Assembly: GCF_001975705.1 (NCBI RefSeq)
Contig: NZ_CP015094.1
Span: forward strand, 1 to 64,000
From: Salipiger abyssi
Lineage (GTDB): Bacteria; Pseudomonadota; Alphaproteobacteria; Rhodobacterales; Rhodobacteraceae
Direction: 5' to 3'
DNA: 64,000 nucleotides
The translations under genes were made by a program, and so were the position numbers. Below are positions 1 through 64,000 of this stretch, piece after piece. Below the pieces are notes generated by a model that was given only the letters and a program-made list of their open reading frames with translations, was not told the DNA's origin and did not search any database. Numbering within the stretch: position 1 is the first letter of the stretch; every line of letters begins with the position of its first letter.

Positions 1-231
1 GAAATCGGCGTTCGGCCGGTAGCCACGCTTCTCGCCGAAGACGATATAGTGGCGCAGCGGCATCTTGTGAAACCAGCGGTGGATCGCCGGATAGGCGCCT
101 TTGTAGAAGACCGGGTCGAACATCCCCGAGGCACGCGCCGCTTTCAGGAACTTCCGTTCCTGGCGGGACAGAAACAAAACCCGGGCAAACCGGGAAAGCC
201 GCGCCCAGGGGCTGTTCAAATCTTCATTCAT
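1..231 (-). CDS. N-terminal part of a YPDV-like module protein (runs off the window)
   Basis: The reading frame starts at ATG 231 (M-N-E-D-L) and is open to the window edge, giving 77 residues. Residues about 37-75 (FDPVFYKGAYP...RHYIVFGEKRGYRP) resemble the short 'FDPxFYxxxYPDV...HYxxxGxxEGRxP' module found in several glycosyltransferases further along the window. A basic segment precedes the module. The gene lies 95 bp downstream of the kpsM-like gene on the same strand and may be cotranscribed with it. The catalytic part, if any, is outside the window, so no function can be given. In related proteins such a start often leads into a glycosyltransferase or a rhamnan-synthesis domain, which is only a guess here. 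Confidence 0.6.
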   Translation of the reverse strand, partial: MNEDLNSPWARLSRFARVLFLSRQERKFLKAARASGMFDPVFYKGAYPAIHRWFHKMPLRHYIVFGEKRGYRPNADF

Positions 232-326
232 TCCAAAAAGGTCCTGCCTGGATGATCGGCTGAGCCATAGCAATGCGCCCAACCGGAAACAATGCTTTTA
301 CGCCGCGCGCCCGCGCCCCTTATGCT

Positions 327-1121
327 TCAAATACCCTCGTCCAGGATGACCCGGTGAAAGCGGTACAGCAGCAGCATGCCGAGCGCGCCCAGCAGCAGCG
401 CGACCGTATAGACATAAAGCTCGGACACATAAACCGCGTCATAGGTGTCATAGATTCCCCGGCGCAGCATCATGATCGGATGCGCCATCGGGTTCCACAG
501 CAGCCCTGACCGGATCGTCTCCGGCAGCCGGTCGATCAGGAAGAACACCCCCGAAATGATGAAGAGCGGCCGGTTCAGGACCGACCAGATGAACTGCCAG
601 ATCGGAAACATGCTCATCAGATAGCAGTTCACCAGCCCGACCCCCAGCCCCAGAGCCAGGAGCATGCCGACGGCGCGGACGCAGTCGAGGAAATGAATCT
701 CCAGCTTCAGCCCGTACAGCAGGATGATCATGCCGAACAGGATGATTCCGACCAGGATCTGGGTCAGCCCGTTCAGGATCAGTCGTGCCAGGATCGCATC
801 GACAAAGGTCACCCCGGGATAGGCCAGCAGCGGCCGGGAGTAACGGATCGCACCGCCGACATTGGCCGTGGTGCTCTGGTACAGCAGGAAGGGAACCATC
901 CCGCTGGCGAAAAAGAGCGGAAAGTTCGACCCCAGCGCCGGGCTGCGCGCAATCATGCCGAAGACCAGGGTGAGCACGAGAATCCCCCCGACCGGTTCGG
1001 CGAAGGCCCAGATGTAGCCCCCCGGCGAACGCCCGTAGGATGTGCTCATCTCGCGCAGCATCAGCGCCATGACCGAGCGGAAAAACAGGAATCTTGGTTT
1101 GGCTATCGCTGCGTCCGACAC
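327..1121 (-). CDS. Polysaccharide ABC exporter, permease (KpsM-like)
   Basis: Integral inner-membrane subunit of an ABC-2 type exporter for capsular or exopolysaccharide. The 264-residue product has about six hydrophobic segments and the family's early cytoplasmic stretch (LMLREMSTSYGRSPGGYIWAFAEP). The length matches KpsM/Wzm proteins. There is no in-frame ATG upstream of the conserved start, so GTG 1121 is chosen; a longer open frame continues to 1454 but overlaps the divergent gene and looks non-coding. The gene is divergent from the KpsE- and KpsT-like genes, with which it should form the export machine. Family assignment is firm; the exported glycan is inferred from the neighbours. Confidence 0.88.
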   Translation of the reverse strand: MSDAAIAKPRFLFFRSVMALMLREMSTSYGRSPGGYIWAFAEPVGGILVLTLVFGMIARSPALGSNFPLFFASGMVPFLLYQSTTANVGGAIRYSRPLLAYPGVTFVDAILARLILNGLTQILVGIILFGMIILLYGLKLEIHFLDCVRAVGMLLALGLGVGLVNCYLMSMFPIWQFIWSVLNRPLFIISGVFFLIDRLPETIRSGLLWNPMAHPIMMLRRGIYDTYDAVYVSELYVYTVALLLGALGMLLLYRFHRVILDEGI

Positions 1122-1172
1122 ACCGCTCGCCCCGTGGTGACAATCCGGCCTCAAGGGCCCTGCCGCCGGCTT

Positions 1173-1187
1173 AAGGGATTTTCCCTT
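1173..1187. promoter_or_regulatory. Inverted repeat between divergent kpsM- and kpsE-like genes
   Basis: AAGGGA-TTT-TCCCTT, a perfect 6-bp inverted repeat with a 3-nt spacer, lies in the roughly 130-bp gap from which both export transcription units start. Its position fits an operator that could control both directions. No clear -35/-10 pair was found beside it, and no regulator is known, so the role is a suggestion only. Confidence 0.3.
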
Positions 1188-1250
1188 GCATTGCGAGAGA
1201 GAAAGCCCGACATCTGGCGGCAGAAAATTCAAGAGTTGGAGGGCGGACCC

Positions 1251-2486
1251 ATTACACAGGCCCCCGTGTCCACCGCAGCACCCGCAGCACAACCTGCCAA
1301 CAAACCCGCGACCCTGGCGGGACAGATTCCGAAAAACGCCAGAAAGGCGCGGCCACAGAAACGCCATTACGGCGTGCTCGCCAGTTTCGTGCTGGTTGTC
1401 GTGTTGCCGCTGACCCTGGCGATCTTCTATCTGTTTGCCATCGCCGAGGATCAATATGCCACCAGCTTCGGCTTTGCCGTGCGCTCGGAGGAAACCACGC
1501 TGGCCAATTCGCTGCTGGGCGGGCTGAGCAGCCTGTCGGGCGGAAGCAGCTCATCCGACAGCGATATCCTCTACGAATTCATCCAGAGCCGCACCCTGGT
1601 CGAAAAAGTGGATGAGCGGCTGGATCTCACCAGCATCTTTTCGCGCCCGGAATACGACCCGTATTTCTCCTACGATCCGGAGGGGTCGTTCGAGGATCTC
1701 GTCGCGTATTGGCAGCGCATGGTGCATGTCAGCTACGCCTCGAGCGGCACCGGCCTGCTCGAAGTCACGATCAAGGCCTTCACCCCCGGGGACGCGCTGG
1801 CCATCGCCGAGGCGATCGTCTCGGAATCCACCGTGATGATCAACGAGCTGTCCACCATCGCCCGGGCTGACGCCACGCGCTATGCGCGCGAGGATCTCGA
1901 CCAGGCGGTCACGCAGCTGAAAACCGCCCGCGAGGCCCTGACCCGGTTCCGCTCGGTCAACCGCATCATCGACCCGAGCGCCGATCTCCAGGGCCAGCTC
2001 GGCCTGCTCAACTCGCTGGAGGCGAAACTGGCCGAGGTGATCATCGAGCTGAACGTCCAGCTGGAAACCGCCCGCGAGAACGACCCCCGGGTGGTGCAGC
2101 TGCGCAACCGGATCCCGGTGATCAACAAGCTCATCGAGGAGGAGCGCCGCAAGTTCGGCCTCGGCGGCACCATGGGCGGAGACACTTCCGCCCCGGCAAT
2201 CGAAGGTGCGCGGGACTATTCCACCATCGTGGGCGAGTTCGAACGCCTCACCGTCGATCTGGAATATGCCGAGGAGCGCTATCTCGCGACCCAGGCGGCG
2301 CTGGACGCGGCACAGGCCGAGGCGCAGCGCCAGAGCCGCTATCTGGCCACCTACATGCAGCCGTCCCTGCCCGCCTCCTCGCAATACCCCGAGCGTGGCG
2401 AGCTGTTGCTCATCGCCACGACGATACTGCTGCTGAGCTGGGCGGTCGGCGTGCTGATCTATTACAGCCTCAGGGACCGGCGCTGA
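1251..2486 (+). CDS. Capsule polysaccharide export inner-membrane protein (KpsE-like)
   Basis: Periplasm-spanning chain-length and export co-factor of the polysaccharide co-polymerase type, acting with the KpsM/KpsT exporter. A proline/alanine-rich cytoplasmic N-terminus precedes a first membrane segment (residues about 45-65), a long mostly helical periplasmic region with coiled-coil character, and a second membrane helix near the C-terminus before the final SLRDRR. About 411 residues is typical. The start is unusual: no ATG fits. GGAGGG at 1238-1243 is spaced 7 bp before an ATT codon (1251) that begins I-T-Q-A-P; GTG 1266 and TTG 1236 are alternatives. The next gene follows after 14 bp. Confidence 0.82.
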   Translation: MTQAPVSTAAPAAQPANKPATLAGQIPKNARKARPQKRHYGVLASFVLVVVLPLTLAIFYLFAIAEDQYATSFGFAVRSEETTLANSLLGGLSSLSGGSSSSDSDILYEFIQSRTLVEKVDERLDLTSIFSRPEYDPYFSYDPEGSFEDLVAYWQRMVHVSYASSGTGLLEVTIKAFTPGDALAIAEAIVSESTVMINELSTIARADATRYAREDLDQAVTQLKTAREALTRFRSVNRIIDPSADLQGQLGLLNSLEAKLAEVIIELNVQLETARENDPRVVQLRNRIPVINKLIEEERRKFGLGGTMGGDTSAPAIEGARDYSTIVGEFERLTVDLEYAEERYLATQAALDAAQAEAQRQSRYLATYMQPSLPASSQYPERGELLLIATTILLLSWAVGVLIYYSLRDRR

Positions 2487-2500
2487 GTCCAGGGACCGCC

Positions 2501-3178
2501 ATGATCGAACTGCGCAACCTGACCAAGATCTACCGGTTGAACGGCGTCGCCAAACCCATCGCCCGGGATCTCACCTTCACCTTTCCCCGCGGCGAATGCG
2601 TCGGTCTGATGGGGCCGAACGGGGCCGGCAAATCGACCATGCTGAAACTGATCGCGGGCACGATCCAGCCCGACAGCGGCGAGATCATCCGGCACGGATC
2701 GGTTTCCTGGCCGGTCGGTTTCGCCGGCAGTTTCCACGGAGACATGACCGGGGCGCAGAACGTGAAATTCGTCGCCCGTCTCTATGGCATCGACACCGAC
2801 GAGATGACCGAGTTCGCCCGCGATTTTTCCCAGCTCGGCGCACATTTTTACCTGCCGGTGCGAACCTATTCCTCGGGGATGCGCTCGCGCCTGGCCTTCG
2901 CCATGTCCATGGCCGTCAAGTTCGACACCTATCTGATCGACGAGGTCACCGCAGTGGGCGACGGTGCCTTCAAGGCCAAGAGCGAGGCCATCTTGCTGGA
3001 ACGGCTGGAAACAAGCGGCGCGATTTTCGTCTCGCATTCGCTGCCCCAGATGGAGCGGCTGTGCCAATCGGGAATCGTGCTGCAAAACGGGCGGTTCTTT
3101 TATTACGCGCGCGTCCAGAAGGCCATCGAGCATTACCAGCACACGATGAAGGGCATCCTGCCGCCCTGGATGCGCTGA
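2501..3178 (+). CDS. Polysaccharide ABC exporter, ATP-binding subunit (KpsT-like)
   Basis: ATPase that powers polysaccharide export through the KpsM-like channel. Visible motifs are Walker A GPNGAGKST (residues 38-46), the KpsT/Wzt-type signature SSGMRSR (about 124-130) and Walker B with the catalytic glutamate (TYLIDE, 143-148), followed by the D-loop and a switch histidine (FVSHS). At 225 residues it is a minimal KpsT-type protein without the extra C-terminal glycan-binding domain seen in some Wzt proteins. ATG 2501 has AGGGAC just upstream. It is cotranscribed with the KpsE-like gene and converges on parB across a parS-like palindrome. Confidence 0.92.
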   Translation: MIELRNLTKIYRLNGVAKPIARDLTFTFPRGECVGLMGPNGAGKSTMLKLIAGTIQPDSGEIIRHGSVSWPVGFAGSFHGDMTGAQNVKFVARLYGIDTDEMTEFARDFSQLGAHFYLPVRTYSSGMRSRLAFAMSMAVKFDTYLIDEVTAVGDGAFKAKSEAILLERLETSGAIFVSHSLPQMERLCQSGIVLQNGRFFYYARVQKAIEHYQHTMKGILPPWMR

Positions 3179-3183
3179 GCCAA

Positions 3184-3203
3184 ACCTTTCGCATGCGAAA
3201 GGT
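3184..3203. promoter_or_regulatory. parS-like centromere palindrome, copy 1
   Basis: ACCTTTCGCATGCGAAAGGT is a perfect 20-bp palindrome directly downstream of parB. Its 16-bp core CTTTCGCATGCGAAAG recurs once more at 61149-61168. A long loopless palindrome next to parAB and repeated on the replicon is what ParB-binding centromeres look like. It lacks a hairpin loop and a T-run, so it is a poor terminator although it lies between convergent genes. Binding by this ParB is inferred. Confidence 0.75.
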
Positions 3204-3212
3204 CCGGGTCGG

Positions 3213-4199
3213 TCAGCGCTGGCGCAACCACTCGGCGAGATCGGCGATCAGTGCCTCGGTAACCCCTTCGCCATCGAGCGCGATCCGTCCCGCGCCGCCC
3301 TTCAGCCGCACCCCGCCGGGCAGCGACAGCGCCACCGCCGGGACCGCCTCCGGCGCGGCCGTCTTTGCCGGGGCAGGGCGCAGCGCCGCCTCGAGCAGGG
3401 CGCGTTCCCCGGCGGCATCGCGTTCCGGCGCCGCCGCAAGCTGCGCGGTCAGCTCGCTTGCGACCCCCGGATCTTCCGTCAGCGCTCTGGACAGCGCCAG
3501 CCCCAGCCGCTCCGGGATCTGTCCGGGATAGCGCAGCGCCCCGTCCAGCGCCGCCACCAGCGGAAGGAAGCTCTTGATTTTCGAGCGCTTCGAAAAGGAG
3601 GCCGAGGCGAACAGACCCTGCAACGCCGCCTTTTCGCTGTCATACACACCCGCATGCACCGCCTGGGCCACGATGCGCGCGCGTTCGTAAAACGACAAAT
3701 CGGCACGGATCTCGTTTTCCTCGACCATCGCCACATAGGCGGCAGGCCGGTCCCGTGGCAGGCGCACCAGGGCCAGAACAGAGCCGAACCGCTCCGTCTC
3801 GCCGGTCTCGTCCAGCAGGGTCCGCAGCGCCCGCAGGCGCCGCCAGCCCGAGATCAGCCCATAGCGTCCGTCGCCCAGATCGGTCACCTCGACAGGGGTC
3901 TGCTGCCCGCGCTGGCGCAGGCTGTCCTGCAAGGCCTGCTGCGCCTCCGCGTCACAGGCCAGCCGATCACGGATCAGGTGGTCTTCGACGATGGCGCCCA
4001 GCGGCAGCGAGAGCACCATGCGGCCCTCGCGCTGCGCGGCCTGCAACTCGGCCTGCACCTCGCCAAAGGCCGCGGCCACCGCCGCATCCCCGGCCATCTG
4101 CGCGATCGGTACCCGCGCACCGGTCACCTGCGCCTGCTCCGCCGGCGCGGCGGAAAACATGTCCAGGCGCGGCGGGCTGAGACGTTTGCGTTTGGCCAT
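3213..4199 (-). CDS. parB: Plasmid partition protein ParB
   Basis: Centromere-binding protein that loads at parS and stimulates ParA during plasmid segregation. The 328-residue product has the ParB/Spo0J core: LSLPLGAIVEDHLIRDR near residues 65-80, then YGLISGWRRLRAL (about 110-125), corresponding to the GxRR box, and ENEIRADLSFYERARI, which begins the helix-turn-helix region. A basic N-terminus (MAKRKRLSPPRLDMF) is typical of plasmid ParBs. It follows parA with a 47-bp gap on the same strand, and a parS-like palindrome lies 10 bp beyond its stop. Classic parAB layout opposite repA. Confidence 0.93.
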   Translation of the reverse strand: MAKRKRLSPPRLDMFSAAPAEQAQVTGARVPIAQMAGDAAVAAAFGEVQAELQAAQREGRMVLSLPLGAIVEDHLIRDRLACDAEAQQALQDSLRQRGQQTPVEVTDLGDGRYGLISGWRRLRALRTLLDETGETERFGSVLALVRLPRDRPAAYVAMVEENEIRADLSFYERARIVAQAVHAGVYDSEKAALQGLFASASFSKRSKIKSFLPLVAALDGALRYPGQIPERLGLALSRALTEDPGVASELTAQLAAAPERDAAGERALLEAALRPAPAKTAAPEAVPAVALSLPGGVRLKGGAGRIALDGEGVTEALIADLAEWLRQR

Positions 4200-4246
4200 A
4201 TCCTGTCCTTTCCTGAACGGCCCTGCCCACCGGGGCAGGGGGCCGG

Positions 4247-5644
4247 TTAACCTGCCTGGGCGACACGGTCTTCGGCCGCGCGTTCCTCGCGCCGCCAGAT
4301 CCCCACCAGCAGCCGCTTGAAGGCGGCATAGGTCTGGTCGAAGGTCGCCCGGCCCCGGACATAGGTCTCGCGGTTGAAGTCGCGGTAATCGGCCTCGTAG
4401 ATTCCCACCGCCTGTTCCCCGGCCTGCCCGATCAGCGCGGTGAAATCCTGCCGGTGCGGAGACAGGGTTTCACCGAGATAGGCCTGCATCAGCCCCGCCA
4501 GCTCGGCCTGCTGGGCAGCATCGAAACGGGTGATCACCGCCCGGACCGCATCCCATTCGAAGCTCAGTTCGGGATGGCCCAGGGCGCGGGCGGCCATGTT
4601 CTCGCCCTCCTCGATGCTGGCAAAGGTGGAGTGCAGCATGTCGAAGAACCGGCCGGTGGAATCGAATTCCAGATAGGAGGCACCGACCGGCACCAGAAGG
4701 ATATCGGCTGCCGCCAGCCCGTTGATCGTCAGATAGCCCAGGGCCGGGGGGGTGTCGATGAAGATCAGGTCGTAGCGCTCGAGCACCCCGTCGGCGCTCA
4801 GCGTGTCCGCCAGCGCGTCCCAGAGTTTCCAGCGACGGCTCTGCATCCGCCAGACCGGGATCTGAAACTCTGCCCAGTAAAGATTGAGCTGTGCGCCGAT
4901 CAGATCGATATTGGGCCAGTGCGTGCCGCGGATCAGGTCGTTGGCGGAGATGTCCCGCGCTTCCGACAAGGTCTCGTCCAGCGGTTTGGGGTCTTCGCCG
5001 CGCTCGATGCGGACGCGGTTCTCCGCCTGAAGCGTGGCGGCGTAATGACGTGCGAGCAGCGGGAATACGGTCTGCCACTCATCCTCGATCCTGCCGCCCA
5101 TGATCGAGGTCATCGAGCCCTGGCTGTCGAGGTCGATCACCAGAACCTTGTAGCCGTCGAGCGCGGCGCTCATCGCAAGATGCGCGCAGGTCGAGGTCTT
5201 GCCGACCCCGCCTTTGAAATTCGCCACGGCGACCATCTTGGCGGGCAGGGTCTCGGGCCGGTAGGGACGGTATTCCTTGGCCTTGGATCCTTCGGCGGCG
5301 AAATGCGCGCGCAGGGTCAGCACCTCGTCGAGAGTGAACCATTTTGCCCCGCCCTCGGTTTCCGACATCCCCTGGGGCAGATGCGGGTTCTGGCGTAGCA
5401 CGCGCCGGAAATGCGCCTGGGCCACGGGGATAAGATAGCGGGTGATCTCCCAGGTGGAAAAACGACGCAGCGTCTTTTCTCCGCCTTCGTCGAGCCCACG
5501 GCTGGCAAGATCGGCACAGCCCTGATGACAGCGCCCCGCGATCTGCGCGAAATCCCCTGCACCCACCGGCGCGGTCAACTCGTCGAGCGCGGTGTCTGGG
5601 CGGATGTTGAAATAGGGGGGAAGGTCGATTGGATCCTGCGCCAT
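4247..5644 (-). CDS. parA: Plasmid partition ATPase ParA
   Basis: Walker-type ATPase that moves plasmid copies apart and, in this long type Ia form, probably represses its own operon. From ATG 5644 the product is 465 residues. Residues 1-130 hold the N-terminal DNA-binding region (helix-turn-helix-like around STWEITRYLIP and KWFTLDEVLTLR). The deviant Walker A KGGVGKT is at 144-150, followed by VLVIDLDSQGSMT and the DTPPALGYLT box. Upstream in-frame ATGs at 5656, 5674 and 5713 exist. A perfect TATAAT at 5673-5678 would overlap the longer starts, so 5644 (preceded by GAGG) is preferred. Confidence 0.93.
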   Translation of the reverse strand: MAQDPIDLPPYFNIRPDTALDELTAPVGAGDFAQIAGRCHQGCADLASRGLDEGGEKTLRRFSTWEITRYLIPVAQAHFRRVLRQNPHLPQGMSETEGGAKWFTLDEVLTLRAHFAAEGSKAKEYRPYRPETLPAKMVAVANFKGGVGKTSTCAHLAMSAALDGYKVLVIDLDSQGSMTSIMGGRIEDEWQTVFPLLARHYAATLQAENRVRIERGEDPKPLDETLSEARDISANDLIRGTHWPNIDLIGAQLNLYWAEFQIPVWRMQSRRWKLWDALADTLSADGVLERYDLIFIDTPPALGYLTINGLAAADILLVPVGASYLEFDSTGRFFDMLHSTFASIEEGENMAARALGHPELSFEWDAVRAVITRFDAAQQAELAGLMQAYLGETLSPHRQDFTALIGQAGEQAVGIYEADYRDFNRETYVRGRATFDQTYAAFKRLLVGIWRREERAAEDRVAQAG

Positions 5645-5672
5645 TCTCTGCCTCATGTACCGCTTTTTCAGC

Positions 5673-5678
5673 ATTATA
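5673..5678 (-). promoter_or_regulatory. parA: -10 box of the parAB promoter
   Basis: Reading on the minus strand, TATAAT matches the sigma-70 -10 consensus exactly and lies 29 bp before the chosen parA start. The -35 region about 17 bp further upstream is poor (CTTTTA), as is common for promoters that are tightly regulated. Supports the short parA start. Confidence 0.6.
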
Positions 5679-5718
5679 CCGTGAAACGCGTGACATAAAA
5701 GAATTTTGCGCACATTCT

Positions 5719-5734
5719 TTTCTGATATCAGAAA
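5719..5734. promoter_or_regulatory. Perfect palindrome, probable parAB operator
   Basis: TTTCTGATATCAGAAA is a perfect 16-bp palindrome located about 40 bp upstream of the parA -10 box. Long ParA proteins with an N-terminal helix-turn-helix bind such sites to repress parAB. It could also belong to the replication origin, since iterons begin about 180 bp away. The palindrome is seen directly; the binding protein is inferred. Confidence 0.5.
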
Positions 5735-5880
5735 TTACGTTTTTAAATCAATGTGTTAAATGCAGCGTGCCGAGCGGGGCTTTGTGTCCTGATGCTGCGA
5801 TCCTGGAATTTTTTTGTTGTTATGTTCTGTTATTTTTACGTTACGGGATGAGCCTGCGGCGGAAACCCCCTGTATTTCAA
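5735..5880. other. AT-rich stretch of the replication origin (candidate unwinding element)
   Basis: Between the parA control region and the iterons lies a stretch with long A/T runs (AAATCAATGTGTTAAATG, GGAATTTTTTTGTTGTTATG, GTTATTTTTACGTTACGGG). This is strikingly poorer in GC than the rest of the window. No gene is supported here. Its place next to iterons and a DnaA box fits a DNA unwinding element, and it must also contain the repA promoter, which could not be picked with confidence. Confidence 0.5.
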
Positions 5881-5910
5881 GGTCATTCGAGGGCCGGATG
5901 CGGAGAAGCC

Positions 5911-6036
5911 GACTCTGAAACCACGTTGCAGCGACTCTGAAACCACGCCAGAGCGATTCCGAAACCACGCGCTGACCGGGCGCGCTGCTGGACGCAGCCT
6001 GTGGATAAATCTATGTTGGGCGTCACTGAAACCACG
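5911..6036 (+). repeat. Four iterons of the plasmid replication origin
   Basis: Four direct repeats with consensus GACTCTGAAACCACG: 5911-5925 and 5933-5947 (identical), 5955-5969 (GATTCCGAAACCACG) and 6022-6036 (GTCACTGAAACCACG). The first three are spaced exactly 22 bp start to start, and the fourth lies 67 bp further, close to three more periods, so all face the same side of the helix. The invariant part is GAAACCACG. Such arrays upstream of an initiator gene are binding sites for that initiator (RepA) and control both replication and copy number. A DnaA box lies in the gap before the fourth copy. Confidence 0.9.
6000..6008 (-). promoter_or_regulatory. DnaA box in the plasmid origin
   Basis: TGTGGATAA on the plus strand is TTATCCACA on the minus strand, an exact consensus DnaA box. 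It sits between iterons three and four, as expected of an origin where host DnaA helps RepA open the DNA. Confidence 0.8.
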
Positions 6037-6119
6037 AAGCGGATTCGTTGCAGAATACGGGAGCCAACCCGGGGCGCGGCGATGACAGGCAGGCAGCAGG
6101 CAAACGGAATTGGGCTGAC

Positions 6120-7118
6120 ATGGCGGCAGGGGGGCTTTTGCCCGATCACCATCCCACGGCGGATTTTTTCGTCTGCGATATCTTCGACGCGGCGCCGAAG
6201 GACGACATGGGCTCGATGGAACATCCGATGTTCTCGCTGTCGACCCGGCCCGACCGCCGTATCCTGTCCTATCTGCATAATGGCGTGGCGATTCAGGTCA
6301 TCCCCTCGCTGCGCGGTCTGGCGACCATCCATGACAAGGATGTGCTGATCTACTGCATCAGCCAGCTGATGGCGGCGCTCAATGCGGGGCGCGAGATTTC
6401 CCGCCAGGTGCATCTCAAGGCGCATGACCTTCTGGTGGCCACCAACCGCGAGACCTCGGGGGATGGCTACAAGCGGCTGCGCGACGCGCTGGAACGGCTG
6501 GCGGGCACCCGCATCACCACCAATTACGAGACCGGCGGCCAAGAGGTGACCTCGGGCTTCGGTCTGATCGAGAGCTGGCAGATCGTGCGGCGCAGCCGCG
6601 GCGGGCGGATGATCAGCGTCATGGTCACGCTGTCGGAATGGCTGTTCCGCGCGGTTCAGGCGAAATCGGTGCTCACTCTCAGCCGCGATTATTTCCGCCT
6701 GCGCAAACCGCTGGAGCGGCGGATCTACGAGCTGGCGCGCAAACATTGCGGCCGGCAGGCGGAATGGACCGTCTCGGTCGAGACGCTGCTGAAGAAATCC
6801 GGCAGCGCCTCGCCGCGCCGGGTCTTCCGCAAGATGCTGCGCGACATGATTGCCGCCGATCTCCTGCCCGATTACGCGCTTTCCGAGGCGCCGGGGGATC
6901 TGATCCGCTTTTCCCGCCGCGACACGGTGATTCTGCCGGGGGAGGCGCCGCAGCTCAGCCCCGCGGCGCTGGACACGGCGCGGGAGCGCAATCCGGGGGC
7001 GGATGTCTATGCCCTGCAAGCCGAATGGCTGGCACATTGGCGCGCCCGCGGCGCGCTCCGTCTGCAGTCGCCGGACAAGGCATTTCTGGGCTGGCTGGCC
7101 AAGCGCGGTTCCGCCTGA
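6120..7118 (+). CDS. repA: Replication initiator protein RepA
   Basis: Initiator that binds the iterons just upstream and starts plasmid replication. The 332-residue sequence fits the RepA family of alphaproteobacterial plasmids (Pfam RPA). Features include MEHPMFSLSTRPDRRILSYL, the central DVLIYCISQLMAALNAG and winged-helix regions around HDLLVATNRETSGDGYKRLRDAL and LSRDYFRLRKPLERRIYEL. ATG 6120 is the first ATG of the frame; an in-frame TTG at 6048, 12 bp after the last iteron, would add 24 poorly conserved-looking residues. Divergent orientation to parAB is the usual layout of RepA-type replicons in roseobacters. Confidence 0.92.
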   Translation: MAAGGLLPDHHPTADFFVCDIFDAAPKDDMGSMEHPMFSLSTRPDRRILSYLHNGVAIQVIPSLRGLATIHDKDVLIYCISQLMAALNAGREISRQVHLKAHDLLVATNRETSGDGYKRLRDALERLAGTRITTNYETGGQEVTSGFGLIESWQIVRRSRGGRMISVMVTLSEWLFRAVQAKSVLTLSRDYFRLRKPLERRIYELARKHCGRQAEWTVSVETLLKKSGSASPRRVFRKMLRDMIAADLLPDYALSEAPGDLIRFSRRDTVILPGEAPQLSPAALDTARERNPGADVYALQAEWLAHWRARGALRLQSPDKAFLGWLAKRGSA

Positions 7119-7204
7119 GGGGGAAAATGCAGGGGTGACATTAAGGGGCCGGATTGCTAAGCCGAAGGCGAATTTATGCCAAATCAAACATAGCGAGACA
7201 GGCT

Positions 7205-7774
7205 TTGCAGATCGAACAGACCGCCCTCGAGGGGGTGCTCCTCCTGACCCCCGCGCGCTTTGGTGATCACCGGGGGTTTTTTTCTGAAAGCTGGAACAAG
7301 AAGCGGTTGGCCGATGCCGGGCTGGACATGCCGGAATTCGTCCAGGACAACCATTCCTTCTCGGCCACGGTCGGCACGGTGCGCGGGCTGCATTTCCAGT
7401 CGCCGCCGCATGCGCAGGGCAAGCTGGTGCGCTGCGGCAAGGGCCGGCTTTACGACGTCGCCGTCGATATCCGCCGCGGCTCGCCGACCTACGGGCAGTG
7501 GACCGGCGCCGAGCTGAGCTTCGAGAACGGCCGCCAGCTCTGGGTGCCGGCGGGGTTCCTGCACGGGTTCATGACGCTCGAGCCCGATACCGAGATCATC
7601 TACAAATGTACCGATTATTACGCGCCCGACTGCGACGGCGCGGTGCGCTGGGACAGCTGCGGCATCGACTGGCCGCTGGACGGCATCACTCCGGTACTGT
7701 CGGAAAAGGACGAGCGGGCCCCGGCGCTGGACGGGTTCGAAAGCCCGTTCCTCTATGAGGGGCGCGCGGCATGA
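7205..7774 (+). CDS. rmlC: dTDP-4-dehydrorhamnose 3,5-epimerase
   Basis: Third enzyme of dTDP-L-rhamnose synthesis: epimerises dTDP-4-keto-6-deoxyglucose at C3 and C5. The cupin shows the family blocks [29 protein letters not shown] (with the catalytic H in RGLHFQ), [18 protein letters not shown] and [11 protein letters not shown]. Family members normally begin Mxx-E-T-xLEGV, which places the start at TTG 7205 ([11 protein letters not shown]). A further in-frame TTG at 7154 would add 17 unrelated residues. The stop overlaps the rmlB start by 4 bp (ATGA). The operon begins 86 bp after repA. At 189 residues the length is normal. Confidence 0.93.
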
Positions 7775-8823
7775 AGCTTCTGGTCACCGGCGGGGCCGGG
7801 TTCATCGGATCGGCTGTGGTGCGCCAGGCGGTGGCGCAGGGACATGAGGTGGTCAATCTCGACGCGCTGACCTATGCCGCCTGTCTGGACAATGTGGCCT
7901 CGGTCGCCGACAGCCCGCTCTACAGTTTCGAACAGGCCGATATCCGCGATGCGGCGGCGGTCGAGGCCTGCCTGGCCCGCCATGCGCCCGATGCCGTGAT
8001 GCATCTGGCCGCGGAATCCCATGTCGACCGCTCGATCGACGGGCCGGGCGTGTTCATCGAGACCAATGTGATGGGCACCTACAACCTGCTGCAATCGGCC
8101 CGCGCGCTCTGGGAGCGCAAGGGCCGTCCGGAGAGCTTCCGCTTCCATCATATCTCCACGGACGAGGTCTTCGGCTCGCTGCCCGCCGATCCGGAGGTGC
8201 AGTTCACCGAAGACACCCCCTACGATCCGCGGTCTCCCTATTCCGCCTCCAAGGCCAGCTCGGACCATCTGGTGCGCGCCTGGCACGAGACCTACGGGCT
8301 GCCGGTGGTGCTGACCAATTGCTCGAACAATTACGGCCCCTACCATTTCCCCGAAAAGCTGATCCCGGTGATCATCCTCAACGCGCTGGCGGGCAAGTCG
8401 CTGCCGATCTACGGCGACGGCTCCAACGTGCGCGACTGGCTGTATGTCGAGGATCACGCCGATGCGCTGCTGACCGTGCTCGGCCGCGGCGCGGTGGGCC
8501 GCTCCTACAATATCGGCGGCGAGAACGAACGCAGCAATCTCGAGCTGGTCGAGACGCTTTGCGCCATTCTCGACCGGCTGCGCCCGCGCGCCGACGGCGC
8601 GTCCTACACGGCGCAGATCACCTTCGTCACCGACCGCCCGGGTCATGATGCGCGCTACGCGATCGACCCGACCCGGATCCGCACGGAACTGGGCTGGCGG
8701 CCCAGCGTCACCATCGAGGAGGGGCTGGAGCGCACCGTGCGCTGGTATCTGGACAACGAAGCCTGGTGGCGCCCGCTGCAAAGCCGTGACGGCGTCGGGA
8801 CGCGGATCGGCACCAAGGCCTGA
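7771..8823 (+). CDS. rmlB: dTDP-glucose 4,6-dehydratase
   Basis: Second enzyme of dTDP-rhamnose synthesis: NAD-dependent conversion of dTDP-glucose to dTDP-4-keto-6-deoxyglucose. An extended short-chain dehydrogenase of 350 residues with the Rossmann motif [12 protein letters not shown] at residues 6-17, [23 protein letters not shown] (catalytic T-D-E triad) and [15 protein letters not shown] (catalytic Y and K). [17 protein letters not shown] is the substrate-binding block typical of RmlB. Starts inside the rmlC stop codon, so the two are probably translationally coupled. Confidence 0.96.
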
Positions 8824-8840
8824 CAGGCAGGGAGTATGCG

Positions 8841-9713
8841 ATGACGTTTCTCGTCTTCGGAGAGACCGGACAGGTCGGCCGCGAGCTGCGCCGGGCCGCA
8901 GATGCGGCCGGGCAGACGCTCGAAGTGCACGGCCGCGACACGGCGGATTTCACCGACCCTGAGGCCTGCGCGGCCCTCGTCGCCGCCAGCGATGCGCGGG
9001 CGGTGATCAATGCGGTGGCCTATACCGCGGTGGACAAGGCCGAGGAGGACGAGCCGCGCGCGCGGCTGGTCAATGGCGACACCCCCGGCGCCATCGCCCG
9101 CGCGGCGGCGGCCAAGGGCATCCCGCTGGTGCATATCTCCACCGATTACGTTTTCGACGGGACCGGAGAGACCCCCTTCGCGCCGGATCACCCCACCGGT
9201 CCGCTCGGCGCCTATGGCCGGACGAAACGTGCCGGCGAAGAGGCGATCCGCGCCGCCGGCGGGGCACATGCGATCCTGCGCACCTCCTGGGTGGTCTCTG
9301 CCCATGGCCATAATTTCGTGAAGACCATGCTGCGGCTCGGCGCCGAGCGCGACCGGCTCACCATCGTGGCCGATCAGGTGGGCGGGCCGACCTGCGCCGC
9401 CGATATCGCCGCCGCCTGCCTGGAGATCGCCGGGCAGCTCGCGGCCGATCCGGACAAGAGCGGCAGCTATCATTTCTCCGGTGCGCCGGATGTGAGCTGG
9501 GCCGGGTTCGCGCGCGAGATCTTCGCCCTGGCCGGGCTGGATTGCGCGGTGGAGGACATTCCCACCAGCGCCTATCCCACCCCGGCGGCGCGACCGCTGA
9601 ACTCGCGCATGGACAACAGCCTGACCGAGTCCGTTTTCGGCATCGCCCGTCCGGACTGGCGGTCCGGGCTGCGGTCGATCCTCGACGAGCTGGGCGCACT
9701 GAAGACTTCCTGA
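8841..9713 (+). CDS. rmlD: dTDP-4-dehydrorhamnose reductase
   Basis: Last enzyme of the pathway: NAD(P)H-dependent reduction to dTDP-L-rhamnose. The 290-residue product begins [16 protein letters not shown] with the GxxGxxG nucleotide motif, then [23 protein letters not shown] and [12 protein letters not shown] with catalytic Y and [11 protein letters not shown] near the C-terminus is the conserved substrate-binding block. It follows rmlB by 17 bp with a GGGAG ribosome site. Its end is 23 bp from rmlA. Confidence 0.95.
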
Positions 9714-9736
9714 CCGCAACAAAGAAGGACAGACCC

Positions 9737-10612
9737 ATGACCCAACGCAAGGGCATCATTCTGGCGGGCGGCTCGGGCACCCGGCTTTACCCGATCACCA
9801 TCGGCGTCTCGAAGCAGCTGCTGCCGGTCTACGACAAGCCGATGATCTATTATCCGCTGAGCGTGCTGATGCTGGCCGGGATCCGCGAGATTGCGGTGAT
9901 CACCACGCCGCAGGATCAGGAACAGTTCCAGCGCACGCTGGGCGACGGCTCGCAATGGGGGCTGTCGCTGACCTATATCGTGCAGCCCAGCCCCGATGGC
10001 CTGGCCCAGGCCTATCTCCTGGCGGAAGAGTTCCTGGCCGGCGCCCCGAGCGCCATGGTGCTCGGCGACAATATCTTCTTCGGCCACGGCCTGTCGGCGC
10101 TGCTGCGCGATGCCGATGTGCAGGGCGCGGGCGGCACCGTCTTCGGCTACCGGGTCGCCGATCCGGAACGCTACGGTGTGGTGGCCTTCGATGCCGATGG
10201 GCAGGTGACCGAGATCATCGAAAAGCCCGAGGTGCCGCCGTCCTCCTATGCGGTGACGGGGCTGTATTTCCTCGACGGCACGGCGCCGCACCGGGCGCGG
10301 GAGGTCACGCCCTCGGCGCGCGGCGAGCTGGAGATCACCACGCTGCTGGAAATGTATCTGGCCGAGGGCGCACTGACCGTGCAGCAGATGGGCCGCGGCT
10401 ATGCCTGGCTCGACACCGGCACCCATGGCTCGCTGCTCGATGCGGGCAATTTCGTACGCACGCTGGAGCATCGCCAGGGTCTCCAGACCGGCAGCCCCGA
10501 CGAGATCGCCTTCGATCAGGGCTGGATCAGCGCCGCCGCGCTGGAGGAGCGGGCCGCGAAGTTCCGCAAGAACGCCTATGGCGAGTATCTTCTGGGGCTG
10601 CTGAAGGGCTAG
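9737..10612 (+). CDS. rmlA: Glucose-1-phosphate thymidylyltransferase
   Basis: First enzyme of the pathway: couples glucose-1-phosphate with dTTP to give dTDP-glucose. The 291-residue protein carries the nucleotidyltransferase signature [14 protein letters not shown] (residues 8-21), then [26 protein letters not shown] with the metal-binding D, and [22 protein letters not shown] is the usual C-terminal block. ATG 9737 is preceded by AAGGAC; the frame is open further upstream but only as an overlap with rmlD. It is the last gene of the rmlCBDA operon and ends 2 bp from the convergent sulfotransferase-like gene. Confidence 0.96.
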
Positions 10613-10614
10613 GC

Positions 10615-11562
10615 TCAGCCGGGCAGCGGCGGGTAACGCAGGCGCTTGCACAGCTCGGCATAGGCCGGGCTGGTGGCGCTCTGCTCGGCAATCTCATCGG
10701 GGATGTCCCGTGCCGGGCGGGCGGCGATCTCGTCGCTGGAGCGGCCGCTGTCGCCGGACATGTGGATCGCCATGACCAGCGCCGAACTCTGCGCGTCGTA
10801 GCGCAGCTCGAGGCTGCGGCAGATATTTTCCAGCACGGTTTCCGGCGTATCGACGAAATCCTCGTAATAGACGATCGGGCAGGTGGCGTTGTCGTCGAGG
10901 AAAGCGAGGTAGCGCCGGGCATATTCCTCCAGGGTCGCCGGCGCGAACTGGATCCAGCCGGCGGCTTTCAGCGACAGGAACGAGCTCATCGGATGGCGCA
11001 CGCTGATCAGCGGCAGCACGGCATAGTCCCGTGACAGCATCTCCTGCACGGCGGGCCGCGCGCGCCAGTCGGCGGCGGTGCAATAATGCGAATGGGAATG
11101 CTCGCGCAGGATCAGGCGCTGGCCCGCGCGCTTCAGCGCCGCGTGCAGCGGCGCCAGCCCGCCGAGAAAGATCTCGACGGCCAACGCGTCGGAAATCCCC
11201 TGGCGCCCGTAGCGCATCTGCTTGATGAGATCGGTGGGGGCGAATTTCGACGGGGTCGTCATATGGTTCACGCTCAGCGGATCGATCTCGCTGAGCAGCA
11301 CCGCATTGGGCATCGCCGCCAGGCATTTCGAGATGATCGTGCCGCCGGTGCAGGCGAAATGCTTGAGCAACCGGATCGGGGCGGCATTCTGCGCCTCGGT
11401 CTGTGCCTGGAGCTGGTGCAGCTGGTCGAGCAGGCTCTGCAACGGCAGGGCAGGGGCGGTGCCGGTGCCGCGCTCCTGCGGGCCCGCATGGCTGCGGATC
11501 AGCTGCGCCGCCTCGTCTAGCTCCTGGCGGAGCCTGTCATATTGACTGTCGCTCGCGGTCAT
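10615..11562 (-). CDS. Sulfotransferase-like P-loop protein, paralogue 1
   Basis: Probably transfers sulfate from PAPS to a sugar or glycan. An N-terminal helical stretch (1-75, possibly a short coiled coil) precedes HFACTGGTIISKCLAAMP, taken as the 5'-phosphosulfate loop. SVRHPMSSFLSL has the R and S spacing of the 3'-phosphate motif. It shares FACxGGT, LSExxP, the HSHxx block, YEDF and SGDSGR with the protein at 19895-20707, so the two are paralogues. 315 residues from ATG 11562, which overlaps the stop of the preceding coiled-coil gene (ATGA). The fold assignment is a family inference. A much longer upstream open frame is a shadow of the neighbouring gene. Confidence 0.68.
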   Translation of the reverse strand: MTASDSQYDRLRQELDEAAQLIRSHAGPQERGTGTAPALPLQSLLDQLHQLQAQTEAQNAAPIRLLKHFACTGGTIISKCLAAMPNAVLLSEIDPLSVNHMTTPSKFAPTDLIKQMRYGRQGISDALAVEIFLGGLAPLHAALKRAGQRLILREHSHSHYCTAADWRARPAVQEMLSRDYAVLPLISVRHPMSSFLSLKAAGWIQFAPATLEEYARRYLAFLDDNATCPIVYYEDFVDTPETVLENICRSLELRYDAQSSALVMAIHMSGDSGRSSDEIAARPARDIPDEIAEQSATSPAYAELCKRLRYPPLPG

Positions 11563-13418
11563 TTCGCCTTTTTCGCCCGTGTCGCGGGTTTGCGCTTGGC
11601 GGCGCTCTTGCGTTTCGGCGCGGTTTTGCGCTCCTCCGGGATCTGCGGCGCGGTGCCGGTCTCTTGCGCGGGCGGCTCCGTGAGCGACAGCGCCTTGAGA
11701 TGCTGCGAGGCGTCTTCGAGCCGTGCGGCGAGCAGGGCGATCAGCCGGTCCTGCTGGGCCTTTTGTTCCTGCAAGGCGGCATGACTTTGCTGCAAGTCGC
11801 GCAGATCGTTGCCGCAGATCGTCTGCATCCGCAGCGCCAGGCTCAGATCGGTCTTGCCCTGACGGTACTGTGCTTCGCGCTGCTGTGCCTGCTTTTCCAG
11901 TGCTGCGATCTTGTCGCCGAGCGTCTGTTCGCGGGTCTCGGCGTCCTTGGCGGCGCGGCTGGCCTCGTCTTCGATCTCCTTGATGCGCTTGGCGCGCCAG
12001 TCCGCGGTGGCGGTCAGGTCCTTGAGGGACTGCTCGCGGTCCGCAAGCGTCTTGGCGGTCTCGGTGGCCTTCTGTTCCAGCTCCTTGATGCGCTTGGCGC
12101 GGGTTTCCGCGGTCTCGGTGAGCGTCCGGTGCTCGGCTTCGAGCGTGTCGAGACGTTTCTGCCGGTCGCTGGCGGCGGCCTCGAGCTCGGCGATCCTCTT
12201 GGTGCGGGTCTCGGCCGTCTGGGTCAGCTCGTCGATCTGTGCCGTGAGCGCGGTCTCGCGGGTTTCGGTCTCCGCGGCGGCGGTGACGGCGGCCGCCTCG
12301 AGCTCGGCGATCCGGGTGGCGCGGGCTTCCGCATCCCCGGTCAGCTCGTCGATCCGCGCCGCGAGTGCGGCCTCGCGGCCCTCGGCCTCCTTGGCCGTCC
12401 GGGCAGCGTCGTCCTCGAGCTCCTTGATGCGATTGGAACGCCAGTCCGCGGTGGCGGTCAGATCCTTGAGGGCCTGTTCGCGATCCGCAAGTGTCTGGGC
12501 GGTCTCGGTGGCGCCAGCTTCCAGCTCTTTGATGCGTTTGGCGCGCGCGTCCGCGGTGGCGGTCAGATCCCTGAGGGATGTTTCCAGCGTATCGATGCGG
12601 GTTTTGGCCTCCTTGGCCGCCCGGGCGGCGTCTTCTTCGAGTTCCTTGATGCGCTTGGCGCGCCAGTCCGCGGTTGCGGTCAGATCCTTGAGGGCGGTTT
12701 CCAGCGTGTCGACATCTTTGTCGCGTTTCGCGGCGGCGGCCTCGAGCGCCGCCACATGCTCCCGCTGCTCCGCGAGCTGCTGTTCCAGGGCGGCGGCGGC
12801 ACGCGCCTGACGGTCGATCCCGAAGCGCCGGACCGGCCAGTCCGGATCGGACAGATCCGTTTCCAGAACGGTGAACCCCTGGCCGGTCAGCTGCTCGCTC
12901 AGCGCGGCCATGGTCTGACCATCGGCAAACAGCGCCTCCTGGCTGGTGCGGATGTCGATCCGGGAGAAGCCCGCCAGAAGATCCAGCGCCTGCAACGCGG
13001 CGAGAAACCCGGCATCGGCGCCCGGGGCATCGAGAACCAGCCGGCGCGGCTCGGGCAGGGGGGCCAGGCTGTCTATCAGGCTCTGCGCCGTCATCGCCGG
13101 CACCGAGGGGCGGCGCAGGATGCGGAAGCCGGGATACAGCTCTTGCAGGCCGGTCGGGTCGGCGGTGCTGGACAGGGCGGGGATATTGAAGACCCGGAGA
13201 TCGGCCTCTCCGTCCTCCGCGGCCAGGGCGGCGTGCAGGATCCGGATATGCGCCGCATCGCCGGTCTGCCGCTCGAGATCCCGCACCCGCGCCGGATCGG
13301 CCTCGACGATGGCGATCTGCGTGTCCGTCCGGGCCTTGCAATCGGCCAGGTCCAGGAGCGGGCCGGAGCCCAGATGCAGGATGCTCCCGAAAGGAGCGTC
13401 GTCCGGAGAAACGGCCAC
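11559..13418 (-). CDS. Methyltransferase-like domain fused to a long coiled coil
   Basis: A 619-residue protein with two parts. Residues about 1-215 look like a Rossmann-type methyltransferase of FkbM flavour (ILHLGSGPLLDLA; IAIVEADPARV; LVLDAPGADAGFLAAL), although the glycine motif is weak. Residues about 225-560 are an uninterrupted coiled coil built of near-repeats of LKDLTATADWRAKRIKELE and relatives. The tail is strongly basic (lysine/arginine/alanine). Start: GTG 13418, with AAGGAA 10 bp upstream and only 4 bp after the preceding gene. The plan recalls WbdD, in which a coiled coil sets O-antigen chain length; that is an analogy, and activity is unproven. Confidence 0.6.
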   Translation of the reverse strand: MAVSPDDAPFGSILHLGSGPLLDLADCKARTDTQIAIVEADPARVRDLERQTGDAAHIRILHAALAAEDGEADLRVFNIPALSSTADPTGLQELYPGFRILRRPSVPAMTAQSLIDSLAPLPEPRRLVLDAPGADAGFLAALQALDLLAGFSRIDIRTSQEALFADGQTMAALSEQLTGQGFTVLETDLSDPDWPVRRFGIDRQARAAAALEQQLAEQREHVAALEAAAAKRDKDVDTLETALKDLTATADWRAKRIKELEEDAARAAKEAKTRIDTLETSLRDLTATADARAKRIKELEAGATETAQTLADREQALKDLTATADWRSNRIKELEDDAARTAKEAEGREAALAARIDELTGDAEARATRIAELEAAAVTAAAETETRETALTAQIDELTQTAETRTKRIAELEAAASDRQKRLDTLEAEHRTLTETAETRAKRIKELEQKATETAKTLADREQSLKDLTATADWRAKRIKEIEDEASRAAKDAETREQTLGDKIAALEKQAQQREAQYRQGKTDLSLALRMQTICGNDLRDLQQSHAALQEQKAQQDRLIALLAARLEDASQHLKALSLTEPPAQETGTAPQIPEERKTAPKRKSAAKRKPATRAKKAK

Positions 13419-13422
13419 GGGA

Positions 13423-15108
13423 TCAGTGTTCCTTGTGTTTGGTGCGGCCCAGCAGAGTGTTGGCGGCACGCAGCGGTTCCGTGATCTTCCAGGACCGCGA
13501 GGCGAGCAGCTTGCCATATTCCTTCGAGAGATCCTCGAGGCTCTGGCGCAGCGCCAGTTCGCGCTGCTCGGCCTGTTTCAGGATCCCGTCCCAATGGTCG
13601 CGGGCGCTGTCCAGCTCTTTTGCAAGCGCGGCGGCCTGCGCGGCATGATGGGCGTTTTGCGCGGTGAGCGATGCCAGCGCCGATTCCAGCTCCGCGACGG
13701 TCTGCCGGGCGGTCTCGGCTTCGCTCTGTGCGTTCTGGATCCTGCGCACCATCTCGTCGGACTGTACCTGACGCTGTTGGGCGCCGTCCTGCCGCAGTTT
13801 CGCCAGTTCGGCAGACAGCTCGGTGAGCTCGGTCTCCTGCCGGGCAACGGTCTGCCGCGCGGCGTGCAGTTTCCGGGTCATGTCGTCGGCCATGTCGCGA
13901 CGCTGCCGGTCGCCGCTCTCGCGCAGGGCGGCGCGCTCCGCCGTCAGCCCGGCGATGTCCTCCGCCCGGTCGCGCAGCTGCTGCTCCTTTGCCTCGGTTT
14001 CGCGTTGCAGCTCGGCGATATGACCGAGCAGCAGGTCGCGCTCGGCGCTCAGTTGCGCCTGGCTGCGCTCCTGTTGGGCGAGGGTTTCGGCAAAGCGTGT
14101 CTCTGCCTTGGCGAGGGTCTTTTTCCAGGTCTCCACCGACCCGTTGGCCTCCAGCAACTGGCGGCGCAGGGTGTCGGCGGTGCCGGACTGGCCGAGCACC
14201 TCGGCATGCAGTTCGGCGATATGACCGAGCAGCAGGTCGCGCTCGGCGCTCAGCTGCGCCTGGCTGCGCTCCTGTTGGGCGAGGGCTTCGGCAAAGCGCG
14301 TCTCTGCCTTGGCGAGGGTCTTTTTCCAGGTCTCCACCGACCCGTTGGCCTCCAGCAGCTGGCGGCGCAGGGTGTCGGCGGTGCCGGACTGGCCGAGCAC
14401 CTCGTCATGCAGCTCTGCGACATGGCCGAGCAGCAGGTCGCGTTCGGCGGCGATCGCATCCGCCCGGCCCTCCGCATCGGCCTTGCCGGCCTGAAGCATG
14501 GCGGTCGTCTCGTTCAGCGCCTGCCAGGCCCGGACCGCGGCGTCGACCTCCGCAAGCGAGGGCACGCGCTGTGGCGCGGGCAGGCTGCTGGCCTCCAGAT
14601 CCATGTCCAGCGCGGCGGCCTCCGGCGCGGCGGCGAGGGCCTGGTCCGCCAGCAGGGCGAAGATGTCGGAGGCGGCCTCCGGCATCTCCGCCGGTTCGGT
14701 CAGCGCCTCGGCTCCGAGCAGCGCGGTGAGCCGGGTCAGCGCCCCGGCCTCGCTCCGCAGCAGCGCCGCCTCCTCGAGCAGCAGCACGTTGCGGCGCGCC
14801 TGGCGCCAGGTTGCGAGGATCTGGGAGCAGGCCTCCTGCCATTCCGCCAGACCGTCGCTCGCGGAGCGCCCGTCCCTCAGGGCGGATTGCAGGAAATGCC
14901 GCGCGTTGCGGTGCAGGATGACCAGCGGCTCGCCTGCCGCCAGCGCCTCGGCGCAGCGCTCCGGCGAAAAGGCGAAGACATCGAGCGCCCGGTCGGCGCT
15001 CTGCCGGAACCGGGCCTGGCAGCGCTCTCGGTCTATGCCGGCCATGTACGCGATCCGGAGGGGCTTGGTGCCGGGCCGGGACGGCGCCTGATCGGACGGT
15101 GGGCACAT
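13423..15108 (-). CDS. Coiled-coil protein with internal tandem repeat, unknown function
   Basis: Not assigned to a known family. Of 561 residues, about 1-185 form a globular region (LRIAYMAGIDRERCQARFRQSA; PLVILHRNARHFLQ) rich in alanine and leucine. Residues about 215-545 are coiled coil. Within it a 67-residue unit beginning AERDLLLGH is repeated twice in full and started a third time. The start ATG 15108 has AGAGAG nearby. It is followed after 4 bp by the methyltransferase/coiled-coil gene, and the two probably work together in the polysaccharide operon. Weak resemblance of the C-terminal end (SRSWKITEPLRA) to glycosyltransferase-linked tails in surface-polysaccharide proteins is noted. 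Confidence 0.65.
   Translation of the reverse strand: MCPPSDQAPSRPGTKPLRIAYMAGIDRERCQARFRQSADRALDVFAFSPERCAEALAAGEPLVILHRNARHFLQSALRDGRSASDGLAEWQEACSQILATWRQARRNVLLLEEAALLRSEAGALTRLTALLGAEALTEPAEMPEAASDIFALLADQALAAAPEAAALDMDLEASSLPAPQRVPSLAEVDAAVRAWQALNETTAMLQAGKADAEGRADAIAAERDLLLGHVAELHDEVLGQSGTADTLRRQLLEANGSVETWKKTLAKAETRFAEALAQQERSQAQLSAERDLLLGHIAELHAEVLGQSGTADTLRRQLLEANGSVETWKKTLAKAETRFAETLAQQERSQAQLSAERDLLLGHIAELQRETEAKEQQLRDRAEDIAGLTAERAALRESGDRQRRDMADDMTRKLHAARQTVARQETELTELSAELAKLRQDGAQQRQVQSDEMVRRIQNAQSEAETARQTVAELESALASLTAQNAHHAAQAAALAKELDSARDHWDGILKQAEQRELALRQSLEDLSKEYGKLLASRSWKITEPLRAANTLLGRTKHKEH
14004..14449. repeat. 201-bp in-frame tandem repeat inside the coiled-coil gene
   Basis: Unit 1 at 14020-14220 and unit 2 at 14221-14421 differ at only about nine positions; a partial third unit starts at 14422. 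The period is 201 bp = 67 codons, so gain or loss of a unit keeps the frame. A coiled coil with heptad register tolerates such length changes. The high identity points to a recent duplication or ongoing homogenisation. Confidence 0.88.
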
Positions 15109-15215
15109 GAAGCGTCGTCTCTCTTAAACAAGGTCTTTCTGGGCGGAACGGTCGCCTGAAGACCTTCCTACCGGGTTAAAAACCCTTGCGCCAGTGCTGC
15201 ATGCGCCGAGTCACG

Positions 15216-16262
15216 TCAGGGCAGGGGGGCGGGTTTCTCCTCGACGATCGCCGTCAGCTCGTCGGACAACCGCTCGTAAAATCCGATGCGTTCGTCGAGG
15301 AAATCGTCGAATTTGCGGAAGCGCTCGTACAGCCCGGCCTGCGCCTCGGCATAGGCCTCGAACGTGGCGGCGGTCGGCTTGAATCCGGTGATCTTCTTGG
15401 CCGCATCGGCGGGGGAGAGCTCGAAGAGGTTGAGGCAGGAGCCCGCCGGCGCGAATTCGTGGATGCGATGCGAGGCCGGGGCCCAGATCAGCGGCAGGCC
15501 GCGACAGGCATAGGCGTCGAAGATCTTTTCCGAGATGTAGTTGCGCTGGCTGGTGTTCTCGATGGCCGAGACGATATAGCTCTTGCCCTGAAGCGTCAGC
15601 AGCTTGTCCAGATGCCAGTCGGGCAGCTCCTGGCGGGTGACCTTGGCGCCCCAGCCCTGACCGACCCGCATGGTGCCCTTGTCGGGCATCGCCTTGGCGA
15701 CGTCGGTGCGGTAGACCGAGAGGCCGTAGGTCTCGATATCGGGGTGGGCGATGCTGTATTTCTTCACCAGATCGCGGTTCTCGGCAAAGAACGCATAGCG
15801 GATGCCGGCCTGTTTCCAGATCTCGGCGAAGGCCCCGGGTGCCATGGCGGCATTGCGGCCGAACTCATAGGCGTAGCGCAGGTAGTATTCGTCTTCGGTG
15901 GTCAGGAAATAGGGCAGCGAGCGGAACTCGTAGACCTTCGAGGTGTGGTGGTTGATGGCGGAGAACGCAAAGGCGTGGTCGCCGGTCTTGCGGATATTGT
16001 GCCGCTTGCGGAAATCGCCGCTGTTGGTCGTGTCCCAGAGCGGCTCCTCGGAGACCACCACCAGCCGCAGGGCGGGGTTGGCCTTGACCAGCCTGGCCAG
16101 CTCCTCGGCGTTCTCGTCGATGTTCAGCACATAGCCGAACAGGATGACATCCGCCTTTTCGGGCGTGTCGACATAGTCGAAGCGCTGCCGGAACAGGCGT
16201 TTGTAGGGCTCGTAGGCGAACGGCGTGCGATGCGCATGCCGGCCCATAATGTGAATGCGCAT
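15216..16262 (-). CDS. GT10-like (fucosyltransferase-type) glycosyltransferase, copy 1
   Basis: Probably transfers L-fucose from GDP-fucose, whose biosynthesis genes lie close by. The 348-residue protein has the hallmark C-terminal block of family GT10 at residues about 232-250 (SAIENTSQRNYISEKIFDAY), followed by RGLPLIWAP. The N-terminal half (LVVVSEEPLWDT; INHHTSKVYEF) is shared with the second copy at 27709-28749. ATG 16262 lies 4 bp after the stop of the exostosin-like gene, so both are in one operon. It is followed by a 107-bp gap before the coiled-coil gene, in which no further gene was seen. Confidence 0.78.
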   Translation of the reverse strand: MRIHIMGRHAHRTPFAYEPYKRLFRQRFDYVDTPEKADVILFGYVLNIDENAEELARLVKANPALRLVVVSEEPLWDTTNSGDFRKRHNIRKTGDHAFAFSAINHHTSKVYEFRSLPYFLTTEDEYYLRYAYEFGRNAAMAPGAFAEIWKQAGIRYAFFAENRDLVKKYSIAHPDIETYGLSVYRTDVAKAMPDKGTMRVGQGWGAKVTRQELPDWHLDKLLTLQGKSYIVSAIENTSQRNYISEKIFDAYACRGLPLIWAPASHRIHEFAPAGSCLNLFELSPADAAKKITGFKPTAATFEAYAEAQAGLYERFRKFDDFLDERIGFYERLSDELTAIVEEKPAPLP

Positions 16263-16266
16263 GGTG

Positions 16267-18276
16267 TTAGGCCTGGTCCCAATCGGTCTTCAGATTGCGT
16301 GTCTCCAGCGCGCGCGCAAAGATATCCTTCTGCGCCGCGCTGGCCTTTCCCAGCAGGTCCTGGATCAGCGGCTTTTCCTTTTTGAGCCGGGCCTTGGCCT
16401 TTTCCGGCGTCAGCAGGATATCCGTGGTGATGCTGTTGAGGCTCAGCGGTCCGGAGGCCGGCGCGGGAGCCGCGGCGGCTGCGGCGCGCGCGGGGCGCTG
16501 CGCCGCGTCCTGGGATCTTTCGAGGATCAGCTTCTGGATGTCGTGAACGAAATTCTCGATTCCGTAGAGTTTCCAGATCTGCGCCATGGCATGGCGCTTG
16601 CGCTGCAGCATCTGGGGATCGGCATGGATCTTCTTGAGGACCCCGGGCAGCTTGAGAATGCTGGCCTTGTCCTCCTTGCAGAACACCGCCGCCTGCTCCC
16701 AGAGCGCGGGATTGCCCGGCAGCGCGAGATTGTCGGCGAGGATCACCGGAATCGAGCCCAGACCGATGGATTCCCAAAGCCGGATCGAGTTCGGCCCGGT
16801 GCCGGAGGGGCAGAGCGAGAAGACGCTTTCGCGCAGGATCTGCTTGAAATTGTCCGAGGCTTTGTTGTCGACCAGCGCGTCGGGTTTGTCGGCCAGCCCG
16901 CGCACCTGATAATCGTAGACCACCTTGTTGTAATGCCAGGTGTCGTTGCCGACGATCAGGCCGGTATTGGTCTTGGTCAGCTCGTCGATGATGATGTTGC
17001 GCGACTGGGTCAGGTAATACTGGTTCGCCTTGGCGCCGACGAAGGAATAGAGGTGCTTCTTGCGCAGCGGCGGCTCGTTCCAGATGTCCTTGGCCTGCAC
17101 CGGGTAGAGCGGGAAAGGATGCAGCGCGATGCCCTTGTGTTCGGGCAGGGCCGGCTGGGTCTTGACCGCGTGGGACCAGAAGATGTCGGTGATCCCCATC
17201 TCGTCGAAGAGGCTCTGAAAACGCAGCATGTGGATGTGCTGGCAGGTGGTCACGACGGTCTCGGCCGCTGCGAGCCGCGGCTTGAAGGAGAGCAGCTTCT
17301 GCTTGAGGAAGGCGGTCTTCTCCGGGTTCTTCTTGTTGTGCAGCAGGTTGTCGATCAGCGTCGCCCAGGGAAAGGCGAAATACAGCACCCGGCCATCGGC
17401 GTGGCGGGCGTCCAGCCGTTCGCTGAGCATGTTGAAGGCATGCTGCTCGGTGATCGCGGGGAACTGCCAGTTGTGGTCGTAGGCGACGATCAGATCGCTT
17501 TTCTTGCGCTTGGGCTGGCCGAGACCCTGCTTCTCCTTGACGATGATCGTGTCGTTGACCTTGATCCGCTCCACCGGCTCGGGCTTCAGCGTCCAGACGT
17601 CGAACACCATCTTGGACGGTTCGGTGATCGTCTCGGAGGGGTACACCCAGGCGATGCCGCCGAGGATACGCTTGTCGACATGGTTGTCATAGGCGCGCAG
17701 CTGGGTCTCGTGCAGGTGATAGGTGCGCACGAACTTGCAGGGGTTGAAGATGTCGTAGCCATGCACCGAAAACACATAGCCGATCTTGTTGTCGCAGCGC
17801 GGCACGCCCAGCGGGATCGTCATCTTCTGCTTGATCTGGTCGGGCACGGGCACGGTGCCGTCCACCACCCACACGTCCTGCGACCATTGCGGGTTCTTGT
17901 GCATGGTGATCTTGTCGCCTTCGATCTCGTAGCGGCTGATCGCGGCGAGGGCATGGCCGGAGGCGTCGAAGACCTTGTGCAGCTCGGTCACGGTCTTGTC
18001 GAGATAGATGTCGGAATTGGCCAGTACCGAGAGCGCGCCGGTGCTGTGGCGCTCGGTCAGGTCCAGCCAGTCGCGATAGGTCGGGCGCGCCGGGATCGGC
18101 AGGACGGTGATCTTGTCGGATTTGATCGGCGGTTCGTGGCCGTCATCGACCATCAGGAAGATGCGGTCCACTTCCTTGGTTTCGACGTTCTTCTTCAGGC
18201 AGAGATCGAGCTCTTTCTGGCGCTCGTGATCGTCGGAAAGATAGTAGGGCGTATAAAGATGAATGGCTTTTTTCAT
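16267..18276 (-). CDS. Two-domain glycosyltransferase with exostosin-like (GT47) C-terminal half
   Basis: 669 residues from ATG 18276 (M-K-K-A-I-H-L-Y-T-P-Y-Y). The N-terminal part, about 1-260, looks like a small glycosyltransferase-A-type domain with NSDIYLD near residue 88. The C-terminal part, about 300-600, ends in the exostosin signature FSLCPSGTGPNSIRLWE (about 486-502) followed by GLGSIPVIL. Exostosins add glucuronic acid, GlcNAc or related sugars, which fits the UDP-glucose dehydrogenase gene in the window. A proline/alanine-rich linker and basic tail close the protein. First gene of the minus-strand operon; the upstream region faces gmd. The donor sugar cannot be read from sequence. 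Confidence 0.78.
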   Translation of the reverse strand: MKKAIHLYTPYYLSDDHERQKELDLCLKKNVETKEVDRIFLMVDDGHEPPIKSDKITVLPIPARPTYRDWLDLTERHSTGALSVLANSDIYLDKTVTELHKVFDASGHALAAISRYEIEGDKITMHKNPQWSQDVWVVDGTVPVPDQIKQKMTIPLGVPRCDNKIGYVFSVHGYDIFNPCKFVRTYHLHETQLRAYDNHVDKRILGGIAWVYPSETITEPSKMVFDVWTLKPEPVERIKVNDTIIVKEKQGLGQPKRKKSDLIVAYDHNWQFPAITEQHAFNMLSERLDARHADGRVLYFAFPWATLIDNLLHNKKNPEKTAFLKQKLLSFKPRLAAAETVVTTCQHIHMLRFQSLFDEMGITDIFWSHAVKTQPALPEHKGIALHPFPLYPVQAKDIWNEPPLRKKHLYSFVGAKANQYYLTQSRNIIIDELTKTNTGLIVGNDTWHYNKVVYDYQVRGLADKPDALVDNKASDNFKQILRESVFSLCPSGTGPNSIRLWESIGLGSIPVILADNLALPGNPALWEQAAVFCKEDKASILKLPGVLKKIHADPQMLQRKRHAMAQIWKLYGIENFVHDIQKLILERSQDAAQRPARAAAAAAPAPASGPLSLNSITTDILLTPEKAKARLKKEKPLIQDLLGKASAAQKDIFARALETRNLKTDWDQA

Positions 18277-18760
18277 GACGGTTTTGGGCCTGTCCGAATG
18301 CTGCGCGATAAACTTGCTGACGGTTCCAGAGCCGGGGTATAAACGGTCGAGGGGGAAAACCTCAACCAATTGCAAAATAAAGGAAAACAAGACCGAACTA
18401 AGGCACCCGCCTGAGGGCCAGAAGAGGAACCGAAAGGAAACACCCGGTCGTTATACATCGAATCAATGACGCCGCAACGGGTTTCTGCGACGCGGCTAGC
18501 GGGCCGGCAGAAGGGCGCTCTGCGGCCCCCGGGATGCCGGGTTTCGGGGCGCTTGCCGGCCCCCGCCGGGGCGCCCGCCCCGCAACAACCCGCCTGCGAA
18601 ACGACAGCCTTGCTTGTCTTGTGCGTTTTGCTTTTGTAGTCATCGCTGCGCGTATGTGGCGAAGTTTCGTTTCATTGCCGCCGAATATCTAAAAACAAGC
18701 GTCGCGATGACGTGCACGCGCCGCGCGCGCTGGCCGGCGACAGGAATTGATGGGCATAAG
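18277..18760. promoter_or_regulatory. 484-bp divergent intergenic region between exostosin-like gene and gmd
   Basis: No gene is supported. The part near the exostosin-like start is AT-richer (AATTGCAAAATAAAGGAAAAC around 18368-18388). The middle holds very GC-rich inverted repeats (GGCCGGCAGA...TCTGCGGCC at about 18502-18527 and CCCCGCCGGGGCGCCC nearby). The gmd-proximal part has T-rich tracts. It must carry promoters for both polysaccharide units. No -10/-35 pair stood out clearly enough to place. Confidence 0.5.
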
Positions 18761-19882
18761 ATGACCAAAAAAGCATTGATCACCGGGGTGACCGGGCAGG
18801 ACGGTTCCTATCTCGCAGAGTTCCTGCTGGAAAAAGGCTATGAGGTGCACGGCATCAAGCGCCGGGCCTCGCTGTTCAACACCGGCCGGGTGGACCACAT
18901 CTATCAGGATCCGCATGTCACCAACCAGAATTTCAAGCTGCATTACGGCGATCTGACCGACACCTCCAACCTGACGCGCATCATGCGCGAGGTGGAGCCC
19001 GACGAGGTCTACAACCTCGGGGCCCAGAGCCATGTGGCGGTCAGCTTCGAGGCGCCGGAATACACCGCCGACGTGGACGGCATCGGCACGCTGCGCCTGC
19101 TGGAGTCGATCCGCTTCCTCGGCCTCGAGAAAAAGACCCGGTTCTACCAGGCCTCGACCTCCGAACTCTTCGGGCTCGTTCAGGAGATCCCGCAGAAGGA
19201 AACCACCCCCTTCTACCCGCGCTCGCCCTACGCGGTGGCCAAGATGTACGCCTACTGGATCACGGTGAACTACCGTGAGAGCTATGGCATCTATGCCTGC
19301 AACGGCATCCTCTTCAACCACGAGTCCCCGCGCCGTGGCGAGACCTTCGTGACCCGCAAGATCACCCGCGGTCTCAGCAATATCGCCATGGGTCTCGAAC
19401 CCTGCCTGTTCATGGGCAATATCGACTCCCTGCGCGACTGGGGCCACGCCAAGGATTACGTCCGCATGCAGTGGATGATGCTGCAACAGGACGAGGCGGT
19501 GGATTTCGTCATCGGCACCGGCGTGCAGTATTCCGTGCGCGAGTTCATCGACTGGACCGCGAAGGAGCTGGGCATCGAGCTGGAATTCTCCGGCGAGGGT
19601 GTGGACGAGATCGCCACGGTGAAATCGGTGGACAACGCGATCGCGCCGGCGGTGAAGCCGGGCGATGTGATCATGCGCATCGATCCGCGCTATTTCCGCC
19701 CCGCCGAGGTGGAAACGCTGCTGGGCGATCCGGCCAAGGCCAAGGAAAAGCTCGGCTGGGTGCCCGAGATCACCGCCCAGGAAATGTGCGCCGAGATGGT
19801 GGCGGAGGATCTCAAGACCGCCAAACGCCACGCGCTGCTGAAAGAGAGCGGTTTCGAGCTGCCGATCTCGGTCGAGCACTAG
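18761..19882 (+). CDS. gmd: GDP-mannose 4,6-dehydratase
   Basis: First committed step of GDP-L-fucose synthesis: GDP-mannose to GDP-4-keto-6-deoxymannose, cytoplasmic, NADP-dependent. The 373-residue product begins [21 protein letters not shown] with the nucleotide motif, then [39 protein letters not shown] (catalytic S/T-E) and [15 protein letters not shown] (catalytic Y and K). [16 protein letters not shown] and the WGHAKDYV block are diagnostic for Gmd. ATG 18761 is chosen because the conserved sequence starts there; the upstream frame is junk. First gene of the fucose run. Confidence 0.97.
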
Positions 19883-19894
19883 GAAGGGCGCCGC

Positions 19895-20707
19895 ATGGAA
19901 GTCCATCACTCTCCGGTACGCACGATCCATCATTTCGCCTGCTCGGGCGGAACGGTGGTCTCCAAATGTATCGCGGTCTGCGGCGACAGCTTTTTCCTGT
20001 CCGAGGTCAACCCGCTGGCGCCGTATAACGATATCAAGTTCGCGCCGCTGGACCTGCTCAGCCAGCTTCAGGCGCAGTACCGGAACATGACCAAGCAGTA
20101 CCGGATGGAGTTCTTCGGCGACCAGATGCGTCTGCTGGCCAGGATCTCCGATCAGGCGAAGCGGCCGATCTGCCTCCGGGATCATACCCATAGCAGCTTC
20201 TTCCGCCCCGGCGGAGTGCATGAATCCGAGTTGCTGGAGGCGCTGAAGGTGCTGGGCTACGACACCCTGAGCGTTGCCACGGTGCGGCATCCCGTCGATG
20301 CCTTTGCGGCGATGCTCAAGAACAAATGGGCCGGGGGGATACAGAATTCCTTCGAGATCTATTGCACGAAGCTGATGGCCTTTCTCGATTACTGCGAGCG
20401 CCGCGAGGTCGGCCTCTGGCGATACGAGGATTTCTGCCTGAAACCGGCGGAAACCCTCGGTCAGATCTGCGAGAGGCTGGCCCTGCCGTTCAACGAGAAT
20501 TTCCTGGAGGACTTCCAGAACATCAAGCTGTCGGGGGATTCCGGTCGCAGGAGCGCAGACATCCATCTCAGGACGCGGCGCAGCATCGCCCCCGACCTCG
20601 CCGCCGAGGCGGCCGATTCCGAGCTTTATCACACAGTCTGTTCGAGACTGGGATACACAGCTGCCGTCGACGAGTATCCGTTGCAGCGGGATTTCCAGTC
20701 GCATTGA
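19895..20707 (+). CDS. Sulfotransferase-like P-loop protein, paralogue 2
   Basis: Probable PAPS-dependent sulfotransferase acting on the polysaccharide. 270 residues; [19 protein letters not shown] (about 12-29) is the likely 5'-phosphosulfate loop, and [12 protein letters not shown] carries the R of the 3'-phosphate motif. It shares LSExx[15 protein letters not shown] and LSGDSGRRS with the protein at 10615-11562 but lacks that protein's N-terminal helical extension. Starts 12 bp after gmd, before fcl, so it is embedded in the GDP-fucose genes. This suggests that it modifies a fucosylated product. Substrate and activity are inferred. Confidence 0.68.
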
Positions 20708-20756
20708 ACGCAATATCGCGGCCCGCCGGGCCGCATTCATGAAACGGGCCATTGCA

Positions 20757-21722
20757 ATGAAAATATATATCGCAGGACATCGGGGCATGGTCGGCGGCGC
20801 GATCCTGCGCCGTCTTCAGGCCCGTAAGGAGGCCGGTGAGGACCTGACCCTGATCACCCGCACCCATGCGGAGCTCGATCTGACCAGCCAGGACGCGGTG
20901 CGCGGCTTCATGGAGGCCGAAACGCCCGATGTGGTGATCCTCGCCGCCGCCAAGGTGGGCGGCATCCATGCCAACAACACCTATCCGGCGGAATTCATCT
21001 ACGAAAACCTGATGATCGAGTGCAACGTGATCCATCAGGCCTTCGCCGCCGGGGTCACGCGGCTCCTGCAGCTCGGCTCCTCCTGCATCTATCCCAAGGC
21101 GGTGCCGCAGCCGATGAAGGAAGATGCGCTGCTCACCGGCACGCTGGAACCCACCAACGAGCCCTATGCCATCGCCAAGATCGCCGGCATCAAGCTCTGC
21201 GAGAGCTACAACCGGCAATACGGGGTCGATTATCGCTCGGTCATGCCGACCAACCTCTACGGGCCGGGCGACAACTTCCACCCCGAGAACAGCCATGTGC
21301 TGCCCGCGCTGATCCGCCGTTTCCACGAGGCGGCGCAGAACGGCACCGAAGAGGTGGTGATCTGGGGCTCGGGCAAGCCGATGCGCGAATTCCTGCATGT
21401 CGATGACATGGCCGAGGCCTCGCTCTTCGTGCTCGATCTCGACAAGGCGACCTACGAGGCCAATACCGAGCCGATGCTGAGCCATATCAATGTCGGCACC
21501 GGCACCGATATCTCGATCATGGATCTGGCGCGGATGGTGGCGAAGGTCACGGGCTATACGGGGCGCATCGCCAACGATCCGAGCAAGCCCGACGGCACCA
21601 TGCGCAAGCTGATGGATGTCACCCGGCTGGCGGATATGGGCTGGAGCGCCCGCATCCCGCTCGAGGAGGGCGTTCGGGAAACCTATGAATGGTTCAAAGA
21701 GGCCGAAGGGCTGCGGCTTTGA
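20757..21722 (+). CDS. fcl: GDP-L-fucose synthase
   Basis: Second step of GDP-L-fucose synthesis: a bifunctional 3,5-epimerase and NADPH-dependent 4-reductase. The 321-residue protein starts [17 protein letters not shown] (Rossmann motif), followed by [36 protein letters not shown] (catalytic Y and K) and [31 protein letters not shown] is the usual late block. ATG 20757 fits the family start; an in-frame ATG at 20739 would add six residues. Its 3' end overlaps the start of the next gene by about 34 bp. Confidence 0.95.
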
Positions 21723-23074
21723 CCGTCGCCGGCTCGCCAGAACGCGACATGCTCGATATGGATGACCTCATAGACGTGGCGGCACGGGGCCGGATCCACA
21801 CGGCGGCGGCCGGCGAAGGGGCGGAGCACGCGCTGTGGCAGATCGACTTGTTGCAGCCGCTGACGCTGCAGTCCATCGCGATCGCCATGGCGGGGCCGGC
21901 GCCCGACCGGATGCCGCAGCTGGACGTGTCTCTTGACGCACAGAACTGGCACACGGTCACCTGCGGGACCGCGCCGTCTGGGCTGGCAGCAACAGGCCCC
22001 CTCATCGCCCGGCATGTGCGGCTGAGCGGGGCCGGTCAGGATGGGCTGGCGCTGGATTCGGTGGCGCTTTTGGCCACCCGGCGCGATGTGATCCTGAGCG
22101 ATTTCGCCCGAGAGAAGGAGGCCCGGCTGCTGCCGGAAACGGCGGGCGCGGCGCCCGGCAAGCCGCCCTATGGTCTCACGACCGCGGGCTCGCCCCGCGA
22201 CGACAGCATCGCCGGGCTGAAAATCCGCCGCTACGGGCGGTTTGGAAACAACCTGATCCAGATCGTGAATGCCATATATCTGGCGCGGCACCTCGGGGTT
22301 CGCGACATCGTCGCTCCGGAGATCGGCCTGGGCGGCGCGCTGACGGATGTGGAGAAGGACGGCATCCGGCTGATATCGGACAGCTCGCCCGCAGCCGACG
22401 GTCTCTATCTGGAGGGGGATTTCTTCCGCCTGGAGGTCTTCGGGCAGGAGCTCAAGGCAGGCCTGACCAACGTCCGGCAATACGAGATCGCCCAGAAATA
22501 CATCGTCCCGTATCTCGGGCTGCTGGACACTCCGGACGAAGAGCGGCGGTCGCGAAGCTCAGAACTGGTATTTCACATCCGGTCCGGGGATATCTTCTCT
22601 CCCAACCCGCATCCGGGCTATGTGCAGCCGCCTCTGAGCTATTATACGACCATTCTCGACGACCTGCGGGCGCGCGGGCTGATCGATCGCGTCTGCATCG
22701 TTTCCGAGGACAGGCTCAACCCCTGCATCGGCGCGCTCGAAGCACATGTGGCGGCGCAGGGGCTGCCATTGCGCATGCAGAGCGGAACGCTGGCCGAGGA
22801 TGTCGGCTATCTTCTCGGAGCGACGCATGTGGTCTTCGGGTTCGGAACCTTCGGCTACGGCATCTGTCTGCTGGCCGAAAATTTCGCGAGCGTGCACGTG
22901 TTCGGCATGGCGAAATACGGCGGCCTGTCCAATATCGGCGCGCTGAAAGTTCTTTCCACACCGCCGGGTGAATATATCGATGCCGGTCAGTGGAACGGAA
23001 AACCTGAGCAGCTTCGGAAAATGTTGGAGTTTCCTGCGGAAAAACTCTTGGTAAGCTGGCATGACGGAAAATAA
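21689..23074 (+). CDS. GT11-like fucosyltransferase with N-terminal carbohydrate-binding-like domain
   Basis: Probable GDP-fucose-dependent (alpha-1,2 type) transferase. In the 461-residue frame, residues about 25-130 look like a discoidin/F5-8-type jelly roll ([39 protein letters not shown]). Residues about 175-455 are the catalytic part, with [13 protein letters not shown] at 179-191 and the donor-binding VFHIRSGD at 294-301, both typical of fucosyltransferases of the GT11/GT23 superfamily. The start overlaps fcl; ATG 21749 is an alternative that keeps both domains. Position right after fcl supports the donor. A binding domain on a cytoplasmic GT11-like enzyme is unusual. Confidence 0.72.
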
Positions 23075-23185
23075 AACCTCCATGCCGGGGACCGGACAAC
23101 CGCGCCGCAGGAAGGGCTGAGACCCGCGCGGCGCGCGTCATCCGCCGGGGCAGCCAAAATTCAAGACGATTCTGAAAGGGCCACC

Positions 23186-23953
23186 ATGCAGATAAACAAT
23201 TTTCTCGTCATAAGGTTCTCTCTGCGCCTCAAGGAGGAGTGGCTGAGAAAAGCCTATGGCGATGAAGAAAACCGGTATGGCTGGCTCGAAATGAGGGGGC
23301 GGATCTTCAAAGAGACCCTCTACCGCTCGCTTCTTGAGCAGAGCGTTCGCCCGAAGAGGGTTTTCCTGCTTCTCGATGTACGGGATGAGGAATTCTATCA
23401 TGCCTGCCTGAACGATCTCGACGAGATGATCGAACCGATCTTCTCGAAGAACTGGAACCATTACGAGCAGGTTGCCGATCGTATTTCCGCAAGCGGCCTC
23501 ACGAATATCGCCGTGTCCCGCTGCGATTCCGACGATCTTGTGGCGACGGACTACTTCGAGAAGGTGAACGCGGCCATCCGCACGGCGACGGAGAAGGGCG
23601 AAAGCTTCGAATATGTCGTCGCCACGAGGGGGTTCATAAGCGATGGCGTCAATATCCAGGAGACCTACTATAGCTGCTCGCCGTTCCTGACCATCTTCGA
23701 GAAAGAGTGGAACGGCGCGAATGTCTACGGCATCGGTCATGAAAATGTGGTCAAGCATTCGCATATTGCGGTCAGCGACGCACGCTGGATGCAATACATC
23801 CACGGCACGAACATCGCCAACAGTTTCAGTGCTGTCGATGCTGACCGGGAGGCCTTCGAAGCTGCGATCAGGCAAGCTCCGAAACGGACCAGTATGAAAC
23901 GCTGCCCCGTCGCGGAATTCTGGCCCGACGGGTTCCACAAGGTTCCCGCGTGA
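23186..23953 (+). CDS. Putative rhamnosyltransferase-like protein, tandem copy 1
   Basis: 255 residues resembling the putative rhamnosyltransferase family (Pfam Rhamno_transf). It begins MQINNFLVIRFSLRL, has VRPKRVFLLLDVRDEEF, and a metal-binding-type SRCDSDDLV around residue 113, followed by NIQETYYSCSPFLTIFEKEW. Its neighbour at 24026-24811 is clearly a paralogue over the whole length. With an rml operon on the replicon, dTDP-rhamnose is a reasonable donor, but the family assignment is from memory of motifs only. 111 bp separate it from the GT11-like gene, without another gene. Confidence 0.6.
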   Translation: MQINNFLVIRFSLRLKEEWLRKAYGDEENRYGWLEMRGRIFKETLYRSLLEQSVRPKRVFLLLDVRDEEFYHACLNDLDEMIEPIFSKNWNHYEQVADRISASGLTNIAVSRCDSDDLVATDYFEKVNAAIRTATEKGESFEYVVATRGFISDGVNIQETYYSCSPFLTIFEKEWNGANVYGIGHENVVKHSHIAVSDARWMQYIHGTNIANSFSAVDADREAFEAAIRQAPKRTSMKRCPVAEFWPDGFHKVPA

Positions 23954-24025
23954 TTTCGGACAGGGCCGGTGTGATGAAGAGCTCCGCATTCAATAATATT
24001 TCCCGCCAAGGGAAGAGGTGACGAA

Positions 24026-24811
24026 ATGGAAATAAATAATTTTATTGTTGTGAGGTTTTCCCTAAAAATATCGGCGGGATGGCAAAAGAAAGCCTATGGA
24101 GACGAAGAAAACCGGGAAAAGTGGCTTATCCACCGGTATCGCATTCTCCGTGATACGATTTATACATCCGCGCTCCGGCAGACAGTTCGCCCTCGTAAGC
24201 TCGTGTTGCTTTTGGATGAGGGTGATGCGGAGACATACGAAAAGCATTTCGCTTTCGACAGCGATCTTGTTCAGCCGGTTTTTGCCAAGAAAGGCGCCCC
24301 GTATGAAGCTGGTGTCGAATACATACGGAGCACCGGCCTGAAGAATATCGTGATTTCGCGCGCGGATTCCGATGATATTATTTCCGACGACTATATCGAA
24401 AAGGTTAATGCCGAAGTCACCAGGCTGGTCGAGGCCGGCCAGCCGTTCGATTATATTGTCGCTACCCATGGTTACCGGACAGACGGCGATGTCATCCAGG
24501 AGATTTACTATAGCTGCTCGCCTTATCTGAGCCTGTTCCGAGAAGAGTGGGACGGAAAGAATATTTATGACATCAATCACGAGGACGTCTTGCAATATGC
24601 GTATTTTCCGATCGAAAGCGCCAGGTGGATGCAATGCATTCATGGCGGCAACCTCGCCAATCAGTTCATGAATGGCATGGCGGACCGCCAGTCCTTTGAG
24701 GACAGCATCAGGAACAATAAAAAGCTTATTGCGATGCAGCGGGTTTCCGCCAAGGACAACTGGCCTGAAAATTTCGGGGTCTACAATCTCGCGTTTCCTG
24801 AAAGCTTCTGA
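24026..24811 (+). CDS. Putative rhamnosyltransferase-like protein, tandem copy 2
   Basis: 261 residues, paralogous to the preceding gene: MEINNFIVVRFSLKI against MQINNFLVIRFSLRL, SRADSDDII against SRCDSDDLV, and EIYYSCSPYLSLFREEWDG against ETYYSCSPFLTIFEKEWNG. The DNA is noticeably AT-richer than its surroundings, especially the first 60 bp, and third positions are less GC-biased. This suggests acquisition from another source rather than a simple recent local duplication. The start has GAAGAGGTGAC upstream. The donor is presumed to be dTDP-rhamnose. Confidence 0.6.
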   Translation: MEINNFIVVRFSLKISAGWQKKAYGDEENREKWLIHRYRILRDTIYTSALRQTVRPRKLVLLLDEGDAETYEKHFAFDSDLVQPVFAKKGAPYEAGVEYIRSTGLKNIVISRADSDDIISDDYIEKVNAEVTRLVEAGQPFDYIVATHGYRTDGDVIQEIYYSCSPYLSLFREEWDGKNIYDINHEDVLQYAYFPIESARWMQCIHGGNLANQFMNGMADRQSFEDSIRNNKKLIAMQRVSAKDNWPENFGVYNLAFPESF

Positions 24812-24832
24812 AACCGCGCGGCGGATCGGTCG

Positions 24833-24855
24833 CATCGCCCGATGGGCGGGCGATG
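24833..24855. terminator. GC-rich hairpin after the rhamnosyltransferase-like pair
   Basis: CATCGCCC-gatgggc-GGGCGATG has 8-bp perfect arms and a 7-nt loop, 22 bp past the stop of the second rhamnosyltransferase-like gene. No T-run follows, so a classic rho-independent terminator is not certain. The remaining gap up to manC (to 25018) becomes AT-rich (a TTATCGATAA palindrome at 24938-24947) and probably holds the manC promoter. Confidence 0.35.
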
Positions 24856-25018
24856 TTCCGCGCCCCTTACACCGTCATCGCCATGATGCCCCGCATACCG
24901 GCCAATGTTGCGCAATCCCGCCTGTCATGCGGATATTTTATCGATAAGATAAGCAGTGTTGCTTCTTCCCGTTCCATGTCATGGTTTTTAAAAATCCGAT
25001 AACCGAGGGACCAGCCTG

Positions 25019-26440
25019 ATGATCACCCCCATCCTCCTCTGCGGCGGCTCCGGCACCCGGCTCTGGCCGCTCAGCCGGAAGTCCTACCCCAAGCAATTCG
25101 CCAAGCTGATGAGCGACGAAAGCCTGTTTCAGGCGTCCGCGCGGCGGCTGTCCGGTCCGGGCTTTTCGGCACCGGTGGTGCTGACCGGGGATCCGTTCCG
25201 TTTCATCGTGACCGAACAGCTCGCCGCGGTCGAGATGGGGCCGCAGGGCATCCTGATCGAGCCCGAGGGCCGCAACACCGCCCCCGCGATCCTTGCCGCG
25301 GCGCTGTGGCTGGCGGAGCAGGATCCCGAGGCGCTGATGCTGGTGGCGCCCTCCGATCACGTCATCCCCGAGGCCGAGCGCTTCCGCGCGGCGGTGCAGG
25401 CGGCGGCGCCGCGCGCGCTGGCGGGCGATCTGGTGACCTTCGGCATCACCCCGACCCGGCCCGAGACCGGCTATGGCTATCTCGAACTGGCCGCGGGGGC
25501 CGATACGGCGGCGGAGGCCCCGCAGAGCCTCGCCCGCTTTGTCGAGAAACCGGACGCGGAGCGCGCCGCCGAGATGCTGGCGGCGGGCAACTTCCTGTGG
25601 AACGCGGGCATTTTCCTGTTCACCGCCAAGACCCTGATCTCGGCCTATGGCGCCCATGCCCCGGCGCTGCTGACCGCGGTGGAGGCGGCGCTGGCCGGCG
25701 CCACGGCCGATCTCGGCTTCACCCGTCTCGCGCCGGAGGCCTGGGCCGGGGCCGAGGACATCTCCATCGACTATGCCATCATGGAAAAGGCCGACAACCT
25801 CGCGGTCATGCCCTATGGCCACGCCTGGTCCGACCTGGGCGGCTGGGACGCGGTCTGGATGGAAAGCCCGCAGGACGAGACCGGCAATGCCTGCTCGCAG
25901 CATGCCACCGCCATCGACTGTTCCGGCACGCTGCTGCGGTCCGAGACCGAGGGCCAGGAGGTGGTCGGCATCGGGCTCGAGGACATGATGGTCGTCGCCA
26001 TGTCCGACGCCGTGCTCGTGGCGCCGAAGGCCGAGGCCCAGCGGGTCAAGGAAGCGGTCTCGGCACTGAAGGCCAAGGGGGTCAGCCAGGCGGTGCAGCT
26101 GCCGCGCGATTACCGGCCCTGGGGCTGGTATGAAAGCCTGATCGTCGGCGGGCGCTTTCAGGTCAAGCGCATCGTGGTGCATCCCGGCGCGGCGCTGTCG
26201 CTGCAATCGCATCACCACCGGTCCGAACACTGGATCGTGGTGGAGGGCACGGCGCAGGTCACCGTGGACGAGGACGTGCGGCTGGTCACCGAGAACCAGT
26301 CCGTCTATATCCCGTTGGGCGCGGTGCACCGGATGGAGAACCCCGGCAAGGTGCCGATGGTGCTGATCGAGGTCCAGACCGGCTCCTATCTCGGCGAGGA
26401 CGACATCATCCGCTACGAGGATGTCTACGCCCGCAGTTGA
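25019..26440 (+). CDS. manC: Mannose-1-phosphate guanylyltransferase / mannose-6-phosphate isomerase
   Basis: Bifunctional enzyme that supplies GDP-mannose, the substrate of Gmd. 473 residues. The N-terminal nucleotidyltransferase domain has [22 protein letters not shown] (residues 6-27), [15 protein letters not shown] and [10 protein letters not shown]. The C-terminal cupin isomerase domain has RPWGWYESL and [33 protein letters not shown] precedes ATG 25019. No phosphomannomutase gene is present in the window, so mannose-1-phosphate must come from elsewhere. Confidence 0.95.
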
Positions 26441-26505
26441 ACATGCGCGGGCCGGCCCCCGAGGGCGGCCCGCCTTCCGAAACGCCGCAACGAAGAAGGC
26501 GCCTC

Positions 26506-27681
26506 ATGTCCGGAACGAAAATCGCCGTTGCAGGGATCGGTTATGTCGGTCTCTCCAACGCTGTCCTGCTGGCCCAGCATAACGAGGTCCGTGCCCTCGA
26601 TATCAGCCAGGAGCGGGTCGATATGCTCAATGCCCGCCAATGCCCGATCATCGATGCCGAGCTCGAGGCCTATCTGGCCGAGAAGCCGCTCGGTCTGACC
26701 GCCACCACCGATCCCGAGGAGGCGTTCGCGGAGGCCGAATTCGTGATCGTGGCGACGCCGACCAATTACGATCCGGAGACCAATTTCTTCGACACCTCGA
26801 GCGTGGAGACGGTGATCGAGACGGTGACCCGGCTGAACCCGGATGCCACGATCATCATCAAATCCACCATCCCGGTGGGCTATACCCGCGGGCTGTCGGA
26901 GAAGATGGGCACCGGTCAGGTGATCTTCAGCCCGGAATTCCTGCGCGAGGGGCGGGCGCTTTACGACAACCTGCATCCCAGCCGGATCGTCGTGGGCGAG
27001 CGCTCGGAACGCGCCGAGCGGTTTGCGCATCTGCTGGTCGAAGGCGCCGAGGAGGAGGACATCCCGGTGCTGTTCACCGAGTCCTCCGAGGCGGAGGCGA
27101 TCAAGCTTTTCGCCAATACCTATCTCGCCATGCGGGTGGCGTTCTTCAACGAGCTGGACAGCTACGCGCTCAGCCACGGGCTCAGCACCCGGCAGATCAT
27201 CGACGGGGTCAGCCTCGACCCGCGCATCGGCGGCCATTACAACAACCCCTCCTTCGGCTATGGCGGTTACTGCCTGCCCAAGGACACCAAGCAGCTGCTG
27301 GCGAACTATTCCGAGGTGCCGCAGAACCTCATCCGCGCCATTGTCGATGCCAACCGCACGCGCAAGGATTTCATCGCCGAGCAGGTTCTGGCCCGCAATC
27401 CACGGCGCGTGGGCATCTATCGCTTGGTGATGAAGGCGGGTTCGGACAATTTCCGCCAGAGCTCGATCCAGGGGGTGATGAAGCGCATCAAGGCCAAGGG
27501 CATCGAAGTGGTGGTCTACGAGCCGGCGCTTGAGGAGGAGAACTTCTTCGGGTCGGAGGTGAGCCACGATCTCGACGGGTTCCTGCGGAGCTGCGACGTG
27601 ATCATCGCCAACCGTCAGACCGAGGAGCTGGCCCGGGTCGCCGACAAGGTCTTTACCCGCGACCTGTTTGGCGCGGACTGA
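26506..27681 (+). CDS. ugd: UDP-glucose 6-dehydrogenase
   Basis: Oxidises UDP-glucose to UDP-glucuronate, the source of acidic sugars for the polysaccharide. 391 residues: Rossmann motif [12 protein letters not shown] near the start, [68 protein letters not shown] and the active-site block [14 protein letters not shown] with the catalytic cysteine. It resembles enterobacterial Ugd closely along its entire length. ATG 26506 follows GAAGAAGG; a longer frame from 26437 overlaps manC and looks non-coding. Followed after 27 bp by the second GT10-like gene. Confidence 0.95.
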
Positions 27682-27708
27682 GGCGGCGGCGCCCGCGGAG
27701 AGGCCGGC

Positions 27709-28749
27709 ATGATCACCTTCGCCGCTCTGGGGGATTACGCCCACCGCCAGCCGCTGGCCTATGCCCAGATCCGTGCCCGCTGCCTGGGCGATATCCGGGT
27801 GGTCGCGGATCCGGCGCGGGCCGATATCGTGGCCGTGGCCCATAGCAAGGATCTCGACCGCCACGCCCCCGCGCTGCGCCAGCTCTCGGCGGATCAGCGG
27901 CTGGTGCTGCTTTCCGAGGAGCCGTTCTGGGACACGATCTGGGGGCACGATCCGCTGCGCCGCGACCTGCGGCACCCGGCGCCGGACGGGCCGCTGCCTG
28001 TCACCCAGCTCAACCATCGGACCTCGCGGCTCTATGCCTTCGATCGCATCCCCTATTTCCTGTTGACCGACGGCCATTTCCGGACCCGCTACGCGCTCTG
28101 GTTCGGCCGCAACGCGCGGAAATCGCCGCGCGACTGGCAGGCGCATTTCGCCGCCCTGCCCGGGCAGGCGGCCTTCATGATGGCGCGGCGGGTCTCGCCG
28201 CGCTACGAGGTCGCCTTTCCGGGCAGCTCGCTGCGGTCGCTGTGCAACCAGCGCAGCGCGATCGCCGAGGCCTGCCAGGGCCCGGGCTTTGCCCATATGG
28301 GCAAGGGCTGGCCGGACAACACCATCCGCCAGGCCCTGGTCGACTGGCATCTGGAAAAATATCTCGCGTTGCGCGGGCGGTTCCGCTTCGTTTCGGCGAT
28401 CGAGAACACCCATGAGCCGGCCTATGTGACCGAAAAACTCTTCGATGCCTATGCGCTGGGGTCGGTGCCGCTCTATATGGCCGGGCCGGATCACCGGGTG
28501 CGCGAGTTGGCGCCGGATCCGGAGAGCTGGGTCAATCTCTGGGACACGGCGCCGGAACGGGTGCCGGAACGGCTGTCGGCGGTGGCCTTCGGGCCGGCCT
28601 TCTGCGATGCCTATACCGCCCAGCAGCAGCGCCTGGCGGAGCTGTTCCGCGACCGCGCCACGCTGGACGCGGAGCTCGACCGGCTGCGCGCGGCGCTGGT
28701 GGCGGAATTCGCCGCGGTGCTAGGGTCAGGACTCATAGCCAATAGATGA
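27709..28749 (+). CDS. GT10-like (fucosyltransferase-type) glycosyltransferase, copy 2, 3' end altered by IS
   Basis: 346 residues as it stands. The GT10 block is at about 229-247 (SAIENTHEPAYVTEKLFDAY), followed by GSVPLYMAGPDHRVREL. The N-terminal half shares VLLSEEPFWDT and LNHRTSRLYAF with the gene at 15216-16262, so the two are paralogues. An IS element inserted at the last codons: without it the frame would read A-V-L-G-stop at the CTAGGCTAG junction, whereas now S-G-L-I-A-N-R comes from the IS before a stop at 28747-28749. The catalytic region is untouched, so the enzyme should still work. Confidence 0.78.
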   Translation: MITFAALGDYAHRQPLAYAQIRARCLGDIRVVADPARADIVAVAHSKDLDRHAPALRQLSADQRLVLLSEEPFWDTIWGHDPLRRDLRHPAPDGPLPVTQLNHRTSRLYAFDRIPYFLLTDGHFRTRYALWFGRNARKSPRDWQAHFAALPGQAAFMMARRVSPRYEVAFPGSSLRSLCNQRSAIAEACQGPGFAHMGKGWPDNTIRQALVDWHLEKYLALRGRFRFVSAIENTHEPAYVTEKLFDAYALGSVPLYMAGPDHRVRELAPDPESWVNLWDTAPERVPERLSAVAFGPAFCDAYTAQQQRLAELFRDRATLDAELDRLRAALVAEFAAVLGSGLIANR

Positions 28750-29302
28750 CGGTTGCAGCAAGGGCGATGGCTGAGAGGAAGACCTTCGGGCATCTGTCGT
28801 ATCGAGTTGCCACGCGTCGCCAGTCTTTCAGCCTGCCGAACATGATCTCAATCCGGTTGCGGCGTTTGTAGCGGCGCTTGTCGTACTTCACCGGTTTCTT
28901 CCGCTGTTTCCGGCCTGGGATGCAGGCCCGTATCCCTTTGTCTTTCAACGTTTCTCTGAACCAGTCGGCATCGTAGCCGCGGTCTCCCAGCAGCCATTCC
29001 ACCTTTGGCAAACTGCCCACCAAAGCGCGGGCACCGATGTAATCGCTGACTTGTCCTGCCGTGACGAAGAGGTCGAGCGGTCGGCCCTGGCTGTCGCAGA
29101 CGGCGTGCAACTTCGTGTTCATGCCGCCCTTGGTCCGACCAATCAGGCGTCCACGCCCCCCTTTTTCACGCCCATGCTGGTCGCTGTTCGGTGGGCCTTG
29201 AGATAGGTCGCGTCGATCATGACGGTCTTCTGTTCGCCGTGTTCGGCAGCCAGACCCGCCATCATCCGGGCAAAGACGCCCTTGTCGCTCCACCGCTTCC
29301 AA
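28733..29302 (-). CDS. IS5-family transposase, second frame (orfB)
   Basis: The meaningful part begins after the slippery run near 29160 with GRLIGRTKGGMNTKLHAV. It contains the second catalytic aspartate in LLGDRGYDADWF and the glutamate in RNRIEIMFGRLKDWRRVATRYD, completing the DDE triad begun in orfA. The portion of the frame before 29160 is out of frame with orfA and unlikely to be translated alone. Both frames look intact, so the element may still be active. Confidence 0.82.
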   Translation of the reverse strand: MEAVERQGRLCPDDGGSGCRTRRTEDRHDRRDLSQGPPNSDQHGREKGGRGRLIGRTKGGMNTKLHAVCDSQGRPLDLFVTAGQVSDYIGARALVGSLPKVEWLLGDRGYDADWFRETLKDKGIRACIPGRKQRKKPVKYDKRRYKRRNRIEIMFGRLKDWRRVATRYDRCPKVFLSAIALAATVIYWL

Positions 29303-29490
29303 CGGTTGTAGAGCGTCTTGTGCGGGCCATAAGCGGCGGGTGCATCACGCCATCTTAACCCATTGCGGTTGACGAAGATAATCCCGCTCAGGACGCGCCG
29401 ATCGTCTACGCGAGGCTTGCCGTGGGATTTAGGAAAGAAAGGCGCAAGGCGCGCCATCTGCGCGTCGCTCAACCAGAAAAGATCAGACAT
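29143..29490 (-). CDS. IS5-family transposase, first frame (orfA)
   Basis: Starts M-S-D-L-F-W-L-S-D-A-Q (ATG 29490) and contains the N-terminal DNA-binding region (DDRRVLSGIIFVNRNGLRWRD) and the first catalytic aspartate in MIDATYLKAHRTATS. The frame then stops shortly after SMGVKKGG. At that point an A5G6 run (29156-29166, minus strand) offers a slippery site, so the full enzyme is probably made by programmed frameshifting into the second frame, as in other IS427-group elements. Confidence 0.85.
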   Translation of the reverse strand: MSDLFWLSDAQMARLAPFFPKSHGKPRVDDRRVLSGIIFVNRNGLRWRDAPAAYGPHKTLYNRWKRWSDKGVFARMMAGLAAEHGEQKTVMIDATYLKAHRTATSMGVKKGGVDA

Positions 29491-29553
29491 GTTCACCGCT
29501 CGTTTTCCGAACCGTGAATCACGCTGCCAGTCGGAAATCAATGGGTCCTGACC

Positions 29554-30066
29554 CTAGGCTAGGCGCCGTCCGGCGGCGCGGCCGAACATCAGATAATGCG
29601 ACAGGGCCGGCCAGCCGGCATCGGCGATGTCGGGATTGGCCAGGTAATAGGCGATGGTGTCGAATGCCGGCCCCGGATCGCGGCCCTCGAAGGCGCCGGC
29701 GCTCAGATAATGCGCTGCCGGATCCATGCCGCTCTCCGCCACATCCGGATAGGTCTGAAGATACCATGTGGCATCGAAGAGCGGATCGGCCATCAGAGCC
29801 GCCTTCTGCCGTTCGGGGGCTGCGACCTGCGGCGATGCCGGGCGCTGCAGCGCCCCGGCGAGACGGTGCCGCATCTCCTCGCGCGCGGCAGACTCCGCGC
29901 CGGACTTATCCTCCGTCCCCGAACCGGGCGCGGTGAGCTGACCCAGAAGGGTTGTCAGGGTCTCGATCTCGTCCAGGCTGGTCATCGCCAGCAGCTCGGC
30001 CTCTTCCAGCTTGGCCCGCAGGGCGGACTGGAGGTCGGAAAGATCCCGGGGGAGCGGAGCAGACAT
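29554..30066 (-). CDS. Small YPDV-module protein, unknown function
   Basis: 170 residues. Residues 1-95 are a charged, helical N-terminus (leucine/glutamate-rich, coiled-coil-like). Residues about 96-165 hold two module copies: FDATWYLQTYPDVAESGMDP and FDTIAYYLANPDIADAGWPA, with HYLSAGAFEGRDPGP between them. It is very similar in plan to the protein at 47835-48401. Its stop codon lies in the CTAG that flanks the IS. It is on the same strand as the giant RTX gene, 125 bp downstream of it. The function of the module is not known to me; elsewhere in the window it accompanies glycosyltransferases. Confidence 0.62.
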   Translation of the reverse strand: MSAPLPRDLSDLQSALRAKLEEAELLAMTSLDEIETLTTLLGQLTAPGSGTEDKSGAESAAREEMRHRLAGALQRPASPQVAAPERQKAALMADPLFDATWYLQTYPDVAESGMDPAAHYLSAGAFEGRDPGPAFDTIAYYLANPDIADAGWPALSHYLMFGRAAGRRLA

Positions 30067-30191
30067 GTCAAATCCGTTGGTAACACTTGTGCGCCGACCC
30101 TAGACCGCAATGCGCGGGGGGGAAACCGGTTTCCGGGCGGTCCCGCGCCGCACAAAGGCCATGCCTGGACGACCGGGAGAGCAGGGGCGGA

Positions 30192-33100
30192 TCAGGCCGC
30201 CAGCAGGTCGTAGCTCACCCCGCCGATCAGCAGATCGATATGATCCTGCGCGCCGCCATCCACCAGCGCCCAGAGGATCTGCCCGGTGGGGCGGTAGACG
30301 ACAAAGGCTTCCTCGACCCCGGCGGTGCCGGCATTGGCGGTCTCGGTGAAATTGACCTGGAAGTCGTCGACCGTCGCGGTTCCGCCGAAATAGAGCGTGT
30401 CGCCCTCGGCATCGGAGAAGTCCTGGATCCAGTCGGAGCCATGCCCTTCCACGCCGAGGTGATAGAACCGGTCCGCCCCGGCGCCGCCATTCACCCGGTC
30501 ATGGCCGAAGCCGCCATTGATGAAATCGTTGCCGTTGCCGCCAAAGATCGCATCCGACCAGGTCTGGCCGGTCAGCTGGTCGTCGCCATCGCCACCCAGC
30601 ACGTTGTCGACCCCGTAACCGCCGAGGATGGTGTCGTTGCCGGCGTCGCCGCGAAGCTCGTCATTGCCGTAACCGCCGTCGATCGAGTCGTTGCCGGCAC
30701 CGCCATAGACCACGTCGCGCAGATCGGCCTCGGAGGCGCCGCCGAAGATGAAATCGTCGCCATCGCCGCCATTGAGCGTATCGCTGCCATCGCCGCCGCT
30801 GAGCGTGTCGTTGTCCGCCAGGCCGATCAGCGTGTCGTTGCCGGCCAGCCCGCTCAGGCTGTCGGCCCCGTCCGTGCCTTCGAGACGGTTGTTGCCGGCA
30901 TCGCCGCTGCGCGTCACTCCGGTGCCGCCGCTGGCGGTGATGGTGACTGCGGCGCTGTCGACCCGCTCCACCGTACCGTAGCCGTCGGTATAGACGACGC
31001 GGGCGATGATCGCGCTGCCGAGGTCGTCGGCTCCTACCGTGTAACTCTGCGAGAAGGCCCCGGCGATGCGCGTGCCGTCCTGCCACCATTCGTAATAGAG
31101 CGTGCCCAGCCCGTCCGCATCGGCGATGCTGCCGGTTGCCATAGTCAGGGTCTCGCCCGGGCGTGGCGTGCCGGAGATCACCGGCGCGCCGGTGGGCGCG
31201 CGGTTGCCGCCGCCGGAGGTGACCGCGGCGCTGCTGACCCGTTCGACCGTGCCGCCTGCGTCGGTGTAATAGACACTGACGCTGATCGCGGCGCCGTCAT
31301 CGGCAGCGGTGACCGTATAGGTCTCGCCCCGCTGGCCCATGACAAAGCTGCCGTCGCGGTACCATTCGTAGAAGAACGGCGTGGCAAAGCCGTCGGGATC
31401 GGTGATCGCACCGGTGTCGACCCCCAGCACCGCACCACGGGTCGCGGTGCCGGTGATAACGGGTGCGCCGCTGACCGGATCGTTGACATTCTCCACCGCG
31501 GCGGTGCCGGCACTGGTCAGGCTCTCGGCGGCGCCGCCGCCATCGGTATAGCCGACCCGGACCGACAGGCTCCGCCCGACATCGGCCTGAGCCAGCGTAT
31601 AGCTCGCACCGGTGGCGCCGGAAATCGCCGCCCCGTCGCGCAGCCACTGGTAGCTGAAGCTGCCCAGCCCGTCCTCGTCGGCGATCGCCGAGGTATCGGC
31701 GGTCAGGGTCTGGCCTTGGGTGGCAGTGCCGGTGACCACCGGCCGGCCCGTCGGCGCATCGTTAGAATTGGCCACTGTCGCGGTGCTGGCGCTGGTCAGG
31801 CTCTCTGCCGTGCCGATGCCGTCGGTATAGCTGACCCGGACGCGGATCATGGCGCCGATATCGGCGGTGACCAGCGTGTAGGTCGCACCGGTGGCGCCCT
31901 GGATGGCGCTGCCGTCGCGCAGCCATTGATAGCTGAAGCCGCCGAGCCCGTCCGCATCGGCGATGCTGGAGGTGTTCACCCCGAGCGTCTGCCCCTGCGC
32001 CGCGGTGCCCGAGATCACCGGCGTGCCGGTGGGCAGGTCGTTGCCGCTGATCACCGGGGCGGTGACGTCACTGGTCACCGTTTCCTCGGTGTCCCCACCA
32101 TCGGTATAGCGGATCCGGACGCTGATCTCGGCACCGATATCGGCGACCCCGAGATGATAGGAAACCGCGGTGGCGCCCTGGATGGCAGTGCCGTCGCGCA
32201 ACCACTGATAGCTCAGCGGCCCGACCCCGTCGCCATCGGAGAGCGTGCTGGTATCGGCGGTCAGCGTGGCGCCCTGCTCCACATCGCCTGTGATCACCAC
32301 CTCGCCGCCGGGGGCGTCATTGGTATTGGTCACTGTCGCGGTGCTGGCGCTGGTCAGGCCCTCTGCCGTGCCGTGCCCGTCGGTATAGCGGATCCGGACG
32401 CTGATCTGGCTGCCGATATCGTCGGCCACCAGCGTATAGGAGGCCCCGGTGGCGCCGGAAATCCCGGCCCCGTCGCGCAGCCACTGATAGCTCAGCACCC
32501 CGAGCCCGTCGCCATCGGCCAGGGTCGTTGTGTTGGCGCTGAGGGTTTCGCCCTCGGCCGCGGTGCCATCGACCGTCACCCCGCCGGTGGGGCTGTCATT
32601 GACATTGCGTACCGCGCTGGTGGCGGGGCTGGTCACGCTTTCCGCAGTGCCCTGGCCATCGGTATAGCTCACCCGCAGGGTGATCCGCGCACCGATATCG
32701 GCATCGGTCAGCGTATACGTGGTGCCGTTGGCCCCCTCGATCTCCGCCCCGTCGCGCAGCCACTGGTAGCGCAGCGCGCCGAGCCCGTCGCCGTCGCTCA
32801 GGCTGCCGGTCATCGCGGTCAGGACCTGCCCCTCGGTGGAGGTGCCGGAGATCGAGACCCCGCCTGCCGGGGCGGCGTTGACGTTTTCCACCGCGGCGGT
32901 GGCCGGCGCCGACACGGTTTCGGTCGTGCCGAAGCCGTCGGTATAGCGCACCCGGACCCCGATCGCGTGGCCGATATCGGCGGCGGTCAGCTGATAGCTG
33001 GCGGTGGTGGCGCCGGAGACCGCCACGCCGTCGCGGGTCCAGACATAGGTCAGGTCGCCGAGCCCGTCGATATCGGCCAGGGTGCCGGTATCGGCGGTCA

Positions 33101-36100
33101 GGATCTCGCCTTCGACCGCGTTGCCAAGGATGCGCACCCCGCCGGTCGGGGCGGCGTTGACGTTGCGGATGGTCCATTCCACCGTGGCGCTGACCCGTCC
33201 GTTCAGCGGGTCGCTCGCCGTGACGGTGACCAGATAGGGGGTCAGGCTGCCCTCGGCGGTGCCGCTCACGGTCAGCCCGGAGCCGGAGGCGCTTAGCCCG
33301 TCCGGCAGGCCCTGGATCTCCCAGCTCAGCGCCGCGCCTTCCGGATCGCTGAAGAACTGCGCGAAATCGACGCTGATGCTGCCTTCCGTGCTGGTCATTG
33401 TCGCGGGCAGGGAGGAGACCGGCGCCGCGTTCCGCGCGATGGCGGTCATCTGCGCGGTGTCGAGGGTCACGTCCTCGAAGACGAAATTTTCGACATTGCT
33501 GACCCGGTCGGTGCCCAGATGCGAAGAGATGGTGAAGACCCCGCCGGACAGCGTGACCACCGCATCCGAAAGCGTCACCCCGTAGACCGCGGTATCGGTG
33601 CCGGCGCCGCCATCCTTGACGTCGTCGCCGGGGCCGCCTTCGAGCCGGTCGTTGCCGTCGCCGCCGCGCAGGGTATCGTTGCCCTCGCCGCCAATCAGCG
33701 TGTCGTTGCCGTCGCTGCCCGACAGGCTGTCGTCACCGCCCAGACCGCGCACCAGGTCGTTGCCGCCGAGCGCATCGGTGACATCGTCGCCCGACGTGCG
33801 GTTGAGCAGGTTGTCCTGATGGGTCGGACCGGTGCTGTCGACCACACCCTGCTGTCCCAGCGCGGCGATCAGATCCGCATGGGTCCAGACGGTGCCGTCG
33901 GCCCATTCGATCTGCTCGATCGCGCCGCTGTGCCCGGCGTTCAGCGTGTTGGCCAGAACCACCGCATCTCCGGTGGCGCCGAAGCTGATCAGGATCGCCT
34001 CGTTGGCGGGGTTCTGGCGGATGATCGTGGCATTGCGCGCATAGTAATCGTGGAACACGACCCGGTCCGTGCCGCTGCCGTCGCCGAGGTCGTTGACCAC
34101 GTCATAGCCGTCGCCGGCACTGAATTCATACCGGTCGCCGCCCTGGCGGCCCGACAGCACATCGTTGCCGGCCCCGCCGATAAAGGTATCGGCCCCGCCG
34201 AAACCGGACAGCACATTGACCGCGCTGGATCCGATGAACAGGTCGGCCTGGTCGGAGCCGTCGATATTCTCGATCCCGGAAAGCAGATCGCGGCCCTCGC
34301 CGCTGACCGTGCCTAGGATCAGATCGACCACCAGCCCGGAGGTGGCGCCGCGGTAACGCACCAGATCGGTGCCGGCGCCGCCGTCGATGGTGTCGTCGCC
34401 CGCCTCACCCCAGATCTGGTCATTGCCGCTGCCGCCGGACAGGCTGTCATTTCCGGCCCCGCCGAGGATCGTGTCGGCGCCGCCATTGCCGGAGATCGTA
34501 TCGTTGCCGTCAAATCCGAAGAGCCGGTTACCGGCCCCGTCGCCGGTGATATTGTCGGAGAAATCCGAACCATCGACATGCTCGAGCCCGCTCAGCACAT
34601 CGGCGCTACCGAACCCGTCCTGCGCATCGCCTGTGACCAGGTTCACCGAGACCGAGCCGATCGCGTCGCGATAGCGCACGAGGTCGGCGCCGCTGCCGCC
34701 GCTCAGCGTGTCATCGCCGCCACCGCCCCAGATCTCGTCATCGCCATCGCCCCCCTCGATCACATCGCTGCCGCCATCGCCGAGCAGCGTGTCGCTGCCC
34801 GCCTCACCGCGCAGCGTGTCGTCGCCGGCAAAGCCGAAGATCCGGTTCGCTCCGGCGGATCCGCGCACCACATCGCCGTAATCGGAGGTGTGGACGTTCT
34901 CGACCCCCGAGATGACATCGCTGCCGCCGGAGCCGTCGGTGGCGCTGCCTGCGGTCAGATCGACGCTGACGCCGCCCGTGTCGGACCGGTAGCGGATCAG
35001 GTCGCTGCCGACGCCGCCATCGATCGTATCGTCGCCCGCCTCGCCCCAGATCTCGTCATCGCCGCTGCCGCCCGAGAGGCTGTCATTGCCGGTGCCGCCA
35101 AGGATCGTGTCATTGCCGCCATTGCCGGTGAGCGTGTCGCGGCCGGCAAAGCCCGAAAGCTCGTTGTCGTCGGCATCGCCGCTGAGCCGGTCGCCGTGAT
35201 CCGAGCCATGCGCGTTCTCGATATTGAGCAGGCTGTCGGTGCCGCCATCGCCGTCCTGCGCTGTCCCTGCGGCCAGATCCGCGACAACCCCGGCCCCGGC
35301 GCTGCGGTAGCGGATCAGGTCGCTGCCGGCGCCGCCATCGATCGTATCGTCGCCTGCCTCGCCCCAGATCTCGTCATTGTTGCTGCCGCCCGAGAGGCTG
35401 TCATTGCCGGCGCCGCCGAGGATCGTGTCATTGCCGCCATTGCCGGTGATCGTATCGTTGCCGGCAAAGCCAGACAATTCGTTCGCCGCGACGTCACCGG
35501 TCAGCCGGTCGCCGTGATCGGAACCATGTGCATTTTCGATATTGAAGAGCGTATCGAGCGCCGAACCGCCTTGCAGCGCCTGGCCCGAGATCAGGTTGAC
35601 CGTGACCCCTGTGCTGTCGTCGCGGTAGCGCACCACATCGGTACCGTCGCCGCCGTCGATCGTGTCGGAGCCGCCGTCGCCGCTCAGCAGGTCGGTGCCG
35701 GCACCGCCCTGGAGCGTGTCCGAGCCGTCGCCACCGGTGAGCGTGTCATTGCCCGTACCGCCCTGCAAAAGGTCGCCGCCGCCAAAGCCGAAGAGTTCGT
35801 TGTCGCCGCCATCGCCACGCAGCGTGTCGCCGTAATCGGAGCCATGAGCGCCCTCGATTCCGGTCAGCGCATCACTGCCGCCGAACCCGTCCAGAGCCTG
35901 GCCCGCAGCCAGATCGACCGTGACCCCGGACGTGTCGTCGCGGTAACGCGCCAGGTCGCGCCCGGCACCACCGTCGAGCGTGTCGTTGCCGGCACCACCC
36001 CAGAGCTCGTCCTCGCCGGCGCCGCCGGACAGCGTGTCATTGCCGGTATCGCCCAGCAATGTGTCGTGCCCGCCAAAGCCGGAGATATTATCGTTGCCCG

Positions 36101-39100
36101 CGAAGCCGCGCAGCTCGTTCTCGCCCGACGTGCCGCGCAGCACATCGCCGTAATCCGAGCCGTGCACGTTCTCGATACCGGTCAGGCTGTCCTGCGTGCC
36201 GTAGCCGTCCAGTGCCTGGCCGGCATTGAGATCGACCGTGACCCCGCCGGTGGTGGCGCGGTAGCGCGCGAGGTCGGTGCCGGCGCCGCCGGACAGGGTA
36301 TCGTTGCCCGCCTCGCCCCAGAGCTCGTCATTGCCGTCGCCGCCGGACAGGCTGTCATGCCCCGCCCCGCCGCGGATCGTGTCGGCACCGCCAAAGCCCG
36401 ACACCGTATCATTGCCGGCATAACCGAAGATCCGGTTGCCGCCGCTATCGCCGCTCAGCACGTCGCCGTAATCGGAGCCGTCGACATTCTCGATATTCTG
36501 CAACACATCGGTGTTGCCGGCGCCGTCCTGGGCCGAGCTGGCGCTCAGGTCCACGGTGACGCCCGCGCTGTCCTGGCGATAGCGGATCAGGTCGCTGCCG
36601 CTGCCGCCGTCGATCGTGTCGAAGCCGCCCTGGCCCCAGATCTCGTCATTTCCGGCTCCGCCCTGGATGCTGTCGTTTCCGTCGCCGCCGAGGATGGTGT
36701 CGGCGCCGCCCTGGCCTTGCAGCGTGTCGTTGCCGGCAAAACCCGACAGCTCGTTGCCGCCGGCGTCGCCGCGCAGCACGTCGCCGTGATCGGAGCCGTG
36801 CAGACCCTCGATATTGCTCAGCGCATCGGTGCCGCCGAACCCGTCCTGCGCGCTGCCCGCCGCCAGATCCGCCGTCACCCCGGAGGCCGAGTTGCCGTAG
36901 CGCGCAAGGTCGAACCCGCCGCGCCCGTCCAGCGTGTCGTCGCCCGCCTCGCCCCAGATCTCGTCGGCGCCGGTGCCGCCCAGAAGCGTGTCGCGCCCCG
37001 CCCCGCCCAGCAGCGTGTCGTCGCCGCCCTGGCCGTCGAGCAGATCGTTTCCGCCGAAGCCCGACAGCTCGTTGCCGCCGGCATCGCCGGTCAGCGTGTC
37101 GCCGTGATCGGAGCCGTGAATGCCCTCGATATTCAGCAGCGTGTCGGTGCCCCCGAACCCGTCCTGCGCGCTGCCCGAGGCCAGGCTCGCCGAAACCCCC
37201 GCCGCGCTGTCGCGATAGCGTACCAGATCGACCCCGGCGCCGCCGTCCAGCGTGTCGGTGCCGGCCTGGCCCCAGAGCTCGTCATTGCCGCCGCCGCCGC
37301 GCAGCGTGTCGCGCCCGTCGCCGCCCAGCAGCGTGTCGGCCCCGGTGCGGCTCTCGATCAGATCGTTGCCGCCGAAGCCGGAAAACTCGTTCGCCCCGGC
37401 ATCCCCCGACAGCGTGTCGCCGTGATCCGAGCCGTGGATCCCCTCGATATTGATCAGCGTGTCGGTGCCGCCATAACCGTCGGCGACCCGCCCGGTCAGC
37501 AGATCCGCCGAGATCCCGGCAGGGTCGTCGCGGTAGCGCGCCAGATCGTCGCCCTCGCCGCCATCTAGCGTGTCATTGCCCGCGTCGCCCACCAGCTCGT
37601 CATGCTCGGCGCCGCCGCGTAGCGCGTCGTTGCCGGCGCCCGCCACCAGCACATCCCGGCCGCCATGGCCCACCAGCGTGTCGTTGCCCTCCTCGCCGAA
37701 CAGCCGGTTGCCGGCATTGTCCCCGGTCAGGAAATCGTTGCGCGCGGTGGCATGGACATGTTCGATGCTGATCAGCGTGTCGGTGTTGCCATAGCCGTCG
37801 ATGCCGGTCTGGTTGAACAGATTGACGGTGACCCCGGCGGTGCCGCCGCGCAGGTAATCCTCGCCGTAATGCACGGTGTCCTCGCCGGCACCGCCGTTGA
37901 ACGTGTCGTTGCCCTGCAGACCCCAGAAGGCATTGCCCTCGGCGCTGCCGGTGATCGCGTCGGCAAAGCGCGTGCCGCGCACATGGTCGATATTGATCAG
38001 CGTGTCGGTGTCGCCGAACGTGTCCCGTGCCACCCCGGTGGCCAGGTTCACCACCACCCCCATGGTGCCGTATTCGACCCGGCCGAGATCGAAATTATAC
38101 GACCCGATCTCTTCCTCGGGCTGATAGACCACCGTGTCGGCGGTGCCGCTGCCACCGTCGATCGTGTCGTTGCCCTGGTTGCCGGTATACCATTCCAGAT
38201 AGTCGAAGCGCGGGTTGCCACCGACCAGGAGGTCGTCATGCATCGTGCCGTTGACCTCGAGGAAATACAGCGCCGCGCTGAAATCCGTGGTCATGCTGGC
38301 CGAGCTGGCCAGACCGGTGGCCAGGTTGACCGTCACCGCCTCGTTCAGCGTGAAGACGATGTGATGGCCGTATTGCGTGCCCTCGGAATCGCCGCCGATG
38401 ACGGTGTTGTGCCCCGCCCCGTTGACCACGATCGTGTCGCGGGCATCGGCGATGGTGCCGCCGACGACGATCGTGTCGTTGCCGGCGCCGGTGTAATAGA
38501 GATCGTTGCCGTCGCGACCGTCCATGTAATCGTCGCCGGCATAGCCGAAGAACCGGTCGCCATGCGCGTCAGAGCCCAGCAGCGTGTCGCCGTGATCGGT
38601 GCCGTGGACGTATTCGATCCCCTCCAGCGTGTCGCTGTCGCCCCAGCTGTCGGTGGCGGTGCCGGCGCGCAGATCCACAGTGACCCCGCTGCCGCCGCCC
38701 TCCAGGAAATAGCCCACCATGTCGGCGCCGCCGCCGCCGCGCAGCGTGTCGGCCCCGGCGCCGCCGACCAGCGTGTCCTCGCCGCTATAGGTCTCCAGCA
38801 GGTCCGCACCGGCATGGCCGTGGAAATAATCCGCCGCCGCCGAACCGCGCAGCGTGTCGGCATGGTCCGACCCGATGATCCGCTCGATATTGAACAGCGT
38901 GTCGGTGTGGCCCCAGGTATCCGTCGCCGTGCCGGCGATCAGGTTCACCGAGATCCCCAGCGACCCGGTCTCGAAGAAATAGGCCGCCTGGTCGGAGCCC
39001 GCCCCGCCCTGCAGCGTATCGTTGCCCTGGTCGCCGATCAGCACATCGTCGCCGCCGCGCCCGTCGATGGAATCGTTGCCGCTATTGCCGAAAATCAGGT

Positions 39101-39458
39101 CGTTGCCGCTGCTGAACCCCCGGATCGTGTCGTTCAGCGCCGAGCCGTAAAGCCATTCGATCCCGATCAGCGTGTCCGTATCGCCCCAGGTATCCGTGAC
39201 CCGACCCGTCTCCAGATCCGCCAATATCCCGGAAGGCCCAGTCTCACGGAAGTAAAAGACCCGGTCGGACCCCGTGCCACCGTCGAGCGTGTCGTTGCCC
39301 GCGCCGCCAACCAGCGTATCGCCCCCGGCCCCGCCGGACAGGGCGTCATTTCCGCCATGTCCGACAAGTTGGTCATTGCCGCCAAGACCGTTTATCGTGT
39401 CCGGATTGTTCGTGCCTGCCAGCGGGTCGTTGCCGCCCGTTCCGCCGATTACCGCCAT
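30192..39458 (-). CDS. Giant RTX adhesin-like protein, 3088 residues
   Basis: Predicted secreted calcium-binding surface or matrix protein. It begins MAVIGGTGGNDPLAGTNN without a signal peptide. The N-terminal two thirds consist of about 17 modules of roughly 100 residues. Each combines RTX nonapeptides (GGxGxDxLxG) with a block like YRDxxxGVxxDLxxG and NIExxHGSDHGDxLxGD. A cadherin-like segment follows, then eight Ig-like repeats (SYQWLRDGxxIxGA). The C-terminus is the RTX/secretion module also found in three other proteins here (FINGGFGHDRVNGGAGADRF; HGSDWIQDFSDAEGD). AGAGGG precedes ATG 39458. Export by a type I system is inferred; adhesin function is by analogy with biofilm RTX proteins. 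Confidence 0.88.
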   Translation of the reverse strand: MAVIGGTGGNDPLAGTNNPDTINGLGGNDQLVGHGGNDALSGGAGGDTLVGGAGNDTLDGGTGSDRVFYFRETGPSGILADLETGRVTDTWGDTDTLIGIEWLYGSALNDTIRGFSSGNDLIFGNSGNDSIDGRGGDDVLIGDQGNDTLQGGAGSDQAAYFFETGSLGISVNLIAGTATDTWGHTDTLFNIERIIGSDHADTLRGSAAADYFHGHAGADLLETYSGEDTLVGGAGADTLRGGGGADMVGYFLEGGGSGVTVDLRAGTATDSWGDSDTLEGIEYVHGTDHGDTLLGSDAHGDRFFGYAGDDYMDGRDGNDLYYTGAGNDTIVVGGTIADARDTIVVNGAGHNTVIGGDSEGTQYGHHIVFTLNEAVTVNLATGLASSASMTTDFSAALYFLEVNGTMHDDLLVGGNPRFDYLEWYTGNQGNDTIDGGSGTADTVVYQPEEEIGSYNFDLGRVEYGTMGVVVNLATGVARDTFGDTDTLINIDHVRGTRFADAITGSAEGNAFWGLQGNDTFNGGAGEDTVHYGEDYLRGGTAGVTVNLFNQTGIDGYGNTDTLISIEHVHATARNDFLTGDNAGNRLFGEEGNDTLVGHGGRDVLVAGAGNDALRGGAEHDELVGDAGNDTLDGGEGDDLARYRDDPAGISADLLTGRVADGYGGTDTLINIEGIHGSDHGDTLSGDAGANEFSGFGGNDLIESRTGADTLLGGDGRDTLRGGGGNDELWGQAGTDTLDGGAGVDLVRYRDSAAGVSASLASGSAQDGFGGTDTLLNIEGIHGSDHGDTLTGDAGGNELSGFGGNDLLDGQGGDDTLLGGAGRDTLLGGTGADEIWGEAGDDTLDGRGGFDLARYGNSASGVTADLAAGSAQDGFGGTDALSNIEGLHGSDHGDVLRGDAGGNELSGFAGNDTLQGQGGADTILGGDGNDSIQGGAGNDEIWGQGGFDTIDGGSGSDLIRYRQDSAGVTVDLSASSAQDGAGNTDVLQNIENVDGSDYGDVLSGDSGGNRIFGYAGNDTVSGFGGADTIRGGAGHDSLSGGDGNDELWGEAGNDTLSGGAGTDLARYRATTGGVTVDLNAGQALDGYGTQDSLTGIENVHGSDYGDVLRGTSGENELRGFAGNDNISGFGGHDTLLGDTGNDTLSGGAGEDELWGGAGNDTLDGGAGRDLARYRDDTSGVTVDLAAGQALDGFGGSDALTGIEGAHGSDYGDTLRGDGGDNELFGFGGGDLLQGGTGNDTLTGGDGSDTLQGGAGTDLLSGDGGSDTIDGGDGTDVVRYRDDSTGVTVNLISGQALQGGSALDTLFNIENAHGSDHGDRLTGDVAANELSGFAGNDTITGNGGNDTILGGAGNDSLSGGSNNDEIWGEAGDDTIDGGAGSDLIRYRSAGAGVVADLAAGTAQDGDGGTDSLLNIENAHGSDHGDRLSGDADDNELSGFAGRDTLTGNGGNDTILGGTGNDSLSGGSGDDEIWGEAGDDTIDGGVGSDLIRYRSDTGGVSVDLTAGSATDGSGGSDVISGVENVHTSDYGDVVRGSAGANRIFGFAGDDTLRGEAGSDTLLGDGGSDVIEGGDGDDEIWGGGGDDTLSGGSGADLVRYRDAIGSVSVNLVTGDAQDGFGSADVLSGLEHVDGSDFSDNITGDGAGNRLFGFDGNDTISGNGGADTILGGAGNDSLSGGSGNDQIWGEAGDDTIDGGAGTDLVRYRGATSGLVVDLILGTVSGEGRDLLSGIENIDGSDQADLFIGSSAVNVLSGFGGADTFIGGAGNDVLSGRQGGDRYEFSAGDGYDVVNDLGDGSGTDRVVFHDYYARNATIIRQNPANEAILISFGATGDAVVLANTLNAGHSGAIEQIEWADGTVWTHADLIAALGQQGVVDSTGPTHQDNLLNRTSGDDVTDALGGNDLVRGLGGDDSLSGSDGNDTLIGGEGNDTLRGGDGNDRLEGGPGDDVKDGGAGTDTAVYGVTLSDAVVTLSGGVFTISSHLGTDRVSNVENFVFEDVTLDTAQMTAIARNAAPVSSLPATMTSTEGSISVDFAQFFSDPEGAALSWEIQGLPDGLSASGSGLTVSGTAEGSLTPYLVTVTASDPLNGRVSATVEWTIRNVNAAPTGGVRILGNAVEGEILTADTGTLADIDGLGDLTYVWTRDGVAVSGATTASYQLTAADIGHAIGVRVRYTDGFGTTETVSAPATAAVENVNAAPAGGVSISGTSTEGQVLTAMTGSLSDGDGLGALRYQWLRDGAEIEGANGTTYTLTDADIGARITLRVSYTDGQGTAESVTSPATSAVRNVNDSPTGGVTVDGTAAEGETLSANTTTLADGDGLGVLSYQWLRDGAGISGATGASYTLVADDIGSQISVRIRYTDGHGTAEGLTSASTATVTNTNDAPGGEVVITGDVEQGATLTADTSTLSDGDGVGPLSYQWLRDGTAIQGATAVSYHLGVADIGAEISVRIRYTDGGDTEETVTSDVTAPVISGNDLPTGTPVISGTAAQGQTLGVNTSSIADADGLGGFSYQWLRDGSAIQGATGATYTLVTADIGAMIRVRVSYTDGIGTAESLTSASTATVANSNDAPTGRPVVTGTATQGQTLTADTSAIADEDGLGSFSYQWLRDGAAISGATGASYTLAQADVGRSLSVRVGYTDGGGAAESLTSAGTAAVENVNDPVSGAPVITGTATRGAVLGVDTGAITDPDGFATPFFYEWYRDGSFVMGQRGETYTVTAADDGAAISVSVYYTDAGGTVERVSSAAVTSGGGNRAPTGAPVISGTPRPGETLTMATGSIADADGLGTLYYEWWQDGTRIAGAFSQSYTVGADDLGSAIIARVVYTDGYGTVERVDSAAVTITASGGTGVTRSGDAGNNRLEGTDGADSLSGLAGNDTLIGLADNDTLSGGDGSDTLNGGDGDDFIFGGASEADLRDVVYGGAGNDSIDGGYGNDELRGDAGNDTILGGYGVDNVLGGDGDDQLTGQTWSDAIFGGNGNDFINGGFGHDRVNGGAGADRFYHLGVEGHGSDWIQDFSDAEGDTLYFGGTATVDDFQVNFTETANAGTAGVEEAFVVYRPTGQILWALVDGGAQDHIDLLIGGVSYDLLAA
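30930..33165. repeat. Eight tandem Ig-like repeats in the giant RTX gene
   Basis: About 280-300 bp per unit, each encoding a variant of PVISGTAxQGQTLxxxTSxIxDxDGLGxFSYQWLRDGxxIxGATxxxYTLxxxDIGxxIxVRVxYTDG. Eight copies can be counted by the Y-x-W-x-x-D-G core. The two nearest the C-terminus are the most diverged (YEWYRDG, YEWWQDG). Such repeats usually act as spacers that project an adhesin from the surface. Confidence 0.82.
34150..39440. repeat. Long array of RTX-containing modules in the giant RTX gene
   Basis: About 17 modules of 250-330 bp, counted by the NIExxHGSDxGDxL block. The central ones (about 34900-37500) are the most alike; those towards the N-terminus are irregular in spacing. 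GC-rich nonapeptide codons make long antisense frames, which are not genes. The array is a natural site for length variation by recombination and for assembly errors. Confidence 0.82.
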
Positions 39459-39716
39459 ACTGCCCTCTGATTTTCAGTCTTTTTTATGCCCCGGGAAAAC
39501 CCGCGTGCTGTATATAGGTTATCCCCCACCCGCCCTAGGAAAAAATACTTACCGTTTTAATCTTAAGCCTTTATTTCACCCTGTGACTTTCAGGAACGAT
39601 TAAAAAAGAGCGTGCTGCGCCAGCTTGCCGAACCGGGGCCGGATATGGTCAAACACATGGATCGGAAACCGGGCGGACGCATAATGCGGGCCGGACAGGC
39701 AGACAGGACATTTCGG
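39459..39716. promoter_or_regulatory. AT-rich divergent region between the giant RTX gene and the GT61 gene
   Basis: About 258 bp with no supported gene. The section 39470-39605 is AT-rich (GTATATAGGTTATCC; AGGAAAAAATACTTACCG; TTAATCTTAAGCCTTTATTT). It must carry the promoters of the RTX gene (minus) and the glycosyltransferase run (plus). CCCGGGAAAACCCG at 39488-39501 is a small imperfect inverted repeat. No convincing -35/-10 pair could be fixed. Confidence 0.45.
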
Positions 39717-40973
39717 ATGAGCTGGGTCGACACGATGCGTATGACAAAATCCGCCGGCGACGGCGCGACCGACCGGCCGGGCTCTTCTCCAGCCATCTCC
39801 GGTGGACCGCGGATCTTTACCTATCATAACCAGGGTCTGCCCGAGATGACCCGGTTCGCCGACATCCCGGTGGTGCCGGTGACCGAAAACAACGGCATGG
39901 TGCTGCGCGGCGGGCCGGTCTGGCCCGACTGGCGCGCCGCCGGCCCGCTGCGCCACAACCGCTCGGGTCAGCCGGTCGACCGCTTCCCCCCCGCGCTGCC
40001 CGGCCAGCAGGCGGACTTCGATGCACCGGCCACTTGGGGCGGGCATTGCGTCGATCATTTCGGCCATTTCGTCGCCGAGCACGGCACCCGGATCCTCCAG
40101 GCCCGCAGCAGCCATGGCGACAAGGTGATGCTCTTCACCCTGGAACGGGGCAAGACCGCAGCGCAGCTGCCGCGCTTCTTCTGGCAGACCCTCTCCTGGT
40201 ACGGGGTGGCGGGCGAACAGGTCCGCTTTGTGCACCAGCCGCTGCGCGTCGCCGAACTCTGGGCCGCGCCGATGGCCGAGCAATGGGCGCATGTCCCCAC
40301 CAGCCAGGGTTATCTTGATCTTCTGGACGCCAATACCGAGGCGCGGGGGCTGACACCGAAGCCGAACTCCGTCGTTTATGTCTCGCGCGCGGCGATGGAG
40401 GCCACCGCCGAAGGCCATGGTGCGGGGGAGCCGTATCTCAACCAGGCGCTGGAGCAACTGGGGGTGACGGTGATCCGCCCGGAGGCGATGCCGCTGGCCG
40501 AGCAGCTGGCCTATTACCAGGGCGCCGATCTGCTGATCTTCGCCGAAGGCTCGGCGATGCACGGGCGTCAGCTTCTGGGCCGGCGCGACCAGACCGTCGT
40601 GGTGCTGAACCGCCGCCCCGGGATGCGGATCGGCCTGTCGGCCTTGCAGCCGCGGGTGTCCAAACTGATCTATGTCGAGGCCACCCGCGGCACCGCCTCG
40701 GTGCTCTGGCCCAGTGGCAAGCCCTGGATCGTGCGGGCGATCTCGCTTTACGACACCGAGACGCTGATCGGCGCCTTCGAAGCGCTGGGGATCCCGCTGT
40801 CGCGGGTCTGGGACGAGCGGGCCTATCTCGAGGCGCGCGACCGGGCGATCCGCAACTGGATCCGGATCCGCCTCGATCCGCGCCAGCCGATCGATCACGC
40901 CGCTTCGGCCCGGCAGGTGCGCACGGATTTCGGCAATCTCGGACTCGATCACCTGATCGACGAATTGCCCTGA
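39717..40973 (+). CDS. GT61-family glycosyltransferase
   Basis: 418 residues from ATG 39717, which has AGGAC 7 bp upstream; earlier in-frame starts at 39645, 39657 and 39684 are possible. The fold is that of family 61 (formerly DUF563): GHCVDHFGHFVAEHGTRIL in the N-terminal half, NSVVYVSRAAME, and the C-terminal block LAEQLAYYQGADLLIFAEGSAMHGRQLL. In bacteria such enzymes act in capsule or lipopolysaccharide synthesis; the sugar transferred cannot be deduced. It is 8 bp from the next gene and probably cotranscribed. Confidence 0.82.
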   Translation: MSWVDTMRMTKSAGDGATDRPGSSPAISGGPRIFTYHNQGLPEMTRFADIPVVPVTENNGMVLRGGPVWPDWRAAGPLRHNRSGQPVDRFPPALPGQQADFDAPATWGGHCVDHFGHFVAEHGTRILQARSSHGDKVMLFTLERGKTAAQLPRFFWQTLSWYGVAGEQVRFVHQPLRVAELWAAPMAEQWAHVPTSQGYLDLLDANTEARGLTPKPNSVVYVSRAAMEATAEGHGAGEPYLNQALEQLGVTVIRPEAMPLAEQLAYYQGADLLIFAEGSAMHGRQLLGRRDQTVVVLNRRPGMRIGLSALQPRVSKLIYVEATRGTASVLWPSGKPWIVRAISLYDTETLIGAFEALGIPLSRVWDERAYLEARDRAIRNWIRIRLDPRQPIDHAASARQVRTDFGNLGLDHLIDELP

Positions 40974-40981
40974 GCCCCGCG

Positions 40982-42805
40982 ATGGATGTAATACAACGCG
41001 ATTGGCTGAGGTCGCGGCTGCAACGGTCGGGTCTCTTCGATCCGGCGTTCTACACCGCCGAATACCCCGATGTCGCGCAGACCGGGATTGATCCGCTGCG
41101 GCATTTCCTGCGCTATGGCATGGCGCTGGGGCGCCGGCCCGGCCCCGGGTTCGACCCGATCTTCTATGCGGCCGAATATCCGGATGTGGCCGGCGGCGAA
41201 CCGGCCGCGCTGTGGCATTTCCTGTCGCATGGCGCGCAGGAGGGCCGGCAGCCCACCCGGCAGGCCGCGCAGGTCCGCCGCGGCCTGACCCGGATCCGGC
41301 AGTTGCAGGCCCTGCTCTGGGGCGGCCTGGAGGACAGCGCGGAGACGGAGCTGGCCGCGCTGCATGACGATTTCGGGCAGCCCGACAGCGTCCGGCTGGA
41401 GGCCGGCACCCAGCTCGCGGCCTGGTACGATTTCACCGGTCGCGACGCCCGCGCCCGGGCGGTTCTGGAAAGCATGGAAAGCCTGCCGGAGCGCTTCGCC
41501 CGCACCGCCGCGCGGCTGATCCCGCTGGCCATGCTCTACCTGAAGGACGGCCGCCGCCGGGCCGCGCGACAGGCGCTCGACGCAATCCACCCCGAAGAGC
41601 ACGACAATCACCGGGTGCTGGCGCTGGCCGATCTCGAGGAGGGCCAGGCGCGCATCGACCGGATCAACGGCATCTTCAGCGCCCGGGATCTGGCGGCCCT
41701 GCGGCTGCGCGATCCCGCGGCGGGAGCCGGACTGGCCAATCTCACCGCCGATCCCTGCGAGCCGGCCACCGATCACGGCAGGGTCTCGGTGATCCTGCCG
41801 GCCTGGCAGGCGGCGGACCGCATCGCCACCGCGATCGGCAGCCTTCAGGCACAGAGCTACCGCAATCTCGAGATCATCGTGGTGGACGATGCCAGCACCG
41901 ACGGCACCTTCGATCTGGTGACGGCCATGGCGCGGGAGGACGATCGCATCGTGCCGCTGCGGCAGGCAGAGAACGGCGGACCCTACGCGGCGCGCAATCT
42001 CGGTCTGGCGCAGGCGCGCGGCGACTTCATCGCCACCCACGACGCCGACGACTGGTCGCATCCGCAGAAGCTGGCCCTCCAGGTGGCCGAGCTGGCCGGC
42101 GATCCGGCGCTGACCGGCGTGATCGCGCACTGGGCACGGGTGCGCCCGGGGCTGGAGATCACCACCAACTGGCGGCTCGGCGCGCAGCTCATGCAGTGGA
42201 GCCACTCCTCCTTCCTGTTCCGACGCGGCGTCGCCGAGCGGCTGGGCGGCTGGGACGCGGTCCGGGTGTCTGGCGACATGGAATATATCTGGCGTGTCCA
42301 GGCCGCCTTCGGCCCGGACTCGGTGCGGCGCATCCTGCCCGATGTGCCGCTGGCCTTCGCCGCCGATGACGCCGGGTCGCTGACCCGCAACCCGCTGACC
42401 CATGTGCGCAGCACCTATGGCGGATTGCGTCACTATTACCGCGAAATCTGCCGCTACTGGCACGCCCGGGCGCCGCAGGGCCTGTCGCCGGAACAGCAGG
42501 CCGGCAAATGGACCATGCTGCCCGCCGCCATCCTGCCCGGACAGGACGGGAGCGACCGGGTCGACACGCTGCTGCTGGGCGATTGCTGCGATCCGCGGGT
42601 TCTGGCGGAGATGGCGCGCATCGCGGCGGAGCGCGATCCCGGGCGCATCGGTCTCGCCCATCGCCCCGACCCCGGCTTCACCGAGCGGCGGATCGGCTAT
42701 GCGATGGAATTCCCCGAGCCGTTCTTCGAGCTGCTGCAACGCGCCAATGTCTGCATCGCCTGCCCCGAGGACCGGGTCCGGGCGGCGCGCCGGATCGCAC
42801 TGTAG
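40982..42805 (+). CDS. GT2 glycosyltransferase with two N-terminal YPDV modules
   Basis: 607 residues. Two modules lie at the N-terminus (FDPAFYTAEYPDVAQTGIDP near 19-38 and FDPIFYAAEYPDVAGGEPAA near 58-77). A helical, TPR-like region follows (about 95-245, ALxxIHPEEHDNHRVLALADLEEG). The catalytic GT2 domain begins VSVILPAWQAADRI at about 268, with IIVVDDASTDGT and the metal-binding HDADDW near 352-357. A C-terminal stretch of unknown role ends the protein. The same order (module, helical repeat, GT2) is found in the gene at 45016-47829, so the two are related. The 3' end is 12 bp from the convergent DUF2793 gene. Confidence 0.83.
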   Translation: MDVIQRDWLRSRLQRSGLFDPAFYTAEYPDVAQTGIDPLRHFLRYGMALGRRPGPGFDPIFYAAEYPDVAGGEPAALWHFLSHGAQEGRQPTRQAAQVRRGLTRIRQLQALLWGGLEDSAETELAALHDDFGQPDSVRLEAGTQLAAWYDFTGRDARARAVLESMESLPERFARTAARLIPLAMLYLKDGRRRAARQALDAIHPEEHDNHRVLALADLEEGQARIDRINGIFSARDLAALRLRDPAAGAGLANLTADPCEPATDHGRVSVILPAWQAADRIATAIGSLQAQSYRNLEIIVVDDASTDGTFDLVTAMAREDDRIVPLRQAENGGPYAARNLGLAQARGDFIATHDADDWSHPQKLALQVAELAGDPALTGVIAHWARVRPGLEITTNWRLGAQLMQWSHSSFLFRRGVAERLGGWDAVRVSGDMEYIWRVQAAFGPDSVRRILPDVPLAFAADDAGSLTRNPLTHVRSTYGGLRHYYREICRYWHARAPQGLSPEQQAGKWTMLPAAILPGQDGSDRVDTLLLGDCCDPRVLAEMARIAAERDPGRIGLAHRPDPGFTERRIGYAMEFPEPFFELLQRANVCIACPEDRVRAARRIAL

Positions 42806-42817
42806 ACCGCCATCGGC

Positions 42818-43933
42818 TCAGTCCCATCGCCCCGTGGCGGTCAGCCACAGTTCCGGAACGTCCGGGTTCGCATCCGAGCCGTGGCGGGTGATGAAGATGG
42901 AATAGGCCACGCTGCTGTAGATCGAGGTCGACGGGCTGACGCTCAGCGACCGGCGCCCGTTATTGGCCGAGACCGCCGCTGGCAGTGCCGCCGTGCCGCT
43001 GATGATCGGCGTGCCGGTGAATGCGGCGGGAAAGGTCCAGGTCAGCGAAGCGCTGCGGTAAGGATCGCCCGCCGTGCCGCTGCCATGGGCGGTCACGCTG
43101 CCGGTCGTGGTCGCGAAGGTGCAGATCTGCATCCCGTCGGCAAAGCGCACGTAATCGCCATTGGCGTTGCCACCGCGCTCGATCACCGCCCCCGTGGGCA
43201 GCCCGCCGCTCTGCGCCACCGTGCCCAGCAGATTGCCCGGCCCATAGCCGTAATCGGCACGCATCAGCCGCCCCGGCGTGACATCCGCCGCCGTCTGCTG
43301 CACCGCCGCCCCGTCCAGGATCCCGCTGGCCGCGTCGGCCTGTAGGGCGGTGGTCCAGGCGCTGCCGTCGGGGCTGACCTTGAGCGACCAGCCGTTCTGC
43401 CCGGCCAGCCCCATCTCCGCATGGCCGGTCCAGCCCGACTGGAACAGCAGCGACGCGGTGTCGCCGCTCGTGGCCTTGTTGAGCTTAAGCTGATGGCCGG
43501 CGCCGTCATGGCTCAGCAGGCTGGCCTCGGAGGCCACCGCCAGCCGGTTCACCCCGTCCGCCGCGGTGTTGACCCCCAGCCGGTCGATCCCGTCGGTCAC
43601 CCCCTGCCAGGCCCCGTCGTGCCAGATCCGCAGCGCCTGCTCGGTCCGGCCCCAGCCGCGCCAGCCCTCCTGCGGCGGCAGAAACAGCCAGGCGCTGCCG
43701 TCCCAATAGGCCAGCTCGCCGTCATGGCCCGCCCAGGCCCCGGTCGCCCCGGCGCCGAGCCCGTGAATATCGCCCTCCGCCGGCAGCGCCGGTGGTGTGG
43801 TGTCGGAAAACCCCTCCAGGCAGAGCTGCGTCACCGCGTCGAGCCGCTGCAACGCCTCGTTATGGGTGACGTGTTTCTGCGCCTGGGACGGCGCGAGGAA
43901 GGGCAGACCGATGCGGGGAGAGAGTTGCGACAT
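42818..43933 (-). CDS. DUF2793-domain protein
   Basis: 371 residues. The N-terminus matches the DUF2793 pattern (LPFLAPSQAQKHVTHNEALQRLD; GELAYWDGSAWLFLPPQEGWRG), a family common in Rhodobacteraceae and often found near phage-like or surface proteins. The C-terminal half is beta-rich (LTWTFPAAFTGTPIISGTAALP) and could be a trimeric tail-spike or carbohydrate-binding part. No signal peptide is seen. It is the last gene of the minus-strand glycosyltransferase operon. The 121 bp between it and the GT2 gene contain no further gene. Function unknown. Confidence 0.68.
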   Translation of the reverse strand: MSQLSPRIGLPFLAPSQAQKHVTHNEALQRLDAVTQLCLEGFSDTTPPALPAEGDIHGLGAGATGAWAGHDGELAYWDGSAWLFLPPQEGWRGWGRTEQALRIWHDGAWQGVTDGIDRLGVNTAADGVNRLAVASEASLLSHDGAGHQLKLNKATSGDTASLLFQSGWTGHAEMGLAGQNGWSLKVSPDGSAWTTALQADAASGILDGAAVQQTAADVTPGRLMRADYGYGPGNLLGTVAQSGGLPTGAVIERGGNANGDYVRFADGMQICTFATTTGSVTAHGSGTAGDPYRSASLTWTFPAAFTGTPIISGTAALPAAVSANNGRRSLSVSPSTSIYSSVAYSIFITRHGSDANPDVPELWLTATGRWD

Positions 43934-44054
43934 GAGACATCATCCCTGAGTGACGGCCCGGGCGGGCCTTGAACCGCCCAAGGTTCTAGGACGCGGGGAT
44001 GAGCGATGTGTTGCCGCAGCGTCCGCGGCGTTCATCTTTTGGTAATCGCCGCGT

Positions 44055-44999
44055 TCAGATCCGCCGCAGCAGCGCCGCGAGATAGAGCGACAGCTGCGCC
44101 TGCCAGCCCTGCCGGTAAAGCCCGGTGCGGCGGAGCATCGCCAGCCGCGCCGGCAGCGGCCCGTCGCGCCCGTCGGCAAAGCGCTGCAATATCTCCCGGT
44201 TTTCCGCCGTCAGGCGGTGTGCAGAAGCGCGCAGCGCGGCGATATTGATCGTGTTCCAGCGGCGGAAGCGCCCGGCGAACAGCATCCGCAGCCGCCGGCG
44301 CTTGGCCCGCAGCCCGCGATTGGCGCCGATCAGGTTGCCGCCATGTTGACGGTAGAGCAGCAGCGGACGCGGATCGAAGATCACCTCGCCGCCGGCGCCG
44401 GCGACCATCTGGTAGACCCACCAGTCATGCACCACCAGCTCCCCCGCCTCGCGGCTCGCTCCGCGCAGCAGCGCCAGCCCGGCCCGGTCGAGCATCATCG
44501 TGTTGCCGCTCGCCAGGTTCTGCACCAGCGCATGGCGAAAACCCGGCGGGCGGCGCAGCCCCGGCGACAGCCGGCGCCGGCGCAGCGTGGCATCGCATTC
44601 CCAGCTGCGCCCGCAGAACAGCCGCGGCCGGGCATCCCCCGCCCCCGCCGCCCGCAGCGCCGCCAGGCCGCGCGCCAGCTTGTCCTCGAGCCAGACGTCG
44701 TCCTGATCGGAAAACGCCGCGAAGTCGACCCAGTCCGGACAGTGCCGCAGCAGGTTGAGGAAGTTCTGCGCAGCACCCGTGCCGGGCCCGTCCAAAAGCA
44801 CGACGCGCAGCCCGGGATGGGCCTCGGCAAAGGCGCCGATGACCGCGCGTGTGCCATCCGTGGAACCGTCGTCGCTGATCAGGATCAGCGACGGAGGCAC
44901 GGTCTGCGCCGCATGGCTGTCGAGCTGGGCCCGCAGCCCGTCGGCCCCGTTATAGGTTGCCAGCAGGATCGCGATCTGGGGAGAGCTATCGTCGGTCAC
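44055..44999 (-). CDS. GT2-family glycosyltransferase (rhamnosyltransferase-like)
   Basis: 314 residues starting at GTG 44999, since no ATG is available before the conserved IAILLATYNGADGLRAQLDS. LILISDDGSTDGT and FSDQDDVWLEDKL supply the nucleotide- and metal-binding motifs; VVHDWWVYQM and YRQHGGNLIGANRG are typical of GT2 enzymes annotated as rhamnosyltransferases. Sixteen bases separate the start from the stop of the bifunctional transferase gene. A dTDP-rhamnose donor would fit the rml operon, but this is an inference. Confidence 0.8.
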   Translation of the reverse strand: MTDDSSPQIAILLATYNGADGLRAQLDSHAAQTVPPSLILISDDGSTDGTRAVIGAFAEAHPGLRVVLLDGPGTGAAQNFLNLLRHCPDWVDFAAFSDQDDVWLEDKLARGLAALRAAGAGDARPRLFCGRSWECDATLRRRRLSPGLRRPPGFRHALVQNLASGNTMMLDRAGLALLRGASREAGELVVHDWWVYQMVAGAGGEVIFDPRPLLLYRQHGGNLIGANRGLRAKRRRLRMLFAGRFRRWNTINIAALRASAHRLTAENREILQRFADGRDGPLPARLAMLRRTGLYRQGWQAQLSLYLAALLRRI

Positions 45000-45015
45000 G
45001 GGGAAGGTTCGCGGC

Positions 45016-47829
45016 TCAGGGCAGAGTGCCGAAGGCCTGCGCCTGAAGCGCCCGGGCCCGGCGCCGCGCCGCATCGCTCATCCGCAGGAGCTGAGCGCGC
45101 GCGGCCTCCAGCGCCAGGATCGCATTGGCCGCGCCCTCCCGGTCGTCGGCGGGCACGACAAAACCGCTGACACCGCTCTCCACCAGCGTCGGCGGCGCCC
45201 CCCGATCATAGCAGATCACCGGTCGCCCCGCGGCCATCGCCTCCACCACCGTACGTCCAAAGCTCTCGGCGAATTTCGACAGGCTGACGACGATATCGGC
45301 CTGCGCCATCGCCTCGGCCGGGGTCTCGGCATAGCCGCGAAACTCGACATTCTCCGGCCAGGGGCGCATCAGGTGCAGATCCGGCGTCGGCGGCCCGATC
45401 AGGCGGAACCGCAGCGGCCGCCCCATGGCCTCGGCCAGCCGCGCCACCGCAAGGAAATCCGAAATGCCTTTCTTGGCGGTGTTGCTCGAGACCATCGCCA
45501 CGTTCAGCGCCCGCCCCGGCGTGAAGGGCAGGTCGAACAGCGCCGGATCGACGGAGTTGGGCCGGATCACCGTGCGCTCGGGACAGGCCAGCCAGTCGGC
45601 CACCGGCGCCGAGGTGGCGACAAACCGGTCCGCCTCCTTCAGCAATGCCGCCCGCAGCGCTTCGGCGCTGCCGCCGAGATTGCGGCAAAGCCCGACATCC
45701 TCCGCCAAGAGCTCACGCACATAGACCACGCTGGGCACCCCCTCCTGGCGCGCCGCCGCCAGCGGCGCGTCCAGCACGATCGTGTTCACATGCACCTCCG
45801 CGGGGCGGTATTTGCGGATCAGATCGCGCATCACCCCGACCGTCGCCGGCAGCGGCGGGCGCTGCATGTGGCGCCAGATCTGCGGCACGATCTCGACCGC
45901 GGCGGTGATCTCCAGAAGCGCCTCGAGATAGGCGGTGTTGCGCAGCGCCGGCAGCACCACCACCGGCCGGTCGCCGCGCTGCGCCATGCGCCCGACCACC
46001 CCCAGCAGGCTGCGCTCGGCGCCGAAAAGCGTCTTGCCGGAGGTGTGGGCAAAGACCAGCCGGACAGGCCCTTCCTCCTCCGGTCCCGCCAGCGCCCCGG
46101 CAAAGCCAGGCAGCGGCACGGCGCCCGCCGACCGGCCCTGACGCTCGTAATGCAGCAGCGGCACGGTGTCGCCGTCCAGCCCTTGCGCCTGCCGGTAGCC
46201 ACCCGAACTGAACAGCGGACCGGGATCGCGGTTCTCGCGGGCACCGCCGGTCAGGTAGTGCCGTGCCGGGCTGATATCGGCGCGCAACACGTCGGGAAAG
46301 CTCAGCCGGTACCAGTCCGCGTCGAACAGCGGCGAGGCCGAGACGATATCGAAATCCGACGGCTCCGGCTCGGGATCGCCAAGACCAATCTCCGGCGGCA
46401 CCCGGAACGGGCGCCGGTCCGGGTGCTGCGGCAGGTGGAAATCGCCCAGTTCCCCGGCCTGCGCGTGCCAGTAATGCGCCGCCTCCATGTAATCCCGCCG
46501 CACCCCCCGGAACTGGGTGCGCAGATGGGTGGCACTGCGGTTGGTCAGCGACCCCGGCGCAGTGCGACCGAAGGCCAGCGGCACGCCGGGACAGACCTCG
46601 CGGATGCTCTGCGGCCCGTAGGCGGCGATGATGCGGTAGTAATATTCGGTATCGGCATTGACCGTCACACGGTCCCAGTAGCCGATTTCGTCGCGTAACG
46701 CCGCCCGGATCATCAGCGAGGAGACGTTGCGATAAACCCAGCGGTCCTCCATCCGCCAGCGCGTCATCTCCAGATCGTCGCCCGCGCGCACCCAGTGCGA
46801 GACGCTGGCCCGCAACCCCGGCTCGGCCAGCAGCGGGCGCATCTGCATCTCGATCTTCTGCGGATGCGACCAGTCGTCGGCATCGTGCACGGTGACGAAC
46901 GCCCCGCGCGCGGCCTCCATCCCGGCATTGCGTGCCGGATAGGCGCCCTCGTTGCGCCCGAGCGCGATGACCCGGATGCGCCCGTCCTCAGCCGCCTGCG
47001 CCTCGGCGATGGCCCGGCTGTCATCGGTGGAGCCGTCATCGACCACGAGGATTTCCAGATTGCGCCAGCTCTGCCCGCGCAGACCGCGCAGCGCGTGGCC
47101 CAGCCCGGCGGCACCGTTGAACACCGGCACGATCACGCTGACCAGCGGCAGCGCGCCGGCAGCCTCGACCGGCGGCGGCGCCCCCGGCGGGCAGAGCCGG
47201 TCGAACCGCGCGCCCTCCGCCGTTTCGGCGATCCCCACCGGTTGCAGGCCTTGACGGATATAGAGCCGCGCCAGATGTCCGGCGATCTCCCAGTCGTCGG
47301 CATAGCGGGCCCGCGCCAGCTGGATCGCCGCCAGGTCGAAATCGGGCAGCGGACCGAACCGCGCCAGCCCCTCGCCGATCAGCCACTCCGCCGCGACCGG
47401 ATCGCCATTGGACAGCGCCAGCTGAACCGCAAGCAGATAGGGGCCCGGATGGCGCAGGGTGCCACGGCCCTCAGGCACGGCGTGAAAGGCCTGAATCGCG
47501 GCCCATGCCGCATCGCCCCGCCCCTGTTCGAGATACCAGCGGGCCAGCACCCAGCCCGCCACGCTGCGCTCGCGCGGTGCGCCCTCGGCCAGCAGCCGCT
47601 CCAGCTCGGGCAGCGCCTCCGCCTCGTAGCCGCGCCAGAGCAGGTGATCGAGCTCGAGCGCCCGCACCGGCGCACCCGGTCGGCCCTCCGCCCGTCCGAC
47701 GCGGCGGTAGTGATCCCAGGGGTCCATCCCCGAGGCCCGCACATCCGCATTGGCCTGAAGATACCAGACCGCATCGAAGCTATCCTGAGCCGTCCCGGGC
47801 GGCAGCCTATCGGCGGCGTGCACGCACAC
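45016..47829 (-). CDS. Bifunctional GT2-GT4 glycosyltransferase with YPDV-like modules
   Basis: 937 residues from GTG 47829 (GTG 47823 also possible). Order: a module-like segment FDAVWYLQANADVRASGMDP (about 18-37); a helical region; a GT2 domain (VSVIVPVFNGAAGL about 230; ILVVDDGSTDDS; HDADDWSHPQK about 313); a second module-like segment FDADWYRLSFPDVLRADISP (about 498-518); and a C-terminal GT4-type domain with FRGYAETPAEAMAQADIVV (about 830), SLSKFAESFGRTVVEAMAAG and a glycine-rich end. One chain could thus add two successive sugars. It lies in an operon between a small module protein and a GT2 gene. Confidence 0.84.
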   Translation of the reverse strand: MCVHAADRLPPGTAQDSFDAVWYLQANADVRASGMDPWDHYRRVGRAEGRPGAPVRALELDHLLWRGYEAEALPELERLLAEGAPRERSVAGWVLARWYLEQGRGDAAWAAIQAFHAVPEGRGTLRHPGPYLLAVQLALSNGDPVAAEWLIGEGLARFGPLPDFDLAAIQLARARYADDWEIAGHLARLYIRQGLQPVGIAETAEGARFDRLCPPGAPPPVEAAGALPLVSVIVPVFNGAAGLGHALRGLRGQSWRNLEILVVDDGSTDDSRAIAEAQAAEDGRIRVIALGRNEGAYPARNAGMEAARGAFVTVHDADDWSHPQKIEMQMRPLLAEPGLRASVSHWVRAGDDLEMTRWRMEDRWVYRNVSSLMIRAALRDEIGYWDRVTVNADTEYYYRIIAAYGPQSIREVCPGVPLAFGRTAPGSLTNRSATHLRTQFRGVRRDYMEAAHYWHAQAGELGDFHLPQHPDRRPFRVPPEIGLGDPEPEPSDFDIVSASPLFDADWYRLSFPDVLRADISPARHYLTGGARENRDPGPLFSSGGYRQAQGLDGDTVPLLHYERQGRSAGAVPLPGFAGALAGPEEEGPVRLVFAHTSGKTLFGAERSLLGVVGRMAQRGDRPVVVLPALRNTAYLEALLEITAAVEIVPQIWRHMQRPPLPATVGVMRDLIRKYRPAEVHVNTIVLDAPLAAARQEGVPSVVYVRELLAEDVGLCRNLGGSAEALRAALLKEADRFVATSAPVADWLACPERTVIRPNSVDPALFDLPFTPGRALNVAMVSSNTAKKGISDFLAVARLAEAMGRPLRFRLIGPPTPDLHLMRPWPENVEFRGYAETPAEAMAQADIVVSLSKFAESFGRTVVEAMAAGRPVICYDRGAPPTLVESGVSGFVVPADDREGAANAILALEAARAQLLRMSDAARRRARALQAQAFGTLP

Positions 47830-47834
47830 TTCGC

Positions 47835-48401
47835 TCAGGCGACCGGACGGCCGTCAGCCTTGCCGAACGCGGCGTAATGCACCAGCGCCGGCCAGCCCGC
47901 ATGGGCGATGTCGGGATTGGCCACGTAATAGGCCATGGTATCGAACTCCGGCCCCGGGTTGCGGCCCTCGAAGGCGCCGGCGCGCACATAATGCTCTTTC
48001 GGGCTCATGCCGCTTTCGACCACGTCGGGATAGGTCTGAAGATACCAGGACGGGTCGAATAGCGGGCTCTCGCCGAGAATCTCGATCTGCCGCGCAAAGG
48101 CGGGCACGCCATCGGCAGGGCCGTTCTGCCAGCTGGCGGTGCGCACATGCACCAGCGCCAGTTCGACCTCGTGACGGCGCTTGAGCAGGGCGATCTCCTG
48201 ATCGGCCTCGCGGCGCGCCTCCCCGGCGATCTCTTCCAGCCGGCCGGTCAGGGCCGCCACTTCGCGAAAGCGCGTCTCGAGAATCTCCCGCAGCCCGTCG
48301 ATCTCGGCGCGCAGCAATTGCTGGATCTCGCCATGGCTTTGTTCCGGGGTCTTTTCGCCGGGGGCGGTCGAGGTGTCGTTCTGCGCGTCCGGTGCCGTCA
48401 T
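47835..48401 (-). CDS. Small YPDV-module protein, copy 2
   Basis: 188 residues from ATG 48401 (M-T-A-P-D-A-Q); an upstream frame to 48539 looks non-coding. Residues about 20-100 form a coiled coil (EIQQLLRAEIDGLREILETRF). The C-terminus carries FDPSWYLQTYPDVVESGMSP and FDTMAYYVANPDIAHAGWPA, nearly identical in pattern to the protein at 29554-30066. The gene is first in the minus-strand operon leading to the GT2-GT4 fusion, whose start is 5 bp away. A regulatory or scaffolding partner of the glycosyltransferases is plausible but unproven. Confidence 0.62.
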   Translation of the reverse strand: MTAPDAQNDTSTAPGEKTPEQSHGEIQQLLRAEIDGLREILETRFREVAALTGRLEEIAGEARREADQEIALLKRRHEVELALVHVRTASWQNGPADGVPAFARQIEILGESPLFDPSWYLQTYPDVVESGMSPKEHYVRAGAFEGRNPGPEFDTMAYYVANPDIAHAGWPALVHYAAFGKADGRPVA

Positions 48402-48632
48402 AAAAACCAAGTCTCCGTCATCAACCTGAATTTGCAGGGTCGGGTCGGGTTCTATCACCGATTTCCGGAAGGCACACCTGTATTCGCACGGGGCTTCCGC
48501 AATTCGAACCCAATGGAATTTAAGACGGAGTTTAGCCAAAGACCAAGGTGCCGCCGCAAAATGCCACCGCTTTCCGCCGCGCCGGACAGGCAGATCCCTG
48601 ACCGTGGGGGCGCGCAGGAAACAGGGGCGCCC
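48402..48632. promoter_or_regulatory. Divergent region between small module gene and first RTX gene
   Basis: About 231 bp with no supported gene. It must hold promoters for the minus-strand glycosyltransferase operon and the plus-strand RTX run. The plus-strand frame is open through it, and ATG 48561 could be an earlier start of the RTX protein. GATTTCCGGAAGGC and GGTCGGGTCGGGTTC are seen but no convincing promoter. Confidence 0.35.
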
Positions 48633-50132
48633 ATGGACCGGCTGAGTTTCCAGTCTTTTCTGACCGAAGGCCGCACGATGGTCTTCGACCAGCTATGGAC
48701 GAGCGTCACAGGCGACGCCGTGCATCTCTGGGCCGGCAGCAGCTCCGGCAGCGGCCTGCTCGGCCTTGCCCTGCGCGACGGCAGCACGCCCCAGCTGCGC
48801 AGCACGACCTGGCTGACCGGCAGCGGCGGTGCGACCCTGTTGTTGCAGGATATGAGCTATACCGAGGACGGTGTGGCCGCGGGGCAGGACAGGATGCTGA
48901 TCTCCTCGGGCATCGCCGGCGGGGCACAGTTCTATACGGTGGGTCCGGGCGGCGGGCTGACCGGCAGCGGCGCCCTGACCGATGCCGCGAACCGGCCGCT
49001 CTCGGTGTCGGAATTCACCTGTTTCGAACAGCAGGGACAAAGCTACATGGCCGCCGCCTCCGGCGCCCGCGAGGGCCTGTCGCTTTACCGGCTGTCGGAG
49101 GGGATGAGCCGGGCGACCCTGCTGGACAGCGTGACCGACACGCCCAAATCCACCGCCACCGGCATCTCCGACGTGCTGAGCTTCGAACAGGGCGGCACCC
49201 GCTTCGTGCTGAGCGCCTCGGGCACCGAGGACGGGCTCAGCGTCTATGCGGTGACCGGTGGCCAGCTGGAACTGCGCGACACGCTGGGCCCCAAGGACGG
49301 GCTGTGGATCGACGGGCTGGAGGATGTCGCGCTGCTCTCGGCGGGCGGCCAGACCTTCGCCATCGGCCTCTCGGCGCTGAGCGGCACCCTGAGCGCGGTG
49401 CGGATCAACCCGATGGGGGTGCTGTTCGTCGAGGACATTCTTCACGACAGCCTCGACACCCGCTTCGGCGGCGCCCGGGCGATGGATACGTTCGAGGCCG
49501 CCGGGCGCAGCTTCATCGTCGCCGGCGGCAATGATGGCGGCCTGGCGCTGATCGAGCTTCTGCCGGGCGGCGCGCTCTATCATCACCAGAGCATCGTGCA
49601 GGATGCGGGCTGGGATATCGGCGCGATCCAGGGATTGCAGGCCGAGGTGCTGGGTAACGAGCTGCAACTATTCGTCAGCGGTGCCGCGGCGCCGGGCATC
49701 GTCCGGCTGAGCATGCCGCTGGCCGATATCGGGCCGCTGCAACAGGGCGGCGGCGGCAATGACGCGCTCTCCGGCGGCGCGTCGGACGATCTGCTGATGG
49801 GGCGCTGGGGCAACGACACGCTGATCGGCGGCGCCGGCGACGACACGCTGTTCGCGGGGCCCGGCGCCGACCGGCTGACCGGCGGCGCGGGAGCGGATGT
49901 CTTTGTGCTGACCGCCGACGGCCAGGTCGACCGGATCACCGATTTCCAGCCCGGAACCGACCGCATCGATCTGGACGACTGGGGCATGGTCTACGACATC
50001 AGCGCCCTGCGCTTCACCGCCACGAACTGGGGCGGGCGGATCTTCTGGCAGGACCAGCAGGTCGATATCTATCTCGAGGGCGGCGGGTCGCTCGATCCGG
50101 CCCTGTGGAGCCAGGACGATTTCCTGTTCTGA
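48633..50132 (+). CDS. RTX protein with beta-propeller-like N-terminal region
   Basis: 499 residues from ATG 48633 (M-D-R-L-S-F-Q); ATG 48561 would add 24 residues. Residues about 10-360 are beta-rich with repeats such as LSVSEFTCFEQQGQSYMAAA and ISDVLSFEQGGTRFVLSASG, spaced about 50 residues apart, suggesting a propeller. Residues about 370-430 are RTX nonapeptides (GGGGNDALSGG; GNDTLIGGAGDDTL). The end, FVLTADGQVDRITDFQPGTDRIDL...DDFLF, is like C-terminal secretion signals of type I substrates. Unlike its neighbours it lacks the HGSDWIQDY module. Confidence 0.75.
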   Translation: MDRLSFQSFLTEGRTMVFDQLWTSVTGDAVHLWAGSSSGSGLLGLALRDGSTPQLRSTTWLTGSGGATLLLQDMSYTEDGVAAGQDRMLISSGIAGGAQFYTVGPGGGLTGSGALTDAANRPLSVSEFTCFEQQGQSYMAAASGAREGLSLYRLSEGMSRATLLDSVTDTPKSTATGISDVLSFEQGGTRFVLSASGTEDGLSVYAVTGGQLELRDTLGPKDGLWIDGLEDVALLSAGGQTFAIGLSALSGTLSAVRINPMGVLFVEDILHDSLDTRFGGARAMDTFEAAGRSFIVAGGNDGGLALIELLPGGALYHHQSIVQDAGWDIGAIQGLQAEVLGNELQLFVSGAAAPGIVRLSMPLADIGPLQQGGGGNDALSGGASDDLLMGRWGNDTLIGGAGDDTLFAGPGADRLTGGAGADVFVLTADGQVDRITDFQPGTDRIDLDDWGMVYDISALRFTATNWGGRIFWQDQQVDIYLEGGGSLDPALWSQDDFLF

Positions 50133-50245
50133 GCCGGCCCCGGCGGAATGTCCCACCATTGTCTAAAAGCCGCGACATTCCGCGCCCGCACGGTAACCAC
50201 CTGTCAACCACCCGCCCCGATCCTGCGGCGGAACGAGGAGGGCTC

Positions 50246-51709
50246 ATGCCGATCACCGGAAACGGAACCCCACAAGCCGGCCTCGGCGGTCCGGCGGGCT
50301 ATGGCGAGATCATGGTCCCGCGCAGCGACGACGGATCGCTGCGGCTGGATCTCTCCGCCGTGTTCGAGGATGGCCTGAACTATTTCGGCGTGGTCTACGA
50401 TGCCCGTACCCTGCACGCCAACACCAATGGCACCCTGACCTTCCTCACCCCCATGGCCGCCTATCCGACCGCCGGCAACCGCGCCGCCGGCTATGACGTG
50501 ATCGCCCCCTACTGGGGCGATGCCGACACACGGCTCGACGGCGAGGGCCGCGAAAGCGGCGCCATCTGGGTCGATATCGACCCGGTCTCCGATGTGGTCA
50601 CCCTCACCTGGGACGATGTCGGCGTCTACCGGCGCAACGCCGATGCCACCAATCTCTTCCAGCTACAGCTGTTCGACCGAGGCGGCGGCGATTTCGATAT
50701 CGTCTTCCGCTACGGGCAGATCGGCTGGACCATCGGCACCGGTCAGGACGATGCCGGCGCCCGCGCCGGGCTGTCCTCCAGCCGCCTTTCCGGCGCCGAA
50801 TGGCTGTTTGCCGTGGACAATGCCGCAGGGCTGGCACAGCTGCCCGCCAGCCCGGGCAATACCGGCGTGGCGGGGCTCTGGATCTATGAGATGCGCGACG
50901 GCTCGGTGAGCGGGATCGGCAGCTATGACGGCCGGGTCGCACGCGGCACCGGGGCGGCCGAGCGGCTGGCCGGCACCGAGCGGAACGATTTCCTGACCGG
51001 GCTGGGCGGCCAGGACACGCTGCGGGGATTGGCCGGCAACGACAGTCTCGACGGCGGCACCGGCGACGATCTTTTGCAGGGCGATGACGGCCAGGACACG
51101 CTGTATGGCGGCGACGGGCGCGACACCCTGATCGGCGGCGCCGGCAATGACAGCCTCCGCGCCGGCGACACCGGCAACGATCTGCGCGATCTGGTCTATG
51201 GCGGCGCCGGCAACGACCAGATCGACGGCGGTTACGGCAATGACGAGCTGCGCGGCGACGCCGGCAACGACACCATCCTCGGCGGTTACGGCGTCGACGA
51301 GATCATCGGCGGCGATGGCGACGACCAGCTGGCCGGCCAGACCTGGTCGGATGCGATCTTTGGCGGCAACGGCAACGATTTCATCAATGGCGGTTTCGGG
51401 CATGACAGGGTGAATGGCGGCGCCGGGGCCGACCGCTTCTATCACCTGGGCATCGCCAATCACGGCAGCGACTGGATCCAGGACTACACGGCGGCGGAGG
51501 GCGATGTCCTGGTCTTCGGCGGCAGCGCCACCGCGACCGATTTTCAGGTCAATTACGCCGCCACTCCCGATGCGGGCAGCGCCGGCGCCCGCGAGGCTTT
51601 CGTCATCTACCGTCCCACCGGCCAGATCCTCTGGGCACTGGTCGATGGCGAGGCACAGAGCGAGATCAACCTGGTGCTGGCCGGACAGATCCACGACCTC
51701 CTGGCATGA
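50246..51709 (+). CDS. Nidogen-domain RTX protein
   Basis: 487 residues; ATG 50246 follows a strong GAGGAGGG. Residues about 30-190 form a nidogen-like (NIDO) domain: FEDGLNYFGVVYDARTLHAN, APYWGDADTR, VTLTWDDVGVYRRN, and FDIVFRYGQIGWTIG. RTX nonapeptides follow (about 245-395), then the conserved C-terminal module (GQTWSDAIFGGNGNDFINGG; NHGSDWIQDYTAAEGD; RPTGQILWALVDG). NIDO domains occur in extracellular adhesion proteins. Export by a type I system is predicted, and a matrix or adhesion role is inferred. Confidence 0.83.
   Translation: MPITGNGTPQAGLGGPAGYGEIMVPRSDDGSLRLDLSAVFEDGLNYFGVVYDARTLHANTNGTLTFLTPMAAYPTAGNRAAGYDVIAPYWGDADTRLDGEGRESGAIWVDIDPVSDVVTLTWDDVGVYRRNADATNLFQLQLFDRGGGDFDIVFRYGQIGWTIGTGQDDAGARAGLSSSRLSGAEWLFAVDNAAGLAQLPASPGNTGVAGLWIYEMRDGSVSGIGSYDGRVARGTGAAERLAGTERNDFLTGLGGQDTLRGLAGNDSLDGGTGDDLLQGDDGQDTLYGGDGRDTLIGGAGNDSLRAGDTGNDLRDLVYGGAGNDQIDGGYGNDELRGDAGNDTILGGYGVDEIIGGDGDDQLAGQTWSDAIFGGNGNDFINGGFGHDRVNGGAGADRFYHLGIANHGSDWIQDYTAAEGDVLVFGGSATATDFQVNYAATPDAGSAGAREAFVIYRPTGQILWALVDGEAQSEINLVLAGQIHDLLA
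51602..51679 (+). repeat. 78-bp exact repeat in RTX C-terminal region, copy 1
   Basis: The 78 bp encoding V-I-Y-R-P-T-G-Q-I-L-W-A-L-V-D-G and following residues are identical at nucleotide level to 55334-55411 in the serralysin-like gene. The sequence flanking both copies differs, including at synonymous sites. Signs of recent gene conversion or duplication. Confidence 0.88.
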
Positions 51710-51837
51710 TCGCGGACCGGCCGGGTGGCGTTTGAATTAATTTACCCAATTTGCTCAAAATCAAAGCAATAGACAGAATCCGGGCTAGGATTGTAAGCTC
51801 TAACGCAACCTCCGGCCCGATTCTCCGAGATGTGTTC

Positions 51838-52503
51838 ATGTTGAAAACACGGTTTTTTTCCGAAGCGCCCAAGCGCGTTCCGTCGCCGGTTTTACGGCTG
51901 ATGCTCATCTTGCTCTGTCTGGCCGGCACCGCCATTCAGGGGAGCGCCATGGGGTTCGCCCAGCACACGCAAACCACCGAGGATCTCCGCATCCCCGGCA
52001 ACTGGGGATCCGTGCGGGGCTTTGCCGCGCGGGATGACGGCACCGCCCTGGATCCCGGATTTCTCCGCGTCTACCGCACCCGCCTGCCCGGCAGTCCGGC
52101 GCAGGGCCTGCCCGCCTCTGTGCGCCGGCAAGCCGAAGCCGTCGCGCCGCTGGCGGGGCTGCCGGCGGCCGAGGATCTCAGCAACCAGGCCGCCGCCGCG
52201 CAGCGGCTCGGGGTCGATCTGCGCGCCCTGGCCGAGATGCGGTTCGGATCGGGGAAATACACCCTGCCGAACGCGCTTCTGGCGGTGCAGGCCGGCACCG
52301 CCCTGCCCGGCTTCTTCCATGCCTATATCGCCCCGGATCAGCCCGGCGCCCCGGTCACCGCGACGCTCTACTGCCTCGCCGCCGGCGCCGACGGCGCGAC
52401 GGTCGTATCGCTGACCCATCTCGGACAGGTCCCCCCGGGACGGATGCGTGCCATCAAGCAAACCGTCTGCGGCAACGAGAGGAGGAGCGTACCCACACCA
52501 TGA
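51838..52503 (+). CDS. Secreted protein with signal peptide, unknown function
   Basis: 221 residues from ATG 51838. A basic N-terminus is followed by a hydrophobic stretch LRLMLILLCLAGTAIQGSAMG, a likely Sec signal peptide (possibly ending at GSA-M). The mature part has no recognised domain: RIPGNWGSVRGFAARDDG, VYRTRLPGS, MRFGSGKYTLPNALLAVQAG, FFHAYIAPDQPGAPVTATLYC, and two cysteines that could pair. The frame is open upstream to 51751. It lies between two RTX genes, after an AT-rich gap (51730-51790) that could hold a promoter. It may serve the RTX proteins, but nothing in its sequence shows this. Confidence 0.65.
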   Translation: MLKTRFFSEAPKRVPSPVLRLMLILLCLAGTAIQGSAMGFAQHTQTTEDLRIPGNWGSVRGFAARDDGTALDPGFLRVYRTRLPGSPAQGLPASVRRQAEAVAPLAGLPAAEDLSNQAAAAQRLGVDLRALAEMRFGSGKYTLPNALLAVQAGTALPGFFHAYIAPDQPGAPVTATLYCLAAGADGATVVSLTHLGQVPPGRMRAIKQTVCGNERRSVPTP

Positions 52504-52609
52504 TCCAGCACATGTTTCCAATCCGAGGATTGCCGGCGCGCTGACGCCGGCCGTCCCGGGAAACTGATTTCGACAAGACCCATACAGAAAACCAGAGGGG
52601 GACCCGACC

Positions 52610-55447
52610 ATGGCGAATACAACGCCCGAAAGTGCCATTAGCACAAGCCTGCCGGCCACCGGCCAGACCATGCTGGCAGACATCACCCACGATCACGTCT
52701 GGGATGACGCATCGCTGCAATTCTATCTCGGCGGACCCGAGGTTCTGACCTTCGACACCGAGTTCCTGAACTACTACAACGGAACGCCGACCGATTATTA
52801 CAGCGGCAGCCCGGATGCGAGCTTTGCCTTCGAAACGCAGACCGTCCGCGCCTTCCAGATGATCGACAGCGTCATCGCGACGGATTTCAGCCGCGTCACC
52901 ACTTCCGCCACCGCCCAGAGCAGCGCGGATCTGCTGGTCGTGTCCTCCTCCAACAGCGACGAGGCCGGGCTGGAAGGGTTCTTCCGCTTCCCCGGCGACG
53001 CCACCCGCGCCGCCAATGACTACTGGAGCATCGGCGTCTTCTCCAGCGATCTCGCGGTGATGACCGCCGATCCCGAGCGTGGCGGCGGCGAGTACCGCAA
53101 CTGGACCATCATCCACGAGATCGGCCACGGGATCGGGCTCTACCACCCGTTCCAGGGCGACGCGGCGGTCAGTGTCGGCTCTGCCATGGACAACGAGCGC
53201 TACACGGTCATGTCCTATACCGGCTCGGCCACGGCCACGACCTATGGCCATGCGGTGACGATGATGGCGCTCGACATCGCGGCGCTGCAACAGCAATACG
53301 GCACCGAAAGCTATGCCACCGGCAACTCGACCTACACGCTGTTCGATGCGCAGGGCGGCGATCTGTCGGTGGCCGAGGGCGCGATGGCCATCGGCCGTGC
53401 CTATGCCTCGATCTGGGACAGCGGCGGCGCCGACACGATCCGCTACGGCAATACCGACAATTCGGTCCTGATCAACCTCAACGACGCCACGCTCGACCGC
53501 TCCGGCATCGCCACGGATGCCGCGCCCGCGATCACCGCGCTGCAACACACGAGCTTCTACGGCAACATGGCCGCGGATCTGCGCACCGAGACCATCGACC
53601 AGAATTATCACGCCGGCGGCTTCTTCTCGCGGGTTCTGACGGAATCGGGCGGCACCTATTCCGGCATCGACGGCGGCTATTCGATCGCCTATGGCGTGCA
53701 GATCGAAAACGCCACCGGCGGCGAGGCCGGGGACATGCTGATCGGCAACGAGCAGGGCAATACCCTGGCGGGGCTGGACGGCAATGACACGATGATCGGC
53801 TCGGGCGGCAACGACACGCTGGACGGCGGCGACGGCTGCGACACCGCCGCCTATTCCGGCGCCTCCTCGGAATACACCATTACCGAGAACGACAACGGCA
53901 CCGTCACCATCGCCCATACCGGCGGCAGCGGCGTCGATGGCACCGATGTCATGCAGAACGTGGAATTCGCCCAGTTCAGCGACGAGCGCGTCAGCCTGGC
54001 CACCGAGGAGCTGGACTTCACCGAAGTGTCCAGCAGCGCCTTCCTCCCCTATGGAGCGAATGTGCTCTACCGCAACGATGACGGCAACTCCGGCGCGATC
54101 GACATCACCTCGATCTTCGAAGAAGGCCTCATGATCGATGGCGTCACCTACACGAACGTCTACGTCAACACCAACGGCAACATCACCTTCGGCGGCGGGC
54201 TGTCCACCTACACTCCCAGCGGCATCACCGGCGCCGGCCGCGAGATCATCGCGCCCTACTGGGCCGATGTCGATACGCGCGACCCCAACGAGGGCAGCAA
54301 CCCCGGCAATGTCTACTGGGATTTCAACGAGGATCGCGACTCGATCATCGTGACCTGGGACAATGTCGGCTATTACAACCGCAACGTCGATCTGCTCAGC
54401 TCCTTCCAGCTGGAGCTCATTGATCGCGGCTGCGGCAATGTCGAAATCATCTTCCGCTATGAAGACATCTCCTGGACCGCAGGCGACGCCTCGGGCGGCG
54501 AGGGCGGACTTGGCGGCGTGACCTCGCGCGCCGGCTTCTCGCTTGGCGAGACCTATTTCGAGCTGCCCGCCTCAGGCAACGAAGCCGCCATGCTCAACCT
54601 CGAAAACGCCCAGGGCAACCTCAGCGTCTCCGGTGTGTGGCAGTTCATCGTCTCCGGCGGGTATGTCCAGGGCGTCGGCGGCGCCGAGGACGACACCTAT
54701 ACCGGCGACGAGGGCGACAACAACTATCTCGGCGGTCAGGGCAACGACACCGCCTCGGGCGGCGACGGCAATGACAGCCTCTTCGGCGGCCAGGGCGATG
54801 ACAGCCTTTCCGGTGACGAGGGCGAGGACTCGCTCGACGGCGGCAGCGGTCAGGACACGGTGAACGGCGGCCCCGGGAACGACTCGATCGTCGACGGCGG
54901 CACCGATGACGATCTCTTCGACGTGCTCTATGGCGGCGAGGGCGACGACTTCATGGATGGCGGCTTCGGCAACGACTCCATGCGCGGCGACGCCGGCAAC
55001 GACACGATGATCGGCGGTCACGGCACCGATACGATCATCGGCGGCACCGGCGACGACGTGCTCACCGGCCAGACCTGGTCCGACCTCATCTTCGGCGGCG
55101 ACGGGATGGATTTCATCAATGGCGGCTTTGGCCACGACCGGGTGAACGGCGGCGACGGGGCCGACCGGTTCTATCACCTCGGCGTGCTCGGCCACGGCTC
55201 CGACTGGATCCAGGATTACGACGCCGCCGAGGGCGATCTGCTGGTCTATGGCGGCATCGCCAGCATCGACCAGTTCCAGATCAACTACGCCGAAACCCCC
55301 TCTGCCGGCGCCGCCGGGGTCGAGGAGGCCTTTGTCATCTACCGTCCCACCGGCCAGATCCTCTGGGCACTGGTCGATGGCGAGGCACAGAGCGAGATCA
55401 ACCTGGTGCTGCACAACGGCGTGACCTACGATCTCATGGCCGCTTGA
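52610..55447 (+). CDS. Serralysin-like RTX metallopeptidase with a nidogen domain
   Basis: 945 residues. The peptidase domain (about 20-310) has the zinc site HEIGHGIGLYH at 169-179 (H169, E170, H173, H179) and the Met-turn YTVMSY at 198-203. RTX nonapeptides follow (about 385-430), then a NIDO domain (about 480-685: FEEGLMIDGVTYTNVYVN; IIAPYWADVDTRD; IIVTWDNVGYYNRN). Next are further RTX repeats and the shared C-terminal module (HGSDWIQDYDAAEGD). A peptidase with a nidogen domain inserted between RTX blocks is unusual. Secretion is expected through a type I system. It may process matrix proteins or host material. Confidence 0.88.
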   Translation: MANTTPESAISTSLPATGQTMLADITHDHVWDDASLQFYLGGPEVLTFDTEFLNYYNGTPTDYYSGSPDASFAFETQTVRAFQMIDSVIATDFSRVTTSATAQSSADLLVVSSSNSDEAGLEGFFRFPGDATRAANDYWSIGVFSSDLAVMTADPERGGGEYRNWTIIHEIGHGIGLYHPFQGDAAVSVGSAMDNERYTVMSYTGSATATTYGHAVTMMALDIAALQQQYGTESYATGNSTYTLFDAQGGDLSVAEGAMAIGRAYASIWDSGGADTIRYGNTDNSVLINLNDATLDRSGIATDAAPAITALQHTSFYGNMAADLRTETIDQNYHAGGFFSRVLTESGGTYSGIDGGYSIAYGVQIENATGGEAGDMLIGNEQGNTLAGLDGNDTMIGSGGNDTLDGGDGCDTAAYSGASSEYTITENDNGTVTIAHTGGSGVDGTDVMQNVEFAQFSDERVSLATEELDFTEVSSSAFLPYGANVLYRNDDGNSGAIDITSIFEEGLMIDGVTYTNVYVNTNGNITFGGGLSTYTPSGITGAGREIIAPYWADVDTRDPNEGSNPGNVYWDFNEDRDSIIVTWDNVGYYNRNVDLLSSFQLELIDRGCGNVEIIFRYEDISWTAGDASGGEGGLGGVTSRAGFSLGETYFELPASGNEAAMLNLENAQGNLSVSGVWQFIVSGGYVQGVGGAEDDTYTGDEGDNNYLGGQGNDTASGGDGNDSLFGGQGDDSLSGDEGEDSLDGGSGQDTVNGGPGNDSIVDGGTDDDLFDVLYGGEGDDFMDGGFGNDSMRGDAGNDTMIGGHGTDTIIGGTGDDVLTGQTWSDLIFGGDGMDFINGGFGHDRVNGGDGADRFYHLGVLGHGSDWIQDYDAAEGDLLVYGGIASIDQFQINYAETPSAGAAGVEEAFVIYRPTGQILWALVDGEAQSEINLVLHNGVTYDLMAA
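55334..55411 (+). repeat. 78-bp exact repeat in RTX C-terminal region, copy 2
   Basis: Identical to 51602-51679. It ends where the two proteins begin to differ near their last residues. Confidence 0.88.
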
Positions 55448-55520
55448 CCGGGGACGGCGAACGCATCACACTTTTCTGGCCGCCCTCCGGGGCGGCCAGC
55501 ACGACAGCGACAGGGACCGC

Positions 55521-56723
55521 ATGCCGATCGATATCTACGCCCCGACCGACAACGATGCCCTCAGCGCCCAGGAGCTCGCGCTCTATCATCTTCTCATGGA
55601 TTACAGGGCCGCGAACGGGTTGCCTGCCATCCCGCTCTCCGCCAGCCTGACCCTGACCGCCGGTCGCCACGCGGTCGACACCTATCAAAATATCTGGCTC
55701 GAAGGCGTGACGCTGCCCGACGGCGCCAACCTGCACAGCTGGTCGGATGCCTATTACTACGCCGATCACAGCGCCGCCGAGGTCATGTGGAACGCGCCGT
55801 CACGGCTCGGCACCTCCTACCCGTCCAATGGCTACGAGATCACCGCAGCGGGCTTCGCCTCGATCGAGGCGGCACTGGCCGGCTGGCAGAGCTCGCCCGG
55901 GCATGACGCGGTGATCCTCAACGAGGGGATCTGGGAAGACAACGACTGGAGCGCAATCGGCGTCGGGATCGAGTATCATACCTCCGGCGGCCCCTATGGC
56001 GGGCGCATCTACCATGTCTGGTTCGGCACCTCCGCCGATCCCGCGGGCGGGCCGGAGATCTTCGGCACCGATGGCAGCGATTCCATGACCGGCACGGCGG
56101 CGGGCGACACGATCCGGGCACTGGACGGCGCCGATACGGTGATCGGCGGCGAGGGCGACGATTTCCTCTTCGGCGGCGACAGCGCAGACGACCCGCGCGA
56201 CGTGATCTATGGCGGCGCCGGCGCCGACAGCATCGACGGTGGTTATGGCAATGACGAGCTGCGCGGCGATGCCGGCAACGATACGATCACCGGCGGGTTC
56301 GGCGCCGATACGGTGATCGGCGGCACCGGCGACGATGCGCTGACCGGCCAGGCCTGGTCGGACGCGATTTTCGGCGGCGACGGCGATGATTTCATCAATG
56401 GCGGCTTCGGTCATGACCGGGTCAATGGCGGGGCCGGGGCCGACCGGTTCTTCCATCTCGGCGCCAATGGCCACGGCTCGGACTGGATCCAGGACTACAG
56501 CGCCGCCGAAGGCGATCGCCTGGTCTATGGCGGCGGCGCGGCGGTGGCGGACGATTTCCTGGTGCAGCGCGCCACGACCCCCGGCGCCGGCGCGGCCGGC
56601 GTGCAGGAAATCTTCATCACCCATATCCCGAGCGGCGATCTGCTCTGGGCGCTGGTCGACGGCGATGCCCAGGCCTCGATCACCGTGACGGCCGGCGGGA
56701 CGAGCTTCGACCTGCTGGGCTAA
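55521..56723 (+). CDS. CAP/SCP-domain RTX protein
   Basis: 400 residues from ATG 55521. Residues about 10-170 resemble the CAP (SCP-like) superfamily: LYHLLMDYRAANGLPAIPLSA, LTAGRHAVDTY, HSWSDAYYYADHSAAEVMW, AALAGWQSSPGHDAVIL. The histidine, glutamate and aspartate pattern is compatible with the CAP cavity. RTX nonapeptides occupy about 185-300. The shared C-terminal module follows, more diverged than in the other copies (ANGHGSDWIQDYSAAEGD; IPSGDLLWALVDGDAQ). Secreted; the role of bacterial CAP proteins is little known. Confidence 0.82.
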   Translation: MPIDIYAPTDNDALSAQELALYHLLMDYRAANGLPAIPLSASLTLTAGRHAVDTYQNIWLEGVTLPDGANLHSWSDAYYYADHSAAEVMWNAPSRLGTSYPSNGYEITAAGFASIEAALAGWQSSPGHDAVILNEGIWEDNDWSAIGVGIEYHTSGGPYGGRIYHVWFGTSADPAGGPEIFGTDGSDSMTGTAAGDTIRALDGADTVIGGEGDDFLFGGDSADDPRDVIYGGAGADSIDGGYGNDELRGDAGNDTITGGFGADTVIGGTGDDALTGQAWSDAIFGGDGDDFINGGFGHDRVNGGAGADRFFHLGANGHGSDWIQDYSAAEGDRLVYGGGAAVADDFLVQRATTPGAGAAGVQEIFITHIPSGDLLWALVDGDAQASITVTAGGTSFDLLG

Positions 56724-56756
56724 AACCCGCCCCTTCCCGCAGAAAAATCATGTTTT

Positions 56757-56785
56757 TTGACGGATTTCCGGGGATATCTTACCCT
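56757..56785 (+). promoter_or_regulatory. Candidate promoter before the last RTX gene
   Basis: TTGACG (56757-56762), a 17-bp spacer and TACCCT (56780-56785) lie 32 bp before ATG 56818. The -35 is good and the -10 is weak. It suggests a separate transcript for the last RTX gene. Confidence 0.3.
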
Positions 56786-56817
56786 TCGGGCATCCAAGTC
56801 TTTTGAAGGTTTCAACC

Positions 56818-58851
56818 ATGGCCCTTGCCCATTCCCCCGTCGCCGACAACTCTCTGCTGCCCTTTGCCCAGCCCGGCGCGGTTCAGGTCCCCCCGATCTC
56901 CGCCTCGTCCTCTCACGCATGGTCCAGCTGGTTCGACCTGGGCAATATCTTCGAGGACGGCCTGACCCTCGGCAACCAGACCTATCGCGGGCTGCGTGTC
57001 TTCACATCTGGCGAGATCCAGCTCGGCAATAGCGACGGCTGGCAGGACACCTCGATCAACGCCTATTACAGCACTTCCACCGATATCCGCGCAATTCCCG
57101 ACGGGGTCGTCAATCAGGGCGTCTGGATCGAGGAAAACACCGCCCGCGACTCCGTCCTGATCACCTTCAACGCGGTCGGGCAATATTCCAACGATGTGTG
57201 GAACACGATCACCTATCAGGTCGAGATCATCGACCGCGGCGAAAACGATACGGAGGTGATCTACCGGTTCAACGCGCTCGATTTCCCGACATATCCCTCC
57301 GGTGTCGCGTCCTATATCCGCTATGATGACTGGAACTATTCCCTGCCGGTGCGTCTCATGCCGGTCGGCGCCCAATGGGAGGACCTGGAGGGCAATACCG
57401 GCATCGACGGGGTCTGGCAGCTCCGGATCGAGGACGGAATCTTCGACATGTCCGACGTCGCCACCCCGCATGAGGCCCATATCGGCACCGCAGCCCCGGA
57501 AGAGCTGAACGGCTGGCTCGGCGGCGATATCCTGCGCGGGCTGGAAGGCGACGACACGCTGGACGGCTCCGGCGGCAACGACACGATCACGGGCGACACG
57601 GGCGACGACCTGATCTTTGGCGACATCGGCGCGGATCTGATCAACGGCGGCGACGGCAATGATGATATCCGTGCCGGCCCCGACAGAGATTCGATCGGCG
57701 CCGGCGACGGTGACGACACGGTGGACGGCGACGGCGGCCATGACAACATTTATGGCGGCGAGGGCGCAAACCGCCTGATTGGCGGCACTGGCAACGATTA
57801 TATCACCGCTGGCAGCGACGACGACGCCATTCAGGGCAATAACGGTCAGGACACGATCAACAGCGGCGCTGGCAACGACACGGTGGATGCTGGCAACGAC
57901 GCCGATACCGTTCACGGCGGCGCGGGCGACGATATCCTGCTCGGCGGCGGCGGGGCCGATTACCTGACCGGGGGCGACGGCAACGACACGATCAACACCG
58001 GCGGCGCGCACGTCCATATAGATCGCAACACCGTTCTGGCCGGGGCAGGCGACGACCTCGTCAATGTCGCCCTGGGCCGCAACACGGTCGAGGGCGGCGA
58101 AGGTCATGACGAGATCATCGTGCATCACATGGTGGGTCTCCTCGATGCCCACATCAACAGCAACCAGCTGAATGGCGGCCTCGGCGACGATACGATCACC
58201 GGCGGGCGGTTCCACGACACGATCGGCGGTCAGGAGGGCAACGACCTTCTCGACGGCGGCAACGGCAATGACAGCATCGGGGCCGGCGACGGCGACGATA
58301 CGGTGACCGGCGATGCCTGGGACGGCACCGGCCATGACTGGATCTATGGCGGCGCGGGCGCGGATTCACTCTATGGCGGCGGCGGGAACGACACGATCTT
58401 CGGAGGTGAGGGCGACGACACCCTCCTCGGCAGCTATGGCCGCGACCTTCTGCTCGGGGGCGACGGCGACGACTTCATCTTCGGGGGGGCGGGCAGCGAC
58501 GTGGCGGCCGGGGGCGCGGGCGCCGATCGGTTCTTTGCCTCCTTCCGCGGCAACGACGTCACCACAATCAACGACTACAACCCCGATGAGGGCGACGTGC
58601 TGGTCCTCGACGGGCGCTATTTCAGCGCCGACGATCTGCGTCTGCGCGGCGATCGCATGACCGATGCCGAGGGCAACCCGACCGGGTACAGCAGCATGAC
58701 ACTGGTCCGGGTGAACGAGGACGGCTCGCTGGGCCAGACCATTTTCGACTTTGCCAATGCCTCCGAGCTGGACCGCATCGTGATCCGCATGCCCAACGAA
58801 CCGATCGACGGCATCGCCCAGGTTGAAATCATCACCTTCGATCTGCTCTGA
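56818..58851 (+). CDS. Nidogen-like RTX protein with a different C-terminus
   Basis: 677 residues; ATG 56818 has GAAGG 10 bp upstream. Residues about 35-200 resemble a nidogen-type domain (FEDGLTLGNQTYRGLRVFTSG; VLITFNAVGQYSND; VEIIDRGENDTEVIYRF). Residues about 220-590 are RTX nonapeptides, interrupted by a non-repeat block (VLAGAGDDLVNVALGRNTVEG). The C-terminus (TINDYNPDEGDVLVLDGRYF...ASELDRIVIRMPNEP...EIITFDLL) differs from the HGSDWIQDY module of its neighbours and looks like an independent type I secretion end. Confidence 0.8.
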   Translation: MALAHSPVADNSLLPFAQPGAVQVPPISASSSHAWSSWFDLGNIFEDGLTLGNQTYRGLRVFTSGEIQLGNSDGWQDTSINAYYSTSTDIRAIPDGVVNQGVWIEENTARDSVLITFNAVGQYSNDVWNTITYQVEIIDRGENDTEVIYRFNALDFPTYPSGVASYIRYDDWNYSLPVRLMPVGAQWEDLEGNTGIDGVWQLRIEDGIFDMSDVATPHEAHIGTAAPEELNGWLGGDILRGLEGDDTLDGSGGNDTITGDTGDDLIFGDIGADLINGGDGNDDIRAGPDRDSIGAGDGDDTVDGDGGHDNIYGGEGANRLIGGTGNDYITAGSDDDAIQGNNGQDTINSGAGNDTVDAGNDADTVHGGAGDDILLGGGGADYLTGGDGNDTINTGGAHVHIDRNTVLAGAGDDLVNVALGRNTVEGGEGHDEIIVHHMVGLLDAHINSNQLNGGLGDDTITGGRFHDTIGGQEGNDLLDGGNGNDSIGAGDGDDTVTGDAWDGTGHDWIYGGAGADSLYGGGGNDTIFGGEGDDTLLGSYGRDLLLGGDGDDFIFGGAGSDVAAGGAGADRFFASFRGNDVTTINDYNPDEGDVLVLDGRYFSADDLRLRGDRMTDAEGNPTGYSSMTLVRVNEDGSLGQTIFDFANASELDRIVIRMPNEPIDGIAQVEIITFDLL

Positions 58852-58866
58852 GCCCCATGGCGGCGC

Positions 58867-59937
58867 TCAAAGCGCCGCCTCCCAGAAGCGGAACCGGCTC
58901 TGCCCGCTGCGCTCGCGGATCAGGCCGCGCGCCTCGAGCAGCGCGAGGTTGCGCTGCACCGCCGCGGCGCTGGCACCGGTCTCCGAGACCGCCAGCGCCG
59001 CGGGCACCAGCGGATGGCGCCGCAGCACCGTGATCAGCGCCGGCGGCGTGCGCCCGGACAGACCCGAAAGCGCCTCCGCGGCCCGCGCCTGCCAGTCGCT
59101 CAATCTGCGGGCGATCAGCAGCCCGCGCAGCGCCCCCTGCTCCGCCGCATGCAACCAGCCGGCCAGCCGCGCCTCGGCACCGCCGCCGGACACGGATCTG
59201 CCGCCCATCGCCACCGGAACGAAGCCCAGACGGCCGCGCCCCGCCACCGCTGCAATACGTGCCGAGGCAACACGGGCCTCGACCCCGGCGGCCTCGCCCG
59301 CGCTCAGCTCCAGCGCCCGCCAGAGCGCCTCGGCCAGTGCGGCCCGAACAAAAGGATGCAGAGCCTCCGCCGCCGCAATTCGCGCCTGCCACTCCTCGGC
59401 CAGCGCGGCAAATTCCCCCCCGTGCGGCGCCCCCTCCCAGCCTGTCGGACGCCGGTCGCCCGTCCTGCCCCGGCGTCCAAGGAAGCCGGCCGGATCGGTT
59501 ACCGGATCGGCGCCCCCCTCAAGCCGGCGCCGCGCCCAATGCGCCCGCGCCATATCCCGGGCGGCATCGCCGAGCCCGAGCAGACGCCCGGCACCGTAGA
59601 GCGCCAGCCGCTCGGGCGGGGCGCGCAGCCCTGCCTGCCACGAGATCTCGGACGCCTCGGTCAGCGCCAGCCTGCGGATCAGCCCCGCATCCTCCGCCGC
59701 CGCCTGTTCCAGCGCGCCGAAGGCCAGCGCCGCCCGTGCCAGCTCTGCGGCCTGCGCGGCCTGCGCCGCGCGCCACTCTTCCAGCGGCAAAAGCGCCCGG
59801 CGGTCAGCCCTGGGCAACGGCGCCAGCCCCGCAGCGTCCGGATCCGGCGGGGCTGGCAGGAACCACAGATCCTCCTCTGCCGCAGGCGCGGAATCATAGG
59901 GGCCTTCGGGGCCGTCTTCTGTCTCAGGATAGCTCAT
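58867..59937 (-). CDS. DUF1612/HTH-type DNA-binding protein (RHE_PE00001-like)
   Basis: 356 residues, rich in alanine. The central part fits DUF1612-type proteins found on alphaproteobacterial plasmids (EEWRAAQAAQAAELARAA; ISWQAGLRAPPERLALYGAG; SARIAAVAGRGRLGFVPVAMG). The C-terminal 60 residues look like a winged helix-turn-helix: LITVLRRHPLVPAALAV, ASAAAVQRNLALLEARGLI, GQSRFRFWEA. The family is often plasmid-borne and poorly characterised. It is divergent from the recombinase gene across an AT-rich region that could carry a shared control site. The exact role, regulatory or other, is not established. Confidence 0.68.
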   Translation of the reverse strand: MSYPETEDGPEGPYDSAPAAEEDLWFLPAPPDPDAAGLAPLPRADRRALLPLEEWRAAQAAQAAELARAALAFGALEQAAAEDAGLIRRLALTEASEISWQAGLRAPPERLALYGAGRLLGLGDAARDMARAHWARRRLEGGADPVTDPAGFLGRRGRTGDRRPTGWEGAPHGGEFAALAEEWQARIAAAEALHPFVRAALAEALWRALELSAGEAAGVEARVASARIAAVAGRGRLGFVPVAMGGRSVSGGGAEARLAGWLHAAEQGALRGLLIARRLSDWQARAAEALSGLSGRTPPALITVLRRHPLVPAALAVSETGASAAAVQRNLALLEARGLIRERSGQSRFRFWEAAL

Positions 59938-60020
59938 AGAATCAGCTTACTAATTCTATAAAACGCAAAATATCAAATTTTTGCATCTTACTTAGGGGAT
60001 TTTTGATTTTCTCGATTAAA

Positions 60021-60043
60021 CCCGATAAGTAGCAGTTATCGGG
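60021..60043. promoter_or_regulatory. Inverted repeat upstream of the tyrosine recombinase
   Basis: CCCGATAA-gtagcag-TTATCGGG has 8-bp perfect arms and a 7-bp spacer, 40 bp before the recombinase start. Arms with a 6-8 bp centre are the layout of core sites for Xer-type tyrosine recombinases, so it may be the recombination site. An operator for the recombinase or for the divergent DUF1612 gene is equally possible. The surrounding 59940-60020 is AT-rich and has no gene. Confidence 0.45.
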
Positions 60044-60083
60044 ACTATTGATTTCAGGCACTAATCAGGCCAGAATTGCTGCG

Positions 60084-61148
60084 ATGACCGCGCTGACAGC
60101 CCCTTTCACCGCCTCTCTGCCCAGACTCTCCGAACAGGAGACCGCGGCGCTGAACGATCTCTACAGACGCGGCACACCTGAAAACACCCTGCGCGCCTAT
60201 GAGCGCGATCTGGTCTATATCGCAGCCTGGAAACGAACGCGGCTCGATGCGGGCCTGACATGGCCCGAAGACGAAACCACCGCCCTGCTCTTCCTGCTCG
60301 ATCACAGCCGAGATCTCGGCCCTGCGGATATAGCAGACCCGGCGCGCGGCACCGCCGAGACCCTGATCGCCGCCGGGTTGCGCCGCAGCCTGGCCTGCCC
60401 GGCGCCGGCGAGCCTCGACCGGCGCATCGCCTCATGGCGCAGCTTTCACCGGATGAAAGGGCTCGCCAGCCCGTTCGACAGCCCCGCACTGCGGCAGGCA
60501 CGCGCGAAGGCGCGCCGAGCCAATGCCCGGCCCCGCGCGCCGAAATCGGCCAACCCGATCACCCGCGAGGTGCTCACCGCGCTGCTCGACACCTGCGGCC
60601 CGGGGCTGCGCGGGATCCGCGACCGGGCGCTGCTGACCCTGGGATGGGCCAGCGGCGGACGGCGGCGGTCGGAATTGGCCAGGCTGCGGCGTGAAGATGT
60701 GGACCTGTCGGAGTTTGACAGCCAGACCCGTCTCTGGATCCAGCTGGTACAGACCAAGACCACAGATGCCGGCGGCACACCCAAGCTGATCCTGCAAGGC
60801 ATGACCGCGAGGGCGCTGGTGGCCTGGATCGACGCGGCGGAGATCTCGGACGGTCCGCTGTTCCGCCCGATCAGCCGCGCCGGGCGCGCCCTGCCCCGCG
60901 GCCTGTCGGCCGAGGCACTGCGCCATATCCTGCGCCAGAGGCTCGTCCAGGCCGGGCTGCCGGCGGATTTTGCCAGCGCACACGGTCTGCGCTCGGGGTT
61001 TCTGACCCAGGCGGCGCTGGACGGGGTGCCTGTACAGGCGGCCATGCGGCTCTCGCTGCACCGTTCCCTGGCGCAGGCCGCACGTTATTACGACGATATC
61101 GACCCGGCGCAAAACCCCGCGGCGCGGCTTCTGGAGCCGCCGGAGTGA
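60084..61148 (+). CDS. Tyrosine recombinase (phage-integrase family)
   Basis: 354 residues from ATG 60084; an in-frame TTG at 60048 is less likely. The N-terminal part is a SAM-like core-binding domain (GTPENTLRAYERDLVYIAAWK). The catalytic part shows the arginine in WASGGRRRSELARLR, the HGLRSGF box (H and second R), the late HRSL and the nucleophile in ARYYDD. It most likely resolves plasmid multimers or has served integration. It is immediately followed (after the stop) by the second parS-like palindrome and preceded by an inverted repeat that may be its site. Confidence 0.88.
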   Translation: MTALTAPFTASLPRLSEQETAALNDLYRRGTPENTLRAYERDLVYIAAWKRTRLDAGLTWPEDETTALLFLLDHSRDLGPADIADPARGTAETLIAAGLRRSLACPAPASLDRRIASWRSFHRMKGLASPFDSPALRQARAKARRANARPRAPKSANPITREVLTALLDTCGPGLRGIRDRALLTLGWASGGRRRSELARLRREDVDLSEFDSQTRLWIQLVQTKTTDAGGTPKLILQGMTARALVAWIDAAEISDGPLFRPISRAGRALPRGLSAEALRHILRQRLVQAGLPADFASAHGLRSGFLTQAALDGVPVQAAMRLSLHRSLAQAARYYDDIDPAQNPAARLLEPPE

Positions 61149-61168
61149 ATCTTTCGCATGCGAAAGAT
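61149..61168. promoter_or_regulatory. parS-like centromere palindrome, copy 2
   Basis: ATCTTTCGCATGCGAAAGAT, a perfect 20-bp palindrome directly after the recombinase stop. It shares the 16-bp core CTTTCGCATGCGAAAG with 3184-3203. If the replicon is circular with a size just above the window, the two sites would lie only about 6 kb apart across the join, with the truncated gene between them. Confidence 0.75.
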
Positions 61169-61184
61169 CTGGGGACGGGCCGGT

Positions 61185-62159
61185 TTAGAGTCGATCCGCG
61201 ACCAGGCGGCGGCTCATCCGCACCCAATAGGCGCTGGGGATCTCGTTGCGGAACAGGGTCAGCCCCTTCTGGCTCGCCTCGGAGATGGCGAACTCCGGCT
61301 GGACGCCAGCGCGACGCTCACTCAGTTCCGCATTGCGGGTGTCGTAGTGATCCTTCAGCCGGCGGAATTCCTCGCGTGTGAACAGGCAGGGTTTGACCTC
61401 GTCTCCGAACTCCGCCTTCAGCGCCTCGGATGCGTTCTGCACCAGCCAGGCCGGCGCCGGCTTCGGCTCGGCCAGGATATTCGCCGTCCAGCTGGCCAGC
61501 GACATGGGCGAGACATTCGAGGCCCCGTCATTGACCACTTCGAGCCGGGCGGCATCTACCCCGATCCCGAGATGGCGCAGCAGCGTCCCGATGATGCCGC
61601 CTTCGGCACGCCGGCTGGTATCGAAATCGAAAAAGGTGATCTCTTCGGGGGCGAACACCGCTTCCAGCGCATCCAGAAGCCGATTGTAATCGACCCAAAG
61701 CCCCTCGAAGGAGCCATTCTCGATCACCGGCAGGACAAGTTGCGGGGGCCGCGGCGGCACCCGGGTCTTGGACACTTCCAGATAGATCGATTGCAGGAAC
61801 TGCCACTGCGTGCGCAGGGTGCAGATCACCTCGATCTCGTCGAACCCCTCGAGCGCTGCGCGCACCTTCCCGAGACTGGCCAGCGGCTGGCGCCGCGAGA
61901 ATTCCTCGCTGCTGAGAAAGACTGTCTTGTCGCTCTGGCCATAAGTTTCAGCCAGGGCCTCCAGACTGCCCTGCTCGAGCTTGTAATGGCCCGGCATGCC
62001 CTGCCAGTCCAGCACCAGCCCGTGATGGCCGGTATGGCGGCCCAGCTGCGGATAGATCAGCCCGTGCTCGGCCAGAAGCTCTGCATTGGCCCAGAACATG
62101 TCCTGGATCGTGGTTGTGGCCGTCTTATGCGTACCGATGTGGATGACAATTTTAGACAC
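61185..62159 (-). CDS. Sulfotransferase-like protein, third type
   Basis: 324 residues from GTG 62159 (V-S-K-I-V-I-H-I-G), overlapping the stop of the upstream gene by 8 bp. IVIHIGTHKTATTTIQ near the start is a good 5'-phosphosulfate loop (HKTATTT). LRTQWQFLQSIYLEVSK supplies the R and S of the 3'-phosphate motif. FLSSEEFSRR and ITFFDFDT are further family features. It is only distantly like the two other sulfotransferase-like proteins of the window. The gene is next to a rhamnan-synthesis-like gene, so a polysaccharide substrate is likely. Confidence 0.72.
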   Translation of the reverse strand: MSKIVIHIGTHKTATTTIQDMFWANAELLAEHGLIYPQLGRHTGHHGLVLDWQGMPGHYKLEQGSLEALAETYGQSDKTVFLSSEEFSRRQPLASLGKVRAALEGFDEIEVICTLRTQWQFLQSIYLEVSKTRVPPRPPQLVLPVIENGSFEGLWVDYNRLLDALEAVFAPEEITFFDFDTSRRAEGGIIGTLLRHLGIGVDAARLEVVNDGASNVSPMSLASWTANILAEPKPAPAWLVQNASEALKAEFGDEVKPCLFTREEFRRLKDHYDTRNAELSERRAGVQPEFAISEASQKGLTLFRNEIPSAYWVRMSRRLVADRL

Positions 62160-64000
62160 TGGCGGACAGACGCTTTTCTTTTTGCGGTTGCAGCTCTTCG
62201 GCGCCGCCCGCCTCGGCGGGTGCCGCGATCTGCGATCCGAGCACTTGCAGATAGAGATCGCCATAGCTCTGCGTAGGCTCGAGCATGGCCTTTTCCGCCC
62301 ATTCGTTCCAGGCGTTGACGAAGAGCTCCTGACGGTAGGATCCTTCGAGCCGCTTGCGGGCGATCTGGTTCAGCCAGTAGCGGAAGCGGCCCGGGTTGGC
62401 GCCATAGGCCATATGCGCGCTCAATCCGCGTCGCGCGGTGTTGTCCCAGCTCGGCATGATGCCGCAGATCGTGTTCTCGGGCAGGGTCCTGGCATAGGAC
62501 TCGCTGACCGAATTGGCGATCACCCGGTTGTAATCGTAGACCAGCCCCTGGAACCGCCATGCACCTCGCGGCCAGACGGTTGCCGTCCGGCCCGCCGACC
62601 AGGTAATCGCTCATGCCGACGATACCATGCGGCGGCATCTCGACCCAGAAGTCGAAGACATCGTCCTCGACCGGGTTCTCGCCTCCACGTGGAAACAGAC
62701 CGCCCCAGCTCCACCTCGCCGATCCCGGCCTCACGCCAGGCGGCACGCATCCGTGCCACGCTGCCCGCCGGATCCGGCATGTCTTCAGGGCGATAGATCA
62801 TGAAGCGCGGCGGCTGCCATCGGGGCGCGCATAGCGCGGGTCGGTCATATAGGGCAGGCTGTCGCGCACCAGCTGCTCCTCGAAGCCTTTCGCATAGGAC
62901 TGCTCCAGCAGCACCGTGCCCGACATCCGTCCCAGTTGCGCGCCAGCTCTCGTTGGCCCAGCACAGATAGAACGGAAATCGATCTCCGGGCGGTCAGCAG
63001 CTTGTCCAGCGCGCCTCGAGAACCCGGCGGCCATCGAACCAGTAATGATAGACACAGAACGCGTCGATCCCCGCCGCCCGGGCCAGCGCCGTCTGCTCTC
63101 CCATCACCTCGGTGCGCGCAGATCGTAAACCCCAGATCCGCCGGCAGGACCGGCTGGCTGTGCCGGCAAACAGGCTCTGCGCATTCACCGTACCGCGCCA
63201 TTCGGTAAAGCCCTTGCCCCACCAGGCATCGTTCTCGGGGATCGGTGGAACTGCGGCAGTAGAAGGCGCTGGTGAAGGCCGGGCGCGGCAACGCGCCGGC
63301 AGCGCCTGTTTCGCCCAGTCCTCGAGCTGGGAGGTCTGCACCACCCGCTGCCCGCGGTCATCGCCAGAAAGCCATGGCGCGTTCCAGCGCATGGCAAGCG
63401 TGCCATCGACCTGCGCGGTCTCGACGTCGAAAGCCTCTTCATGCAGGTGCAGAGACTTCAGCAGGCCGATGATCAGCGTTTGACCCAGTAGATCGACCCG
63501 GCCGGGAAATCCAGCACGTCCCAGCTGATCTCGACCTCGATGCGGCGCAGCAGATAGCGGGTGATCTCGAAATTCGAGCCCCACATTCGGTGCCGGAGTA
63601 ATGCTGCCCATCCGCCACCCAGAAGGCGTTGTCGTCATCGGCCACGAAACGTTCGAGCAGCGTTTCCAGACCCTCATCCGGCAAAATGCCGCCGATCAGG
63701 TGCTGACGCCAGTAATCGCCATCCTCGCGATGCGGGGATTTCTTGGTATGGATTTTGCAGACCGCCTCGTACCCGTCCAGCGCCCCGGCATTGACCAGCG
63801 TCATGAAGGGCAGGATATCGCGGCCGCGATTGGCCACCGGCACCACGGTCACCCCGGGGAATTCGGCCTCGATCCGCTTGGCCAGCCCCTCGCTCTCCTC
63901 GCCGCGATAGGTCAGCGTCACGAAGAGATCGTAATCGATCTCCAGCCGGTTGAAGCGTTCGGCGAACTCTTCCAGATTTCCGGGTAATAGATATGCGCAA
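62152..64000 (-). pseudogene. Rhamnan-synthesis F / WbsX-like glycan gene, broken by many frameshifts, partial
   Basis: Pieces in all three frames join into one protein whose start is outside the window. The RgpF-like part (about 64000-63250) contains IDYDLFVTLTYRG, VANRGRDILPFM, KIHTKKSPHR, MWGSNFEITRYLLRR, DFPAGSIYWV and HLHEEAFDVE. The WbsX-like part (63260-62152) contains IPENDAWWGKGFTEWR, GIDAFCVYHYWFDGRR, LLEQSYAKGFEEQLV, MIYRPEDMPDPAG, DDVFDFWVEMPPHG, YARTLPENTICGIMPSWDN and LFVNAWNEWAEKA. At least a dozen single-base losses, nearly all in short G or C runs, separate these pieces while the protein sequence stays conserved. Only the last 124 codons (from 62523) are clean. Sequence error is more likely than true decay. 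Confidence 0.78.

Follow-up and report, generated by a model that had tools for sequence, protein, structure and literature searches.

The question raised by this locus is whether two adjacent genes for long coiled-coil proteins, lying among polysaccharide genes on a plasmid of Salipiger abyssi, form a device that measures glycan chain length, as an earlier note had proposed, or take part in polysaccharide modification in another way. The stretch analysed (the window) comprises 64,000 nucleotides, and the products of the two genes are called here MTCC and the partner. The reading considered probable is that MTCC serves as an adaptor, built of a pseudoenzyme head and a coiled coil, onto which a capsule-modifying sulfotransferase (ST1) docks as part of a polysaccharide-sulfation module. 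The genes and regions concerned are the following:

10615..11562, minus strand: ST1 sulfotransferase, 315 aa, with a start that overlaps the MTCC stop (ATGA), assigned by a PF13469 match near the cut-off and by family alignment
11559..13418, minus strand: MTCC, 619 aa, GTG start, with a degenerate methyltransferase-fold head, coiled coil, C-terminal motif and basic tail
11562..11663, minus strand: MTCC basic tail, net charge +9 in 34 residues
11664..11852, minus strand: MTCC C-terminal motif of type A, proposed ST1 docking site, located by family motif scan and going with the enzyme extension
11853..12797, minus strand: MTCC variable coiled coil, about 315 residues, seven copies of a 35/39-residue unit
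12798..13409, minus strand: MTCC head, putatively FkbM-related, of class I methyltransferase fold with a degenerate SAM motif I (AlphaFold2, Foldseek, VIA)
13423..15108, minus strand: partner coiled-coil protein, 561 aa, open reading frame upstream of MTCC
13468..13494, minus strand: partner C-terminal SWKITEPLR motif
13495..14583, minus strand: partner coil, about 363 residues
14006..14449, minus strand: tandem repeat of 201 bp (67 residues), 2.2 copies with 95% matches, within the partner coil
14584..15066, minus strand: partner head, sulfotransferase fold by structure prediction, without PAPS P-loop

The open reading frame list of the window includes frames at 11559-13517 and 13423-15108, both on the minus strand. 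The MTCC start is better placed at the GTG at 13418 than at 13517, because the ATG at 13517 falls within the upstream gene. Since the head, the C-terminal motif and the gene order recur in other genera, MTCC and the partner are not spurious frames of high-GC DNA. The description of both products as long coiled coils was upheld by a hydrophobic periodicity beyond chance, with peaks at 3.52 and 3.54 residues that none of 200 composition shuffles reached in either case, and the two coils contain no proline in 347 residues and one in 356. As one continuous helix, the MTCC coil would extend about 47 nm.

Structure prediction of the N-terminal domains, which had been suggested as a check, returned a methyltransferase fold for the MTCC head and a sulfotransferase fold for the partner head. 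The methyltransferase-like head noted on one of the proteins was thus borne out, as AlphaFold2 gave a confident class I fold (pLDDT 95.3), with Foldseek and VIA comparison. The canonical acidic SAM motif I is reported as E/DxGxGxG (PMC11231755), and the window head has H where D/E is expected. The acidic residue was found in none of 55 MTCC heads (the window's relatives), whereas by pattern it is present in 5/5 of the methyltransferases that related loci encode immediately downstream. The first and second glycines of the motif are kept in 51/55 and 40/55 heads, and with the second surviving so often the head may still bind SAM. A relationship with the FkbM domain (PF05050) is suggested by the fold and by weak profile matches in 15/55 heads at E 0.01 or better, although the acidic residue missing from all 55 sets them apart; the window's own head gave no Pfam match. 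No kinase or other catalytic domain was found in MTCC by Pfam search, and the whole protein gave only chance-level matches against the PDB. Of the 13 PDB chains that a profile of the 55 heads retrieved up to E 10, none bore the name WbdD. Nor did this name appear in the lists of the 50 best fold matches of the head, which excludes nothing. When head residues 5-215 were searched against proteins (about 8000 candidates scored), the protein itself (P0003) and one distant relative (P0004) were recovered. The claim that this head is a capping methyltransferase was not sustained, both because of the absent acidic residue and because the companion enzyme is a sulfotransferase.

This companion, ST1, matches PF13469 with E 1.6e-5 (25.7 bits, cut-off 27), and the ST1 profile matches the CurM sulfotransferase 4gbm, also with E 1.6e-5. 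By pattern, a PAPS P-loop-like sequence is present in 80/80 relatives and the 3'-phosphate signature R..S(+8) in 63/80. Of 80 loci retrieved by ST1 similarity, 76 have a gene with the MTCC head and/or C-motif directly 5' of ST1. These 80 are the best among 144 confirmed relatives and form a biased sample, since the query was taken from MTCC neighbours. The 76 comprise 66 loci with spacings of -20 to 150 bp, L149 at 164 bp, L107 and L131 (weaker head scores), L104 (interrupted by N) and six contigs that start inside MTCC, where the C-motif alone is visible (L093, L095, L098, L118, L126 and L147). In L128 the ST1 match begins 1.4 kb past MTCC, inside a 743-codon frame that opens at the MTCC stop, and in L097, L102 and L143 ST1 was found without MTCC within the stretch read.

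Sampling by the head profile alone (head-only alignment A3) in 394 genomes of the family yielded 34 places, followed by ST1 in 21 (including the window, the L054 fusion, the degenerate fused enzyme of L043, and L176) and by a second enzyme family, type B, in six (L052, L053, L055, L064, L065 and L069). One place ends with the contig (L056) and six have neither companion (L067, L074, L075, L076, L077 and L177); the five other than L067 are weaker matches (E values from 1e-29 to 1e-21) that look like a sister family. An earlier head profile (alignment A1), in which one row brought in coil and C-motif, gave 28 places with E values no higher than 1.5e-27, of which 20 had ST1, six type B, one a contig end and one none. 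In L054 head and ST1 are fused in one 632-residue open frame without the C-motif, a single case among 113 head-bearing frames, duplicates between loci counted.

The type A C-terminal motif (consensus DL..ALR.Q.....DL.DL..R...Q..LL..LT.RL..AA) was found in all 69 proteins scanned, 38 of which had served to build the model. The basic tail behind it was confirmed in the window, with net +9 over the last 34 residues, and across the family the tail carries +4 or more in 45/69 proteins and is negative in 11/69. On the enzyme side, the proposed docking element is an N-terminal extension of about residues 1-62 of ST1. This extension scored 10 bits or more in 53/53 loci with a strong type A tail versus 4/15 loci with a weak one, a group that contains one clade of seven; the extension profile was derived from 14 ST1 proteins of MTCC-neighbouring loci, and the agreement is partly built in because of this and because the C-motif model came from 38 of the 69 proteins. 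A phylogenetically independent test of the pairing was set aside, because the supported pairs were too few (one on well-supported branches, six on the best tree). In L176 ST1 adjoins MTCC, but the type A motif and the extension are both unrecognised. What links ST1 to the coil is the gene order, a single fusion and the matched tail and extension.

A different tail, type B (AEGQIALIKDLLL-like), occurs in seven loci, six identified by pattern and L064 by eye, and in six of the seven the downstream protein carries a different, shared N-domain. This N-domain is joined to a sulfotransferase (ST-B) in three loci and to an FkbM methyltransferase in two, and the L053 protein shows no recognisable catalytic domain behind it. 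In L012 and L009 the enzyme begins with an ST1-like extension and ends with a methyltransferase-like domain. For L012 the extension match has E 6e-4 and the PF13578 match 21.8 bits, below cut-off; the L009 extension was seen in the alignment, and the degenerate sulfotransferase parts of both enzymes and the L009 methyltransferase were read by eye.

The partner head is less firmly assigned than the MTCC head, its predicted sulfotransferase fold having no Foldseek match below 0.001. A P-loop-like pattern was detected in 2/32 partner relatives, the window partner being without it. The partner profile gave chance-level matches against the PDB, tblastn of the plasmid with the whole protein gave nothing, and a protein search with residues 10-200 (about 8000 candidates scored) returned one near-identical Salipiger abyssi fragment. 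Partner genes were recognised by the tail pattern in 33/68 loci, 31 of them matching the N-domain profile, and the window makes 32 in alignment A4. The tandem repeat in the partner coil is a recent length change. A double ruler, with MTCC and partner coils matched in length, was considered and dropped, since the two lengths correlate when the window clade is counted (Spearman 0.39, p 0.03; Pearson 0.64, p 7e-5; n=32) but no longer do so once this clade is removed (Spearman 0.21, p 0.29, n=28). Both ST1, the usual companion of the coiled-coil gene, and the sulfotransferase-fold head of the partner had been overlooked in the earlier note.

The surrounding polysaccharide and export genes are the following:

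327..1454, minus strand: KpsM-like ABC-2 membrane protein, start uncertain (PF01061; NF050053, 81 bits, cut-off 300)
1245..2486, plus strand: KpsE-like export protein, start uncertain (TIGR01010, 192 bits, cut-off 437.5)
2501..3178, plus strand: KpsT-like ATPase, 225 aa, without C-terminal carbohydrate-binding domain (PF00005 at residues 22-151)
15216..16262, minus strand: glycosyltransferase family 10, fucosyltransferase-like (PF00852), same gene run as the pair
16267..18390, minus strand: exostosin GT47-domain glycosyltransferase (PF03016), same gene run
18614..19882, plus strand: gmd, GDP-mannose 4,6-dehydratase (TIGR01472 from residue 52; true start later in the frame)
19895..20707, plus strand: ST2, second sulfotransferase, alignable with ST1 (PF13469, 18.1 bits, below cut-off)
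20739..21722, plus strand: fcl, GDP-L-fucose synthase (NF047922)

The polysaccharide operon and ABC exporter reported for this replicon are therefore present, the KpsM-, KpsE- and KpsT-like genes lying at 327-3178 of the same plasmid, with NCBIfam scores for this group 2/3 export set below the curated cut-offs. Capsule_synth matches (PF05159; KpsC/KpsS) were located on contig C5 (750011-754197). A search of the genome for the carbohydrate-binding domain of Wzt (PF14524, Wzt_C) gave no match, whereas it was positive in 2/14 control genomes. Among the 80 ST1 loci, within the stretches available for each, gmd was found in 41, fcl in 30, GT10 in 19 and KpsE-like genes in only eight. The gene order in L051 is repA, rfbC, rfbB, rfbD, rfbA, GT47, GT10, partner, MTCC, ST1, gmd.

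In the adaptor reading, the window module would consist of three proteins (MTCC, partner and ST1) devoted to polysaccharide sulfation. The pseudo-methyltransferase head of MTCC would be followed by the coil as a spacer and by the C-terminal motif, which would dock ST1 through its N-terminal extension, and the partner would supply another coiled coil, this one headed by a pseudo-sulfotransferase. The module would probably work next to the glycosyltransferases on the cytoplasmic side of the inner membrane, and the glycan on which ST1 would act is predicted to be a capsule with fucose and rhamnose exported by KpsMTE. The coil length might limit where or when sulfate goes on.

The closest known system, WbdD of E. 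coli O9a and K. pneumoniae O3, is described as having, like MTCC, an N-terminal methyltransferase-fold head and a long coil, together with a C-terminal recruitment region and an ABC-exported glycan (PMC3482155, PMC11231755). The C-terminal membrane helix and polymerase recruitment of that type may have a counterpart in the conserved C-motif and tail of MTCC. MTCC differs in its degenerate head, in having no kinase found and in leaving the modification to a separately encoded enzyme that is proposed to dock; its genome differs in that no Wzt carbohydrate-binding domain was found, the domain reported to read the cap in known terminated systems (PMC11231755). The K. pneumoniae O4 and O7 terminators (ORF7-O4, GT137; ORF6-O7) are described as combining a coil ruler with varied terminating chemistry, although there the terminating enzyme is fused to the coil (PMC11231755); the main text of that paper contains no word starting with "sulfat". 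Putative coiled-coil methyltransferases from the group 3 kps clusters of E. coli resemble MTCC by description in their methyltransferase annotation, variable coil and KpsMT-exported capsule (PMC13171606), and the modification genes reported for new group 3 clusters include methyltransferase as well as sulfotransferase genes (PMC10433991).

The confidence given to the several readings overlaps, because sulfate capping and clustering are narrower versions of the adaptor reading. The original proposal, a WbdD-type ruler in which the chain end would be methylated by the MTCC head and chain length determined by the coil, draws on the methyltransferase fold, coil, basic tail and ABC exporter, all present, and on the putative methyltransferases with variable coils reported in the group 3 kps clusters (PMC13171606); it is nevertheless very improbable in view of the acidic residue being present in 0/55 heads versus 5/5 downstream methyltransferases, the absence of a kinase by Pfam and of Wzt_C in the genome, and a usual neighbour that is a sulfotransferase. 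A cell-structural or polar organiser unconnected to glycan chemistry is scarcely credible: many structural proteins presumably have long coils and basic tails, but MTCC is surrounded by sugar and sulfotransferase genes in the annotated loci and in many others, and the head is once fused to ST1. That the coils only multimerise the sulfotransferase and the glycosyltransferases, setting their local concentration with no meaning of length, is unlikely, though a serious contender, as it accommodates coil lengths from 0 to 639 residues, a range that makes the long coil no constant of the family, and the recent duplication within the partner coil is compatible with unselected slippage. On the other side, both ends of the coil are conserved and coil-less forms are rare, with coils of 20 residues or fewer in 2/69 proteins.

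A ruler with a sulfate cap, in which MTCC-docked ST1 would sulfate the non-reducing end at a chain length decided by the coil, is judged rather unlikely. It is favoured by the conserved ends of MTCC with a coil length free between similar heads: heads 95% identical carry coils of 639 and 492 residues, and heads 76% and 72% identical carry coils of 69 and 341 and of 346 and 85 residues. Natural length variants include two Nioella loci (L113 and L119) and two Roseovarius loci (L127 and L139, the latter from a metagenome bin). Sulfo- and methyltransferases also interchange behind the same docking parts, as would be expected of caps. However, coils of 0-2 residues and the coil-less L054 fusion exist, the KpsT-like ATPase has no cap-reading domain, the sulfate could equally be internal, and the coil lengths of MTCC and partner are uncorrelated without the window clade. 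The exopolysaccharide of Salipiger mucosus is reported to contain fucose and 0.9% w/w sulfate at 250 kDa (PMC2953402), which by our own arithmetic gives about 23 sulfates per chain, an argument against a cap if this polymer were the product of such a module. The fuller form of this idea, a two-part ruler with a dead methyltransferase-coil adaptor, an exchangeable sulfo- or methyltransferase cap and a length evolving by coil repeats, is considered fairly improbable.

To our knowledge, no ruler is known for sulfation chemistry, and no description of this module was found in the titles and abstract beginnings of the open-licence papers listed in a literature search. In the coiled-coil rulers of the literature, as far as described in the sources used, the terminating enzyme is part of the coil protein, whereas in the adaptor reading it is seemingly docked, exchangeable and mostly devoted to sulfation. 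A plasmid of Leisingera sp. M527 bears one relative, and for this strain a biofilm plasmid has been mapped (PMC10090131) that may or may not be the one with the relative; the coiled-coil module goes unnamed in the sections of that paper used here. The similar heads joined to very different coils constitute a natural experiment on coil length versus polysaccharide size or sulfation.

The best reading is that MTCC (a degenerate methyltransferase-fold head with a coiled coil, a C-motif and a basic tail) and its partner (a second coiled coil, with a predicted sulfotransferase-fold head without P-loop) are part of a sulfation module that comprises two pseudoenzyme-coiled-coil scaffolds and one sulfotransferase, ST1, whose PAPS signature looks intact. 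These genes belong to a run of five in which genes overlap or have 4 bases between them, except for about 107 bases ahead of the partner:

16267-18390 (-), GT47 glycosyltransferase, first gene
15216-16262 (-), GT10 glycosyltransferase, second gene
13423-15108 (-), partner coiled coil, third gene
11559-13418 (-), MTCC, fourth gene
10615-11562 (-), sulfotransferase ST1, last gene

The window covers almost the whole 64,192-base contig (genome 5.26 Mb), and a protein search returned, from Salipiger abyssi, a fragment that nearly matches the partner gene (98% identity), which places the genome in Salipiger or a closely related group. The run is neighbored by rfbABCD, gmd, fcl, a second sulfotransferase gene and genes like those for ManC and UDP-glucose dehydrogenase; genes of KpsM-, KpsE- and KpsT-like type are also found around it, which bears out the polysaccharide setting and the ABC exporter on the replicon proposed in the earlier note. 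Because Capsule_synth (PF05159, KpsC/KpsS-type) and Poly_export (PF02563) matches sit together on the large contig C5 (~750-754 kb), a KpsMTE export route with one part chromosomal is plausible from the gene content. The second sulfotransferase (19895-20707, +, between gmd and fcl) aligns with ST1 and does not carry its N-terminal extension.

The two adjacent long coiled coils also held up, since coherent hydrophobic periodicities of 3.52 and 3.54 residues (MTCC and partner, respectively) were reached by none of 200 shuffles and proline is nearly absent from both coils. A 35/39-residue unit occurs in seven copies in the MTCC coil, and the partner coil contains a 67-residue unit whose DNA copies, 94-95% alike, indicate a recent length change.

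It is proposed that the enzyme would dock on MTCC, with the ST1 N-terminal extension as candidate docking element for the type-A C-motif. A natural fusion has been found in locus L054 (4090-5985, +), where a methyltransferase-fold head and ST1 share a single open frame of 632 residues that lacks the C-motif and, judged by eye, any coil. MTCC with a AEGQIALIKDLLL-like (type-B) tail occurs in seven loci, all without ST1; in six of them the downstream protein carries another common N-terminal domain, different from the ST1 extension and joined to a second sulfotransferase family (3 loci), an FkbM-type methyltransferase (2) or nothing recognised (1). The enzymes of L012 and L009 begin with an ST1-like extension, followed by a sulfotransferase part that is degenerate and by a methyltransferase-like domain. 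The ST1 extension was recognised in 53/53 loci with strong type-A tails versus 4/15 with weak tails, counts that are neither independent nor free of circularity because loci with strong tails supplied the sequences for both the C-motif and the extension model, and one clade accounts for 7 of the 15 weak-tail loci. The best tree of the heads has 6 changes of tail type and 5 of enzyme type, and its well-supported branches leave only one independent tail/enzyme pair. In L143 (9197-10765, +) the type-B N-domain stands on an ST1-type sulfotransferase, and the stretch covered contains no MTCC gene upstream of it.

Counting the window's genome in each case, head profiles at E 0.001 matched 7/61 relatives and 78/394 genomes of the family (many weakly), and the head-only profile matched 32/394 family genomes (34 places) at E 1e-20 and 29/398 phylum genomes at E 1e-10. 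The 34 places are followed by ST1 (21), the type-B family (6), a contig end (1) or neither family (6, five being weaker matches). When named genomes were scanned with the ST1 alignment, the best 80 of 144 loci came from Rhodobacteraceae, Maricaulis, Oceanicaulis, Thiorhodococcus, Allochromatium, Halochromatium, Rubrivivax, Rhizobium and others, and in 76 of these 80 a gene bearing the MTCC head and/or C-motif lies directly 5' of ST1. The C-motif was present in all 69 MTCC-family proteins scanned (lowest score 24.5 bits), with a head-to-motif coil of 0 to 639 residues (median 172). Neither C-motif nor ST1 extension was recognised in L176, though ST1 adjoins MTCC. In 33 of 68 loci, a partner gene identified from its SW-T-PLR tail ends less than 500 bases upstream. 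L081 (JAFKDC010000029.1, 53,827 bases) has the same gene set as the window. L074, L075 and L076 encode longer proteins, of 745-858 codons, that show an additional, weaker match to the head and have basic tails with an end like KYKWRKVRKIFK; ST1 is absent from their vicinity, and they may be a sister family.

The sulfation module would work like the WbdD kind (the E. coli O9a chain terminator), and membership is not claimed. The most interesting reading left, a possible one, is a sulfate-capping ruler, in which the docked enzyme would cap the chain and coil length would set polysaccharide length. The coil is free to vary between the two conserved ends of MTCC, as proteins with heads 95, 76 and 72% identical have coils of 639 vs 492, 69 vs 341 and 346 vs 85 residues, respectively; however, coil-less relatives exist, and the MTCC and partner coil lengths track one another only when the window's clade is counted in. 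Terminated O-antigen systems place the terminating enzyme at the coil's distal end (PMC11231755; WbdD in PMC3482155) and have the cap read by a carbohydrate-binding domain of Wzt type (PMC11231755), whereas no match to this domain was found in the window's genome, which also speaks against a ruler; PMC11231755 further mentions the H. influenzae b capsule as KpsMT-type without a terminating residue. There is precedent for a methyltransferase with a coil next to KpsMT, because PMC13171606 notes differing coil lengths among putative methyltransferases encoded in E. coli group 3 kps clusters.

The same plasmid encodes a 3088-aa ORF with 32 RTX nonapeptide stretches (30192-39458, -), followed by more RTX and NIDO-domain ORFs (48147-58851), which make up a predicted large secreted adhesin-like cluster. 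At 62994-63677 (-), a WbsX-type glycosyltransferase match spans only profile positions 11-89 of 350, which suggests that this gene, close to the end of the contig, is truncated.
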